The translations under genes and the position numbers were made by a program. Shown here piece after piece: positions 1-64,000 of a stretch of 64,000 nt of DNA. The notes beneath the pieces are model-generated. The model saw only the letters and a program-made list of their open reading frames with translations. It had not been told where the DNA came from and searched no databases. The DNA is from Mesostigma viride. Taxonomy: Eukaryota > Streptophyta > Mesostigmatophyceae > Mesostigmatales > Mesostigmataceae. The first letter of the stretch is position 1. Every line of letters begins with the position of its first letter. The DNA is taken from the NCBI GenBank assembly GCA_009746045.1, contig RPFO01000002.1, positions 2,572,506-2,636,505 on the forward strand, given 5' to 3'.

Positions 1-129
1 AAATCCGCGTGTCTCAGAGCGACAAGGAAATGGCCGAGGTTTTTGCCGCGCTCCAAGCTGAGGGATTCTAATTCTTTGGCGGATCCTTCATTCTGCTCAG
101 ATTCTTTTCTTGGTACCAAGTGGAGAAAT

Positions 130-867
130 ATGCGGGGGCTCATTTCCTTCGCGGTTGCCGCTGCTGGTGCTGCACGCGTTATATCTACCCAGAAGAGGAA
201 TGTCGGCGGGGCGGCCCTCGGCAACGGCACATCTGAAATCCATACCACAGCTCCTAGAAAGGTGAAAATTTACACGAAGACGGGCGATCGAGGATCTGCC
301 ATGCTTTTCAATGGCGAGCGTCGTCTTAAAGATGACATCGTTTTCGAGGCTCTGGGTGACACAGATGAGCTGAATAGCTTTACGGGAGTTGCCCGCGAAT
401 TATGCGAGGAGGCGGGCATTCCCCTCCTGTTACAACTGGAGGAAATCCAATCAAGGCTTCTTGATATTGGTTCGGCAATCGCAACGCCCTTGGACTCGTC
501 TTCGGCGTTCAAGATTGAGCGAACTCACTTTGACAGCAGCGCTGTCGAAAACGTGGAGCGGTGGATAGACGATATGGAAGATGAGCTTCCTCCTATTCGG
601 AACTTTATTCTCCCATCTGGCGGAAAAGCCAGCACTGCCTTGCATGTTTGCCGCACGGTTTGCAGGCGAGCTGAGCGCAAAGTATCTCCACTGTGCCGGG
701 AAAAACGCCTGGAATTTGCCGTCGGGCAGTACTTAAACCGGCTCAGCGACTACTTTTTCGTGGCGGCTCGTTATGCTGCGTTGAAAAGCGGCATGCCTGA
801 AACTATCTACAAAAAGGCCGCAGTCGGATGTGGTGAAAAAATTACAAATGGCAAAAGCTCGACATGA
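130..867 (+). CDS. MMAB: ATP:cob(I)alamin adenosyltransferase, PduO/MMAB type
   Basis: The product (245 aa from the ATG at 130) would transfer the adenosyl group of ATP to cob(I)alamin, giving adenosylcobalamin, the cofactor of mitochondrial methylmalonyl-CoA mutase. Seen: the family N-terminal motif KIYTKTGDRG (residues 46-55), GDTDELNSF (76-84), the RRAER motif near residue 180 and LNRLSDYFF near residue 203, which together cover the whole PduO-type domain. The first 45 residues (Ala, Arg, Ser, few acids) look like a mitochondrial targeting peptide, and the length is close to human MMAB (250 aa). The frame stays open upstream to the window edge, so an upstream exon or start cannot be excluded, but no earlier in-frame ATG is visible. 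No intron is seen. It is the only clear host gene in the window. Known family function; organelle targeting is inferred. Confidence 0.93.
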   Translation: MRGLISFAVAAAGAARVISTQKRNVGGAALGNGTSEIHTTAPRKVKIYTKTGDRGSAMLFNGERRLKDDIVFEALGDTDELNSFTGVARELCEEAGIPLLLQLEEIQSRLLDIGSAIATPLDSSSAFKIERTHFDSSAVENVERWIDDMEDELPPIRNFILPSGGKASTALHVCRTVCRRAERKVSPLCREKRLEFAVGQYLNRLSDYFFVAARYAALKSGMPETIYKKAAVGCGEKITNGKSST

Positions 868-1869
868 TTGACCTTTTGAATGTTGGTCTGCGAGATGGTC
901 CGCGTTTCTAGTTCACACATCGCGCCTTCTGGTCACAGATTAGGCGCGGGGCATTGCCCAGAAATGCTGCTGGTTTCAAAATGCGCGATGAGACAGTATT
1001 TCAATTCAGTCATGCGTGGGTTTGGCTGAGTAACTGTTGCGCTTGGGCATACATGACGCCAATAGAGCATTGCGCACATAAGAAGCACTATGCCTAGTTT
1101 TTACACATGGCTTCAAGGTTGTTGCTTTCAGCAATCAGGATGGCTGCTTTGATGTTCAAATGTCCCAACCATGTCTCGAAGTAGTGGGATCGTGCCAATG
1201 ACAAGTATTAATCCTCCTTGGGCAATGAATTGAGAATGCTATGCAAATTGAAAGTGATCGCCTGATGGCGATTCTGGGACCCGGTGCTTTATGGCTGCAA
1301 AAGATGCAGCTACTCCAGATCCCCAAAGGCCCTAAGTAAGTAAGTAAGTAAGTACTTGCGTGTCATGCGCAAAGGCATGCCACGGAGTACTATGCTAATC
1401 TCATTAGAAAAATAATTACACAAAAGTTTAAACAAATATCGTCTGCATCATCCCCCAACCGTTAAGCACTACCAAAGGCCCTACTATCCCATGTTGTAGG
1501 CTGACTTAATAAATTAACACGTAACAGCGTTACGCGAGCATAAGTCCTCAGTACAGTCGAGTGGGATGGGATGGATGGAGCTAATTATCTAAGACCTAGT
1601 TACAGGGTTGTGGGCACCACGGCCCGAATTACTGTGAATGCCATTAATTTGTTAAACTCGTGCTCCCGTTGGGGAGTCACGGAGCATTAACCCCGATGTG
1701 AATGCCATACTCGGTCACACGCGGAGCCCCCACTGGATTGGAGGTGGTCTCAGTCTCCTTCATTACCACCTGCCACCTATCCTTGCGAACCATCTGCCTC
1801 CAGATTACAGACATGCCAGGGGGCTGCCCTGGCGTGAGCCCATTGCGACGTGGGTAACACAGATCCATG
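868..1869. other. Intergenic region, no gene seen
   Basis: About 1 kb after the adenosyltransferase gene without a recognisable coding region. It contains a short AAGT tetranucleotide run at about 1333-1355. No RNA gene or transposon end is evident. Confidence 0.5.
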
Positions 1870-3183
1870 CCTAGTCTAATGACGAAGCCACGAGCCACGA
1901 GCCATGAGCGGACATGGCTGACGGCGGAGCTCAGAACTTTTGCGTCTGAGCCCTAAACGCAGTCAGATCACTTGCAACCGATGCGTCTTTTCTAGGCGCA
2001 TCTGCTACTACCATCGGTTACAGCTGTAACGCAGTATTGTGACCAGCCTGCAGCTATTACGCAAAGCACCACGGCGTCTTTCTAAGACGCACACATTGAT
2101 ATATGACGAGCAAACGCTCATCTACGCAACGCAGCCTGGCGGATGCGTTAAGCAATGAAAATCCGTCTGCAGCTCCGGCCGCAGCTTCGCCCTCAGGTCC
2201 GGAAGGCAGCGGTGACACTAGTCGCGCACTGGTGATCGCCCAGCCCACTGGGCTTGCCTCGCCATCTGCATCGCCTGAGCCTAAGCGCAGTCGCCCTGCC
2301 GAGCCGCACTGGGACGAGATCGCCTTTGACATCAACGCACCTGGCTACTGGACTCGCCGCCCAGGAGCCTTCATGGAAGACGTGTTTTTCGGCACGCACG
2401 CCTCGCTTCTAGCCCTGTGCTCGCACCTCATTTCCCACAACCGCGGCCGCTGGCCAGGTGGCCAGCCTGCCGACCCCGCCGAGGATCTCCCGAGAGTTCT
2501 CCGCATGAATCGCCCCAAGCTCCAACGCTTCGCCCTCTGCTCCCTCCTCGGGCGCTCCGACGCCGAGATCTGGGCTTCCCCACCGCCCCCCCTCACCAAG
2601 TTCGCCACCGAAGCCATCATCCGCACCCTCCTTATAAGGAAGCTTTCGAGCAGCACGTGACCCCCCTTGCCATAGATGTGGCGGCAATGGGAGGCACGCT
2701 GGCTGCTGAGCTCCCTCACATTTCCACCACCGTCACCTCCACCTCCACCCTCCTCGCCTCCACCTCCACTGCCACTTCCACCTCCACCGCCGCCCTCAAG
2801 GCCCAGCTTCTCGACATCGACCAGCGCCTCAAGGACACCGCCATCGCCATCGAGTGCATGCAGAACACCGCCGGCATCACCGCCCAGGCGGTGAGGGACA
2901 TCGCCACCAAGCCAGCCCCCGCTGGCCCAGGCGACGACGCCCCTCCCACCCAGACCTGGGCGGACCTGCTCAAGAACCACGCCACCTCCACCACCTCCAC
3001 CATCGCGGCACAGCTTAAGCAACAAGCCCTCGACCTCCGCGAGGAGGCCGACCGCACCCAGCAAAGCCAAAATGTCATCGTCAAGCACTTCGACCAGCCG
3101 GCAGGTGAGGACTCGACGACTCTTCTTACAGCATTTAAGCGCGACATTCTTGCCCCCATGCACCTTACTGGTGAGCTGCGCAC
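1870..3183 (+). mobile_element. ORF1-only LINE, copy A, cut off by hAT
   Basis: This is the 5' part of a non-LTR element related to copies at 44388-46990 and 53500-56722. Upstream of ORF1 it shares with copy B the phrase 'tgacggcggagctca' and a stem-loop (gcgtctttctaagacgc, 2074-2090) followed by a 'tgatata'-like sequence. ORF1 starts about 12 bases later. The element stops where the hAT terminal inverted repeat begins at 3184, inside ORF1. Related copies carry only ORF1 and a 3' UTR. Confidence 0.7.
2103..3183 (+). pseudogene. LINE ORF1 protein (L1 ORF1p-like), frameshifted and truncated
   Basis: The ATG at 2103 opens a Ser/Ala/Pro-rich N-terminal region in one frame (to about 2640). The reading then continues in another frame to 3183, so there is a frameshift near 2600-2640. 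The second part has a helical, coiled-coil-like stretch (residues such as LLDIDQRLKDTAIAIECMQ, about 2806-2862) and the start of an RNA-recognition-like region (NVIVKHFD, near 3070). Copy B at 53972-54744 matches it closely, with the same TQTWAD and DLREEA phrases. ORF1 proteins bind the element RNA. This copy is cut by the hAT end at 3184, so the C-terminal domain is missing. Confidence 0.75.
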
Positions 3184-3578
3184 CAGGTTGGCAAATACGT
3201 GCGTATTGTCAAAATAAATACGGCAATACGCGTTTTTTTGGCCCCGACGTACTATACGCGTATTTTGTCAGGAATACGGGATTTGGACTTGGAAATTTTC
3301 GAGGTTCGAGCTGGGGCAGCGCCAGGCCAACCGGACCGTGGCGCGGCGCCTACCTTTACCAAGATTTTCTACTATGAACTAGGCTTTTCGCAAGTCCAGT
3401 AATGACTTGGCAGTTGGCAAGCTAGCTGAAGCCTGAAATTACACGGAGTGAGTGCCAGCACGATGAAAATGCCAGCTGTGCTAGGAACGTGGTACTTGTA
3501 ACACAGCCTGTATCATAAATATTGCATGGCGGTGTGCCGTTGGATTTTGTCGTCAAGGGCAATCGCGTTTTTGCAGCC

Positions 3579-3756
3579 ATGCCAGAAAAAGGGCCAGAGC
3601 ATAATCTTGTAACGAAAAGAACTGTCTTAGTGAAGGATGCTCTGGGGGAAACGGTTTCGAAGCTGAAGTTTAGCTGCTCATTTTGCGGCCACAATTTTAC
3701 CAGTGGCGATGGCAAGCAGATTAGTGCGACCCGGATGCACGCACATTTTGCGGGCA
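3579..3756 (+). pseudogene. hAT transposase N-terminus with BED-type zinc finger, left part
   Basis: The frame carries a BED-like finger, CSFCG...HAHFAG, with two cysteines three residues apart and a His-x-His pair, ending in the AHFAG phrase common in hAT BED fingers. BED fingers bind the transposon ends. The frame is open upstream to 3522, but 3579 is the first ATG. It breaks at 3757 where Element 1 inserts. Joined to 12663 after removal of Element 1 and one GCA copy, the frame continues as AGIAGQGIDACPDA, as expected for this family. Confidence 0.8.
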
Positions 3757-3788
3757 CCCTACCAGCCATTTAGAATGTACTCCAGCAC
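3757..3788. repeat. Element 1 left terminal inverted repeat
   Basis: 32 bp starting CCCTACCAGCC, matching the complement of 12631-12662 with one mismatch. The GTACT pentamer begins 20 bases from the end, the same offset as in the Element 2 terminal repeat. Confidence 0.85.
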
Positions 3789-3829
3789 GCAAAATGTACT
3801 TCGTACCGAAGTTTGTCTTTTTATGCTGA

Positions 3830-4640
3830 AAATTGTCATGCATGATGTTTGCAACCAAAATAGACCTCGTACAAAGTTTGGTATCGATCGGACGTCATCT
3901 TGGTGACATTTGCTAGCAATAAAGGTACATTTTTGTCATTTTAAATTAAATTAAATAGTAATAAATAGGAAACAGTACTAAATCACGTCAAACCATCATG
4001 GATATTTGCAAGCAACCTAATTACCACTAGAATAGACCATGCACAAAGTTTGGGGTCAATCTGAACTCAAAATAGTGACGTTTGCTAGCATAAATACTGC
4101 ATTTTTTGCCATTTTCAAGCATTTTGCTCAGTGTAAGCTACTAAACAAAATCAAACTACGTCATAAAGCTATGAAATGTTGAAAGCAACCTAAACACCAC
4201 TAGATTAGACCATGGGCCAAGTTTGGGCTCTGTTTGATGTCAAAATAGTGACGTTTGCTAGCATAAATGGTGCATTTTTTGCCATTTTCAAGCATTTTGC
4301 TCAGTGTAAGCTACTAAACAATATCAAACTATGTCAGAAAGCTATGAAATGTTGGAAGCAACCTAAACACCACTAGATTAGACCATGGGCCAAGTTTGGG
4401 CCCCGTTTGATCTCAAAATAGTGACGTTCGCTAGCATAAATGGTGCAATTTTTGCCTTTTTCAAGCATTTTGGTAAGTATAGTTGCCTCAAACTAAGTCA
4501 GAAAACTGTGAATTGTTGTAAATAACCTGTTTGCCACTACATTAGACCATCCTCAACTTGTAAGGTCAGGCATAGGTAAAGGTAGTGACACTTGCTAGCA
4601 CTATATATGAGCATATTATGCCTCTTTTCGCATATACACA
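3830..4640. repeat. Tandem array of ~180-bp monomers in Element 1
   Basis: About four to five diverged monomers share phrases such as 'agtgacgtttgctagcataa', 'ttttgccattttcaagc' and 'aacctaaacaccactagatt', with a spacing of about 178-180 bp. Related monomers occur in reverse orientation in Element 2 (19640-20200). No gene is seen from 3789 to 5031. Confidence 0.8.
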
Positions 4641-5031
4641 TAAAAAATAACAAGACAATATTAAATCATGGCCTTAATACAAGGTGTGCAAATGCAAATC
4701 ACACCAGATCGGATGACCAATGATGGGTGGCTGCATGCCAACACATCTACCAGGCTGCAGGGTGAGAGGCCACATCGCTACAAGACAGGAATCCTCGCAA
4801 TTGCACACCGCTAGTACACTGCATACCCCAAGAGGATTTGGCTACAAGCCATAAAAGTTTGGCCATGCTAACACATTCTTCATCCAAGCAAACTGCAGCC
4901 TCTCCAAACTCAACTCATTGATTTAAATGCAACTAGGCCAGGCGTGCATGCTCTACTTGCCGATAACCATGAGTAAACTTGTGTACCACTTCATTCCATG
5001 CGCCGGTAGATGGCACCGTCTCATCTACCAG

Positions 5032-8000
5032 TCATCCCCGGCTCCCATTCCGCATCCTCCTCTCCCTCTCCCTCTCCCTCTTCCTCCTCCTCCTCCCCTC
5101 CCCCTCCCATTCTCCCTCCCCCTCTCCCTCCCCCTCTCCCTCCTCCTCCCCCTCCTCCTCCCCCTCTTCCTCCCCCTCTTCCTCTCCCTCTTCCTCCTCC
5201 TCCCCGCCTTCACTGTCACTGTGCACAGCAGGGACGGCATCGTCCATGTGGGTGCCATCACCTGCATTCACGGTGCCACCCTCCTGTGGAAAGAAGCGAG
5301 CGCGGCCAAATGCCTCGACTGGGTGTGGGCAGCCGCACACAAACTGAGTCACCTCCTCCAGGGCATGATAGTCCTCATACTGCCCATCAGCCCACATCGC
5401 CTTGATGAGCAGGTGACCTCCCCTTTCCTGAACCTTAGTGACCCAGCCATGGAAGCGCTCCCTCTTCCTCGCTGTCCCCGGAAACAGGGCACACAGGCGC
5501 ATCCCGATAAGCGCACGTGCTCCATGCTCGGCAAAGTAGGCATTGCAGTCATCCTTTGCTGCTGCCCTGGCGGCGGTGGCAGTCTTGTAATGCTCAAAGT
5601 CAATCTGCGGGTGCTCTTTCAACGCCGCCACCGTGGCAGCTGACAGTTTGCCGGTACTGATCAGCTCAGGCTGGTGCACCTCTGCCGTACCGCCCACTGT
5701 CCAGTGCTGCAGGTGTACATCAGAAATGGGGACCGTCATCCCTGCGCTGCCGCCACCTAATGTCACTCTAGAAAACTGGCCCGTCCACGTCGGTGCGTAG
5801 TAAGGAGAGGCGACAATGCTGTCACGCTCCGTGCGATCGCCTTCCAGATCAAGGACCTTCACCAGCATGTGTGGTGCCCACGGCATTCCCTGCCCGCAGG
5901 TGACGGCTGGCCGCTTAACAACGAGTAGGTCGCCGCGTCGTATGAGGCTTCCATTCACCTTGAAGGTGTGCCTGCCAGAAATCAGTGTGCGCAAAGCGGG
6001 CGTTGCCGTTGATGTGCTCCCTCGCGCAGCGGGCGCACATGCGCGGTTGATCTGCGCTTGAATCTCGCGGGCAGGGCAAGCGACGTGCGAGATGACTTGG
6101 TTTACGGGCAGCCTCAGTGCCCGTGTTGCCCGCGCAACCGACTGGTCGCCTGCAGATCGCAGCGGCAAGGGTACCGCCTTGTTCGCTTGCAGTTCACGCT
6201 GCTCTTTGAGCTTTTGCTCCATGATGTCGAACAGATTCTCGTTGTTGGCACGCACATCCTCCACGGACTTTGGCACCTGCTCAAACCATCTGTCCAGCAA
6301 CTGCTGCTTCTCAGCGGAGACGATGTCGGGAAAGAGGCCGTGAAGGCTAGCGCAGGTACGTCTCCTGGCACCGCCCTCGTCCCATTCAAAAAGCGGTGCT
6401 AGACCGGGACTTCCCTTGGGGGCCTTGCCACGCTCCATGAGGAGGCACCCATAGACAGGATCTCCCTGCGGGGTGTACCCAATGGGCGTGACCCCGTCAC
6501 AAGCCTCGCCGTTAGGCCCTGTGGGCTGCCACTTGTTCACCGGTGCATTTACCAACGTTTCTGATGCGGCTAGGCGCCAGCGGACATACACGTTCATATC
6601 CGGCCCTAGAAACACTTCGAGATCGAACACCTTCGAAGAGCGGTGCCTCTCCCTCTCGGCTTCGGTTGCTGGCTCATCATCCAAGTTGGCGGTGGCGCCC
6701 GCGCCCGCGCCTACGCCCGCGCCTTGGGTGGCGCCCGCGCCCGCACCCGCGCCTTCTCCCCCGCCCCCGCCCCCGCCTGCACCTGCGCCCGCGCCATGGG
6801 TGTCGCCCGCGGCTGGCTTCTTCGGAAATGCGTCCATCGATTTCACCCACCGGCCAAAGTCGCGGTGGATGCACCCATTCAGCCACGTTGTGACATCCAG
6901 TGCGGCGTCCACAATCTGCAAGCAATAGAACAGTCATGCAATAGGAATAATGCAATATGAATAATCATTAGTATCAACGATGCGTTCATGCAGACGTGAA
7001 CATGTGAAAAACAACAAGCATGCAACAACGACTCCAGCACACTTAGTAAATACTGCTCATAATATCTGTAGCACATGCAACATGGTTAAAACACACATGG
7101 ATGACCTATATGGCTGCACATGAAGTGTGCACATAGAGAAGACTAGAAATCCAGCATGATATCAAGAGCCATCCACACTAATATAAGTCTTACCGCAGCT
7201 TGGGGCTTCTTCGGGTTGAGTTGGCGCATCGAGTTTGTCGGGCCCTGCTCGTAGTAATGCTCAAATGCGATGCCAAGGCCCGCCAGCACATCATCAAATG
7301 TGATTAGTTTCACAGGTGGCCTGTCCGTCACCTTGTTCTTTAAGCCATTCATCCACCTGACGAACCAACCGAACCGTTGATCACAATCAATATGAGTGTG
7401 ACCAACGGGTAGCCTGCAGAAGCGGACACGGTCAAACAGTCCTCTCATGATGAGGACGGCGGCGAACCCCAGAACCTCGCGGTTCATGTTGTCGCCGCCA
7501 CCGTCCACCTGCATGACCAAAATTCTGGGCAGCCCGTAAGCCCTTATCTCAGGGTCCGTGGCACTGTTCCACGACTGTTGCTCGCAGATTTCAATGATGT
7601 GACGAACAAGGATGGTGACAGTTATCCTGCCCGAATTACCAGCCACAGCCTTGTTGATCACCCATGGTGCGACCACCCAGAAAAAAGTCCTCAACCCGTG
7701 TGCAATCGTACAAATCAGGGTGTAAGGTACGGTCAGGTCTCGCTTGGAAAGAAAGTCCTTAGGCGCCTCAGCCGCCGCAGGAATGTGAGTCCTCATGTGA
7801 GCGATAGCGTCCATGGACATGGAATGATAGTGACCGTTCTTACCATTAAAGCGCCTGACAAGAAACCCCTTCCTCTCTACATGAAAAAGCTCTTCGTGGT
7901 TGGCGAGTTCCTCCTTCCAATACTCCCATCGTTTAGTGTCAGTGTGACGGGCAGCATTGATGTTGTTGTTGATGTTGCTGCAAATGTTGCACACGCCCAT

Positions 8001-8855
8001 GATCTTCGTGCGAAACTTCTCCACGCGGACATAACTGGTTGCAACAACCTCCTCAAAGATGATCCGGAACAGAGTGAGAGACACGAAGGGAAAGTTGGCT
8101 TCCTTCTCGTTCTCCTTCACATAAGTGGCGAAAAGAGTCTGCTTGCATGGCTCCTCAATGAACGTAGTTCCGTTTGTCGGGTCATTCTGCACCGCGGGCT
8201 CCAACCACCGCCGAATCCACTCCTCCGCAAGCGCCCGTGCTTCCAGCCCCCTCTCCTTGCAGCCCCCGCGAGACTGCTTCTTGCCATGGTGGCCGCTTAC
8301 ATCTATGACGTGCTGTCCCTCGGCTCGCGCTTGGCGCTCATCAGCCACCTCGTGGACCGACGAGTGCCAAACGTGGTTGCTAATTTTCAGGCAGTGCCTG
8401 AATGCCGCCTCGCAAACCTGAAAGTGAAAAGGGGTCACAGACCCTGTGTTCTTATCCTTGACTCCCCCGTCGAGAACGAACCGGAAACCAGCGTCATGAA
8501 CGAACTTGTGACGAGTAGATGACGACATGGTCGTTATGGCGTCGTACCCCCCCTGGTGCAGCTGCTGCTTTATCGCCGCCTTCCTGTCCTCTTGCTTCCG
8601 CCCGGGCGCAAACCAGGCGCTCCGCAATGCCTGGAGATGTGATGTTTTAATGGGCTTCATGCACTCGTGGCCGCACTTACAGTCGACCGTCTCGTCGGTC
8701 ACTAGGCTGCCGGCATGGGTGCTGCCGCTTAGCATTTCAGCTGCGGACTTGCGCTTCCCATGGTGTCCCATCAGCATGATAGCGAAAGCCAGGAAGCAGA
8801 GAGCCACGATTATGTCCCAGCAAAGCCATAGCACACCTTCCGTTTCGACCGCCAT
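5032..8855 (-). CDS. DUF7869-like transposase, two exons, N-terminal membrane helix
   Basis: I read a 1,181-aa protein from the ATG at 8855. Exon 1 is 8855-7194, the intron 7193-6916 (GTAAGA donor, TTGCAG acceptor, phase 0), exon 2 6915-5032. From the N-terminus: a hydrophobic helix (about residues 8-30), a CxCx3C cluster (59, 61, 65), a Cys-x2-Cys region, then QVDGGGDNMNRE (about 449-460) and GHTHIDCDQRFG (about 485-496). The last two are the hallmarks of DUF7869-type proteins, which I take to be an RNase H-like DDE transposase/nuclease fold. Exon 2 has a Gly/Ala linker, a Tudor/Agenet-like stretch (FPG...DGQYEDYHALEEV, about 1020-1080), a long Glu/Gly tail and a basic end. The gene is divergent from the plus-strand gene across the palindrome. 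No frameshift is seen. The family link is recognised by motif; the catalytic role is inferred. Confidence 0.78.
6916..7193 (-). other. Intron of the transposase-like gene
   Basis: 278 nt on the minus strand, GTAAGA at the 5' end and TTGCAG at the 3' end. Both flanking frames are joined in phase 0: exon 1 ends ...PKKPQAA and exon 2 begins IVDAALD. Stops in the intron make read-through impossible. Confidence 0.75.
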
Positions 8856-8958
8856 GTCGGCCACTAGTCCGGATAGCTCAACGTACACCTGACCTTGACA
8901 CTAATCGCACAAACAGCCACAATTTTGCAAGCAAGAAGACATGGCTACCTCGGCATTT

Positions 8959-9285
8959 CATGAAATGTACTTCGTGAAATGCATTTCGTGAAATGTACTA
9001 AGGAACGTGATTGGCCGGCGTTCGCTCGCCAAATCTCGCAAAATGTACTAAGGCACGTGATTGGTCCCGCAAAATGTACTAAGGAACGTGATTGGCCGGC
9101 GAAGATTCTGTTTGCAACAATTAAAATTCCCTACAGAATCTTCGCCGGCCAATCACGTTCCTTAGTACATTTTGCGGGACCAATCACGTGCCTTAGTACA
9201 TTTTGCGAGATTTGGCGAGCGAACGCCGGCCAATCACGTTCCTTAGTACATTTCACGAAATGCATTTCACGAAGTACATTTCATG
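8959..9285. promoter_or_regulatory. Perfect 152-bp-arm palindrome between divergent genes
   Basis: Arms 8959-9110 and 9134-9285 are exact reverse complements around a 23-nt spacer. Each arm has three copies of a unit AAATGTACTAAGG(A/C)ACGTGATTGG or close variants, so CCAAT boxes and CACGT(T/G) sites face both genes. It begins 104 bp upstream of the minus-strand ATG and ends 77 bp upstream of the plus-strand ATG, so it very probably is the shared bidirectional promoter. The AATGTACT core also occurs in the terminal repeats. Confidence 0.8.
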
Positions 9286-9361
9286 GAAGCTGCGCAGAAG
9301 ACAGCCTGGAGGCAGAGGGAAAGTTCCTGTTCATCGTGAGTCGGGGTTAGCAATCACGGCG

Positions 9362-11700
9362 ATGTCGTCTGCCATGGCGGAGGAAGTCGGTAATGGCTGC
9401 CCTGCCGCGGTAGAGAACCTGGAGGAAGTAAAGATCGAAGAAAAAGCTAAGGAAACTAGCGCTGTGGAAGGGGGGGTGTTGGGCGACAACTCCAGACTTC
9501 GAAAGAGTTTTGTTCCGTGCCGGGGGGCTGTCGCTGGGTTGGAGCGCATGGCGCAGGATGCTAGGTCAGCCTCGGGGAGTGGCCTTATTAGCTCGGCCCC
9601 CGTGTTCAGCAAATGCCTAGTAAAGTATGGTGGCCACTTAGGGGTGCGTAGAATGGCTATGAATGCGGTGGCATCGAAGATGACGGCAAACAAAGGTGCC
9701 GTCATCAACGTCATTGACGTCGGTGGGGGGACGCCTGCAGGCGTGAGGCGACAGAATGGTGAGAATCAGCTGTACTTGCTGGATGCCACTATGCTGACAG
9801 AGTATACCAGCTTCTCCGAGGCGATTCATCTCGACGTGCGCAAGGGGCAGGTAACCGGAAAGCCGGGATATCCCGACATCTTCGTCGCCTGCGAAACTGG
9901 GAACGACACATTCGCAATCGGAGACTTGGTCACGTTTGATGGCCAGGCAGCTGTCGCTGACATGGCTTCTGCAATGGAGCTTGACGTGGCGACATTCTCC
10001 TCGGCCCTAATCGCTGGCCTGGTCCGTACGGGGGGTAAGAATGATAGAGAGGAGCAGTGGTTCTGCCTGGTAATGCCCCTTTTGAGCGATTCGCAGGGGT
10101 TTTACTCGCTGCCGTCCACATCACCGGGGAAGCAGTTTCCGGCAATGTGGTGTAAGCCGCGGTTGCTGGCAGTGGATCTGGGCGCCCATGGGGCAATTCG
10201 AGAAACTTCTCTGGTGGCCCAAGCTGTGGAAGCCGCCGCGGGAATATTCTATGACCCAAACTCTGCCATCAATGCATTAAAAACTACCTGCACGCAAGAG
10301 AAAGGCTGGAGTGTAAGTCTTGCACGAATGCTTTCCTCTTTGATATAAGTGCCTTTTCCGTGGATAGATTGGGCTCTTTTTATAATAAATAAATAAACAC
10401 ATGGTAAAATGTCCTTGGGTTGTTTTGTCCTGTATGCACCTCCTTGCCCAACATCCAGGCTGTCGGCTACAAGGTGCCAGCGTCTACACCCCCTGCCACA
10501 CTCCCAGCGCCGCCGCCAAGCACACCACTTCCTGCCTCACTCCCCTCGGTGCCCCTGCTATGTGCACCCCCTGCCGTATCTTCAAGGGCAGCTGAAGGGA
10601 CTCAGGACGACGACATGACACCGCACAACAGCAGCGGGGATGGCGGTGACAACAGGTCAGACAAGTCTTACGGCTCGCCACCCGAGAAGAAGGGGAGGGT
10701 CAAGCAGGAGCATGCACCAGTGAAGCGCGAGAAGCATGTTCGCACTTGCACCAATGCATCTAAGCATGCCATTCCACCTGTGGTTGCTGATGCTGCCATT
10801 CCCATGGTGACTGCTGGTGATGCCGACTTATCCGACTTGCGCTCGTCTCTGGATGAGGTCAAGAAGGAGTATGATGGCTTGAGGGAGGCAATGGCCGAGG
10901 CTCAAACCGATATCAAAAGCATCCTCGGGGGCGGTCGCACCAAGCCAAAGCGGGGGAGCCAGGCTGTCGAGTCGCTGCCCGCTCTGGCCAAGAAGCTTGG
11001 CTTAGCTGAGGGGAGGCTGGCCAGGGTGGAGCAGGAGCACGCAGCTATAAATGCAAAGCTGGCCACACTTCAAGGCACAGCTGCAGCACCAGCAACGGTG
11101 GGGAGCAGGAAGAAAAAGGGGCAGGAGGTTGTTGCTGCGCAGCAGTCACCACCAAAAGTTGAGGCGCCCGCTACCCCTGACATGCGAAAGGAGGTCAAGG
11201 AGCTGCGGGAGCGGGTGGAGCGACTGGAGCGCGAGTACCGTACTCCGTTGGTGGTCCCTGGTACTCCAGCCAGTGACTCCAGTCACGGGCTGGAGCAGCA
11301 AGGGCATCATTATTCAACACGGTCGAGTCCCCAGAGGGTGCTGCACTATGATGCAGCCATGGCTCAGCCCAGGGCTGTGACATATGTGGACGATCAGCGG
11401 GTGGTGTACACTGCTGCAGGAGGCGGATACCACAGGCAGGCAGCTCCCGTGACACTTCGCACGGCATTGGACCCTGAGGTTGAATACCACCGGCATGCAC
11501 CTCCAGTGACAAGCCGCTCGACATACAGTAACAGTGGGCAGGGCACTGCTTTCGTGCTAACCCCACCGGCAGGTCACCAGCAGTACTTCGACTCTGAATC
11601 AATCACGATGGTGCCTGTCACATCTCTCGCGCAGAACGTGGTGCACTTGCAGCCCGCTTATCCAGCAGTGGAGTATTCCATGAAGAAGCAACGGCGCTAG
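9362..11700 (+). CDS. Element 1 second gene: 730-aa protein with coiled coils, unknown function
   Basis: Exon 1 is 9362-10312, the intron 10313-10458 (GTAAGT donor, CATCCAG acceptor, phase 0), exon 2 10459-11700. The start is the first ATG after the palindrome. The N-terminal half (about residues 1-317) is a compact, mixed region I do not recognise (phrases GHLGVRRMAMNAVASKM and WCKPRLLAVDLGAHGA). The C-terminal half has a Pro-rich linker, a basic patch, two charged heptad-like stretches (EVKELRERVERLEREY among them) and a Tyr/His/Gln/Pro-rich tail ending in KKQRR. Element 2 carries a decayed relative of this C-terminal half at 20412-21029. Its position opposite the transposase suggests an accessory DNA-binding or regulatory protein, by analogy with two-gene CACTA and Mutator elements; this is inference. 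Confidence 0.7.
10313..10458 (+). other. Intron of the Element 1 plus-strand gene
   Basis: 146 nt with GTAAGT donor and CATCCAG acceptor. It joins ...KGWS to AVGYKVPA in phase 0, and in-frame stops lie inside. Confidence 0.7.
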
Positions 11701-12630
11701 ATTAGTAGCTTGGCTATCGATGCCATGCTTATCAAGGTCTATGAGGCATGGTGGGATGTCTTGTTAAGTGCTGCTCATTAAGGAGCACAGGTGAGCGATA
11801 TGTTTGCAGGATGCTGTACATTGTCTTACACCATATGTTTTGTGGCTCATGTTTTCGCGCAGGCATTGATTATACATGTATCATGCATCAAGAATGGCAT
11901 GACAACTAGGACTATGCATGTGCAAACTAAGAGTAAAGCTCACGGGCTCTTTCATCAAGATAGCCATGCATGGAATATGTGTGCCCACAGTCCATCATGG
12001 TTGGAAACCGGGTGTTGCAACTTGCCTTGTTCAAAACTCTCTTAATAAAAGGCAACAATATAATTTGTGGTTGGTGATGTTTGGTGAGTTTCAAGAGTTT
12101 TGCCACAATGAAGTTGCTATTTTGCCATGTGCATGTGTCATGATTGTGAGGCGCTTTCTATGGTCCCTGATTATATAGCTGTCTCACTTAATACTTGCTT
12201 ATCGCTACAAGATGAATTATGACAACACCAGTATGCATGACATGCTTGCTTGATTACATGTGATCGCAAGGCGCAATGGGGGGCAGGATTGCCTCATTAG
12301 TCCGGTGGCTGCGACAGTTTTCGTGTAGCGAATCTGGGCGCGAGCAGGGTCGGGGAGCCGAAAGAGGCGGCAAAACCTGTTTTTCAAGGGTCTGGAACAC
12401 TAGACAACTGCATAGCAGCCTTAAAATTTGTTCAAATGTAGTTCAATGTAGTACATTATAGTAAAAATGTAGTACAAAGTAGTACAAACTAGTACAATGT
12501 AGTATTTTGTAGCATATACTAGTTCAACTACCTCCAGATGAGATCCAGGGGCCATGGGGACACTTTTTTTGCAGAACTGAACTTGAAACAAGCAAAAAAG
12601 AGGAAACTTGGAAAAACTCAAAATGTACTT
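11701..12630. other. Right flank of Element 1, no gene; GTAGTAC repeats
   Basis: No convincing coding region. Between about 12425 and 12520 the motif AGTAC/GTAGTAC recurs many times (for example 'agtacaaagtagtacaaact'), forming the right subterminal array. The left counterpart is near 3773-3812. Confidence 0.6.
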
Positions 12631-12662
12631 GTGCTGGAGTACATTCTAAATGGCTGGTTGGG
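12631..12662. repeat. Element 1 right terminal inverted repeat
   Basis: Complement of the left repeat, ending GGTTGGG and followed by the GCA target duplication (12663-12665). Confidence 0.85.
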
Positions 12663-13056
12663 GCATCGCAGGGCAGGGCATAGATGCTTGCCCTGACGCA
12701 AAGATTGGGCATGCAGAAACGGAGGTTAGAATTCCAGGAGTTGTGGAGCAAGAAGGCCGGGCTGAAGGCGAGAAAGCAGCATGCAGCACATTAGCTTCAG
12801 GACAATGGTGGAGAGCGGCCACGGCCTTGCTTCGGGGTCGGCAGGTGCAGGAGATCCTCGCCAGCAGACAATCACGAGGTTTGTGAGCCCCATAAACGAA
12901 GAGGAATGCCATCTCCTGGTGGTGAATTTCTTTGTTGAGAATGCAATTTCCTTTCACGCGGCTCAGAGCCGCTCTTTCAAGGCGATGATTGCCTGCCTTA
13001 GTCAGTACAAAGGGCTGATCACTGCTCCCGGACTTGGCATGCACAATAAATCCTAG
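12663..13056 (+). pseudogene. hAT transposase fragment, right part
   Basis: Coding resumes after Element 1 with GIAGQGIDACPDAK. A frameshift near 12780 leads to the frame ending at 13056. The second part (QQTITRFVSPINEEEC...FHAAQSRSFKAMIACLSQY) resembles the region after the BED finger in hAT proteins, where Phe is followed by a segment that meets a 'F..mi' motif. The DDE catalytic core is absent, so this is a remnant of an internally deleted hAT. Confidence 0.68.
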
Positions 13057-13398
13057 CAAGGAATGTGCACAATGATGCAGTAATGGGTAAATTATGGTGG
13101 CAGGTTGGTATAGGGAATAAGTGCAAGGAATGTGCACATATTGCATTAAAAATTTATGGCAGGCTGGTGGGGAATAAGTGCAAGGAATGGTGCAGATTAA
13201 ATTATGCCTTCCACCATAATATACTGATCTCCATGCATAACTATTTGTTATTCCCCCTAAGGCCTAAACCCTAAAGGCCCATTCATAACCATGCTGCACA
13301 CTGCCACGTATTCTGGTGACGTATTCTGCCATGCTCCGCGTATAATACTCGTATTTTGAGGCCGACGTATTTGACGTACCGACGTATTGGCCAACCTG
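13057..13398. repeat. hAT right subterminal region and terminal repeat
   Basis: Degenerate tandem units with 'gcaaggaatgtgcac' and 'ggggaataagtgcaagg' precede the terminal inverted repeat. 'Acgtatt' and related motifs recur near 13310-13390, mirroring the 'aatacg' motifs at 3190-3290. Confidence 0.6.
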
Positions 13399-13401
13399 GA
13401 A

Positions 13402-14040
13402 GAAGCTCAATGCGAAGTACCTAGTGCACCTTTGGTTGCAAAAGGCAGAACTGGATCACTAGTTCACTACCACACTGTCAGTTATACTGGCAGGTCTGAA
13501 GGACAAGTGGGAGGATTTCAGGAAAGCAATGGCCTATGTGCAGCAATGCCTAGAGCCCTTTGCTGCTGCAGCCAAGGATGTTAAGGTGAAGCAGGTTAAG
13601 GGGGAGGAGGCCTCAGGTACGGGGCTCTCCAAAAAGCAGATGCAGTCGCTGGTGGCCCAGGTGAAGGCGGTATTAGGGGGGGATAAAAATAAAAACAACA
13701 AAACTGGGGGAGGTGGAAATAAGGGGGGGGGGGGGATAATAACAACAGAAAACAAAAACCAAGTGAGGGAGCTAGCAAGCCAGCAGGGGCTAAGCCAGCA
13801 GGGGGGGATAGGAGGTTGCCTCACGACCCCACCAAGCATTGCACTAGGTGCCTGTGTAAGGGGCACTTAAAGAATGATTGCTGGAAAGGCAAACCTGACT
13901 ATGGCTCTGACGTGGATGTTTGTCCTGGATGTTGGAAAACACGTCACCCCATTGCAGCAGGAGCGCGGTGCACGGCTCCAAGGCATAACAAAACCACGCC
14001 GGGGCGCTTCAACCGCGCGGGGGCGGCTGACCAGCAGGAG
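13402..14040 (+). pseudogene. Copia 1 gag with CCHC zinc knuckle
   Basis: Frame from WKKLNAKYLVHLWLQKAELDH, a stop at about 13460, then LAGLKDKWEDFRKAMAYVQQC, a Lys/Gly/Asn-rich linker and, after a frameshift, CTRCLCKGHLKNDC: a perfect C-x2-C-x4-H-x4-C nucleic-acid-binding knuckle. A second Cys/His cluster (CPGC...H...C) follows. Gag packages the element RNA. Runs of G at 13724-13734 are a likely frameshift site. Confidence 0.72.
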
Positions 14041-14219
14041 AACTGTAAGCTACCCTCACCATTTTTCACAAATGGTTACCTGCTACCTTCTATCTGCCAA
14101 GTGTTGCCTGAGTGTGATGATGTGGATTGGGATGTGGCATATGATATGACACTGTCACACATGCTTCGTGACCCCACCATAGCTTCTCTCAGTGCAGCAG
14201 CAGAAAAGGTAATCACGTA

Positions 14220-15290
14220 TGGTGCTCTACTGCAGAGCAACTGCACAAGGTTATGGGCCATGAGGCTGTGGCTGAAAGGCTAGCCAATAAAATACAAGGC
14301 CATGATCTGGAACAAATGTGCAGGCACGTACGTAAGCACTGTGAGCAATGTCAGCTATATGCTCCTAAACCCAGGAAATGGCATGTGGCCACACCACCAC
14401 TGGCGAGAGGCAAACTGGTTGGGGATGTTATACACGTGGTTAAGGACACGGTATACTACCTATAGTCATAAAGGATGCCTGGTCAAGTTTTGTGGTAGTG
14501 GAGCCCCTGCCTGGAATGGATAAAGAGCAGCTGCACAGAGCTTTACAGATAGCCCTGGCACGTTTTCACCCCATTGAAAAGGTCATGCTAGACCAGCAGT
14601 TCCTCTGCATTCAGGACAGGAATGATCTGCCCAAGATAGAAGTGTCTGGGGCTCAAGATCATGAACGTCAGGGGTTGGTAGAACGTACCATGAGAGCCAT
14701 CAGGGATGTGATAAGAAAAATGCCATCCAGGTTGGCTGACTCTGGTATATAGATAGCTATGCCGACAGCTAGGGCATGCATCTTGGGCAGCAGGGGTGAC
14801 TACCCAGCTAAACGCCAAACCAATAATGTCCTCACCTTTTGGGGAAATTACCCCAACTGGCCTTCAGTCAGGCAGCTATGCTTCAGAGGTGCACACTCAC
14901 TACAACACGCAAAGGCAGCACTTATAGCCAAGTTGCTGGCAAAGAAAGATAAAAATAATGCCAGGCCTGTGTTTGAAGTGGGGGACCATGTGTTGTTTTT
15001 CAGAGAGGCTGATAAAGGAAAGGCACAAGTGCTCTGCCAGATGGCACGGTCCATGCAGCTGTAGTCACTAAGCTTCATGAAGAAGGGACTGCAGTCACCA
15101 TACAACATGACAGAGAGCGTGTGGTCAGCAAGCATAGACTCAAGCTTTATTACCTACCACTGGCAGACGTGTCAGGGGTAGAACTCTTGGACATGGATTC
15201 AGAGCAGGAGTCTGGTGGATTGATCTCACCCAATGAATTGGCTAGGGATGTCATTGATGCAAGCACTATAGTACCACAGTAGAAGCTCCT
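14220..15290 (+). pseudogene. Copia 1 integrase
   Basis: The GAG-pre-integrase HHCC region (MGHEAVAERL...CRHVRKHCEQCQLY) is followed by core pieces GDVIHVVKD, MLDQQFLC and QGLVERTMRAIRD, holding the expected Asp, Asp and Glu. A C-terminal region (FEVGDHVLFFREADKGK) resembles the SH3-like end of integrases. It lies in at least three frames with stops (14281, 14463, 14750). Confidence 0.75.
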
Positions 15291-15506
15291 GTATTCCTCA
15301 GTAGTGCAGCCCCACTATACAACCCAATAGTCCACCTGGGCAGGAGGAAGGTGCACAGGGTGAGCAGCAGGTAGCCCCTCCCTCACACCTGGCCCTAAGC
15401 TCGTCTGGATTTGTACTAGAACACGCAATTTGTAGTTCATTTTGAAAAGTTGTATTTTATTGAATTTAAAGTTTCCACTTAAGTCTCTGAGGAAGGGGAA
15501 GTTCAT

Positions 15507-15722
15507 AGGACCCGTGACACCGTGACATCGTGACACCGTGACACCGTGACACCTCAAAATGCATATAAACACACATCTTTGCAGGTATGCAGTGATTATT
15601 AATGGGGATGATGTATTCAATGGGTCATTGCAAGTTTTACCTATGCTTCTGACACCGTGACACCGTGACACCGTGACACCGTGACACCGTGACACCGTGA
15701 CACCGTGACACCGTGACACCGC
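15507..15722. repeat. Element 2 left subterminal CACCGTGACA array
   Basis: Two blocks of the 10-mer CACCGTGACA (about 15510-15552 and 15650-15720) in this orientation. The right end carries the same 10-mer reversed (21740-22500), so the arrays are inverted relative to one another. Confidence 0.85.
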
Positions 15723-16002
15723 AAATACCACGTATACACCTTCATAATAATCCTAGTAGAGACATTCATTTCTCCATACATCTCGGTCATCTCACCATAT
15801 ATCGTCTCATGTTGATGTATTCTTGTTGTGCGTGTAGGTACCTTGCCGGGTCATGACAAGTTCAGCCATTCCTCGTTTATGCGGTCCAACGTCGCTTCAA
15901 TAGGGCATGTGATTAATATCTGGTAACAACTTATATATGTTGGCACGCCATGCGTCCAGGAATAGCTGTCTCACTTAATATGCATGCAAGCAACCATCAA
16001 AA

Positions 16003-16380
16003 TCACTTTGTCATGAAATCACTTGCCGGGATTTCAGTTTCTCCCTGGCCGGCCTGAAAAAGCTGGTTCTTTATAAACTCTTTCCGATCCGCAGGCTTCT
16101 TAGACCACATGTCGGTCCTCATCGTCCTGAGCTCCTCGAAATGCACGCTTCTCAAACAATGGCGGCCACAACCACAGTCCCAGTCCCTGCAAAGTGCCGC
16201 AGCCAAGGACGAATCCTGGGTGCATTTCGCCAACACGGCGGCTGCAGATAACCGGACCCCGCGCCTCGCCATCATATTGAACACGACGACGCCCAGGAGT
16301 AATAGCAAGAAGAACATTCCCAAAACCTGCCAACCCAGCGCCCCCGCACTGGGCTCCATGAAAACGCCGGGTCTCGCCAT
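16003..16380 (-). pseudogene. Element 2 transposase N-terminus, truncated
   Basis: From the ATG at 16380: a strong hydrophobic helix (GMFFLLLLLGVVVFNMM), then a CxCx3C cluster (CGCGRHC) and an Arg/Lys-rich helix ending KNQLFQAG. This is the same order as residues 1-100 of the Element 1 transposase, where CKCGHEC and IKQQLHQGG correspond. It stops at 16003 and no DUF7869 core follows, so it is a remnant, although this N-terminal part alone is open. Confidence 0.7.
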
Positions 16381-16622
16381 GGCTATGTCAACTGGGCAAT
16401 GTTGCAAACATCATTTGTCCCCCCCCTCCCCATCTATTTCTACGTTGGCAGATGGCAAACGTAGATCCCCACGCCATGTGGGGGGGGGAATAAAACATGG
16501 CAGACCGGGATGTCACGCCAGCCCGGTCTGCCCGAGTTGTTTAGCCCATGTTACCTCATTTGGCAGCGATCACCATCGCTGCCGCTCTCGTGAATTCGGG
16601 GTGAAAGCGCACGGTGTCACGG

Positions 16623-16907
16623 TGTCTCAACATGTTTGTAGTTGGTTTGTAGTTGGTGTCTCGGTGTCTCAGAAACTCGTGGTCCGCATTGAGTGGGTGT
16701 CACGGTGTCACGACATCTGATTGGCCCGGTTCAGATTCGTTTTTTTTTTAATTTTTTTTTAATTCGTTTTTTTTTTTTTTTAATTTGGGGCGAATCTGAA
16801 CCGGGCCAATCAGATGTCGTGACACCGTGACACCCACTCAATGCGGACCACGAGTTTCTGAGACACCGAGACACCAACTACAAACCAACTACAAACATGT
16901 TGAGACA
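16623..16907. promoter_or_regulatory. Perfect 117-bp-arm palindrome in Element 2
   Basis: Arms 16623-16739 and 16791-16907 are exact reverse complements around a 51-nt spacer made mostly of T and A runs. Each arm holds GTGTCACGGTGTCACG, TGTCTC repeats and a CCAAT box next to the spacer. It sits upstream of the minus-strand gene remnant (ATG 16380), the same place as the Element 1 palindrome, so I take it as a bidirectional promoter. Confidence 0.8.
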
Positions 16908-17393
16908 TGGGTGTCACAACCGATGTCACAAGGTGTGCAGCAGGTATTTCCTTTCAATCCCCGAGGAAATTATCAACCATTCATCGGCCATTCTGGTCAG
17001 GATAGCTAAGAATGGCTAGCGAATAAAAAGGCAGTATCGAGGCTGGAAATTTTAGTGTATGCTCCTAGGGTCATATATTACTTGCCGTTATTTTTTTTCG
17101 CCACAAATTCTGCGGAGTCCTTCCATTTTGGCGTCATTCACAGGTGGGTGCCTGTTTTGTCGCCGATTTTCTCTCGACCCCACCTACCTGCAGCAAAAAA
17201 TTTTCCCGATGAAAGTCGCCCTAACATCTGGTTTTTGACACTAACCGACGCAGTTTTTAGTTTTTAAGGCCTTGACCGAAGCACTTTTTTCATTACCGGC
17301 TCAGTTTGCTTTAACCGAGCTGGCGCGATTTTTAATCCAATTTCTAGGCTGGGCCAGGCGTCGCAGACCCGTAATCCGTTTTTAAGTGCTTTT

Positions 17394-17717
17394 GTGCCCG
17401 ATATCGTGTCTTTTGCAGGCGTTCTTGGCATCAAAGACGCCGTGGCGTCAGGGGCTAAAACGGACCTCCGCACGTTCGTTAACTGCGGCGAGCATGTCAA
17501 TGCCGCCAGCAATTTTTGCTGCCGCGTCTGTGAAACGATTGCGATGCAAGACCGTTGTCGACGTGACGGAGTGGTATGTGCACATTCAGGTGCGAATTTC
17601 TTCGCTGTTGAAACCCCGGCCGGTAGCAGACAAGTATTTCACCGTATCCCCTTTCCCCGAGTCTCTCTTTTCCGTCATGTTTTCATCTTACGGAAAGCGC
17701 GTATAAAGCATCAGTGA
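17394..17717 (+). pseudogene. Element 2 plus-strand coding remnant, unknown
   Basis: An open stretch with a cysteine-rich part (NAASNFCCRVCETIAMQDRCRRDG). A TTTTGCAG acceptor-like site precedes VLGIKDAV at 17420. A further open piece (YDGEPFARIRAVRLILERSDIKQ) follows at 17727-17850. I do not recognise the family, and no clear match to the Element 1 plus gene was seen. Possibly an exon of the second gene; low certainty. Confidence 0.35.
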
Positions 17718-17865
17718 GCGACAGTATGATGGCGAGCCGTTTGCTCGCATCAGGGCTGTGCGGCTTATTCTAGAGAGAAGCGACATCAAGCAGATTTTGC
17801 AGCCGGATGTGAGGGAGGGGCCCTGCTGGGGTGGGAATAAACTGCTGTGAGTGACCGATCCACTC

Positions 17866-18881
17866 CCTTCCTCCCTCCCTCCCTCCCTCCCTCCCTCCCT
17901 CCCTCCCTCCCTCCCTCCCTCCCTCCCTCCCTCCCTCCCTCCCTCCTCCCTCCCTCCCTCCTCCTCCCTCCCTCCCTCCTCCTCCCTCCCTCCCTCCCTC
18001 CCTCCCTCCTCCCTCCCTCCCTCCCCCTCCCTCCCTCCCTCCCTCCCTCCTCCCTCCCTCCCTCCCTCCCTCCCTCCCTCCCTCCCTCCCTCCCTCCTCC
18101 CTCCCTCCCCCTCTTCCCCTCCCTCCCTCCCTCCCTCCCTCCCTCCCTCCCTCCCTCCCTCCTCCTCCCTCCCTCCCTCCCTCCCTCCCTCCTCCCTCCC
18201 TCCTCCCTCCCTCCCTCCCTCCCTCCCTCCCTCCTCCCTCCCTCCCTCCCTCCCTCCCTCCCTCCCTCCCTCCCTCCCTCCCTCCCTCCCTCCCTCCCTC
18301 CCTCCCTCCCTCCCTCCCTCCCTCCCTCCCTCCTCTCCTCCCTCCCTCCTCCCTCCCTCCCCACCCTCCCACCCACCCCCCCACCCACCCAACTCACCCG
18401 TGGACCCACCCACCCACCCACCCACCCCCCACCCACCCACCCACCCACCCACCCACCCACCCACCCACCCACCCACCCACCCACCCACCCACCCACCACC
18501 CACCCACCCACCCACCCACCCACCCACCCACCCACCCACCCACCACCCACCCACCCACCCACCCACCCACCCACCCACCCACCCACCCACCCACCCACCC
18601 ACCCACCCACCCACCCCCACCCACCCACCCACCCACCCACCCACACCACCCACCCACCCACCCACCCACCCACCCACCCACCCACCCACCCACCCACCCA
18701 CCCACCCACCCACCCACCCACCACCCACCCACCCACCCACCCACCCACCCACCCACCCACCCACCCACCCACCCACCCACCCACCCACCCACCCACCCAC
18801 CCACCCACCCACCCACCCACCCACCCACCCACCCACCCACCCACCCACCCACCCACCCCCCACCCACCCACCCACCACCCA

Positions 18882-18969
<88 letters not shown>

Positions 18970-19064
18970 CTCACTCACTCACTCACTCACTCACTCACTC
19001 ACTCACTCACTCACTCACTCACTCACTCACTCACTCACTCACTCACTCACTCACTCACTCACTT
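17866..19064. repeat. Compound tetranucleotide array (CCCT)(CCCA)(CGCA)(CTCA)
   Basis: Four successive arrays on the plus strand: CCCT (about 17866-18372), CCCA (18373-18883), CGCA (18884-18969) and CTCA (18970-19064). Neighbouring arrays differ by one or two bases of the repeat unit. Long open frames over it (Pro-Ser-Leu, Pro-Thr-His and their antisense Gly-rich versions) come from the repeat and are not genes. Confidence 0.97.
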
Positions 19065-19640
19065 AGTAACTTGCACATGCACCACATGCGCAAGGAGGAC
19101 ACCAAGAGCTTCACCAACCACCGTCGAAAGCTTGGCTGTGATGCCAAGGGCAAGGGTGTGGGGGTGTCCATGTTGACACAGTGCATGAAGGCTGACAAGG
19201 TCAGGCAGAGATTGTGCAGGGAGGTGCCACTACCTCCTAGCTAGCGATACCGAGATGAGGGCGCGCAAACGCATCAGCGCCATGCCGCGTGTTGAGTAAT
19301 TTGCAACTACATTACTTGGCATGCTGTGGGTGCACGTGTAAAATGACCTTTCTAGCCATGCATGCGACAGCTGCCAATATTATGTTCAGCAAGCTCCTCC
19401 CTATAATAGAAATTGCGTGAGCATCCACATGGCCACATGTGCATATTGTCAGCTGTGTCTATATCAATGAACTTTTATGTATGTCTCCTGGACGGGTTGT
19501 CTTACATCACTCGTGAATGGTTTCCATGTTTTAGTGAGTCATCTTATTTGAGTTGACCAGATTGTCTCCTTGATATTCCACACTGGCAGTTTCGCATCCA
19601 TGGGTAAGAATTTGTAATGGAAACTGGCAGGTATGGCATT
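19065..19640. other. Short coding-like remnant, then no gene
   Basis: Right after the array a frame reads MRKEDTKSFTNHRRKLG...CREVPLPPS to a stop at 19244. It looks like part of a basic protein but is unrecognised. From 19245 to 19640 I see no gene. Confidence 0.35.
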
Positions 19641-20200
19641 GATAGCTCTACCAAATAGAACATGATCGGCCTGAATTTTTGTGGAATGTCTAAAATCATG
19701 ATGGCTAAGATGCATGCAAGTTTCCAGCCTCAACAGAGCACATCTTGTACGGAAACTGCACTGAAATGTGATGAAAAATACGAAAAACGTGCATTTTTGG
19801 TAACATTTGTGAGCAAACTGACATCAAATACCCTCTGATGGTTCTGAATTTTTGTGGAATGTCTAAAATAATGATGGCAAAGATGCATGCAAGTTTCCAG
19901 CCTGAACTGAGCACATCTTGTATGGAAACTGCCATGGAATGTGATGAAAAATACGAAAAACGTGCATTTTTGGTAACATTTGTGAGCAAACTGACATCAA
20001 ATACCCTATGATGGACCTGAATTTTTGTGGGATGTCTAGAATAATGATGTTTAAGATGCCTACAAGTTTCCAGCCTCAACCGAGCACAGCTTGTATGGAA
20101 ACTGCAATGAAATGTGATGAAAAATACAAAAAACGCACATTTTTGCTAGCATTTGGTGGCATTTTGTTACCAAATGCGGTTGGATGACCATCAGATCTTG
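19640..20200. repeat. Tandem ~178-bp monomers in Element 2
   Basis: Three monomers share 'cctgaatttttgtgg', 'atgcatgcaagtttccagcc' and 'aacgtgcatttttggtaaca', with a spacing of about 178-180 bp. In reverse complement they resemble the Element 1 monomers (tttgatgtca...tttgct...aaatg...tgca), so the two arrays are probably homologous. Confidence 0.75.
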
Positions 20201-20411
20201 TGTACAGTCATTAGTCATGAGTATCAACTTACTTGCAAACAGCCAGGTCAAGAACTCTTTATTTGCATATTAGAATGTATTTGTTTATATTAAAATCTGG
20301 AAAACTGCTAAAAATAGAAATGCCAAAAATAGGTCAGCTGAGGTCCGGTAAGTCCGGAAAGTTGCAATCCTTCTACTGGTGTCCTGAACATGCTACCTAC
20401 CAAGATCTAGC

Positions 20412-21196
20412 ATGTTTCGACAATATTTGCATCGTACAGGAGTTATAAGGCTGTTTTTTGGCACTTTCAGACCGTTGTGTGCGGAGCATGACGATGGAAC
20501 GGGCGTAGCACGGCCAACGGGGGAGGAGACTGAGAGCGCAGTTGATGCGGGGACACCCGTAGGTGATGAAGGGCGGGGGAATAAGAAATCGCACGTGTAC
20601 GTCAAGGTTAAGGCCCTGACCGAGAGGGTCAATGCTTTGGAGAACCAACGAAGAATGCCATCCACCCCAGCAAGTGCTGCACCCAGCTCCAGCACTGGCG
20701 TTGGCACGGAGCTTCGCCGGCCCGCTGCGCCTGCCGCGTTGGGGCAACGCGAAAGCTTCAGCGCGGCCCATGGCCAAGTGACAGGACTGCAACCAGCACA
20801 CCGTCAACAAGAGCCACGCGCGCGCGCAGTCGCAATGGATGGGCCGAGGCAGCTGGATCGGGAGGGGGAACCGTACGGCGAGCACGGTGTGTACGCGCCG
20901 TACGACCAAGGAATGCATGCCCAGCCTACTGCCGCTGGCAGGCAAGCGGCCAATGCTTATGTATACCATGCCGGCATGTACGATCCACAGCCTGGCGAAG
21001 GGTCGGCAGCTGATACACATCAGCCTTGAGGTCGCGGCACATTGCAACAAACCACCTACGTTGAGAACCCTGAGCCCGTGCAGCATTACAATGACGGCAC
21101 TTACCGTTATGCCGCAGCCCCCCCTCTAAGGAGATCTCCAAGGAAGACAAAGCCGAGGCCCCAAATCCCCAAGGCCGCCGGGGAGCAAGACTGGCA
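20412..21196 (+). pseudogene. Element 2 coiled-coil protein remnant
   Basis: An open frame 20412-21029 with a short heptad-like segment (VKALTERVNALENQRR) and a Gln/Pro/Tyr/His-rich tail. After a frameshift it continues to about 21196 (RRSPRKTKPRPQIPK). Composition and order match the C-terminal half of the Element 1 plus-strand protein (coiled coil, then low-complexity Tyr/His/Pro tail, basic end). No N-terminal part is attached. Confidence 0.55.
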
Positions 21197-21739
21197 ACAT
21201 CACTGTGATGAGTGATGAGGGAGGAGGTTATGCAGCCAGGGATTCTCATTTCATGGGTCATAGTCATTTTGATGAGCAAGGGACGTGGGCCTACAACGCC
21301 CACGTCCGGCCGGCCCCACAACCAGGCACATGCCCAGGCTCCACCGCGGAAAAGGCCACCCTACTCGCAAGATGTAGACGAGTCGGGGCAACACGATTAT
21401 TATGGTTCATATTAGATTGGGCATGTATGGTTTTGATACGGCATTTGCTTGGCACCAGATTCTGCATTAAAGAAAGCTGTATGCAAATCATTGTCAGGTA
21501 AGTTTAAGCTAATTTATACATTATTTTATCTTGCATTTGATATTAAAGAGGCAGAGAGACACAGTTGGCAGATGCAAGTTTGCTAGGCCATGTAATAGGG
21601 ATTATTGGTCATCCATCATATTCATAAATTTTCTTTTATTTATACATGGTTGCATAATACATTAATGTTGCGTTAATACTTTGTGGCACTAAACAACAAA
21701 ATCATGAAATGCTAGTGCTATCGTGTCATATTGTCACTA

Positions 21740-22500
21740 TCATGCTGTCACGGTGTCACAATGTCACGATGTCACGGTGTCACAATGTCACCTCATGTTA
21801 ATCAGTGCTTCTGGGCAATGTAATATCATTGTTGCAACCCCATGGGCGCCACATTACCTTGTGACACCATACAAAATCGTAAAATACTAGCGTTATGGTG
21901 CCATCGTGTCACGGTGTCACGGTGTCACGGTGTCACGGTGTCACGGTGTCACGGTGTCACGGTGTCACGGTGTCACGGTGTCACGGTGTCACGGTGTCAC
22001 AATGTCACCTCATGTTAATCAGTGCTTCTGGGCAATGTAATATCATTGTTGCAACCCCATGGGCGCCACATTACCTTGTGACACCATACAAAATCGTAAA
22101 ATACTAGCGTTATGGTGCCATCGTGTCACGGTGTCACGGTGTCACGGTGTCACGGTGTCACGGTGTCACGGTGTCACGGTGTCACAATGTCACCTCATGT
22201 TAATCAGTGCTTCTGGGCAATGTAATATCATTGTTGCAACCCCATGGGCGCCACATTACCTTGTGACACCATACAAAATCGTAAAATACTAGCGTTATGG
22301 TGCCATCGTGTCACGGTGTCACGGTGTCACGGTGTCACAATGTCACCTCATGTTAATCAGTGCTTCTGGGCAATGTAATATCATTGTTGCAACCCCATGG
22401 GCGCCACATTACCTTGTGACACCATACAAAATCGTAAAATACTAGCGTTATGGTGTCACGGTGTCACGGTGTCACGGTGTCACGGTGTCACGGTGTCACA
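21740..22500. repeat. Element 2 right subterminal array with higher-order structure
   Basis: Five blocks of the 10-mer TGTCACGG(T)G of different length (longest about 21904-22000, shortest about 22305-22340) are separated by a near-identical ~118-bp unit that contains 'atgttaatcagtgcttctgg' and 'aaatcgtaaaatactagcg'. The whole unit is repeated four times. Confidence 0.9.
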
Positions 22501-22629
22501 ACATGTTGGGACAATAACCTACATGCTTTGGACTTACGAGAGGCCCTAAATAACAAAGTTTGAAAAATCTCAATTTGTAGTAGTGTTCTAGTACAAATCC
22601 AGACGAGCTTAGGGTGGAGGAGTCACAAT

Positions 22630-23075
22630 TGAGAGAGCAGATCCTGTCGTCCCCAGGAAGTCATTTGCTGAGATTCTTAAGGCCTTCTTGCACAAGGCAC
22701 ACAGCACTAAAGCAGTTGTGGCAACAGGTACAGCACAGGTAAATGCTGTAGGGGATGCAGGTCAAGATCCTAGTATTTTGGCTGTAGACACCCAAGCACA
22801 GGTGAGTATCATCAGTGCAGCAGCTGTATCTGGTCTGAAAATGAAGGCCTCACCATGGGCTAGAGTGTCAGATTTTTCAGGCAAAACAAAAATGCAGGTC
22901 AAAGGTCAGGTGAGCATTCAAATCTTGGGTATGCCCACTCCATTTCAGGTGGTAGAGGGTTACTCAGGGAATGCCCTGTTAGGGGAACCTTTTGTATCTT
23001 ACCTTGGTGTTGTCATCTCAGCTGGGAGGTTGAGTGTGCATGGCAGGGGTAGGAAAGGTACCTCTAGATCATTTT
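22630..23075 (+). pseudogene. Copia 1 aspartic protease, DTQ active site
   Basis: The frame has ILAVDTQAQVSIIS, SDFSGKTKMQVKGQVSIQI and ALLGEPFVSYLGVVI, in the order of a retropepsin: flap region and the second hydrophobic-Gly motif included. The catalytic triad is DTQ where DTG or DSG is normal. Copia 2 has DTN at the same place. It lies after the integrase. Confidence 0.68.
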
Positions 23076-23099
23076 AAAATCCCTTTGAGCCAGATTAGC

Positions 23100-24843
23100 A
23101 CTGGGTTGGATGCTGCTATCCATGCAGTTAAGCCCAAGTACCTCCCAGGTCAGGAACCATGTGTGGAGGACCTCATACACTCTCAAAAGCTACACCCTTC
23201 AGCGTTTGGGCTTGGTAGATGGGATGTGGCATCCATGTCTCCCCTGTCCTATGATGATATTGTACGGGACTGCCAGACGCAGATTGGGTTTCTTAAGTGG
23301 CTGGAGGCTATTACCAAAGCCAGGGAGGAGTGGGTCGTTCCAGATGCACGTAGTCCCACTCACACACGTACCACCTGTGACTCCTCTTGATGCTACTGAT
23401 GCCAGCTGGAGCCAAGAAGCTAAGGTTAAAGTTTGTGTGCAAGCATAAACCTCAGGCTGATGGGGGACCACCCATTTTCCATGCTAGGCCATGTGTCACT
23501 GAGTTCAGGGGCTCTACCGAGCTGACAGAGGCTGAGCTTTATACTCCTGGTATTCAGCAGCAAACGTCTCTTAAGGTGTTGCTTTCCTTGTTTTTGCATC
23601 AGCTTAACACAGGGAAGGATTATGTGTGTAAAGCCACAGATATCAAAAGAGCCTTTCTACAGGGTGAACCTGCCATGCATAGCACAGCAGGTCTGGAGAG
23701 GTCAGGTATACGTGGTGAACACTCCTAAGGTGTGGCACAGGGATATTGTACAACCCTTGTTGAGTCCAAACCTGGGGGTGGAAGGGTTGCAGTCAGCTCC
23801 AAAAAATTTTAGGCTGTCTGCACAGGAGGTATTCATGAAGCTTGGGGCCACCTATGATGACAATGACCCTTTCTTGTTTGTCATCCCAGACCCTGATGGA
23901 ATGATGATGTTTGTCTGGCATGGGGATGATCAGTTAATCTCAGGTCCTAGTAGAGCTGCAGTGGATGCTTTCATAGCTCAGGTGTCTGCTAGCTTTGAGA
24001 TTGGCAAGCAGCTAGAGCTGGGCAAGGAGCCAGTCAAGTTCTGCGGCATGATGCTTGAGTTGCTGCAGCAGCAGGGCAGCTGGGTCTGTTCCATGCAGGC
24101 CTCTGCTGAATACATTAAGTCTTGTCTGGATGTCCTGCCTGTCAACATCACCCCTGACTTGTGCCCTACCATTAGAGGCAAGCTTGGTTGGCTACGTGCT
24201 ACATGTGCACCCCACCTGGCTTTTGTGAGCAGGGTAGATGATGAGGTACTACAGGAGGTAGGAGCACGGGCAATCAAGCAGTTATTGCATGATGGTCCAC
24301 CTTTGATGCTTCACTCACTGGATCTGTTTACTCCCATTCACATCACGTGTGTGATGGATAGTTCAATGGAGTCCAGGGTAGTTACCAAGGTTCAAGCCAG
24401 AGAGGCTGCAGGATTGTTTTTCCTGCATAACAAGGGTGGGAAGAAGTCACTAGTCTCCTGGTTCAGTAGATTGCACAAGAGGAAGGCTGTGAGTAGCAAT
24501 GTAGCTGAATGCAGGGCTGTGGTATCTTCTGTCTTGCATGCAAGGTATCTCAATCACTTGCTGGTCTGCATGGCTTCAACACCAGGCTGGTAGCTCTGCA
24601 GGAGTGAAAGCACATTTGCTGACTGACTCTCAATCTATCATTTCTTTCCTTGCCAATCCTTTGGCTGTTCACTCGGACCTGGATTGGATTGTGCTAAAAC
24701 AGGAATGCAAGTACCTGGAGTCTAAAGCCCACGTCAGGGACAAAGACAACGCTGCCGACGCACTGACCAAGGTGCCACAGGCAGCAGGACCACAGTACCA
24801 GGTCTTGTATGGGTTGATGAACCCTGGTCACAGTCTGAAGTGA
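23100..24843 (+). pseudogene. Copia 1 reverse transcriptase and RNase H
   Basis: RVT_2 motifs: KLRLKFVCKHK, ELYTPGIQQQTSLKVLLSLF, CKATDIKRAFLQGEP, and the catalytic loop FVWHGDDQLISG (HGDD instead of the usual YVDD). RNase H follows with ITCVMDSS, KSLVSWFSRLHKRKAVSSNVAEC and LLTDSQSI, ending at 24843 after DALTKVP, the normal Copia C-terminal region. Frame changes occur near 23390, 23640 and 24590. Confidence 0.8.
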
Positions 24844-25131
24844 CTGGCACATTGTACATGTTAGCCCATGACCCCCTACCTATAATACTGCAGCTGAAAG
24901 GCTGCAGTGGCAGCTGGGTAGTTTTCTGACAGTGAGAAGCACTGGTCTAGAAAGTTGGGACATATGATGAATGTGTTATTTATTGAATAAATTTTTTGGG
25001 ACACCTGTTTGGATGACCATGACATGCTGGGGCCTTGAGCACCCATCTCACTCAGTTAAGAAACCATGCTTGAGACATGGGGCCTTTTTAATGCATCTCT
25101 TGTACATGTGTGAGGTGACCTTGGGGTCCTA
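24844..25131. other. 3' flank of Copia 1, LTR not defined
   Basis: No gene. This stretch and the sequence after 32528 probably formed the 3' end of Copia 1 before the CACTA-ended element inserted at 25130. I could not find a second LTR copy to delimit it. Confidence 0.35.
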
Positions 25132-26279
25132 CACTAGGAGCCGGGTGTTGACAAAGTGTGACAATGCTTGACATGTCAGGTTGATAAAGTGTGACAAAGT
25201 GTGACAAAGTGTGACATGTGGTGTGACAAAGTGTGACAAAAGCTATACAAATGTTGACAAAACCATGACATATCAGGTCGATTTTACAAGACAATTCTTG
25301 ACAAATTATCAAGGTGAAAGTGTCAAAAAATGTCACACATTGTCAACGTCACGCATTGTCAACATGAGAGTGAGATTTTATCACATTTTATCACACCACA
25401 ATTAGTGACATTTGTGCACATTTATCACAACACAAACGTTGATATATCACAGACAATCCTGAAAATTTATCAGGACTATAAAACAGACAAAAAGTGACAA
25501 AAAGTGACAAAAAGTGACAAAAAGTGACAAAAACCAGTGAAATTTTTCTTTTTATTACAAAATAAGCATTACTTAATGCTGACAGCAACAACGATTGTCT
25601 CGTAGGCAAAGTTCGGACGGCAGCCCATTGCGTTGCGTGCAGCCCGTTGTGAGCATGACTTCCACGGAAAGCTCTAAATGCTTGCAAAGAATTTGCAGGC
25701 AGCCGCCCGTTGGGTATATTGTGTGCAGCCGTCATTTGCGGATGTCATTTTGATTAAAAGCTCTCGACTCTCCTGTAAAACACAGAAAAAAGATGCAGAG
25801 GTGGAAATAACATCAATGTATACATGGTTGTTGTCAGTTGTGCAACATTAAAGAGGCAGATTACGTTAAAAAACCTGTACAAAAACTTCCCTCTCTTGCT
25901 GCAAATGCAAAGAAGAAAGCACTGATCTATTTGGAACAAAAAAGGTAGCTGCAGGCAAACATACACTGCGCAAAGAAAACACCTCATCACACAGATTCAA
26001 AGACAAACCTGAGCAACCCGTGCATGGACCCTAGACGAGTCCGCCGGCTACGTCGATGACGACGATGGTGAGGATGCATATGGCACCAGAACAGCCGAGA
26101 CTTCCTGCAGAAGAAAAACAAAAATTATGAATGTTTATTCGTAGTCAATAACAAATTTATTACGGTATCCATTGTGTACGAAATTTGGAGCATATGTTAT
26201 GTTAATCGATTAGCTGCGCAAGCACACTTCCTTAAGAGGGCATAACGATTGCAAGGTGCTTAAAACCCACCACAAGGAA

Positions 26280-28175
26280 TTATAAAGCTGCCCCACCTGC
26301 CCCCCATGACAAGGAAAAACTAACCCATTTGCCTACCCCCATGACGCGGAATAATCTCCCCCCCATACCTGTCCCCCATGACAAGGAACAAGCCCCCCTG
26401 CCTGCCCCCCATGACAAGGATTAAACCCCCCTGCCTGCCCCCCATGACAACGATTAACGCCCCCCGCCTGGCCCCCAATACAAGGAATAATTACGCCCCC
26501 TACCTGCCCCGGGCATGACAAGGAATCATTGACCCCCCCTGCCTGCCCCCCACGACAAGGAACAACTAACCCCCGCTACCTGCCCCCCACGACAAGGAAT
26601 CATTGCCCCCCCCTGTCTGCCCCCCGTGACAAGGAATAATTAACACTCCCTGCCTGCCCCCCACGACAAGAATCATCCCCTCCCCTGCCTGCCCCCCACG
26701 ACAAGAATCATCCCCCCCCTGCCTGCCCCACATAACAAGGAACACTTGACGCCCCCTACATGCCCCCCACGACAAGGAATCATTGCCCCCCCCTGCATGT
26801 CCCCCATGACAAGGATCAACTACCCCCCCTGCCTGCCCCTAATTACAAGGAAAAATTACCCACGCAGCCTGCCCCCCATGTGACAAGGATTAGCCCCCTC
26901 TGCCTGAACCCCCATGACAAGGGATAATTACCCCCCCCCCGCCTGCCCCCCATGACAAGGAGTTACCCCCCCCCTGCCTGCCCCCCATGACAATGAATCA
27001 TTACCCCCCCTGCCTGCACCACATTACAAGGAATAATTAAGCCCCGGCCCCTGCCTGCCCCCCATGAAAAGGCAATCAACCCCCCCTGCCTGCCCCCCAT
27101 GACAAGGAGTAACCCCCACCCCTGCCTGCCCCCCATGAAAAGGCAATCAACCCTCCCTGTCCGCAACAAGACAAATGTAAAAGAAAAACAAAAATGATGA
27201 ATGTTTGAAAGTAGTCGCCAACAGAAATATAACGCGGTCCATTGCTACAAGATTTAGAGCATATGCTCTGTTAATCATGTAGCTACAAAATCGCCATTTC
27301 GTAAGGGAGGACAACTGACTGTGAGGTGCTTTCAATCCCATGACAAGAAATTTTTAAGCTTTTCTGCATGCCCCCATGACAAGGAATAATTAACCTGTCC
27401 TGCCTGCCCCCATGGCAAGGAAAAATTATTACCCCCGCCTTCTCCCACCCCACGACAGGAAATCATTTACCTCCCCTGCCTTCCCCTCATGACAAGGAAT
27501 AAGAAACCCGTCCTGCCTGCCCCCCATGGACACAAGGAATCGTTAACCCCCCCTGCCTTCCCCCACCCCATGACAGGGAATCATTAACCCCCCCTGCCTT
27601 CGCCCACCCCACTACAGGGTATCATGAGCCCCCCCTGCCGTCCCCTCATGACAAGAACAATTAACCCGTCCTGCCTGCCCCCCATGACAAGGAATAAATG
27701 TATATGCAATGCGCCTGCCCCCCATGACAAGGAATAAGTAACCCGTCCTGCCTGCCTCCCATGACAAGGAGTGATTAACCCGTTCTGCCTGTCACCATAA
27801 AAAGGAATAATTCACCCGCCCTGCCTGCCCCCAAGACAAGGAATTACTAACCCGTCCCGCCTGCCCCCATGACAAGGAATAATTAACAGGTCCAGCCTGC
27901 CCCCCATGACACGGAATAATTGACCCGTCCTGCCTGCCCCCATGACAAGGAATAAGTGACCCGTCCTGCCTGCCCCCATGACAAGGAATTATTAACCCGT
28001 CCTGCCTGCCCCTAATGACAAGGAATAATTAACCCGCCCTGCCTGCCCCCATGAAAAGGAACAATTAACCCGTCCTGCCTGCCCCCCATGACAAGGAATA
28101 ATTAACTTGTCCTGCCTGCCCCCATGACAAGGAATAAGTAACCCGTCCTGTATGCCCCCATGACAAGGAATAATC
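26280..28175. repeat. C-rich minisatellite, ~36-bp unit, two blocks
   Basis: The unit is close to 'cctgcctgccccccatgaca' plus 'aggaataattaaccc', repeated with many substitutions at 26280-27145 and 27355-28175. The 200 bp between the blocks has phrases also found upstream of block one ('agaaaaacaaaaatgatgaatgttt'-like text at 26110 and 27180), so block and leader were duplicated together. Confidence 0.9.
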
Positions 28176-31596
<3,421 letters not shown>

Positions 31597-32526
31597 CGCT
31601 ATCTCACTTTCTCGGTCCTAAAATCAAGCCATTACTCACAAACAGCCACGCGACTGCTGTGCTCTCACGACGTCTCATTACACACAGCTGATTTCGGGTA
31701 TTCATCTCACTTAAGATCTTTGTGTGTTCCCTTTGCTGCTTTGCCGGATAACGCATGTATCCCTTGCATGCAGGCGATCTACCTAACACAACCATGGCGG
31801 ACACATTGGCCAGCATGGCGGGGAGGGCACCTGCGGACACAGATTTTGTAGGCTCTGAGCCCTCGTCACATCGCTGTAGCACTGGACATTGTCATGCGAT
31901 AAATTTCTAGAGAGTCCATTTTTTTCAGCAATGATCGCTGGGACAGCCCTATGACGGATGTTATACTGCATTTGTGAGATGCTTGCGGTTGTACATCTTG
32001 CACGCCACCCTCGGACTGTGATTGAGTGCACTCTTCATTCATGTGTTTTGTCAGTAAAGTTTGTCATGCTAATGTAATGCAGAAAACCGCAATTCAGGCA
32101 GCAAGGCAGCAGCCATATTGATTTTAATGAAGTAAGTTTACCTGTGCGTGGTGTTGATTTGTCAGTTTGCTATGCCTTTGTTTATCGTGTTGACATTTTG
32201 TCATGTTGACATTTGTTGACATTTTTCTTGCGTTTGGCCTGCGTTTGTAAACGTCTTGACATTTGTTGACAAATCACCTTGGCTTGTCAGTGTTTTGACA
32301 TTTGTTGACATCAACATAAAGTTGACATGTCAACGATTGTCAACGTTTTGTCAACATTGTCAACATTCTGTCAAGTTTTGTCAAGCTGTTGACATTTTTT
32401 TGTCTAGTTTTGTCACACTTTGTCACACTTTGTCAACAATTTGTCAACAAGTTGTCACACTTTGTCAACAAGTTGACAATTGTTGACAAAAATTTGTCAC
32501 ACTTTGTCAACACCCGGCTCCTAGTG

Positions 32527-32919
32527 TAGTAGGTTGTCTGACAGTTTTTCTAAGGCATTGGGAATGGCTGCGTCCATTTGATGGCTATGTGTGTTTCTGT
32601 TGAAACCCAAAGAAAACCTAAAGTGGGAGTTAGTCTAAGTCTCCCGCCTGTAGCCTAAGTGGACACGTGTCAGCACCGCCAGCACCCAATTGGGTACTGG
32701 GACGGTGCTGGACTAGAGCAGTCGTGGCATGGACACGTGGCTATACTCAGTATGTGATGAGCCGGTACCACAGTACCGGGACTGTAGTTGTCATGTTAGG
32801 ACTGACTAGATCAGGTTGTAACTGATAGGCTAGTCCGTCCAGGATCAGTAAGTTAGTGTTAACTTACGCAAAGTCTGGCCAGCCATCGTTGACGGCTGGC
32901 CAGCAGTATATGTGCCATT
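32527..32919. other. Spacer between the CACTA-ended element and Copia 2
   Basis: No gene. It contains GGCTGGCCAG-type short inverted repeats (32876-32904). It could be part of a Copia LTR, but no second copy was found. Confidence 0.3.
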
Positions 32920-33999
32920 CTATCCTAATGCCAAGGTGTCTCGTCGTTCACACACACGCCATTTGGCACTGCCTGAGCATTCTGGCTTCGTGTATCCCAT
33001 AACTTGGGTGATCTTCTCTGGCAAGGCCTTCAAAATGGTCTGCTTATAATCTCCTCCAGCCTGAAGCCTGATACTCCACTCCCCATCCCTCCTGAACAGG
33101 GTAGCCTGCATGATCCACAGAACACTACAGGCTTGTTGGGCTCCTGCCACAGCTCCTTGCCCAGTGAAAACTTGCCACTGCATGATGACAGGAATAAACT
33201 TCTTCAACCACTGGGTCGTGGGGGCTAGCAAATGCAGATCATCTCCATGCAAACTAGCATACACTGGCAGAACCTCCCATTGGGCCAGCAACAAACAGGG
33301 ATCAACTGAAGACATGCACCCTCAAGCCACACTCACTGATCAGAGCTTCCTGCAGCATGAGTCTCCAGATGATAGGGCTTGACCTGAGTCCTTCCAGGCC
33401 CTTCAGAATAACCAGACCAGGAAATGCTGATGCAACTCCAGCTTCCAGATAGCAGGCACCTCAACACAATAAGGCTCATCCTGCTTCCACACCCTCCTGG
33501 CCACTTCTGGATCAGATTTTAAAAATGCCCTCTTGAAGTCCTGGTAGCAGCACTGATGACATAGCTGCTCCCCTGTTCAGCAACCCCACGTATATAGACA
33601 CAGCAAAATTCTCCACGTGTCATGCAGCATCCCTGGCGTGTACAGCTCCTCTCCCAGCAGACTCCCCGTGCCGTGATACTCATTCAGGACAGGTCTGACA
33701 TGGGGCACTGATACCTCATCCACAACCTTCCTCTTCAGCACAAATCTCAAAGCAAGCTTCCTTGATGCTGGGGGACGCCTGTCTGTTGGTGCAGCACATT
33801 CAAACTGCAACCTCTCCTCCTCCAATGCCTTGGAGAAGGCGAGCTTCCAAGCCTCAAACAAAGTAGGCGAGCTCATCTCTTGGACTAGCTGGTCATATGT
33901 CAAAGGAGAGTGTGCAGCAAGGCTCCTGTGAGTTACATGCCAGTGCTGCTGGGGTGCAACACTGTCAGCTGGAATCACCAAACTGGCTGCTGGGGGCAC
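32920..33999 (-). pseudogene. Copia 2 reverse transcriptase
   Basis: KLALRFVLKRK and ELYTPGMLHDTWRILLCLY (33999-33577) correspond to the first RVT_2 motifs. The part at 33315-32920 holds the catalytic loop SLHGDDLHLLAP, again HGDD. The middle of the domain is disrupted and RNase H is missing. Confidence 0.7.
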
Positions 34000-34011
34000 C
34001 TCCGATCCCCT

Positions 34012-34470
34012 TCATCCCATTTTACACCCTTGACCGGCATTGCCCTGCACCTGACTGGAAATGTTGTCCTGAAATTTTCTAGGGGAATCATCCCCCAGCC
34101 ATCTCTTTTCAGTCTGAGCTGAAGCTCTGATAGAAATCCCAGGATTGCCCAGAAAATTCTGACCCAAAATCACAGGGCCATCATGTAGTCTTCCAGCACA
34201 AGGAAGGTACGTCACATCCACTCCCATGACAGGGGCAGGAACCTCTCCCAACACCCTCAGATGCGTCCTACATACCACTGAAGTCAGACACCCAGGGAGA
34301 ACTTGGTTCCTCGACCAGCAGTTCCCCTGTATGCTGAGGTCCCATGACAGAAAAGGTCCCCTGTGCATTGGTATCTACTTCCATGGCAGCTGCCCCAGGT
34401 TCATCCAACTGGACAAACTTGCACTGACAGTCACCTTAGGCTCCTTCTTGGCTCTTTGCAAAGCCTGTAC
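34012..34470 (-). pseudogene. Copia 2 aspartic protease, DTN active site
   Basis: One frame gives AAAMEVDTNAQGTF and SPWVSDFSG. A second frame continues with VMGVDVTYLPCAGRLHDGPVILGQNFL. The parts align in order with the Copia 1 protease (VDTQAQ, SDFSG, ALLGEPF), with Asn in place of the catalytic-loop Gly. Confidence 0.6.
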
Positions 34471-34764
34471 AATATCTGATAGACGCACACCCCTAGGCCT
34501 GGTGTCGGGCCGTTCCGGAGGTGCAGCCTGTCCGCCTGCTTGCCCAACCACCGTATGTGAAGGCCGGTACCCCACCAGAGGCCGGGCCGCCAGGGTCACC
34601 CTGAGGGCTCGATACAGCTGTAGCACCATGATCAGGAAGTTCAACATCACCCCCGCCTTGTACACCAGCGGGCACCTGGAAGAGGTCTCCTTTATATTAC
34701 CTCCCCGGGGACCGACCATGACAGACGGTGCACTGCCTGGGAGCCATCAATGGCAACCCAGCAC

Positions 34765-35774
34765 TTATGGCCAGCAGCTTCTACTCGGGTCACGGTCCAC
34801 CCCATCATGCCAGCTGCCACGTTTCCCTGGAAAGCTTGGCTCCTTCCACACAACAACCTGTTGTCCAACGTTGGGTTCTAGGACACTCCAGCCCTTGTCT
34901 TTCTGCCTCAGCTTGAGGAACTTGGCCTCTAGCTTCTCCTTCCACGCCTGCTCAGCATCAGCTGGCAGCATCCTGGTATTTAGCATGAGAGGATTGATGG
35001 CAATGTCACCAAAGAACATGGGAGTCCTCAGGTTCAGCCTGTCTTCCACAGAACGTAGCCATGCAGATGTCACAATGGCAGATGACGTCCTTGGAATCCT
35101 CTCCACCAGCAGCACAGTCTTGATCTCTTGGATGGCTCTCTCCACCACCCCTTGCTGGCCGTGGCTCTCCCTGGGTGTAATCAGCAACTCTGGAAACTCT
35201 GGCAGGCTGGTTCTCACAGCACTCAAACTGAATGTCACACTGCAGCCGAACTCCAACCCAGGGTACCTGCTCCTTGTCAACTTCAGAGCAGCAATCAACG
35301 TAGGCTTCTCCATGTCAGGCAGGATCTCCAGGGTCTTGTATACTTGGTATATCTGTCCACTGCCACCAGCAGCTTCAAAACCCTGATTCTCTGAATATCC
35401 ACCTGCACATGGCCTGCATGCAAAAAAGGAGACCTGGCATGAGACTGCCTGGGCTTTCTAGCAACTAGCCTGCACCTGCAAGCTTGAGCAACCTGTTGGC
35501 AAATGGAGTACAACTCACTTCCTCCCAGCCGTCTAGCAACTTGCAAAGACTGAGCTGCATGGCCAAACATGGTATGCAAACTTGAGGCAATGTCATACAA
35601 GAGAGAAAATCTTTTACTATCATTATTAGCACTCAAGGTATGTACAGATCCCTTATGTACAGGAGGCACCACTGGGGTCGTGCCTGTCAGACTGTCTCCA
35701 GCCCTATCCTCATCCTGACCATCTTGTGCCAGTCCTGCACGGTCAGAATGCTTCTGAGATCCACCTGGGTCCAC
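34765..35774 (-). pseudogene. Copia 2 integrase
   Basis: The HHCC region (HTMFGHAAQSLQVARRL, CQQVAQACRCR) and HVQVDIQRI are on the upstream frame (35774-35295). The core end RESHGQQGVVERAIQEIKTVL, with the catalytic Glu, and a C-terminal basic domain are on 35313-34765. It is frameshifted near 35300. Confidence 0.75.
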
Positions 35775-36019
35775 AGCACCAGGTCCTCACCTCAGGTTCA
35801 GCACCGCCCTGTGGCGGGCACGTCGGCGAGTAACCACTGCTGCTACAGCTGGCATACTCTCTGTGGTAACCAAGCTTGCCCCATGGTGTCCAATTAATGG
35901 CCGGGCTCTATATCACAAGAGTATGGGGCTGCCCCTCACTGCCGTCACTAGCAGCTACATTACACACCCCTGGGGGCACCCTCCAGGGTTCAGGGATGTG
36001 TGCAGGATCCAGTCAATGA

Positions 36020-36925
36020 TCAACAGCCTTGCCCTTGCCCTTGTCCTGGGATGGACCAGCCAGCATTCTCCTTGCTGCCACCCTGGGCTGGCTTGCTCTG
36101 ACCTTCCTGCCTCAGGTACGAGGGACACTCATTCCTGAAGTGACCCTTCCCTTGGCAGAAATAACATTCCACTTGACTGATGTCCCGTGAGGTCCCACTG
36201 CTGGGCCCAGCCTTGGGAGGACCACCAACCCTCTTGAAGTCAAAGTGGGACTGTAAAGGTCCCGTCTTCGGAGGTGTCCCCCGTCCATGCAGCCATTCTT
36301 CCACGCCCCCTCCTGGACCTTCCTCGACCCCTGAACGAGGCCTCAGGCCCCCTTGAGGACGCTGGACCCCCGTGGCCCGATCCCCTCATGGACTTCACTG
36401 CAGGCTCAGCCATGCCTCCTCGTCCCCTTGACGTGGGCGCTTCCCGCCTACAAACTTGCCACTGAAGCACTCGTACAACTGGTCCGTCATCATTGGCAGC
36501 CCATCCATGGACTTGGCGCATGTGTATATATAGACACGTTGTCCATCGTGATTGGATCCAGCTGCAGCGACTTGAGAAAGTCGCCCATGGCCATGCATTC
36601 TGTCCGCACAGAAGAGCCCCTTAGCCATGGCGTCCTCGCGCAGCTTACAGAAGTCTTCAAACGCATGGACCACCAACTGCCCCTTGTTAGGCTTGTAGTC
36701 CAGGTACTCCTGCTTCAAATGAGAACCATCTATGGTCCTCTTGTCGCTTAAGAACACCCTGAGGCGCGCCATGAACGCGACCCAGGTATCCCCGGCTGAA
36801 TGACGCTCTCGGACGAACTTAAATAGCCGCCTTGCCGACTGCCGTATGTAGGCACTTGACGCTAGAATGCGAAGCTTGTCTCCCGTGTAGATATTATCCG
36901 TGTACAGGTTCATATCCTCCAGCAT
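36020..36925 (-). pseudogene. Copia 2 gag with CCHC knuckle
   Basis: A helical gag-like region (RILASSAYIRQSARRLFKFV...AFMARLRVFLSD) at 36925-36395 is followed, after frame changes through an Arg/Gly-rich linker, by CYFCQGKGHFRNEC at 36304-36020, a perfect C-x2-C-x4-H-x4-C knuckle. Confidence 0.75.
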
Positions 36926-37311
36926 TCTCTCAGCGTCTCTGGGCTGCCAATTGTCTTTGATTGACTGAAATTGGCTTATTAGTACAGCATAGCCCTCGGC
37001 TACCGTCAGCCGTCAGTAGGTGCAGCTTGGGCCGCTGCTGGCGCGTTCTGAGCGCCCTGAGACCCCTGGCTCTGATCATTATCTAGCTAGACCAGGCTGA
37101 TCCCCTAGTGCAGGCCCTCCTACTCGTCCACCGCGTCCATCCATATCAGCGCCGCGCCGTTGCTCGAAGCCGACCCCACGTCCACGTTGGTCTGATGCTC
37201 CCTCACTCACGTGGGCCTGGTTTAGGTCCATTACAGGCTAGCCAACTGGCCAGGCAGTAATTAAAGCAATATACACTGCTGAACCAAAAAGAAGATGACA
37301 AGTGTTACCCA

Positions 37312-38001
37312 CTAGTCAAGCCCACCACTGTCACCCGCTGGCGCCACCCGGTTCTCCTTGTCACTGTCGCTGTCGCTGCCGCTGCTGTCACTGTCACTGA
37401 TGAACTCTGGCACCCTGCTGCCACCAGCCGCGTCGTCAGCCCGCTGTCGGCTCGCAATGACAGCGTCGTCACCGTTGGCGTGGTAAACAGGCGACAGCCC
37501 GTCGTTGCCGCCCCGCGGGTTATACCTTGGCACCTCGCGATCGCCAAGCTCCTCGTCGCTTAAATCCTCGACCCCCACAGCACCTGCTTCGAGGTCGCTA
37601 TCGTAACCACGAGAGGCGGACGTCTCCCACTGCGTTAATTACACGCACTACTGAGAGGTTGGGGTGACTCCTGAAGCGGCACTCTCCGCCACTCCGGATT
37701 TCTGTCGACAATCCTGCCGACTCGCGTCGCACGCTGATTTCCAGCGATGGCTTCTTCATTCAGCCGACTCGATCTCTGCTACCCGCCTGTAGCGCTCCAC
37801 CACTCGTCGCTCCCGTCGAACTGGTCCCGCAGCAATGCCCCCGTCACCCACTGCGCCTGCAAACGCACGTTGTGCGCTCAAACCTGCCGCTGCCTGCGCG
37901 AGCTCTCGACGCACCGCACCAGCTGGCCCCGCAGCTTCTCCTCGCCTGGCCACCAACTCCTCGCGCACCCGGTTGACCAACGCTGTGATTACGGACTGCA
38001 T
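37312..38001 (-). pseudogene. Probable N-terminal part of Copia 2 gag
   Basis: Two open pieces: an Arg/Ala/Glu-rich helix (38001-37756) and an Asp/Ser-rich acidic stretch with SDSDSSGSDSDSDKE (37578-37312). They have no recognisable domain, and assignment rests on position and strand only. Confidence 0.3.
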
Positions 38002-38599
38002 ATTCCGACCAGACCGTGCAGCTCTCGTTCAATGTCGTCTACATACGCTTCGGTGCACAGGAACGACGATGGTCCGGACGTGCTGCAAGATGCGCTCCCA
38101 GTCCTCGACCTGGTCGTCAACGAAGTACTGCGCAATTAAGTTGCGATCAACAGGTGGCTGATCTGCAAGCAATAAGGATAAATCTCGAACAACACGACGC
38201 GATTCAGGGGATATAGAACCACCAGCAGCAGACTGCCGATCGAGGAATTAACCGGAAATCCTGCTGCCACGGTTCTTCCTGCACCATTCGACACCGACGA
38301 GCTTCACCACGTCGTCAACGCTGCACGCAGCACACAGCAACATGTACAACCCTCCTGGTCGTTCCGTCGAGACTGCTTGTAATAATTGAGTTAACGTTTC
38401 TAAGTGCAATCTATAAGGGATATTGTTGCAATGCAGCAATTATGCGAATGTGGTTGGAACGGCCGGAGCTTTGTTAAAAATGGATAGGATTACAGCACTC
38501 AGACACTTGAGGGCTTAGGCACGAGCTTGCCAAGTCAAGGCAACACACGTGAGGCGGTCTCGCAAGATGACCAGTTGGCACTGGCCTATTCTTTATATA
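38002..38599. other. Spacer between Copia 2 and the RING LINE, no gene seen
   Basis: No supported coding region or transposon end. The 3' end of the RING LINE (minus strand) lies at about 38600. Confidence 0.4.
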
Positions 38600-38735
38600 C
38601 TAAAAATATAATTATACTTACAGCAGAGTGAAATCACTCGAACCAAAGCAAACACCCAGCTATAAACCTATATACAGAGCCATGTCAAAGCTCTATACTA
38701 CGATAAGACCAATGGAAACGCCTAACGGGAGGAAC

Positions 38736-39420
38736 CTAATAATAGCCCTGCTGCACCGCAAAATCAGCCCGCGTACGGCGGAGCATGATGTCAGCCATGG
38801 CCCGAGTCAGCGCCACCGACAAGCGCTGACGCCAATATGACGTCCAGGTCCGCGCCGACCATGGGGCCCGCTGACCCTCCAGGTCCAGCCGGTCCTCCCG
38901 GAGCCGGCAACACTCCTTGAAGAAGGCGGAGGTCAGGGGCCCCATGGCCCCAAACTCCTCCAGGACAAAGGGCACCACACGATGGTGCCCGACGTCGCCG
39001 TAGGCCAGGAGCTTGGCCCGCTCCGCCCGGTCCGCCGTGTAACCTGCCGTGAGGGAGGCCCCAGCCACGTGGCTAAGAGCCAAGGGCCGCGCCACCGAAA
39101 CGTCAATAAGCAGATGCCGGCCACCCCCCTCAATTAAGTCCAGCACCACGATGTCAGGCCGGTGGTTGGGGGAATAGAAGGCAGCGCCATCCGCATCCTC
39201 GGACCGGATGTTCGCGTGGGGGAAAACCGACCGAATCATGGCGAGCACCACCGTCAGGAGGACAGTGTGCAAATACAAATACCAATTCTGATTCTGTTGG
39301 CCCCCCATGCAGGCAAGGTAGTGAGTCCCCGTGGGATCCAGTGGCTTCCCACAGCTACCACAAGGCCGCCCGGCCGGATTCAACAAGAGGCTGCGGGGAA
39401 AATAGCTGGTGCCGGAGCGC
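38736..39420 (-). pseudogene. RING LINE copy 1 CCHC finger and restriction-like endonuclease
   Basis: CGSCGKPLDPTGTHYLAC gives a C-x2-C-x8-H-x3-C finger. About 50 residues later comes HRPDIVVLDL...GRHLLIDVSVARP, the R...PD...D pattern of the PD-(D/E)xK-like endonuclease found at the C-terminus of R2/NeSL LINEs. It ends at a stop at 38736. Compared with copy 2 it has one extra residue (DLIEG versus DFEG). Confidence 0.78.
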
Positions 39421-41535
39421 CACCGAGTAGTGGCTGGGAGCCAAGGCGAATGGGGGGGCCATGGGAAGGTACGCCGAGCCCACACTCCGCAAGGAAAGCG
39501 AGAACAGCCACGCACGTCCCTGGGCGTTGAGGTCCGCGAAAAGAGCAATCCAATCAGCCGTGTGCAGAATACCCGCGTAGGTTTTCTGGTGTTTATCGAT
39601 GACGCGAGCAGGGAATGCGGCGGGAGATTGAACGGAGGCGACCGAGGGAGTGCCGCGAGGGAGGTGGCGCTGTACCGCCTGAGCGGCACGGACGGGAGAA
39701 CAGGCCTGCTGGATCTCAGCATAGGCCTCCTGGATGGCGGTGACGAAGGGCAAAGGGCTGCTGGGGTCCAGGAGGTCAGGCGCTGCCGTTGCCAAAAGGG
39801 GCAGGAGCCGGCAGCTTTCCGCCCACGACTGAGCGACGGAGCCCAAAAATGCTGCTGGGGCCAGCCGGGCGGCACGAGTCAGACCACAGCCACCCATCCG
39901 TGCAGGCAGGGAGGCAATGCGAATAGCATGTGGCGGGAGGTCGGGGCCCGGGACCAGCTGCGCCAAGGCCGACTGGATGCGTTCGTCGTGGCCCTCGGCG
40001 GCCAGCCGGACCTGAGCCGGAAGAGCGCCCCGGAGCCAGTGAACGACGCGAGGGTGAGCGCAAAACCACAGAAGCAGACCCTTGGTCTGCGAATCATGAA
40101 GGCGCGCAATCAAGGGCAGTACCTCAGTGCATGCCTCGAGGGCGGCCCGCAGAGCATCGATGACAAACGCGGGGTCACCAACCGGAACGCCGAGGACATC
40201 CAACCCATGGAGGCGCTCGTCCCGGCCCAAGAGCTGGGGCGGAAAGCCGGAGCAATCACCTTGGGGCGAGTACACCGCGCACTTGGCCAGGGTCAACTGG
40301 AGGTTGATGTCGGCCACCGCGGTCTGCAGTGCCAGCAGAGCCGCGGTGGTGTCCGGCACAGGGCCCAGAAGGTAGATATCATCCAAGTAGGCTTGAATAG
40401 CGACCGCCGGGTGGGCAGCATGGACCGCTTGGAGGCAACCCTGGAGGGGGGCGGCAAAGTACAGGGGTCCCAGGGGGTCCCCTTGCTGGGTGCCCGACCG
40501 CGACAGCAGGCCGCCGCGAGTGCCGTCCTCCATGATGTGAACCAGTTGGCCGGGCTGGCCGTAGCACACGGCTGTCCAAGCGTACAAGTCCTCGAAGGAC
40601 TCCATGACTGCCGCAAACATGCTGGCGCGGGACAGACTGTTGAACGCGTTGTGGCAGTCGACCTTGACGACAGCGTGGGTGGGGTGGGCCTCGAGGTAGG
40701 CCTGCACCGAATGGATGAGGATATCCGCCCCGCCTGGAGTCGTCACCCCCAGCTGGGCCGCCACTGAGGTCTTACCCGCTGCGAGGGGCGGGCAGAAAAA
40801 GGCACGGAGCTCGGGCGCCCTTTGGCGGCAGATCACTTTGCCCACGAGCTTGCGGACTCAGCACCTCATCGCAGGCGATCGGGCGCACCTTGCCCTCAGG
40901 GGGGGGGCAAGACACCCTTGAGCAGAGCGAGGAGGCGAGCGCCCGCTAACCACTCGCGCGCAGCGGGAGGAACGCGACCAGCCGCCAGGTCAATGAGGGT
41001 GTCAAAGAGAATGTCCTCGCCCCCGTGCCCCACCAGGACCTCCAAGTGCTCGTAGCGCCAGCCCGACGGCCCGGTAGAGGAAGCCCGCGGGACCGCACGC
41101 ATCACCTCCAGGAAGCAGTCGCGGTCCAGCCGGAGGGGGGCCGGCAGGGGGTCCGGCACGGGCAGCTGGAATCCGGGCTCCGCAGGGTGAAGAGCCTCCA
41201 AGGCCGCCAGGGTAGCCGCATTGGCGGGGGCCAGCTTGGCCATTTCCAAGCGGGTCATGGCCCGGCTGAGCTGCCCCTCGCGGACGAGGCGGATGACGTC
41301 GGCGGCCACCCGCTCGAAGTTGACCTCCCCCGACAGCCGGGCCGTGCGCGGGGGCGGCACGCCAAACAGCCCCTCCCAGTCCCCCTGCAGAAAGCGTCGG
41401 CAACGGGCAATAACCGCACCCTAGAGGCCGCGCACACCACGCCCGAGAGGGGTGAGGAGCAGGCGGGGGGTCACCATGTGCAGTTTAAAGCCCAGCAGGT
41501 CGTCCGGAGCGGCGTGCATGCGCGCCGGAGAGAAA
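39355..41535 (-). pseudogene. RING LINE copy 1 reverse transcriptase
   Basis: Reading from 41535: PRLLLTPLGRGVRG, an in-frame stop near 41423, RASSTGPSGWRYEHLEVLV, LLALLKG, GKVRPIACDEVL (the family 'RPIa' motif), then HAVVKVDCHNAFNSLSR (first catalytic Asp), LSRSGTQQGDPLGPLYFA, and AIQAYLDDIYLLG (catalytic YLDD), followed by the thumb region (LDVLGVPVG). Frameshifts lie at the G run near 40905, near 40855, and near 39380 before the endonuclease. Catalytic residues are intact. Confidence 0.82.
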
Positions 41536-41549
41536 CGATCATCAAGTTT

Positions 41550-42314
41550 CGTTTAAGTGGCCAGCCGGAGCGGCTGCTTAGGTTTTAGCGGGCAAGTGTT
41601 CGAAGCGCGTCATTGGTGAATTACTCGGGAACTTGGGTTTCCCCGCGAAACTCCAACCGCACGTTCAGATTTCCAAATCTCAAGTAAAGTTCGGCGCAAC
41701 TTTCTGAACGGGGGCAGTTGACGAGCAGCATTCCTCCGGACGAATGAATTGCGTTCCATACTTGCGCAAAATTTTGAAAGGTAGCTTGCGTGCAGCCCTA
41801 CTAAAATTTGCGCGGACGTTCAGATTTCCAAATCTCAAGTAAATTTCGGCGGAACTTTCTGAACGGGGGTAGTTGGCGGGCAGCGTTCCTCCAGACGAAT
41901 GAAATGCGTTCCATACTAGCGCCAAATTTTGAAAGGTAGCTTGCGTGCAGCCCTACTAAAATTTGCGCGAAGTGTGGGACTGAAAATTCGTAACGGAAAC
42001 TTTTTGGTAGTTGCCGTCACTTCCTCTTGTGCAAACGTGTGGGAGTGAAAATTCGTAACGGAAACTTTTTGGTAGTTGCCGTCACTTCATTTTGCGCGAG
42101 TGTTGGGCTGAAAATTCGTAACGGAAACTTTTTGGTAGTTGCCGTCACTTCCTTTGGTTCGACTGAAAATTCGCTGAAATTCGCTGAATTCGTACCGTAG
42201 CCTAATTTTTAGTACCTCGAAGTGACGGGGCACCTAAAAATTTGCCCACAAGTACACTTGGCAGCGCGCTCACTGGGAAAAATTGTACAGCCGCTCCGGC
42301 GGGCCACTTGAACG
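41550..42314. mobile_element. MITE-like element inside the RING LINE
   Basis: 765 bp bounded by inverted repeats of about 27 bp (left from 41550, right to 42314) that share AAGTGGCC and GCCGGAGCGGCTG. The interior has two ~150-bp repeats ('cagatttccaaatctcaagt') and three ~62-bp repeats ('gaaaattcgtaacggaaact'). No coding. The LINE protein frame stops at one side and resumes at the other (RARSLFAQCAITI, then FSPARMHAAPDDLLG). No clear target duplication. Confidence 0.68.
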
Positions 42315-42367
42315 AATTGTAATGGCACATTGCGCGAAAAGGCTACGCGCGCGGTGTGGGAGGTCGG

Positions 42368-44018
42368 TCAGGGTAGACGTCGGGTTGATGGCGCATGCAT
42401 CCCAGGGAACCGTGTCAAGCCAACGCCAACTGGCCGAGTAGTCGGGCGGCGGGGGCTGGGAGCCGAGGCGGGAGGGGGGGAGGGGGCCGGGACGGCTGGC
42501 CGGTTGAGGGGCCGTTGAGCAACACAGGCGCGCGCGTGCTGAGCGCGCCCGTGAATGGAGTACACCCGCTGGCAGTGAGCTTCCGGGCACCGGTAACAGC
42601 TCATGGCCTGCAGATCAGCCGCGCCGAGATTGGGGTGCACAGCGCGAAGGTGCTGGCAGAGGAGGTTACGGTTGTGGAACACACCAGCACACGTGGACCC
42701 CGTGGGAAGCAGCACGGCACACCGGTGAAGGCCGTCGGCGGGCGCTGAGTGGCGGGGAGCGGCGCCAGCAAAGGCACTGGTGGGGCCTGCGGCGTCTCCC
42801 CTGGCAGCCGGGCCGGCAGGCGCGCGCACCACGACCCGACCAGCGCCCGGCATGCCCGCCGGGGCCACGGAGGAGGCAGTGCCCACCGGGGAGACCCCCA
42901 GCGGAGGGGGATCGAGAACGCCGGCGCCCCTCCCAGGGGGACGCGCCAGCGCGCCCGCGACCACCCCAGGCCCCGGCAACGAGGCCGGGGGCGGCGGCCG
43001 AGGGGCCGGGGAGGCAGCTGGCCCCGGGGCCCGGTGGGGACCCTGCAGGGGACCCAGCGAGACCGGGGGCGGGCCGAGAGGAAGCGCAGTCCCATGGGGC
43101 GGCACAACAGCCCGGCACAACGGGCAGCGCGGCGCGGAGTGGAGCAAGCTGCGCGCGATGCACGCTTGATGGAATGTGTGGCCGCACGCGGGCAGGCGAC
43201 ACAAGCCATCCCCCGGCCGGAAGGGCTCAAGGCAGATGGCACAGGAGCCCGACTCGGGGTCGTCCCCCTCGATCCAGAAGGGACCGGACATGAGGGGGGG
43301 GCGGGTCCCAGCCGGCCTCCCAGCAACCCGGGAGAGCAGCAATCCGGGCGCGCGAGAGGATGCCGACCGGTTGGTCAGCCGCGGGGTGCCATTGGTGCGG
43401 GATGCCTGCCAACTCCAGGATGTCGTGGAGGAAGGCAGAAACAGGCGTCCCCGCGGTTAGGGGCTGGGCGCGCCCGGCCGAGGCCACCAAGATGGCCTGG
43501 CCGCCCTGAACCGCGATGGGGGCCCCGAACTCCACACGCAGCATGGCGGCCTGCGCCAGGCTGAGGGAGGTGATGAGAAAGCCCCCACTGGCAACCGGGC
43601 CGGGAGGCGGGGCCTGGGCGTCCAAGAAGAGGCGAAGCTGCCGCGGGGACATGAGGCCCAGGTCGGCGCCGCCCGCGAGGTAGGCCGCCCGCACCGAGAC
43701 CTGAGCGTCTCGGGCCACCGCCGTGACGACCTCGACCACCTCCTGACCCACCCGCTCGTCCAGGGAAAGCAGCTCTTCCTGCCGGGCGGCCGGGAGTTGC
43801 CACGGCAGCCGGCAGCTGGCGTGATATCCTTCCAAGACATACCCCCAAAGAGTCGAGGCCGTCACCGGGGGGGCGGCGGAAAGAAATGTCGCCCGCACGC
43901 GCGCCACTAGGGCCAGGAAGGCCGGGGGCCGAGGGAGCGAGGGGAAGGCGGCCTGCAACCCGACCACGTCCAGCAACAAAGGGCAGTACGCCCAAGAAAA
44001 GGTGGCTCGGCCCACCAC
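42368..44018 (-). pseudogene. RING LINE N-terminal region with RING-H2 and C2H2 fingers
   Basis: Two overlapping frames (44018-43227 and 43342-42368) join at a run of eight Gs near 43291, so a one-base slip separates them. The first part is unrecognised. The second holds a RING-H2 finger: ligands at residues 34, 37, 53, 55, 58, 61, 73 and 76 of that frame (CAIC ... CGHTFHQAC ... CPLC), spacing fully within the RING-H2 consensus. Further on come two zinc fingers (C...C...H-LRAV-H and C-x4-C...H-x3-C), as in R2-like LINEs, where they bind the DNA target. RING-H2 fingers are usually E3 ubiquitin ligases. I see no ATG for the first frame; an ATG at 44049 lies in another frame. Confidence 0.72.
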
Positions 44019-44387
44019 GCCGACACCGCGCCTTTATATACTTGTTCACTGTGCTTTGCTAGGCGTGAGCAGCATTGTCTGGCCTGCTCAGGACCCTGTA
44101 CAGTAACAATATAAACCTGTACAGCGTCCAGATCATATTATACAGCAGGTCTGCTATACAGGCACAGTGACCACAGAGTACAGTCCACACAGTGATTATT
44201 GCATCGATAATTGATGCATCCAATAGTCCTCGACTAAGCCTGCGGTACCAACAGAGCACAGGTTAAGGTTCCTATTTCCTGCGTACGACGTATTAATCCA
44301 ATACCGTCGTAGGTACAGCACCTAATTCCTGTCAGCCCAGGAATTACTGTCGGCCCAGTATGCCGTCGGCACGTATTCACGCACGAC

Positions 44388-44834
44388 TTGGAAGAACAGC
44401 CTGCTCGCGCTCGCGCGCGACCGGTAAGTCGGAACGTCATAACTTTCTTGATACTTGTCGGAATGAACTCGTTCCGGTGCCGCTGGAATCGTACAGATAT
44501 GCCGAATCAGGAACATGCCAATGCGCTTGGCGTTAACTGTAAGGCCGGCCCCTTTCCCTTGCTCCTCACCTTTGACACCATGGCGGATAAGATGGAGTTC
44601 CTCAAGCGTCGCAAGCGGCTTGGGGGGACCTCCTACACGCTGGACGACGACTTGACCTTGACGCAGCAGCAACGGCGACGGGAGCTATGGCCGACCTACC
44701 TCCAGCTCCGGCAGAGTCACGGCGGGGCAGAAGCCGGTCTACTGGAAGGGGCGGACATCTACGTCGCCCACAAGCCCTGGCAGGCGACCCCTGCCGCCCC
44801 AGCCACCCCAGCCACCCCAGCCACCCCAGCCTAG
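44388..44834 (+). pseudogene. LINE ORF1 C-terminal domain, copy C
   Basis: The open frame carries GPFPLLLTFDTMADKMEFLKRRKRLGG, corresponding to RAPILVxF-like text of L1 ORF1p, then the C-terminal-domain motif DDDLTLTQQQRRRELWPTYLQL and IYVAHKPWQATP. The same motifs occur at 55560-55745. The part upstream of residue 60 is less certain. It ends in a short Pro-Ala-Thr repeat. Confidence 0.65.
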
Positions 44835-45027
44835 GGAATATATAGCAGTAGTGTAGACTAGAAAGCTTAGCGATGTTGCCATGTACATGTATGCCTACGT
44901 GATGGGCCCACACCAGCCCTTGCAATAGCCGTAGCAAAAATTTCGAGTCATGCTTTGCCCATGCAGGGAGTTACTCTCTGCTGAGATGCCATGCACCAGC
45001 TATAGCCTAGCCATATATATCTTCCAT

Positions 45028-46320
45028 ATGGGTGGCTGCGGTCTGACTCGTGCCGCCCGGCTGGCCCCAGCAGCATTTTTGGGCTCCGTCGCTCAGTCGT
45101 GGGCGGAAAGCTGCCGGCTCCTGCCCCTTTTGGCTACGGCAGCGCCTGACCTCCTGGACCCCAGCAGCCCTTTGCCCTTCGTCACCGCCATCCAGGAGGC
45201 CTATGCTGAGATCCAGCAGGCCTGTTCTCCCGTCCGTGCCGCTCAGGCGGTACAGCGCCACCTCCCTCGCGGCACTCCCTCGGTCGCCTCCGTTCAATCT
45301 CCCGCCGCATTCCCTGCTCGCGTCATCGATAAACACCAGAAAACCTACGCGGGTATTCTGCACTCGGCTGATTGGATTGCTCTTTTCGCGGACCTCAACG
45401 CCCAGGGACGTGCGTGGCTGTTTTCGCTTTCCTTGCGGAGTGTGGGCTCGGCGTACCTTCGTGCTCTTCCCATGGCCCCCCATTCGCCTTGGCTCCCAGC
45501 CACTACTCGGTGGCGCTCCGGCACCAGCTATTTGCCCCGCAGCCTCTTGTTCCGGCCGGGCGGCCTTGTGGTAGCTGTGGGCAGCCGCTGGATCCCACGG
45601 GGACTCACTACCTTGCCTGCATGGGGGGCCAACAGAATCAGAATTGGTATTTGTATTTGCACACTGTCCTCCTGACGGTGGTGCTCGCCATGATTCGGTC
45701 GGTTTTCCCCCACGCGAACATCCGGTCCGAGGATGCGGATGGCGCTGCCTTCTATTCCCCCAACCACCGGCCTGACATCGTGGTGCTGGACTTTGAGGGG
45801 GGTGGCCGGCATCTGCTTATTGACGTTTCGGTGGCGCGGCCCTTGGCTCTTAGCCACGTGGCTGGGGCCTCCCTCACGGCAGGTTACACGGCGGACCGGG
45901 CGGAGCGGGCCAAGCTCCTGGCCTACGGCGACGTCGGGCACCATCGTGTGGTGCCCTTTGTCCTGGAGGAGTTTGGGGCCATGGGGCCCCTGACCTCCGC
46001 CTTCTTCAAGGAGTGTTGCCGGCTCCGGGAGGACCGGCTGGACCTGGAGGGCCAGCGGGCCCCATGGTCGGCGCGGACCTGGACGTCATATTGGCGTCAG
46101 CGCTTGTCGGTGGCGCTGACTCGGGCCATGGCTGACATCATGCTCCGCCGTACGCGGGCTGATTTTGCGGTGCAGCAGGGCTATTAGGTTCCTCCCGTTA
46201 GGCGTTTCCATTGGTCTTATCGTAGTATAGAGCTTTGACATGGCTCTGTATATAGGTTTATAGCTGGGCGTTTGCTTTGGTTTGAGTGATTTCACTCTGT
46301 TGTAAGTAATTATATTTTTA
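45028..46320 (+). mobile_element. RING LINE copy 2, 5'-truncated
   Basis: Almost identical to the 3' 1.3 kb of copy 1, in opposite orientation. It begins inside the coding region at GGCGLTRAARL and ends in the same 3' UTR (TAATTATATTTTTA). It is flanked by a 14-bp duplication 'atatatatcttcca' (45013-45026 and 46321-46334), with two more copies at 46427 and 46450. Severe 5' truncation with a long duplication is typical of target-primed reverse transcription. Confidence 0.85.
45030..46187 (+). pseudogene. RING LINE copy 2 RT end and endonuclease
   Basis: Two overlapping frames (to about 45520, then 45372-46187). The second is open through the CCHC finger (CGSCGQPLDPTG) and the endonuclease (HRPDIVVLDFEGGGRHLLIDVSVARP) to the stop at 46187, so the endonuclease domain here is intact although the element is truncated. 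Confidence 0.75.
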
Positions 46321-46734
46321 ATATATATCTTCCACCTGCTTTGACATGGCTCTGTATATAGGTTTATAGCTGGGCGTTTGCTTTGGTTTGAGTGATTTCA
46401 CTTTGCTGTAAGTAATTATATTTTTAATATATATCTTCCAACAAGTTTAATATATATCTTCCACCCCATATGTCATGCAGGCCTCCTAGGCCCTCTCCCC
46501 AAGCCGCACTGTGTGAGCTCAATTAGGAGGCATGAACCATCATAGCGGTGCATGCAGGTGCACCTTGTGCACCCAGAGCAGGTGATATATAGTTGTACAT
46601 CCTACACCTGCAGGTTGTCGCCCTGATTGTATTACAAACCCATAGATGCCCCTTTCTCAGGGCTATGTGTTACATATGCTCCCCACGGAGCTCTGTTAAC
46701 CCTATTATATTAACCCTATTATATTAAATTTAAT

Positions 46735-46990
46735 AATATAATATAATATAATATAATATAATATAATATAATATAATATAATATAATATAATATAATATA
46801 ATATAATATAATATAATATATATAATATAATATAATATAATATAATATAATATAATATAATATAATATAATATAATATAATATAATATAATATAATATAA
46901 TATAATATAATATAATATAATATAATATAATATAATATAATATAATATAATATAATATAATATAATATAATATAGTATAATATAATATAG
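46735..46990. repeat. TAATA pentanucleotide array, LINE tail
   Basis: About 50 units of TAATA/ATAAT with a few interruptions, directly after the LINE copy C 3' UTR and directly before the inverted LTR. Confidence 0.97.
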
Positions 46991-46996
46991 TATAAT

Positions 46997-49397
46997 TGTA
47001 ACGACTAAAAATGTTGTGTTTGCAACAGCCTCAGTATAAGCATTAGCGTGAAAAGATCTTTATTATACCTGGGTTAGAGTCTTGACAGATAACTTCACGT
47101 CCAGAGAAGCAATGAAGATGAAGCTTCAACAGTTAAGGGATTGAGTCCCCACCCTTGTTAGACACAACAGACAAGTTGTTTCCAAGTCGACTATCTGTTG
47201 AAGTTATAGTTGACTTTTGGCAAGGGTTGATTGCTTGATGAAACAAGGAAATCCTTGAATTACACCATAGGTTTGGTTCCCACGTACGCTGTCTCCCCCG
47301 ACCGCCACAAACAGGATAAAAGTCATCGTGCATGCAGAGTCGGCTCAATCCTAACCCGAAAGGACCAATCAAATGTGAGGATCACTCAAGGTAAGATCCT
47401 GTCCTCAGAATCCACAACACAACACAAGGCCAGCACTACAGAATCTCCGTGACCTGGAACAAGATCCATCAGGTACAAAAGTCTTAACTCGTCGTCTGTC
47501 CCTGGTCCTCTACGGAGGACTGAGTTGAACTCAGTCCTCTCTAGAGGACCGAGTTTTTGGGTTTCGTAGAAAATTCGCCCCGGTCAGAATGTTTGACAAA
47601 AAAATTCTCTCAAAATTTATTCAAATACTACGTGAAAAGATCTTTCTTGGACATATTTTTGGGATTTTTTTGGATTTGGTATGCGCGGCTAACTGTACGG
47701 TCAAAGTACAGGTGGTAAGGGTACTTTTCCACGTGAAACGCGAGTTCCGGAAATGCACGACCTAGCCATGGCGGCTCGCGCCCATGCATGCAGTTTACGT
47801 TTGCGGACGAGTTAGCCGTCCAAACTCAGTAAATAGATTTAACATGCCCTAAAGATGATATAAATCAATTTTTAGCTCGCGGGGATGCGATTTACCCGGT
47901 GTCGGCACTGTTCTTGCTGGAAAAAACTGCGATAAGGCAGGTCGACGGAATTGATTACTGCGCTTGCTTTCCGGCGCAATTTCAATGGCTGATAGGTTTC
48001 TTTCTACATGTTAACATGAGTTGCATTAGAATATATTGAATGACAGTATAGATTTGATGATCTCGACCATTCTGTCACGTCATGGTCTATGTGCCGCAAA
48101 GTGCCACTTTTGCGGGCACCGCCTGGGCCAAGGTAACGCCAGCCGTGCCAGGTAAAGCCGGATAATCGTTGCCTCTTCGTTCCTTGATGTTCGTACATGA
48201 GTTTAAGCTTGCGAGGCGTTGTCAGGTTCAAGTCTTGATGCTCTTTCTTGACCGTTGCCTGCCCCTCTCTAAAACCCCCTTTTCAGATGATGTTAGCAGG
48301 CATTTGCCTTAACCCAGTGTAGTTGTGCAGGGTTTTAGGAGCTGTGCAGGTTTAAACACCTTCATAGATGTTAGTTATTCTTTTGCTACGTTCATACTGC
48401 ATGATTGTGTGGCCACGGGCTGCGTCAAGGGTGCATTCAAGCTTTTACGGGTGAGTGAAAAGTCTTGGTGACAAACCACTGCCATCATGTGCCAGCAACT
48501 ATGTTGGCCACATCATGGCAAGGCAAAACAGTTATAGCCATATCTATTGTTGTTTGAAACAATGGAAATATGCTTAACCTACCCATTATATTGGTGGTTG
48601 ACACTTATAACATAACCCTTTGTTGGTAGGTATCCAAGCCCATTCCCTACATGTATGCATGCATAGGCTCTCACTACATGATAAGGCATGATATACCTGA
48701 AGTATGATGATGCAAGTGTGTTGTCCTGTAATGCTTGAAGGGAAATGAGTTGATTGGGATGGTTGGTGGCCACGGTGATGTAGTATGACCGCACTTACAT
48801 GCTAGCAAAGTTAGCAAAAGCCCCATTCCTCTCCTGAGGACTGAGAGTTTTTTAATTGTTTCAGGCAGTTGCAGTGGCCAAATGGAGCCCAGTTTTTTGC
48901 CACGCTTCAAGAACTATGTTGTTTACATGCCTATATTTTTTCTTCATGCACCAGGATTTGATTGAATTTTTCCCACTCGTTCTTATCCCGAAAAATGCAA
49001 ATTCGCGAGGGGCGCCCAACGTCCGTGTAATTTTCAGGTGTTCGGGTCAAGTTTTCACATATGCAGTATTTTTGCCAACAAAATGATATCTAGTACACCC
49101 CAGATCCACATCAAAACATTTGGGATGGACCCCCCACCTAGTCGCTACACGCGGTTGAAAATTGTCAACTCAGTCCTCCTGTGAGGACTGAGTTGGGACA
49201 GACGACGAGTTAAAGAGAATCTATGACTGGCTGAACTAAACCATTCAAAGTACCCCACGCGGATCAGGCCACGACCAATGAGGGTAGAACAATAATTCGA
49301 CAAATCTCAGCAGGCCCAATCTCCATCATACGTCGAAGCCTCCTAACCTTCCAAATAATTGTCCCCAAGAACTCATAATAAGATCAACAGTAGGAAC
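46997..49397 (-). repeat. Inverted gypsy LTR, split by a piggyBac-like element
   Basis: 46997-47487 plus 49210-49397 are the reverse complement of the 3' LTR at 52355-53064 (for example tgtaacgactaaaaatg at 46997). The copy lacks the last ~40 bp of the LTR start and is joined at 49397/49398 to integrase coding sequence. So this LTR faces the wrong way for the internal sequence. Confidence 0.82.
47488..49209. mobile_element. piggyBac-like non-autonomous element
   Basis: 1,722 bp between two TTAA copies (47484-47487 and 49210-49213). The undisturbed 3' LTR has a single TTAA at the same place (52568-52571), which confirms the TTAA duplication typical of piggyBac. The ends are inverted repeats CTCGTCGTCTGTCCC plus nested GAGGACTGAGTT hairpins. 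No transposase is present; the small open frames are unrecognised. Confidence 0.8.
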
Positions 49398-50642
49398 TCC
49401 TGCCAGAGAAATAAGGTCAGGAACCAAGCCACGCCCATCTTTCCCATGGCTATGCCCATTCCCCTGCGCCCTTGGATCAGCGTGACTATGGATTTTATCT
49501 GTGGTCTACCCATGTCAGATGGTGGCAATGACAGGATCCTTGTGGTCATGGACAGACTTTCCAGGATGTGCCATCTGATTCCTTGCAATGCTCACCTCAC
49601 CGCTGCACAGTGTGTGGACCTGTTTATGAAGGAGATCTACCGTCTGCATGGCATGCCTAGAGTGATCATCACTGATCAGGACCCCCTCTGGTTGTCAGGG
49701 TTTTGGAAGTCATTCTTTGACATCCTAGACACTAAGCTGGCCTTCGGTGTGGCGTACAGGTGTGCCAGTACTGGTGCGGTGGAGAGGATGAACAGAATTG
49801 TCAGGGAGTGTCAAAAGCACTATTGTACCCACGACAACAAGGACTGGGACAAGAAGCTACCTTTCATAGAGTTCGCCATCAACAACTCTCCCCTGGCTCC
49901 TCACCAGATGTCACCCTTCGTGATCTGCAATGGCCAGTGTCCCTTGACACCATTCGACTTGGAACTGCCTGACAGAGACGCTGAAGGCCCTTTCCAGCGA
50001 CGCCTTGGTTCAGTCCAGCAGTTGTTGGCTTCCTTCCAGGAGGCTCACAGCATTGTGGCTACCCAGCTGTTGAGGACACAGGACAAGTACCTAACCAAAG
50101 CCTGGCAGCAAACGGTGGCCAGTCATTCCTTTGTAGCTCCCGGGGACTTGGTGTTGTTGGAAGCCAACAGAGTGCTGCCTGAAAAGGAGCAATGCAGGAA
50201 ACTGCAACCCCTCTGGTTGGGTCCTTACCCAGTGTTGGCTACCTTTCACTATGGTACTGTGGTCCAGGTCCAGGTGCCTTCCCACTGGAAGCTGAGGAAT
50301 AATATTTTTCACCTAGCCCAGCTGAAGCTGTACAGGCGTAACACCCTGCCAGGCAGATTGTCTGCCCCCTTGCCTTATGAGTTGGATTCTGAGGGGGAGA
50401 AGATCTATGAAGTGGAGCGGTTGTTGGCTCATAGGGTGAAAGGGAAGGGTAGGACTAAACAGCTGCAGTTTAAGGTACACTGGAAGGGGGAGCTAGAGGT
50501 GACTGCTACGTGGCTGTGGTTGTCTGATCTCACCAACAGTCATTCTGCTGTACTAGACTATTGCCAGCGTCATGGGATTACCTTGCCTGAGTGGTATGTC
50601 ATGGGCTCTGGGCGGAGTGCTCCCCTTCATAGCTCCCAGTGA
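49398..50642 (+). pseudogene. Ty3/gypsy integrase with chromodomain-like C-terminus
   Basis: It begins inside the zinc region (NSCQRNK). It then shows TMDFICGLP (catalytic Asp), GMPRVIITDQDPLWLSGFW (second Asp) and GAVERMNRIV (Glu), followed by FVAPGDLVLLEANR, the GPY/F-like LGPYPVLA, and a chromodomain-like end (YEVERLLAHRV...FKVHWKGE...TWLWLSDL). This is the chromovirus integrase layout. The frame is open from 49398 to 50642, but gag, protease, RT and RNase H are missing upstream, where the inverted LTR is joined. Confidence 0.85.
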
Positions 50643-50689
50643 GCACTGCTAACTCCCTTTTTGGTGCTGTGTGTCTGTGGTTGCCAGCC

Positions 50690-51964
50690 ATGGCAGACGC
50701 CCATCCTGAGGGGACACCCAGGCCACCTGCCCAACTTCAAGAGGACGTGAGGGCTACGTATGTGTTTCAGCATGACTACGCTGCATGGCCCCAGAGCTAC
50801 AGGCACTCCGCTCCAGGAAGACGCTGGGTTTGTGGAAGCCCATTTTCTCAACCTGTTCCAGCGTATGGTACATGATCAGCAGCGCCACGATCAGCGTCAC
50901 GGGGCTCTGATGACAAGGTTGAATCAGGTTGAGGGTCTGGTCAATCAGATGGCAGAACACTTGAGGGCTGGACACCTTCCATCTGTGGGTTCGGCGGTGC
51001 CTGCAGCCTCTGAGGCTCAGGTAGCTCAGGAGGCTATCCCTACCCCGGTGGCCTCAGTTCCCTCCCCTATGGAGGCCACTCCACCTTCTAAGGTGGTGGT
51101 ACACTTGCCCAGGTCTGTTGTCCCAACAAAACAGGTGGAGCAGTATTTGGACCACCGCAAGTGTGTTCCTGAACAGTGTGAGTGGTGCAAATCCTTGTAG
51201 TCACAGCCATGCAAGCTCTGGACCAGACAGTGGTGGAGGAGGGTGAACTAGTACCTGAGGGTATGGTAGAGCTGGCCCTGGACTGTTTGCCCCCCAGTCT
51301 TTGTGAGATTGGCTCACCCATGGTGGCTTACATTATGCACACCGTCTTTGCAGAGTATCCTTGGCCCTCGTTTGACACGAGGCCTGTGGAGGGACAGGAT
51401 CTGCTGGCTGCCCTGCCCAGTGAGTTGAGATTGGCTTTCGAGGAGCTGAAGCCAGTTGATTATTCCCAGACCTACTCTGAGCTGATCGAGCAAGCTGTCA
51501 GGAAGGGAGAGTTTGACATGACTCCGTCGTCCAGCTGCTCTGTGCTGTCCTGTTTTCCACACAAGGACACCACCGTCTTCGTGGGGCTGCAGTTACCAAA
51601 GTTCCCTCACGAGCTGAGGGCCAGGCTCACGCCCCTGAGGGTGTTGGTACCCATCCTGGGGGCCAGGTGGGGGCCTGTCAAGGCCTTAATTCTACAGCTG
51701 TGGTGGTCCTACAGCAGCTGGCTATGTCGCCATAAGACTGCTAGTGGCTGGGTCTTCGACCCCCTCAGACAGGCTGTGGTAATTACGCTGTCCTACCCTG
51801 CCCAGTGCAGTAGGTTTTCAGCTGAGTTGGGCAAGGCTGCTGAGACCTGCCTGGCTGTTCAGGTCAGCAGGAACTGGCCAGATCTGGTGTCCATGGTGGA
51901 GCATTTCCCAGTGTTTGGAACGAGGGGGAAGGATACGAAGAAGGGGGATTGGTTCACTCTGTGA
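50690..51964 (+). pseudogene. Extra ORF downstream of the gypsy integrase, unknown
   Basis: An ATG at 50690 starts MADAHPEGTPRPPAQLQEDV. Two frame changes (about 50790-50830 and 51180) connect to the frame ending at 51964, giving about 420 codons. Seen: a helical middle (RMVHDQQRHDQRHGALMTRL), a Pro/Val linker, CVPEQCEWC, and a C-terminal region with many Trp and Leu. No membrane helix, so not an envelope-type protein by what I see. The position between pol and the 3' LTR is unusual for chromoviruses. Confidence 0.5.
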
Positions 51965-52340
51965 AGGGTTTCCAGGATGGTTGGAGATTGGGCTGTGGAG
52001 TGAGGTGGGGAACCAGAATGGGGGAGGCCAGTTCTGATGTCCAGTCCAGATTTCCAGCAAGGCCAGTTTCCTGAGTTATTGGTAGTCTTTGCAGTTGTAT
52101 TATCCAGGCATGGTTGCCTGTGTGTTAGATCCCTTGATGACATTTCATGGTAGAAGAACTTGTCTTATTATTCAGGGTTGATCATGATCAGATGATAATG
52201 AGATAGGAGGCCCCTTTGGGGGATGTAAAAACCCACTTGCTTGTCCCAAGAGGTGGTGGACTTCCTGTTTATTGTTGTGTTGTTCTTGTGGAGGTTGTTG
52301 CTTTATTCTCCTTGGTTTCTAGGAACTGGGAGTTCCTGTC

Positions 52341-52354
52341 TTGAGGGGGAGATA
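52341..52354 (+). promoter_or_regulatory. Polypurine tract of the gypsy element
   Basis: A purine-rich run (ttgagggggagata) directly before the TG of the 3' LTR, the standard primer site for plus-strand synthesis. Confidence 0.8.
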
Positions 52355-53064
52355 TGTAACAACCAAATGTTACATCCAAAGTTTTCCTACTGTTGATCTT
52401 ATTATGAGTTCTTGAGGACAATTATTTGAGAAGTTAGGAGGCTTCGACGTCTGATGGATGTTGGGCCTGCTGAGATCTGTCGAATTGATTGTTCTACCCT
52501 CATTGGTCGTGGCCTGATCCACGTAGGGTACTTTGCATGGTTTTGTTCAGTCAGTCATAGATTCTCTTTAAGACTTTTGTACCTGGTGGATCTGGTTCCA
52601 GGTCATGGAGATTCAGCATGTGCTGGCCTTGTGTTGTGTTAAAGATTCTGAGGATAGGATCTTACCTTGAGTGATCCTCACTTTTGATTGGTTCTCTCGG
52701 GTTAGTTAGGGTGGGGCCGACTCTGCGTGCACGACGACTTTTATCCTGTTTGTGGCGGCCGTGCATGTGTGCGTACGTGAGAACTGAATCTATGGTGTAA
52801 TTCAAGGATTTCCTTGTTTCATCAAGCAAACAACCCTTGCCAAAAGTCAACTATAACTTCAACAGATAGTCGACTTGGATATAACTTGTCTGTTGTGTCT
52901 AACAAGGGTGGGGACTCATTCCCTTAACTGTTGAAGATCCATCTTCATTGCTTCTCTGCATGGACGTGAAGTTATCTGTCGCGACTCCAACCCAGGTATA
53001 AAGATCTTTTCACACCAATGTTGATACTGAGGCTGTTGCAAACACAACATTTTTAGTCGTTACA
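52355..53064 (+). repeat. Gypsy 3' LTR
   Basis: 710 bp, TGTAACAACC...GTCGTTACA, with the usual TG...CA ends and short inverted ends (TGTAAC/GTTACA). It lies in the same orientation as the integrase and its reverse complement is the split LTR at 46997-49397. Confidence 0.88.
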
Positions 53065-53500
53065 CGGGGTAAAATTGGCTCTTTTTGTCAAAATGTCAAA
53101 TGTCGAAGGGCGGGGGCCGAGATTTATTAATTAAGAGACCTGTACTTTGAAATTAAAGAGGTACATGCCTCTAGCGACATATATCAAGGAGACAACCAGC
53201 GCAGGCCAGAAATCGGGAGAATCCGGACCATGGTATGTATATGTTTGGAGGCGAGTTTCTATTGGCGTAAATGTGAAGTATTGTACGACAAAATGTCAAT
53301 TAATTAATTAGACAACATGTCAAGGGTGACGGAAAGTACTGAAGTCGCGGAGACGTTTCCAGATCGATTGCGCATTCGACGGTTAAAAGGCAGAGAAGCG
53401 GTTGATTGGTAGTACTGTACGACGGCGTTGGACGGAATTTCCGGTCAGCTGGATGCGGACTTTGCATCTCACGTTGTACATGGAAATTGGAAAAGAGCCG
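53065..53500. other. Repeat-rich spacer, no gene
   Basis: It contains a ~200-bp unit (53110-53330) related to 56780-56925, the dispersed motif at 53185-53233, and a stretch (53317-53362) whose reverse complement lies at 57310-57367. Confidence 0.5.
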
Positions 53501-53703
53501 TTGCGTCACGCTGTGCTGTGGCGAACTTTTTCTCCGCCGTGATGGCACGGTGCCAAATATGCCATGAGCGACGAGGTAGCCATGTCTGACGGCGGAGCTC
53601 ATAACTTTCACGTTTGGGCACCAAATTCGGCTGTGAATATCACAATCGCTTTGTCTTTCTAAGACGCACATGCTGATATAGTTTTCCAAAGCTATTACGC
53701 AAT

Positions 53704-55745
53704 ATATGACGAGCAATTAAACGCTCCTCTACGCAACGCAGCCCTGGCGGCTGCGCTAAGCCCTGAAAATACGTCTGCAGCTCCGGCTGCAGCTTCGCCC
53801 TCAGGTCCGGCAGGCAGAGCTAGGTGACACTAGTCGCGCATTGGTGGTCGCCCAGCTCCCTCCTGGGCATGCCAGCTCGCCCTCTGCGTCGCCTGAACCC
53901 AAGCGCAGTCGCCCAGGCGAACCTAGCTGGTCTGAGCGCAACTTTGACGTCAACCCGGTTACTTTCCACCTTTGACGTCCACAGACCCGGCTATTTGGAC
54001 ATGCATGCCATGCAACCATCAAGATACTGGAGCTCGATCGTGTTTTATGGGTCGATCGTACGCCTACCACCTGGCCCTATGCCAGCGCCTCTACGACCAT
54101 CATCGCCTCCGCAATGAGTTGACGGCCGGTTGTCCCACCGCGGACCTGACCACCTGCCCGGCTGGTCTCGCCCTCCCCTTCAGCTCGCCGCCCTCTTTTC
54201 CATCCTTAAGCGCTCTGCCAATGACCTCTGGGAGTCCCCTCCCCCTTGACCGAATCCACCTTCCTCCTCCACCTTCAAGAAGCCATCTCACAGCACATGA
54301 CGCCCCTACTGTAGCTGCAGATGTGGCAGCTGTGGGCCGCACGCTGGCTGCTGAGCTCCCCGCCATCCCTACCGCCACCGCCACCCTCCTTGCCTCCACC
54401 CCCGGCCCGGCCCCACACACCGCCTCCACCGACTCCATCATTGCCCAGCTCCGCGACATCGACAAGCGCCTCCAGGACACTGCCATCGCCATCGGATGCC
54501 TGCAAAACACCGCAGGCATCACCGCCCAGGCGGTGAAGGACATCGCCGCCAAGCCAGGCCCCGCTGGCCTGGCTTGCGATGCTCCTCCCACCCAGACCTG
54601 GGCGGACATGCTTAACCAACACACCACCCCCACCACCTCCGCCGTCGCAGCACAGCTCCAGCGGCAGACGCTTGACCTCCGCGAGGAGGCCGAGCTCGTC
54701 AAGCGCAGCCTAAACGTCATCGTCAAGAACTTCGACATGGTGGAGTTGTACAAGCTAGCGCTTATACTTTTTATGCGCAAACCTTATAGCTAAGGTTAAC
54801 GCATATTCTTACATCCTGCGCAAACCTTATAGCTAAGGTTAACGCATATTCTTACATCCTGCGCAGGATGTAAGAATATGCGTTAACCTTAGCTATAAGG
54901 TTTGCGCATAAAAAGTATAAGCGTTAGCTTGTACAACTTAAAACCTTTGCGCGTTGGGGCGGAATATCAAGCGGCTCCCTAACTAGAGTTTACTTCCGCA
55001 TCGAATTATTAATTCGATATCGAATTACTGATTCGATATTAATCCCGGGACTTAGGTCCGATATCTACCTCGCTAGGCGATTAATTAGGTCCGACCGGTG
55101 CCCCGGCGGATCCTCCCAAATAATCCCTACTCGGCACTGTCCCCACGAGGTTTCGAACCCGTGACTTCCGCGCCGCGCCGGTTCTAAGTTGTACAAGCTA
55201 ACGCTTATACTTTTTATGCGCAAGCCTTATAGCTAAGGGTAACGCATATTCTTACATCCTGCGCAGGATGTAAGAATATGCGTTAACCTTAGCTATAAGG
55301 TTTGCGCATAAAAAGTATAAGCGTTAGCTTGTACAACTGGTGGAAGGTGAGAATTCCAAGAAGCTTGCACAGGCGTTTGAGAGAGAAATCCTTGGTCGCA
55401 TGGGTCTCCTTGGTGAGATCAAGCTGGCCACCCACTGCCTTCCCTGCTCGCGGAGTAAGGCAGGGGCGCCCCCGCTTCTTCTCATAATTGAGAACCCCGC
55501 ACACAAGATTTCGTTTCTCAGATGCCGCAAGCGGCTCGAGAAGGTCTACTCCCTTCACCTTTGACGACGACTTGACCCTGGCGCAGCAACAACGGCGACG
55601 GGAGCTAGGGCCGCCGGACCTACCTCCAGCTCCGGCAGACCGCGACGGGGAAGCCAGTGTACTGGAAGGGGGCGACCATCTACGTCGGCCACAAGCCCTG
55701 GCAAGCGACCCCCGCGACCCCCGCGACTCCAGACGCCCCAGCTTA
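53704..55745 (+). pseudogene. LINE ORF1 protein, copy B, frameshifted and interrupted
   Basis: N-terminal Ala/Pro/Ser part from 53704 in changing frames. The main frame 53972-54744 has QLRDIDKRLQDTAIAIGCLQ, TQTWADMLNQ and NVIVKNFDMVE. After the foldback element the frame resumes with VEGENSKKLAQAF, then KISFLRCRKRLEK (RRM-like end) and DDDLTLAQQQRRREL with the basic C-terminal domain to 55745. The order coiled coil, RRM, C-terminal domain is that of L1 ORF1p. Confidence 0.75.
54745..55337. mobile_element. Foldback element: two hairpins around a 250-bp core
   Basis: 593 bp flanked by TGGTGGA (54738-54744, 55338-55344). The left hairpin (54745-54937, with a 43-bp duplication in one arm) and right hairpin (55188-55337) both begin GTTGTACAAGC and end GCTTGTACAAC. 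The core holds a GGTTCGAAACC box on the minus strand (about 55146-55160), matching the RNA polymerase III B-box consensus. No coding region. Confidence 0.78.
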
Positions 55746-56166
55746 GGAAAATACAGCAGTAGTAGTGCAGAATAGCCAGGCCTAGCCGTGGCCTTGTACA
55801 TGTACGCCTACTACAGGCACTATACCAGCTGATCGATGCCGTAGCATTCTTTAGTCATGTACATGTGTGCCTATGATGTGCCACACTCCAGATGATGCCT
55901 AGCTTTATTTAGTTATGCTGTGCCCACACAGAGAGCTGCTCTCTGCTGAGATGCCACGCTCTAGCCATTGTCTAGCCATGATGATCTTCCCCCCAATGTC
56001 GGGGCCTTTAGGTAGGTGCCTGAATACATAGTGGTGTGCAGGTGCACTTTGTGCACCCAGAGCAGGTGTAGTTTACACCCTACCCTTGCAGGAAGTAGCC
56101 CAGAGTGTCTTATAAGCCATATACCCCTTCTCAAGGATATGTGCTACATATACTCCCAAGGGAGTT

Positions 56167-56722
56167 ATGTTACAATTCAATTCAATTCAACTCAATTCAA
56201 TTCAATTCGATCAATTCAATTGGACCAATTCAATTCGATCAATTCAATTCGATCAATTCAATTCGATCAATTCAATTCGATCAATTCAATTCGATCAATT
56301 CAATTCAATTCAATTCAATTCAATTCAATTCAATTCAATTCAATTTAATTCAATTCAATTCAATTTAATTTAATTCAATTCACTTCAATTCCATTCAATT
56401 CACTTCACTTAAATTCAATTCAATTTAATTCAATTCACTTCACTTCAATTCAATTCAATTCAATTCAATTCAATTCAATTCAATTCAATTCAACTCAATT
56501 CAACTCAATTCAATTCAATTCAATTCAATTCAATTCAATTCAATTCAATTCAATTCAATTCAATTCAATTCAATTCAATTCAATTCAATTCAATTCAATT
56601 CAATTCAATTCAATTCAATTCAATTCAATTCAATTCAATTCAATTCAATTCAATTCAATTCAATTCAATTCAATTCAATTCAATTCAATTCAATTCAGTT
56701 CAATTCAATTCATTTCAGTATT
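56167..56722. repeat. AATTC pentanucleotide array, LINE tail
   Basis: About 110 units of ATTCA/AATTC with interspersed GATCA variants in the first 130 bp and T-rich variants around 56340-56460. It directly follows 'gggagttatgttaca', the 3' end of LINE copy B. Open frames inside come only from the repeat. Confidence 0.97.
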
Positions 56723-58114
56723 TTGTTGTATTCACCTTTTCTCGGACTTACAGACTTATTTTTTGCAGACTTATAGCCCGAGGCGGGGCCCGAGATTAAT
56801 AAAGAGGTACCTTGAAATTAAATAAGGCGCATGCCTCTATCCAGATATATTTTTGGACGCGAGTTTCGATTGGCGTTAACTTGTAGTATTGGACGACAAC
56901 ATCTCAAGCCGTTGAATTCATTTCGACTTTTACATTTTCACGGATTTGTTGAAAAAGGATCAATTATATACCCGACTTTTCCGTTAAATCTCATCGACCG
57001 GGTTTCGAAACAACCCACGAACGCCGTAGATGCAGATCCAACGGAGAAAACAACGTCACGACCGACGCGGCGCCAAATAGTCGCCTAGGTCCCTAGCTTT
57101 TCTGCGAGCCATTTTACAACGTCGTGCCGCGTCGTGTACCCGTGAGATGTACCCGTGTACCCGTGAGTGAGATGTACCCGTGAGATGCAAAATCCGCTTG
57201 CCAGACCGGGAACTCCGTCCAATACCGTCGTGCAGTACCACCAATGCACTACCAATCTACCATTCAAATCACCGATATCGCTGGAGTAAACCTCTTATTT
57301 AATTTTGCCATCTAGAAACGTCTCCGCGACAGTACCGCGACTTCAGTACTTTCCGTCACCCTTGACATCAAGGAGACAACCAGCGCAGGCCAGAAATCGG
57401 GAGAATCCGGACCATGGTAGCTCGAGCCTGCCGTTATCTTGTCCGCGTGTTCGAGTCGTTCAGGATGATGAAGATGAATGGTGATGGAAATGTGTATCCT
57501 TGTGCTTTGAAATTATGGCTGGCTTACGTGTAGAGCGACTAGATGACCTAGACGGTGGGGCCGGAAACAGCATGCTTGATCAGGGCGTGTGTTTCGAGCC
57601 TAACTGGCCGGGAGTGTCTAGTGGTGAGCACCATTGCTGTGATCGCTCTCCCACCATTTACGAGGAAATACCCGCAAATGGAAAACCACTGAAAAGGTCT
57701 AGCTAGTCAGTCATCACGTTAGCCATGCCATGATTCCAAACGTCCAAGAACTGCACACGGTGCAAAGGCAAAAAGCCGGAGGACAGCACTTTCAAATGTG
57801 CGGCGGGAACCAAAAGCCCGCGTATGCCAGAAAACATCGTGTTGCTGCAGCGACGCGACGATGTGGACAACGAATCCAGTGCCAAGCTCGGAACGGCCGC
57901 AAAGGAGATCTGGCATCACAGGGTTCAGATGTGCGGAGATACTATGCGATCCAGCCGGTCCACGACCTGTTTGTAGAGCTTGTGCCAAGGGGCAGCACCG
58001 AACAGATGTGGGTGACGTTGCAAAAAACACCGGACTTGACGGAGCATAATGTCCCGGGCATAGTCTTTGAGCCCAAGAGGGTTGATCCCACCACAGATGA
58101 TGATGTGACGGAAT
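56723..58114. other. Repeat-rich spacer, one unassigned open frame
   Basis: 56780-56925 repeats the 53110-53330 unit and 57368-57430 is a copy of the dispersed motif. An open frame on the plus strand (57730-58137) and one on the minus strand (58135-57719) overlap. Neither shows a family motif I can name, so I leave both unassigned. Confidence 0.4.
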
Positions 58115-58618
58115 GCAATATACGAGAATGCTCATAACTTTTGACTCCGGCCATGAAATTTCATCGGGTTGGTTGCATTAGACTCGTCTTTTGAAGACGA
58201 ACACGCTGATATAATTTTCTACAACTATCACTAAATATTTCCGAAGATACCGGCACCGCCCTGCCCAGCAAATATCGCTGTTGCAATATACGAGAATGCT
58301 CATAACTTTTGACTCCGGCCTTGAAATTTCATCGGGTTGGTTGCATTAGACTCGTCTTTTGAAGACGAACACGCTGATATAATTTTCTACAGCTATCGCT
58401 CAATATTTCCGAAGATACCGGCACCGCCCTGCCCAGCAAATATCGCTGTTGCAATATACAAGAATACTCATAACTTTTGACTCCGGCCATGAAATTTCAT
58501 CGGGTTGGTTGCATTAGACTCGTCTTTTGAAGACGAACACGCTGATATAATTTTCTACAGCTATCGCTCAATATTTCCGAAGATACCGGCACCGCCCTGC
58601 CCAGCAAATATCGCTGTT
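58115..58618 (+). promoter_or_regulatory. Three 168-bp tandem monomers, LINE 5' region
   Basis: Exact period 168 (58115, 58283, 58451). Each has 'gcaatata', 'ctcataacttttgactccgg', the stem-loop gtcttttgaagac and 'acacgctgatata', and ends 'cagcaaatatcgctgt'. The third runs into the ORF1 start region. Tandem 5' monomers act as promoters in mouse L1; here this is inferred by position. Confidence 0.85.
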
Positions 58619-58734
58619 TTTTCAGCTCGATATGGCGGAATACGACTCATCCCAGCAATCACAAGCGTCCGCGGCCCTGCACCGACTCGCTGATGAAGCC
58701 ATGGCGTCATTGGAAACAGTGACCCTTGCACGCT

Positions 58735-60108
58735 ATGCCGGACGCCACTGTCAGCATCCAGCCGCTCCACTCCACCGCTCCGCCGAACAGCGACCCTGCC
58801 ATGGATACCCGCGAGGAGGCCTTTTCTGCCGAGGAAGCTGCCGCATTTTTACCTGGCAAATGGCCAGGCCTTAACGCCATCATGCGCCTGTCCCGAGCTG
58901 CCGCCCTCACCATCCTGCACCTGGCTGCCGAGAAAAAGTGCGAGATCCGGGACTGCAACCAACAGGTTACCCACCTGTCGGACTTTCTCCACGACGACCC
59001 CGACGACACTGACCTCTGCCTCGCAGTCTGGTGGACGTGCTCCCGTCTTTCCGACAGCGCCCTTGAGAGCTTTGTCATGGCCTCTCTGGACCTGGGAGCC
59101 GACCCCACTGTTGCGGCCGCCATCAACATCACCGCCAAGCAAGTCGCCAATACCTGCTTCGATCGCCTCCCTCCCCTCCTCAACGCTGCCCTCAACCCTG
59201 TCCACAACCACCTCGCCACCCACCACGCCCATTCCTCACACGCCGACACCTCCATCCACTCCGCCATCACCCACATTGCAGCAGGGCTGCTGCAGCAGCA
59301 GCAGCTCCTCCACCAGCTCCACCAACAACTTGCCGCCTCCATCACTCCTGCCAAGACCACCTATGCCGCCACGCTTAATCAGAACCCTACGGAGCTCATC
59401 AACGAAATCAAAAGAGCCGTCAAGGCCAGCACACGGGATGCTATGCACGAACCCATTCGCTCATGCAGTATTGTGGTACGTGGCGTCCCCTCGAACGTCA
59501 ACGATGCACGCCTGGGCACCTACCTCCGGGGCGACCCCTTCTTGGGGAAGCTCGGCGTGGCCCAAAGCGTCGTCATCAAAACGGCACGACGGCTCGGCGG
59601 CCCCACCGCCCCTGTCTTGGTGGAATTCCACCGCAAGGAGGACAAACTGCAGGTGCAGAAGGCCCGCCGGAACCTCCACGATACCCAACTGAGCATCGAC
59701 GATTACTATACCCCGGAGCAGCTCGAGGCCCGGGCTGCCGCTTTGAACCGGCCGGAGGTCCACGAGGCTCGGGCAGCCAAGCAGGCCAACCCGCAACTAC
59801 GGTGCAGCATCTATGCCCGCCTCTTTAATGGCGTCTTCATCGTCCGCATTAACGGCCAGGACCTTCCTCCAATGACGGCGACCCCCATGGATACCGCCGT
59901 GCCAGCGCCCCAGCCCCCTGCTCGGCCCCCGCCGTCACCGCCATCGCCACCGGCATCGACGGTCACCTGCTCCCCAGCACGTGTGGGGATCCGCCGGGGC
60001 AACTTCAGCTCAGGTATGGCTGCCAGGCTTGGCCGTCCCCCTAATAAATTCGTTCGCTTTGCACCTGAGCCGGAGCCCGCGCTGCGAACCCTTCTCTCCT
60101 ATCAATGA
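58735..60108 (+). CDS. L1-like LINE ORF1 protein
   Basis: I place the start at the ATG at 58735 (457 aa). An upstream ATG at 58632 opens another frame (MAEYDSSQQSQASAALHRLADEAMASLE) and would need a +1 shift. Seen: a helical N-terminal region, a Gln/Leu/His-rich coiled-coil (LLQQQQLLHQLHQQL, about 59287-59331), an RRM-like domain (CSIVVRGVPSNVNDARLGTYL ... APVLVEFHRKEDKLQVQKARRNL) and a C-terminal domain (LSIDDYYTPEQLEARAAALNRPEV), then a Pro-rich tail. It binds the LINE RNA. The frame is intact and its TGA stop overlaps the ORF2 ATG. Confidence 0.82.
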   Translation: MPDATVSIQPLHSTAPPNSDPAMDTREEAFSAEEAAAFLPGKWPGLNAIMRLSRAAALTILHLAAEKKCEIRDCNQQVTHLSDFLHDDPDDTDLCLAVWWTCSRLSDSALESFVMASLDLGADPTVAAAINITAKQVANTCFDRLPPLLNAALNPVHNHLATHHAHSSHADTSIHSAITHIAAGLLQQQQLLHQLHQQLAASITPAKTTYAATLNQNPTELINEIKRAVKASTRDAMHEPIRSCSIVVRGVPSNVNDARLGTYLRGDPFLGKLGVAQSVVIKTARRLGGPTAPVLVEFHRKEDKLQVQKARRNLHDTQLSIDDYYTPEQLEARAAALNRPEVHEARAAKQANPQLRCSIYARLFNGVFIVRINGQDLPPMTATPMDTAVPAPQPPARPPPSPPSPPASTVTCSPARVGIRRGNFSSGMAARLGRPPNKFVRFAPEPEPALRTLLSYQ

Positions 60109-62646
60109 CGACGCTCGCGGCCCCGCGGCTCCGCGGCTTTAGCAGTGGGATCTGCCTAACTCCCCTTCCCGCCCCTTTGCCTTCGCAGCCCTCGGGCTGT
60201 CGGAGAGAGAGCACCGGGTCGGCAGTGAGCCAGGTTCGCCCCGCCTCGCGCGGCCGCCTCCGAAACCTCCTCAGACTGCACGCATTTCTTATGCGTGCAG
60301 ACGCAGACTCATTCTACCTGGCCACCCGAGCCAACCGTCGGCGTCGCCTCGACGCGTTGGCAGGAAGAATCGAAACGGTGATTGAAAGCATAAGTCCCCA
60401 ACCCGCCCCCCCTACCCCACCACCTCCACCCCCACCCCCATCACCACCCTGCTCCATCTCCGCCCCCACCCCCGCCTGCACCCCCCTTTTCGGTCAACGC
60501 GCGCCCTTGGTCATCGCCACCTTCAACGCCCGCACGCTCCAGCCCGACGCTGACCGCTGTCACTGCCTGCGCAGTGACGACTGTCAGTGCCATCGAGTCT
60601 CCAATCTTATTGGTTTTTGCATCGACAATAATATCGCCATCCTGGGAATCCAAGAACACAGGCGCACTGCATCGGCCCGCGGATCAACTGCCCTTGTTGC
60701 TGACGACATCGACGGCTGGCGGTTCTACTACGGAGGCGGCGACGGCACCGGGAACGGGGGCGTCGGTCTCCTCTGCTCCCCGCTCGCCGTACGCCACATG
60801 GGCGAACCCCAGCTGGTCAACGCTCGCCTCCTCGTGGCCACTTTTCATTCGATGGAGGGCCACTCGACCTACGCCCTGACGGTGGGCGTTGGTTACGCAC
60901 CCCACTCCGGCCACCCAGAACAAGACCGCAAGGACTTCTTTGCAGCGCTGGAGAACCTGGCGAACGGCATCCCTGGTCGCAACTACCTCGCTCTGTTGCT
61001 GGACGCCAACGCCACGCTACCACCGGGTACTGGCGGATGTCAGCACGCCCCCAACGGTACGGTCTCCAATGCCAACACTGAACTTTTTGCTGATTTGCTT
61101 ACGACATGCGATTTGGTCACTGCCAGTCCAACACTCGCTTTCCACATAGTCCAGATGCTTTGGTCACACACACCTCGCCAACTGGCCCTGAACGCTGCAT
61201 TGACTATGTTGTAATGCGCAAGCGTCATCAAGGATCTGTACTAGCTGCTCGCTCGCATGTGATCCCCCTGGTGCGCTCCGATCATCGCATCGTCACCGCC
61301 CGCATCCGCCTGCGATTCCCCTCGCCCTTTCGTAAGCACGTGGCACCACCTGATTTGCGCACACTTCAGTTGCTCGAGAAATCTGACGACGCTCTGGAGG
61401 ACTTCCCTGAAAAACGCGCCCACAAGCGCGCCGCAGAGGCGTTCGTCGACGCGTTGGACATCCCGGCCAGCCACGCCCAGCTGTTCACTGCCGGCCCGGC
61501 ATCGGCCCTTCGGCACCTCGCTGACAAGCTGCCCGCGGCCGGGGCCCTACTGCCCCCCGCCGCCCGCCCCGCTTCACCAGCCTGCACCGGCTCCCCGCCG
61601 TCATCCAGGCCCGGCAAGCCCTGCGCGACAACAGCGACCCCGCCCGCTACGCCCGCCTCAAAGCCGATTACCACTCGGCCATCCGGCAGGCGACCAAGGA
61701 GCAGGAGGACCTTCATGTCCGCGAGTACTTCGCCCACCTCAAGGACCAGCACGGCAAGTACGCCTGGACCCGCCTGCGTCACGCCCAACGGCCCGCCGGC
61801 GGCGCGCAGCCGGCGCCGCGGACGCTCTCTGGCTCACCGCAGCAGCAGCTCGACCAGTGGTATTCCTCCCAGTCCCGGCTGCTCGGCGCCCCCCCGCCGC
61901 CTCCGCCGCTTGGCCCTCTGGCGGCCGCACGCCTGGCAGTAGCACCTGCGGACGTCCCTGCGCCGCCCACGCCGCCCACCGCTGAGCAGGACTACACGTA
62001 CCCAGCCCCGACGGAACCCCTGGCCGACCCCAACGAGCTCCCGCCGTTCACCGAGCTCGAGCTGAGCACCGCCGCCAAGCAACTCCGCTTCTATGCCGCC
62101 GTTGGACCTGACCAGCTCCCAGCCCCGGTGATTAAGCTGACGGCGCTCACGGGGTTCCTGCTTGACGTCTGCAACAGGATCCTGCTTGCCGACGCGCCGC
62201 CGATTCCTGAGTGGCAGCACAGCTACCGTATTATGCTGTACAAAAACAAAGGTTCCCCTGACGACCCCGCCAACTACAGAGGAGTGTGCATCCAGAGCGC
62301 CGCACTTAAGTTGTTCATGCGCATGATCCTCAACCGCCTTCGTTCTGCTCTCGACTGTCACCTTGGGGAAAGTCAAATGGGCTTCCGTCCTGGGCGCAAC
62401 ACCGTCATGGCCATCTTCGTCGCGCGTCGCCTCTTCGAGGAAATCGCTCTCCTGCAACCTGGTGAGTTTCCCGCAATCTTGATCTTCGTCGACTTCATCA
62501 AGGCTTTTGATTCTGTCCTCTGGGACGCTCTATGGGCTGTACTTGCTCGCGCTCGCGTCCCCACTCCCCTGATTACCGTCATCCGCACGCTGTATGAGGG
62601 GTCGACCACTTCGGTGCGCACTCAACACGGCATTGGGCGTCCCCAA
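60105..62646 (+). pseudogene. L1-like LINE ORF2: AP endonuclease and reverse transcriptase, broken
   Basis: The ATG at 60105 overlaps the ORF1 stop. Frame one holds a Pro-rich N-terminus and the APE domain (LVIATFNARTLQ, AILGIQEHRR, GGVGLLCSP, LLLDANATL). A shift near 61135 leads to CIDYVVMRKR and SDHRIVTARIRL, the end of APE. A second shift near 61540 leads to a long linker and the RT fingers (YRIMLYKNKGSPDDPANYRGVCIQ in part, QMGFRPGRN, AILIFVDFIKAFDSVLWDAL). Homology stops near 62646, before the YxDD motif, so the palm, thumb and 3' UTR are missing. Confidence 0.82.
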
Positions 62647-63192
62647 CATCTACTGCTCCAACCTAGGGCCATTGCTGGTACTTTTGACGTCATGAAAGCA
62701 GCGTTTTGGACTAGTGGAATATGATGTTACAGCATAAAAAGTCCATTTTATCATGAATGAACATGGCCAACAACCCCAAGTGCCCCTAAATTTCTCAATA
62801 TTTGTAGAGAAATGCTACTTCTCATAATTAAAACCTGCACAAATGCACAATTTGGGGCATGCATGTGAAAGTTTGAAGTACAAATTCACAATGAGGTTTT
62901 ACATTTTTCAATTATTAATGGTATCTCATTCTTCAATCAATCAATTTGCAATCGTCCAAACAATTTATTCATTTCATACATGTCCGAATATGTTGAAAGA
63001 ACACATGCAAGTGCTCAATCAGCGTGGACCCCCTTGGACGCGCCCCACCATATATACATTGGACACGTCACCCCAACTACTAAACTGCCCAAAGTCACGG
63101 TAACTGATCCAACTACTATGTACATCTGCATTTCTCCACGTTGCGGTGGGCAATTACGTGCAAAACGCGATTTCGTGCAAAGTCCTCGCCCA
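62647..63192. other. AT-rich spacer, no gene
   Basis: From the LINE break to the next exon I see no coding region or RNA gene. Confidence 0.5.
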
Positions 63193-63876
63193 TCATCGCT
63201 TGCCAGGTCGATATGAAGGAATGTTGTCCCAGCTGGCGCCTTCCTTCAGGAGAGTAACATGTTCTCTAGCGAACTTCAGAGGGAAACGAAACTTTTGCTC
63301 GCACTCATTACTCCAACCGAGGTCGTGCCCTTCATCAAACCATCTGAACACCACCTTCTCCCTCTCTTTGCCCAGGAGGGTGCCAAAGAGCGGAAAATCT
63401 TCCTTCTTGGGGTACTTGTGCTCCCAGTTTATGCACACCTCGTCTACCCATTTCGAACTCCAACCTCCGCGACTCAGTTTCGCGCCATCCATAAAGCGCA
63501 TCCGGACGTCCGGCCGAACGTCCCTGATTCGGTTTTCGGCCGTCGCATCTCTGCCCTGACCACCACCCTTCTGCGGCTGTGCAGGTTCGTCGGCACCCTC
63601 CGTCTCCTGCCCCGCCCCTCGCCTGCCCCCTCCCCGACGTTTTGCCTTCTGCCCCTGCGCAGCCGCCGCCTCTGCCATCAACTCTTCGTACGTTTTTTCT
63701 GGCTGACCGCACGGTAAGGGTGATGGGTTGGGTGGGAGCTCGTCCCCTCCCGCCCCGGTTGTGCAACTGGTTCGCCGACCGCGGCCTGGCCAACAACACG
63801 GCCGGCCTCTCTGGACACAGTCCCAGACGCGGATCCACGGGGAAACCGAACTGGAGTTTCTTCTTCGCCTTTCCCT
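63193..63876 (-). CDS. Exon of an unassigned gene at the right edge
   Basis: On the minus strand an acceptor-like TTACGTGCAG precedes an open frame running to a stop at 63193. It has a Gly/Arg/Ala-rich linker and a better-folded C-terminal part (SSKWVDEVCINWEHKYPK, PLFGTLLGKEREKVVFRWFDEG, FRFPLKFAREHVTLLKEG) rich in Trp, Phe and charged residues. I do not recognise the family. It could be a host gene or a transposon gene. Upstream exons would lie beyond about 63900. Confidence 0.45.
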   Translation of the reverse strand, partial: RERRRRNSSSVSPWIRVWDCVQRGRPCCWPGRGRRTSCTTGAGGDELPPNPSPLPCGQPEKTYEELMAEAAAAQGQKAKRRGGGRRGAGQETEGADEPAQPQKGGGQGRDATAENRIRDVRPDVRMRFMDGAKLSRGGWSSKWVDEVCINWEHKYPKKEDFPLFGTLLGKEREKVVFRWFDEGHDLGWSNECEQKFRFPLKFAREHVTLLKEGASWDNIPSYRPGKR

Positions 63877-64000
63877 GCACGTAAGCACATGCCAATTAAC
63901 ATGAATACGGAAGGGTCGTGTGAGAAATCAATGAAGCCATGGACTGATGCAAAAAAACTTATGTAGAAATATATTAAGGTACTTATTAAACTCGTTTATT

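Follow-up and report, generated by a model that had tools for sequence, protein, structure and literature searches.

The window analysed here, a 64,000-nucleotide stretch of a Mesostigma viride contig, contains two elements with matching inverted ends. We scanned the window for CCC(T/A)A...T(T/A)GGG pairs lying 300-15000 bp apart with at least 20/26 identity. Five pairs were returned, of which only those at Elements 1 and 2 are flanked by matching 3-bp sequences, and the same scan returned no pair in 20 mononucleotide shuffles of the window. Element 1 (3757-12662) has 32-bp terminal inverted repeats (TIRs) that are complementary at 31/32 positions and GCA on each side, and Element 2 (15393-22614) has ends matching at 32/32 positions and TGG on each side. 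In Element 1, two divergent genes flank a central palindrome, with splice models that give products of 1,181 aa (the putative transposase, hereafter the transposase) and 730 aa (the second gene). Its parts are as follows.

3754..3756: target duplication, left copy, GCA (flank comparison)
3757..3788, plus strand: left 32-bp TIR, CCCTACC...CAGCAC (31/32 complementary)
3792..3800, plus strand: end motif AAATGTACT, directly internal to the left TIR (sequence)
3854..4600: tandem monomers of ~173 bp in the left subterminal region (self-comparison)
5032..6915, minus strand: transposase exon 2, with an acidic C-terminus and no above-cut-off Pfam match (splice model)
7194..8855, minus strand: transposase exon 1, first ATG at 8855, with hydrophobic helix, CxCx3C and DUF7869 core (splice model, Pfam)
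8956..9111: left arm (156 bp) of the central palindrome, with 99% complementarity to its right arm and four AAATGTACT motifs inside
9133..9288: central palindrome, right arm (self-complementarity)
9362..10312, plus strand: second gene, exon 1 (splice model)
10459..11700, plus strand: second gene, exon 2, with the coiled-coil-like stretch VKELRERVERLEREYR (splice model)
12621..12629, plus strand: end motif AAATGTACT, directly internal to the right TIR (sequence)
12631..12662, minus strand: right 32-bp TIR, whose tip has one base changed in the window (CCCAACC) and reads CCCTACC in the other 10 full-length copies (copy comparison)
12663..12665: target duplication, right copy, GCA (flank comparison)

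When Element 1 is removed and its flanks are joined with one GCA, an open frame runs through AHFAGIAGQGIDACPDA, and this restored frame constitutes the empty-site evidence for the element. An earlier sequence-only reading of this DNA had described the same frame, which it took for a hAT zinc-finger gene, and we recovered it together with that reading's element coordinates, 32-bp ends, GCA and TGG duplications, N-terminal hydrophobic helix, CxCx3C, central palindromes and both splice models.

Copies of Element 1 are dispersed in the host genome (440 Mb in 2243 contigs). With the leftmost 301 bases of Element 1 as the query and the best 40 of 293 candidates scored, at least 40 places, the window's included, match all 301 left-end bases at 99-100%. 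Twenty of these 40 matches, the window's own not among them, were examined as 10-kb stretches; both ends were located in 15, all with an exact 3-bp duplication, and at the other five (L010, L023, L024, L025 and L026) the 10-kb stretch showed no right end. L024 shares its left flank with L019 and may thus represent one insertion assembled twice; it was left out of the duplication count. The 11 full-length copies (the window's and 10 others), at eleven sites, differ by only 5 SNPs in total and 22 indel columns, with a mean of 0.93 SNPs per pair over 8.9 kb, and both gene models are open in every one of them (1181-1187 and 730 aa). This near-identity points to very recent movement. A second copy group, of nine loci (L019, L020 and L022-L028), keeps the left 3 kb at 96-97% and retains the palindrome region, and is without a match to Element 1 positions ~3563 to 4596, which comprise most of exon 1; these copies look non-autonomous. 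A self-complementary stretch of ~615 bp (97-98%) is present in eight of the nine, L023 being the exception, and this negative says little since the known 333-bp palindrome, in Element 1 as in its copies, also escaped the same self-search.

More distant relatives were found with the exon-1 protein. Among the best 78 of 1382 candidates scored, 14 places encode an identical, full-length, stop-free 554-residue exon-1 protein, and the remaining matches lie at 40-53%, with one partial match at 91%. Six 10-kb loci of other families (L029-L034), extended by 1.5 kb, were examined, and three of them hold complete elements.

L030: 9029 bp, ends 32/32, duplication ATG
L031: 9051 bp, ends 31/32, duplication TTG
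L032: 10886 bp, ends 32/32, duplication TTT

Within the stretches examined, L033 has a left end only, and CCCTA-type ends were not found in L029 and L034. L030 and L031 are ~82% identical over the transposase DNA, and this closeness reduces the complete elements to three well-separated lineages, Element 1 included. The transposase is on the minus strand in L030, L031 and L032, at 42-45% to Element 1 exon 1 and 40-45% to exon 2; in L032, the exon-2 matches spread over more than one frame, and its transposase may thus have a further intron or be damaged. The ends, the gene order and homologues of both genes are common to Element 1 and these three elements.

Homology identifies Element 2 as a non-autonomous element derived by deletion from the L030 family, a sister family to that of Element 1. 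It matches L030 in three blocks at 95-98% (Element 2 positions 1-633, 634-1629 and 5213-7222) and retains the ends, the palindrome, the N-terminus of the transposase and the coiled-coil end of the second gene, whereas the catalytic part is gone and both genes are incomplete.

15390..15392: target duplication, left copy, TGG (flank comparison)
15393..15424, plus strand: left 32-bp TIR (32/32)
16003..16407, minus strand: N-terminal remnant of the transposase, with hydrophobic helix and CxCx3C (homology)
16623..16739: central palindrome, left arm, 117 bp, 100% (self-complementarity)
16791..16907: central palindrome, right arm (self-complementarity)
17022..20604: stretch with no L030 match longer than 150 bp, containing microsatellites and 173-bp monomers (comparison with L030)
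20605..22614, plus strand: right part, with the coiled-coil end of the second gene, GTGTCACG octamer arrays and the right TIR (95-96% identity to L030)
22615..22617: target duplication, right copy, TGG (flank comparison)

The likeness of Elements 1 and 2 noted in the sequence-only reading thus holds for ends and layout, but homology to the L030 family rules out that they are copies of one family. Its satellite monomers of ~180 bp are likewise present in both elements as tandem monomers of ~173 bp; however, these show no mutual match and sit in different places, so that a satellite common to the two is rejected.

Both ends were located in 20 elements in all, namely the 15 Element-1 loci, the two window elements and L030, L031 and L032. 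Each has an exact 3-bp duplication, with 20 different flanks, and the duplication never extends to 4 bp; inverted ends with a fixed-length duplication at dispersed sites, by which class II TIR transposons are recognized, are thus found in all 20 pairs. The sequence-only reading had proposed a family of two-gene transposons that end in CCCTA and duplicate 3 bp of their target, a proposal that was to fall if other copies with paired ends and such duplications were lacking; since many of them exist, that objection fails. The termini are CCCTA..TAGGG, and internal to the TIR, the left ends run on as GCAAAATGTACT, GCAATTTGTAGT, GCCATTTGTACT or GCATTTTGTACT, depending on the family. At the right ends, a similar motif lies internal to the TIR in the same absolute direction as at the left. 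With the TIR common to both ends and the inner sequence different, the machinery could tell left from right.

We now turn to the protein that may act on these ends. DUF7869 (PF25273) matches all five transposases, with a best E of 2.2e-14; the window's transposase scores 49.5 bits against a curated cut-off of 26, over 64 residues of the 192-position model. The transposase is under purifying selection: outside the N-terminus, dN is 0.10 and dS 0.56 between L030 and L031 (dN/dS ~0.18), and 0.06 and 0.24 between L029 and L030 (dN/dS ~0.25). From the alignment, we read the DUF7869 protein as a probable DDE/D transposase with D349, D451 and D492 as the proposed triad; C289-x2-C292, upstream of D451, is invariant. 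AlphaFold2 without an alignment gave a pLDDT of 36 for exon 1 and 39 for its core, too low to show the expected RNase-H fold. No relative was found in protein-set searches (7992, 3611 and 7996 candidates at limits of E 0.001, 1 and 0.01), in viral-contig scans or among solved structures, where one keratin match appeared at E 1.2. In the paper library searched, no paper names DUF7869 or describes complete elements with defined ends that carry it. Taken as a whole, we consider it very probable that the DUF7869 protein is the DDE/D transposase of an autonomous and very recently mobile DNA transposon, Element 1.

Profile comparisons suggest where the remote relatives of this protein may lie. In an NCBIfam scan, sub-threshold ISAzo13 matches were obtained for three of the five transposases (best E 0.077). 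A profile of seven ISAzo13 sequences gave E 0.0013 and an hhalign probability of 19 untrimmed; trimmed, it gave E 4.7e-4 and a score of 38.0, which none of 200 column shuffles reached (maximum 27.6) and for which the reversed control gave 19.3. With 87 sequences, E was 1.1e-4, the score 42.6 and the probability 56%, with a maximum of 28.7 in 60 column shuffles. Single sequences separate poorly: two ISAzo13 sequences score 27.1 and 16.0, and the second of them is outscored by two of the three control families (IS1634 19.5, IS21 18.5, IS6 14.5); the hhalign probability range of 19-56% makes this a weak link. The aligned stretch spans DGGGDN...LPxG; when aligned permissively, D349 also comes to lie near VISVDT of ISAzo13, and D492, read by eye, falls opposite the glutamate of its IEH. 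According to the part of the source available (PMC10045372), Zator resembles ISAzo13 and both produce duplications of 3 bp, in agreement with the length found here independently. The transposase may thus be a remote relative of ISAzo13 in bacteria and of Zator in eukaryotes.

Several known groups could in principle accommodate these elements. First of all, they could belong to the Zator superfamily, with a transposase that has diverged beyond PF07592. We consider this unlikely despite the 3-bp duplications and the remote similarity around DGGG-N ... PPG, given that two true ISAzo13 proteins score 458 and 346 bits against PF07592, whereas this model is not listed at E <= 1 for any of the five transposases, and that the proposed third position, by eye, is D and not E. 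The exon-2 extension, hydrophobic N-terminus, second gene and palindrome also set the elements apart; the two-gene layout, the helix and the palindrome are not known to be Zator features, and we count them against membership.

Second, the elements could be divergent CACTA/EnSpm (CMC) transposons that encode a TNPD-like transposase and a TNPA-like protein, a reading that we regard as quite improbable. Both have 3-bp duplications, subterminal repeat arrays, a second, possibly DNA-binding protein and end repeats that recur in the intergenic region, the duplication length falls inside the CMC range of 2-5 bp, and the invariant C289-x2-C292 may also speak for CACTA. In the part of PMC2613891 available, TNPA of En/Spm is described as binding subterminal repeats and regulating its own element. 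The CA..TG termini usual in CMC are not present here. Termini alone, however, do not exclude CACTA, since animal TRC elements related to CACTA are reported, in the part of PMC1636069 available, to start with CCC, and one Tribolium element with CCCTAG in a 27-bp inverted repeat; the CCCTA start is thus not unique to the elements described here. The same source gives 2-bp repeats for the TRC elements, in contrast to the 3 bp found here, and a Transposase_21 domain for SmTRC1. Here, DUF7869 stands in place of an EnSpm model, Transposase_21/EnSpm not being listed at E <= 1, and the divergent genes flank a palindrome. Furthermore, the C(2)C and H(3-4)H that mark CMC (PMC12730594, as far as the source was available) are absent, by eye, from the place expected between the proposed D451 and D492, a reading that depends on the inferred triad.

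Third, it is most improbable that DUF7869 and the second gene are mere passengers on ends mobilized by another genomic enzyme: copies without the catalytic part do make mobilization in trans likely, but homologues of both genes occur in one layout in all four complete elements (Element 1, L030, L031 and L032), and selection preserves the transposase.

Pfam-A holds transposase models for KDZ, Plavaka, CACTA and Harbinger. The sequence-only reading had proposed a profile search against DUF7869, KDZ, Plavaka and CACTA, which confirmed DUF7869 and listed none of the other three at E <= 1. KDZ and Plavaka were thus rejected, as their ends, in the part of PMC12730594 available, also differ; their duplications are 7 bp (Kyakuja), 8 bp (Zisupton) and 2-3 bp (Plavaka). 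PIF/Harbinger, with its own transposase and, in canonical members, a Myb/SANT second protein, was rejected likewise, as neither a Harbinger transposase nor a Myb/SANT model is listed at E <= 1 for the transposase exons or the second gene.

Apart from the catalytic region, the N-terminus of the transposase has a feature of its own. All five transposases have an N-terminal segment with a mean hydropathy of 2.5-3.05 over 19 residues, followed by K/R, and the highest later stretch reaches 1.1-1.65. In the helix columns, pN/pS is 0.43-1.17 vs 0.24-0.53 elsewhere, indicating that the helix sequence is free to change. Its hydrophobicity is nevertheless retained, as 0.4-2.1% of neutral simulation runs attain the observed hydropathy (P 0.004-0.021 over four non-independent pairs). 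In Element 1, L029, L030 and L032, though not in L031, the 100 nt before the first ATG contain an in-frame stop, and all five have a Met in ATGG context at the helix edge. It is conceivable, and we propose it tentatively, that these families form a superfamily-level group whose transposase exists in two forms, one membrane-anchored from the first ATG and one soluble from the second ATG at the helix end, with roles that would include tethering to the envelope. A hydrophobic helix followed by K/R predicts a body facing the nucleoplasm, for example from the inner nuclear membrane; such an anchor would keep the transposase, and perhaps the element bound to it, at the nuclear envelope, or hold it inactive until release, and the palindrome would sense free transposase.

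The central palindrome is present in six of the seven sequences, not all of them independent: the longest intergenic inverted arm measures 153 bp in Element 1, 117 bp in both Element 2 and L030, 92 in L032, 96 in L029 and 108 in L034, whereas in L031 no intergenic arm exceeds 26 bp. As a control, eight further stretches taken from Element 1 score 6-7 vs 153 for the palindrome. In Elements 1 and 2, L030 and L032, 8-mers of the palindrome arms cluster at both ends and are nearly absent between. In Element 1, AAATGTACT occurs six times on the plus strand, once near each end and four times in one palindrome arm, and all four occurrences of its complement are in the other arm; in Element 2 and L030, TTTGTAGT is confined to the terminal 900 bp and the palindrome. 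L032 shares a GTGTCAC repeat between palindrome and ends, and L029 has its own repeat, GGTGCAAC, in the palindrome and the right-hand array. Neither L031 nor L032 has its end motif, TTTGTACT, in the intergenic stretch. By analogy with TNPA, this sharing of motifs suggests that the palindrome is an autoregulated two-way promoter to which the element's own proteins could bind.

The second gene is conserved as well. On the plus strand, L030, L031 and L032 each carry a homologue, which aligns with residues ~85-330 of the 730-aa product at 24-31% (E 6e-12 to 6e-18), and a short coiled-coil-like stretch is retained (VKELRERVERLE / VKALTERVNALE / IAALTARVDSLE / LAALRARVDALE). By the same analogy, it may encode a TNPA-like helper, in which case its product would be an accessory DNA-binding or oligomerizing factor.

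Our working model is thus one in which the DUF7869 transposase would pair the two 32-bp ends and move the element, presumably by cut-and-paste, into cuts with a 3-bp stagger. The motifs internal to the ends recur in the palindrome between the divergent genes, and if this palindrome is a two-way promoter to which the element's proteins bind, expression would be coupled to the occupancy of the ends. These elements may represent a DDE/D cut-and-paste lineage, possibly of superfamily rank and perhaps allied to ISAzo13/Zator. If the membrane helix is real, it raises the question of the mechanism and the purpose of tethering a DNA transposase to a membrane. A Pfam domain of unknown function also gains a probable function, that of a transposase in complete and recently mobile elements whose ends are defined and for which an intact copy and non-autonomous partners occur naturally, so that a direct test is within reach.

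Element 1, the probably autonomous CCCTA-ended transposon, lies within an open frame that carries a CxxC zinc-finger-like stretch and is thereby split into two parts, at 3518-3756 and 12666-12886. As the sequence-only reading had proposed, taking out the element restores the frame in the sequence, the joined flanks forming one continuous open frame, and the interrupted sequence was read there as a putative hAT gene.

Four-base microsatellites (CCCT, CCCA, CGCA and CACT) follow one another over ~1.2 kb (17860-19060) within Element 2, and the adjoining segment at 22688-24593 contains ORFs whose motifs suggest pieces of a Copia-type retrotransposon. Elsewhere in the window, there is a large inverted duplication (38594-39897 versus 45028-46327, ~1.3 kb at 97.4% identity), and an ORF at 43-867 presumably resembles cobalamin adenosyltransferase.

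At L034, a host-genome locus of another family, a 1401-codon open frame on the minus strand (1614-5816) includes a DUF7869 transposase exon; near residue 504, the homology shifts to another frame. Among the copies related to Element 1 elsewhere in the genome, those at L019, L020, L022 and L024-L028, which are presumed to be non-autonomous, have a self-complementary centre of ~615 bp, compared with 333 bp in Element 1.
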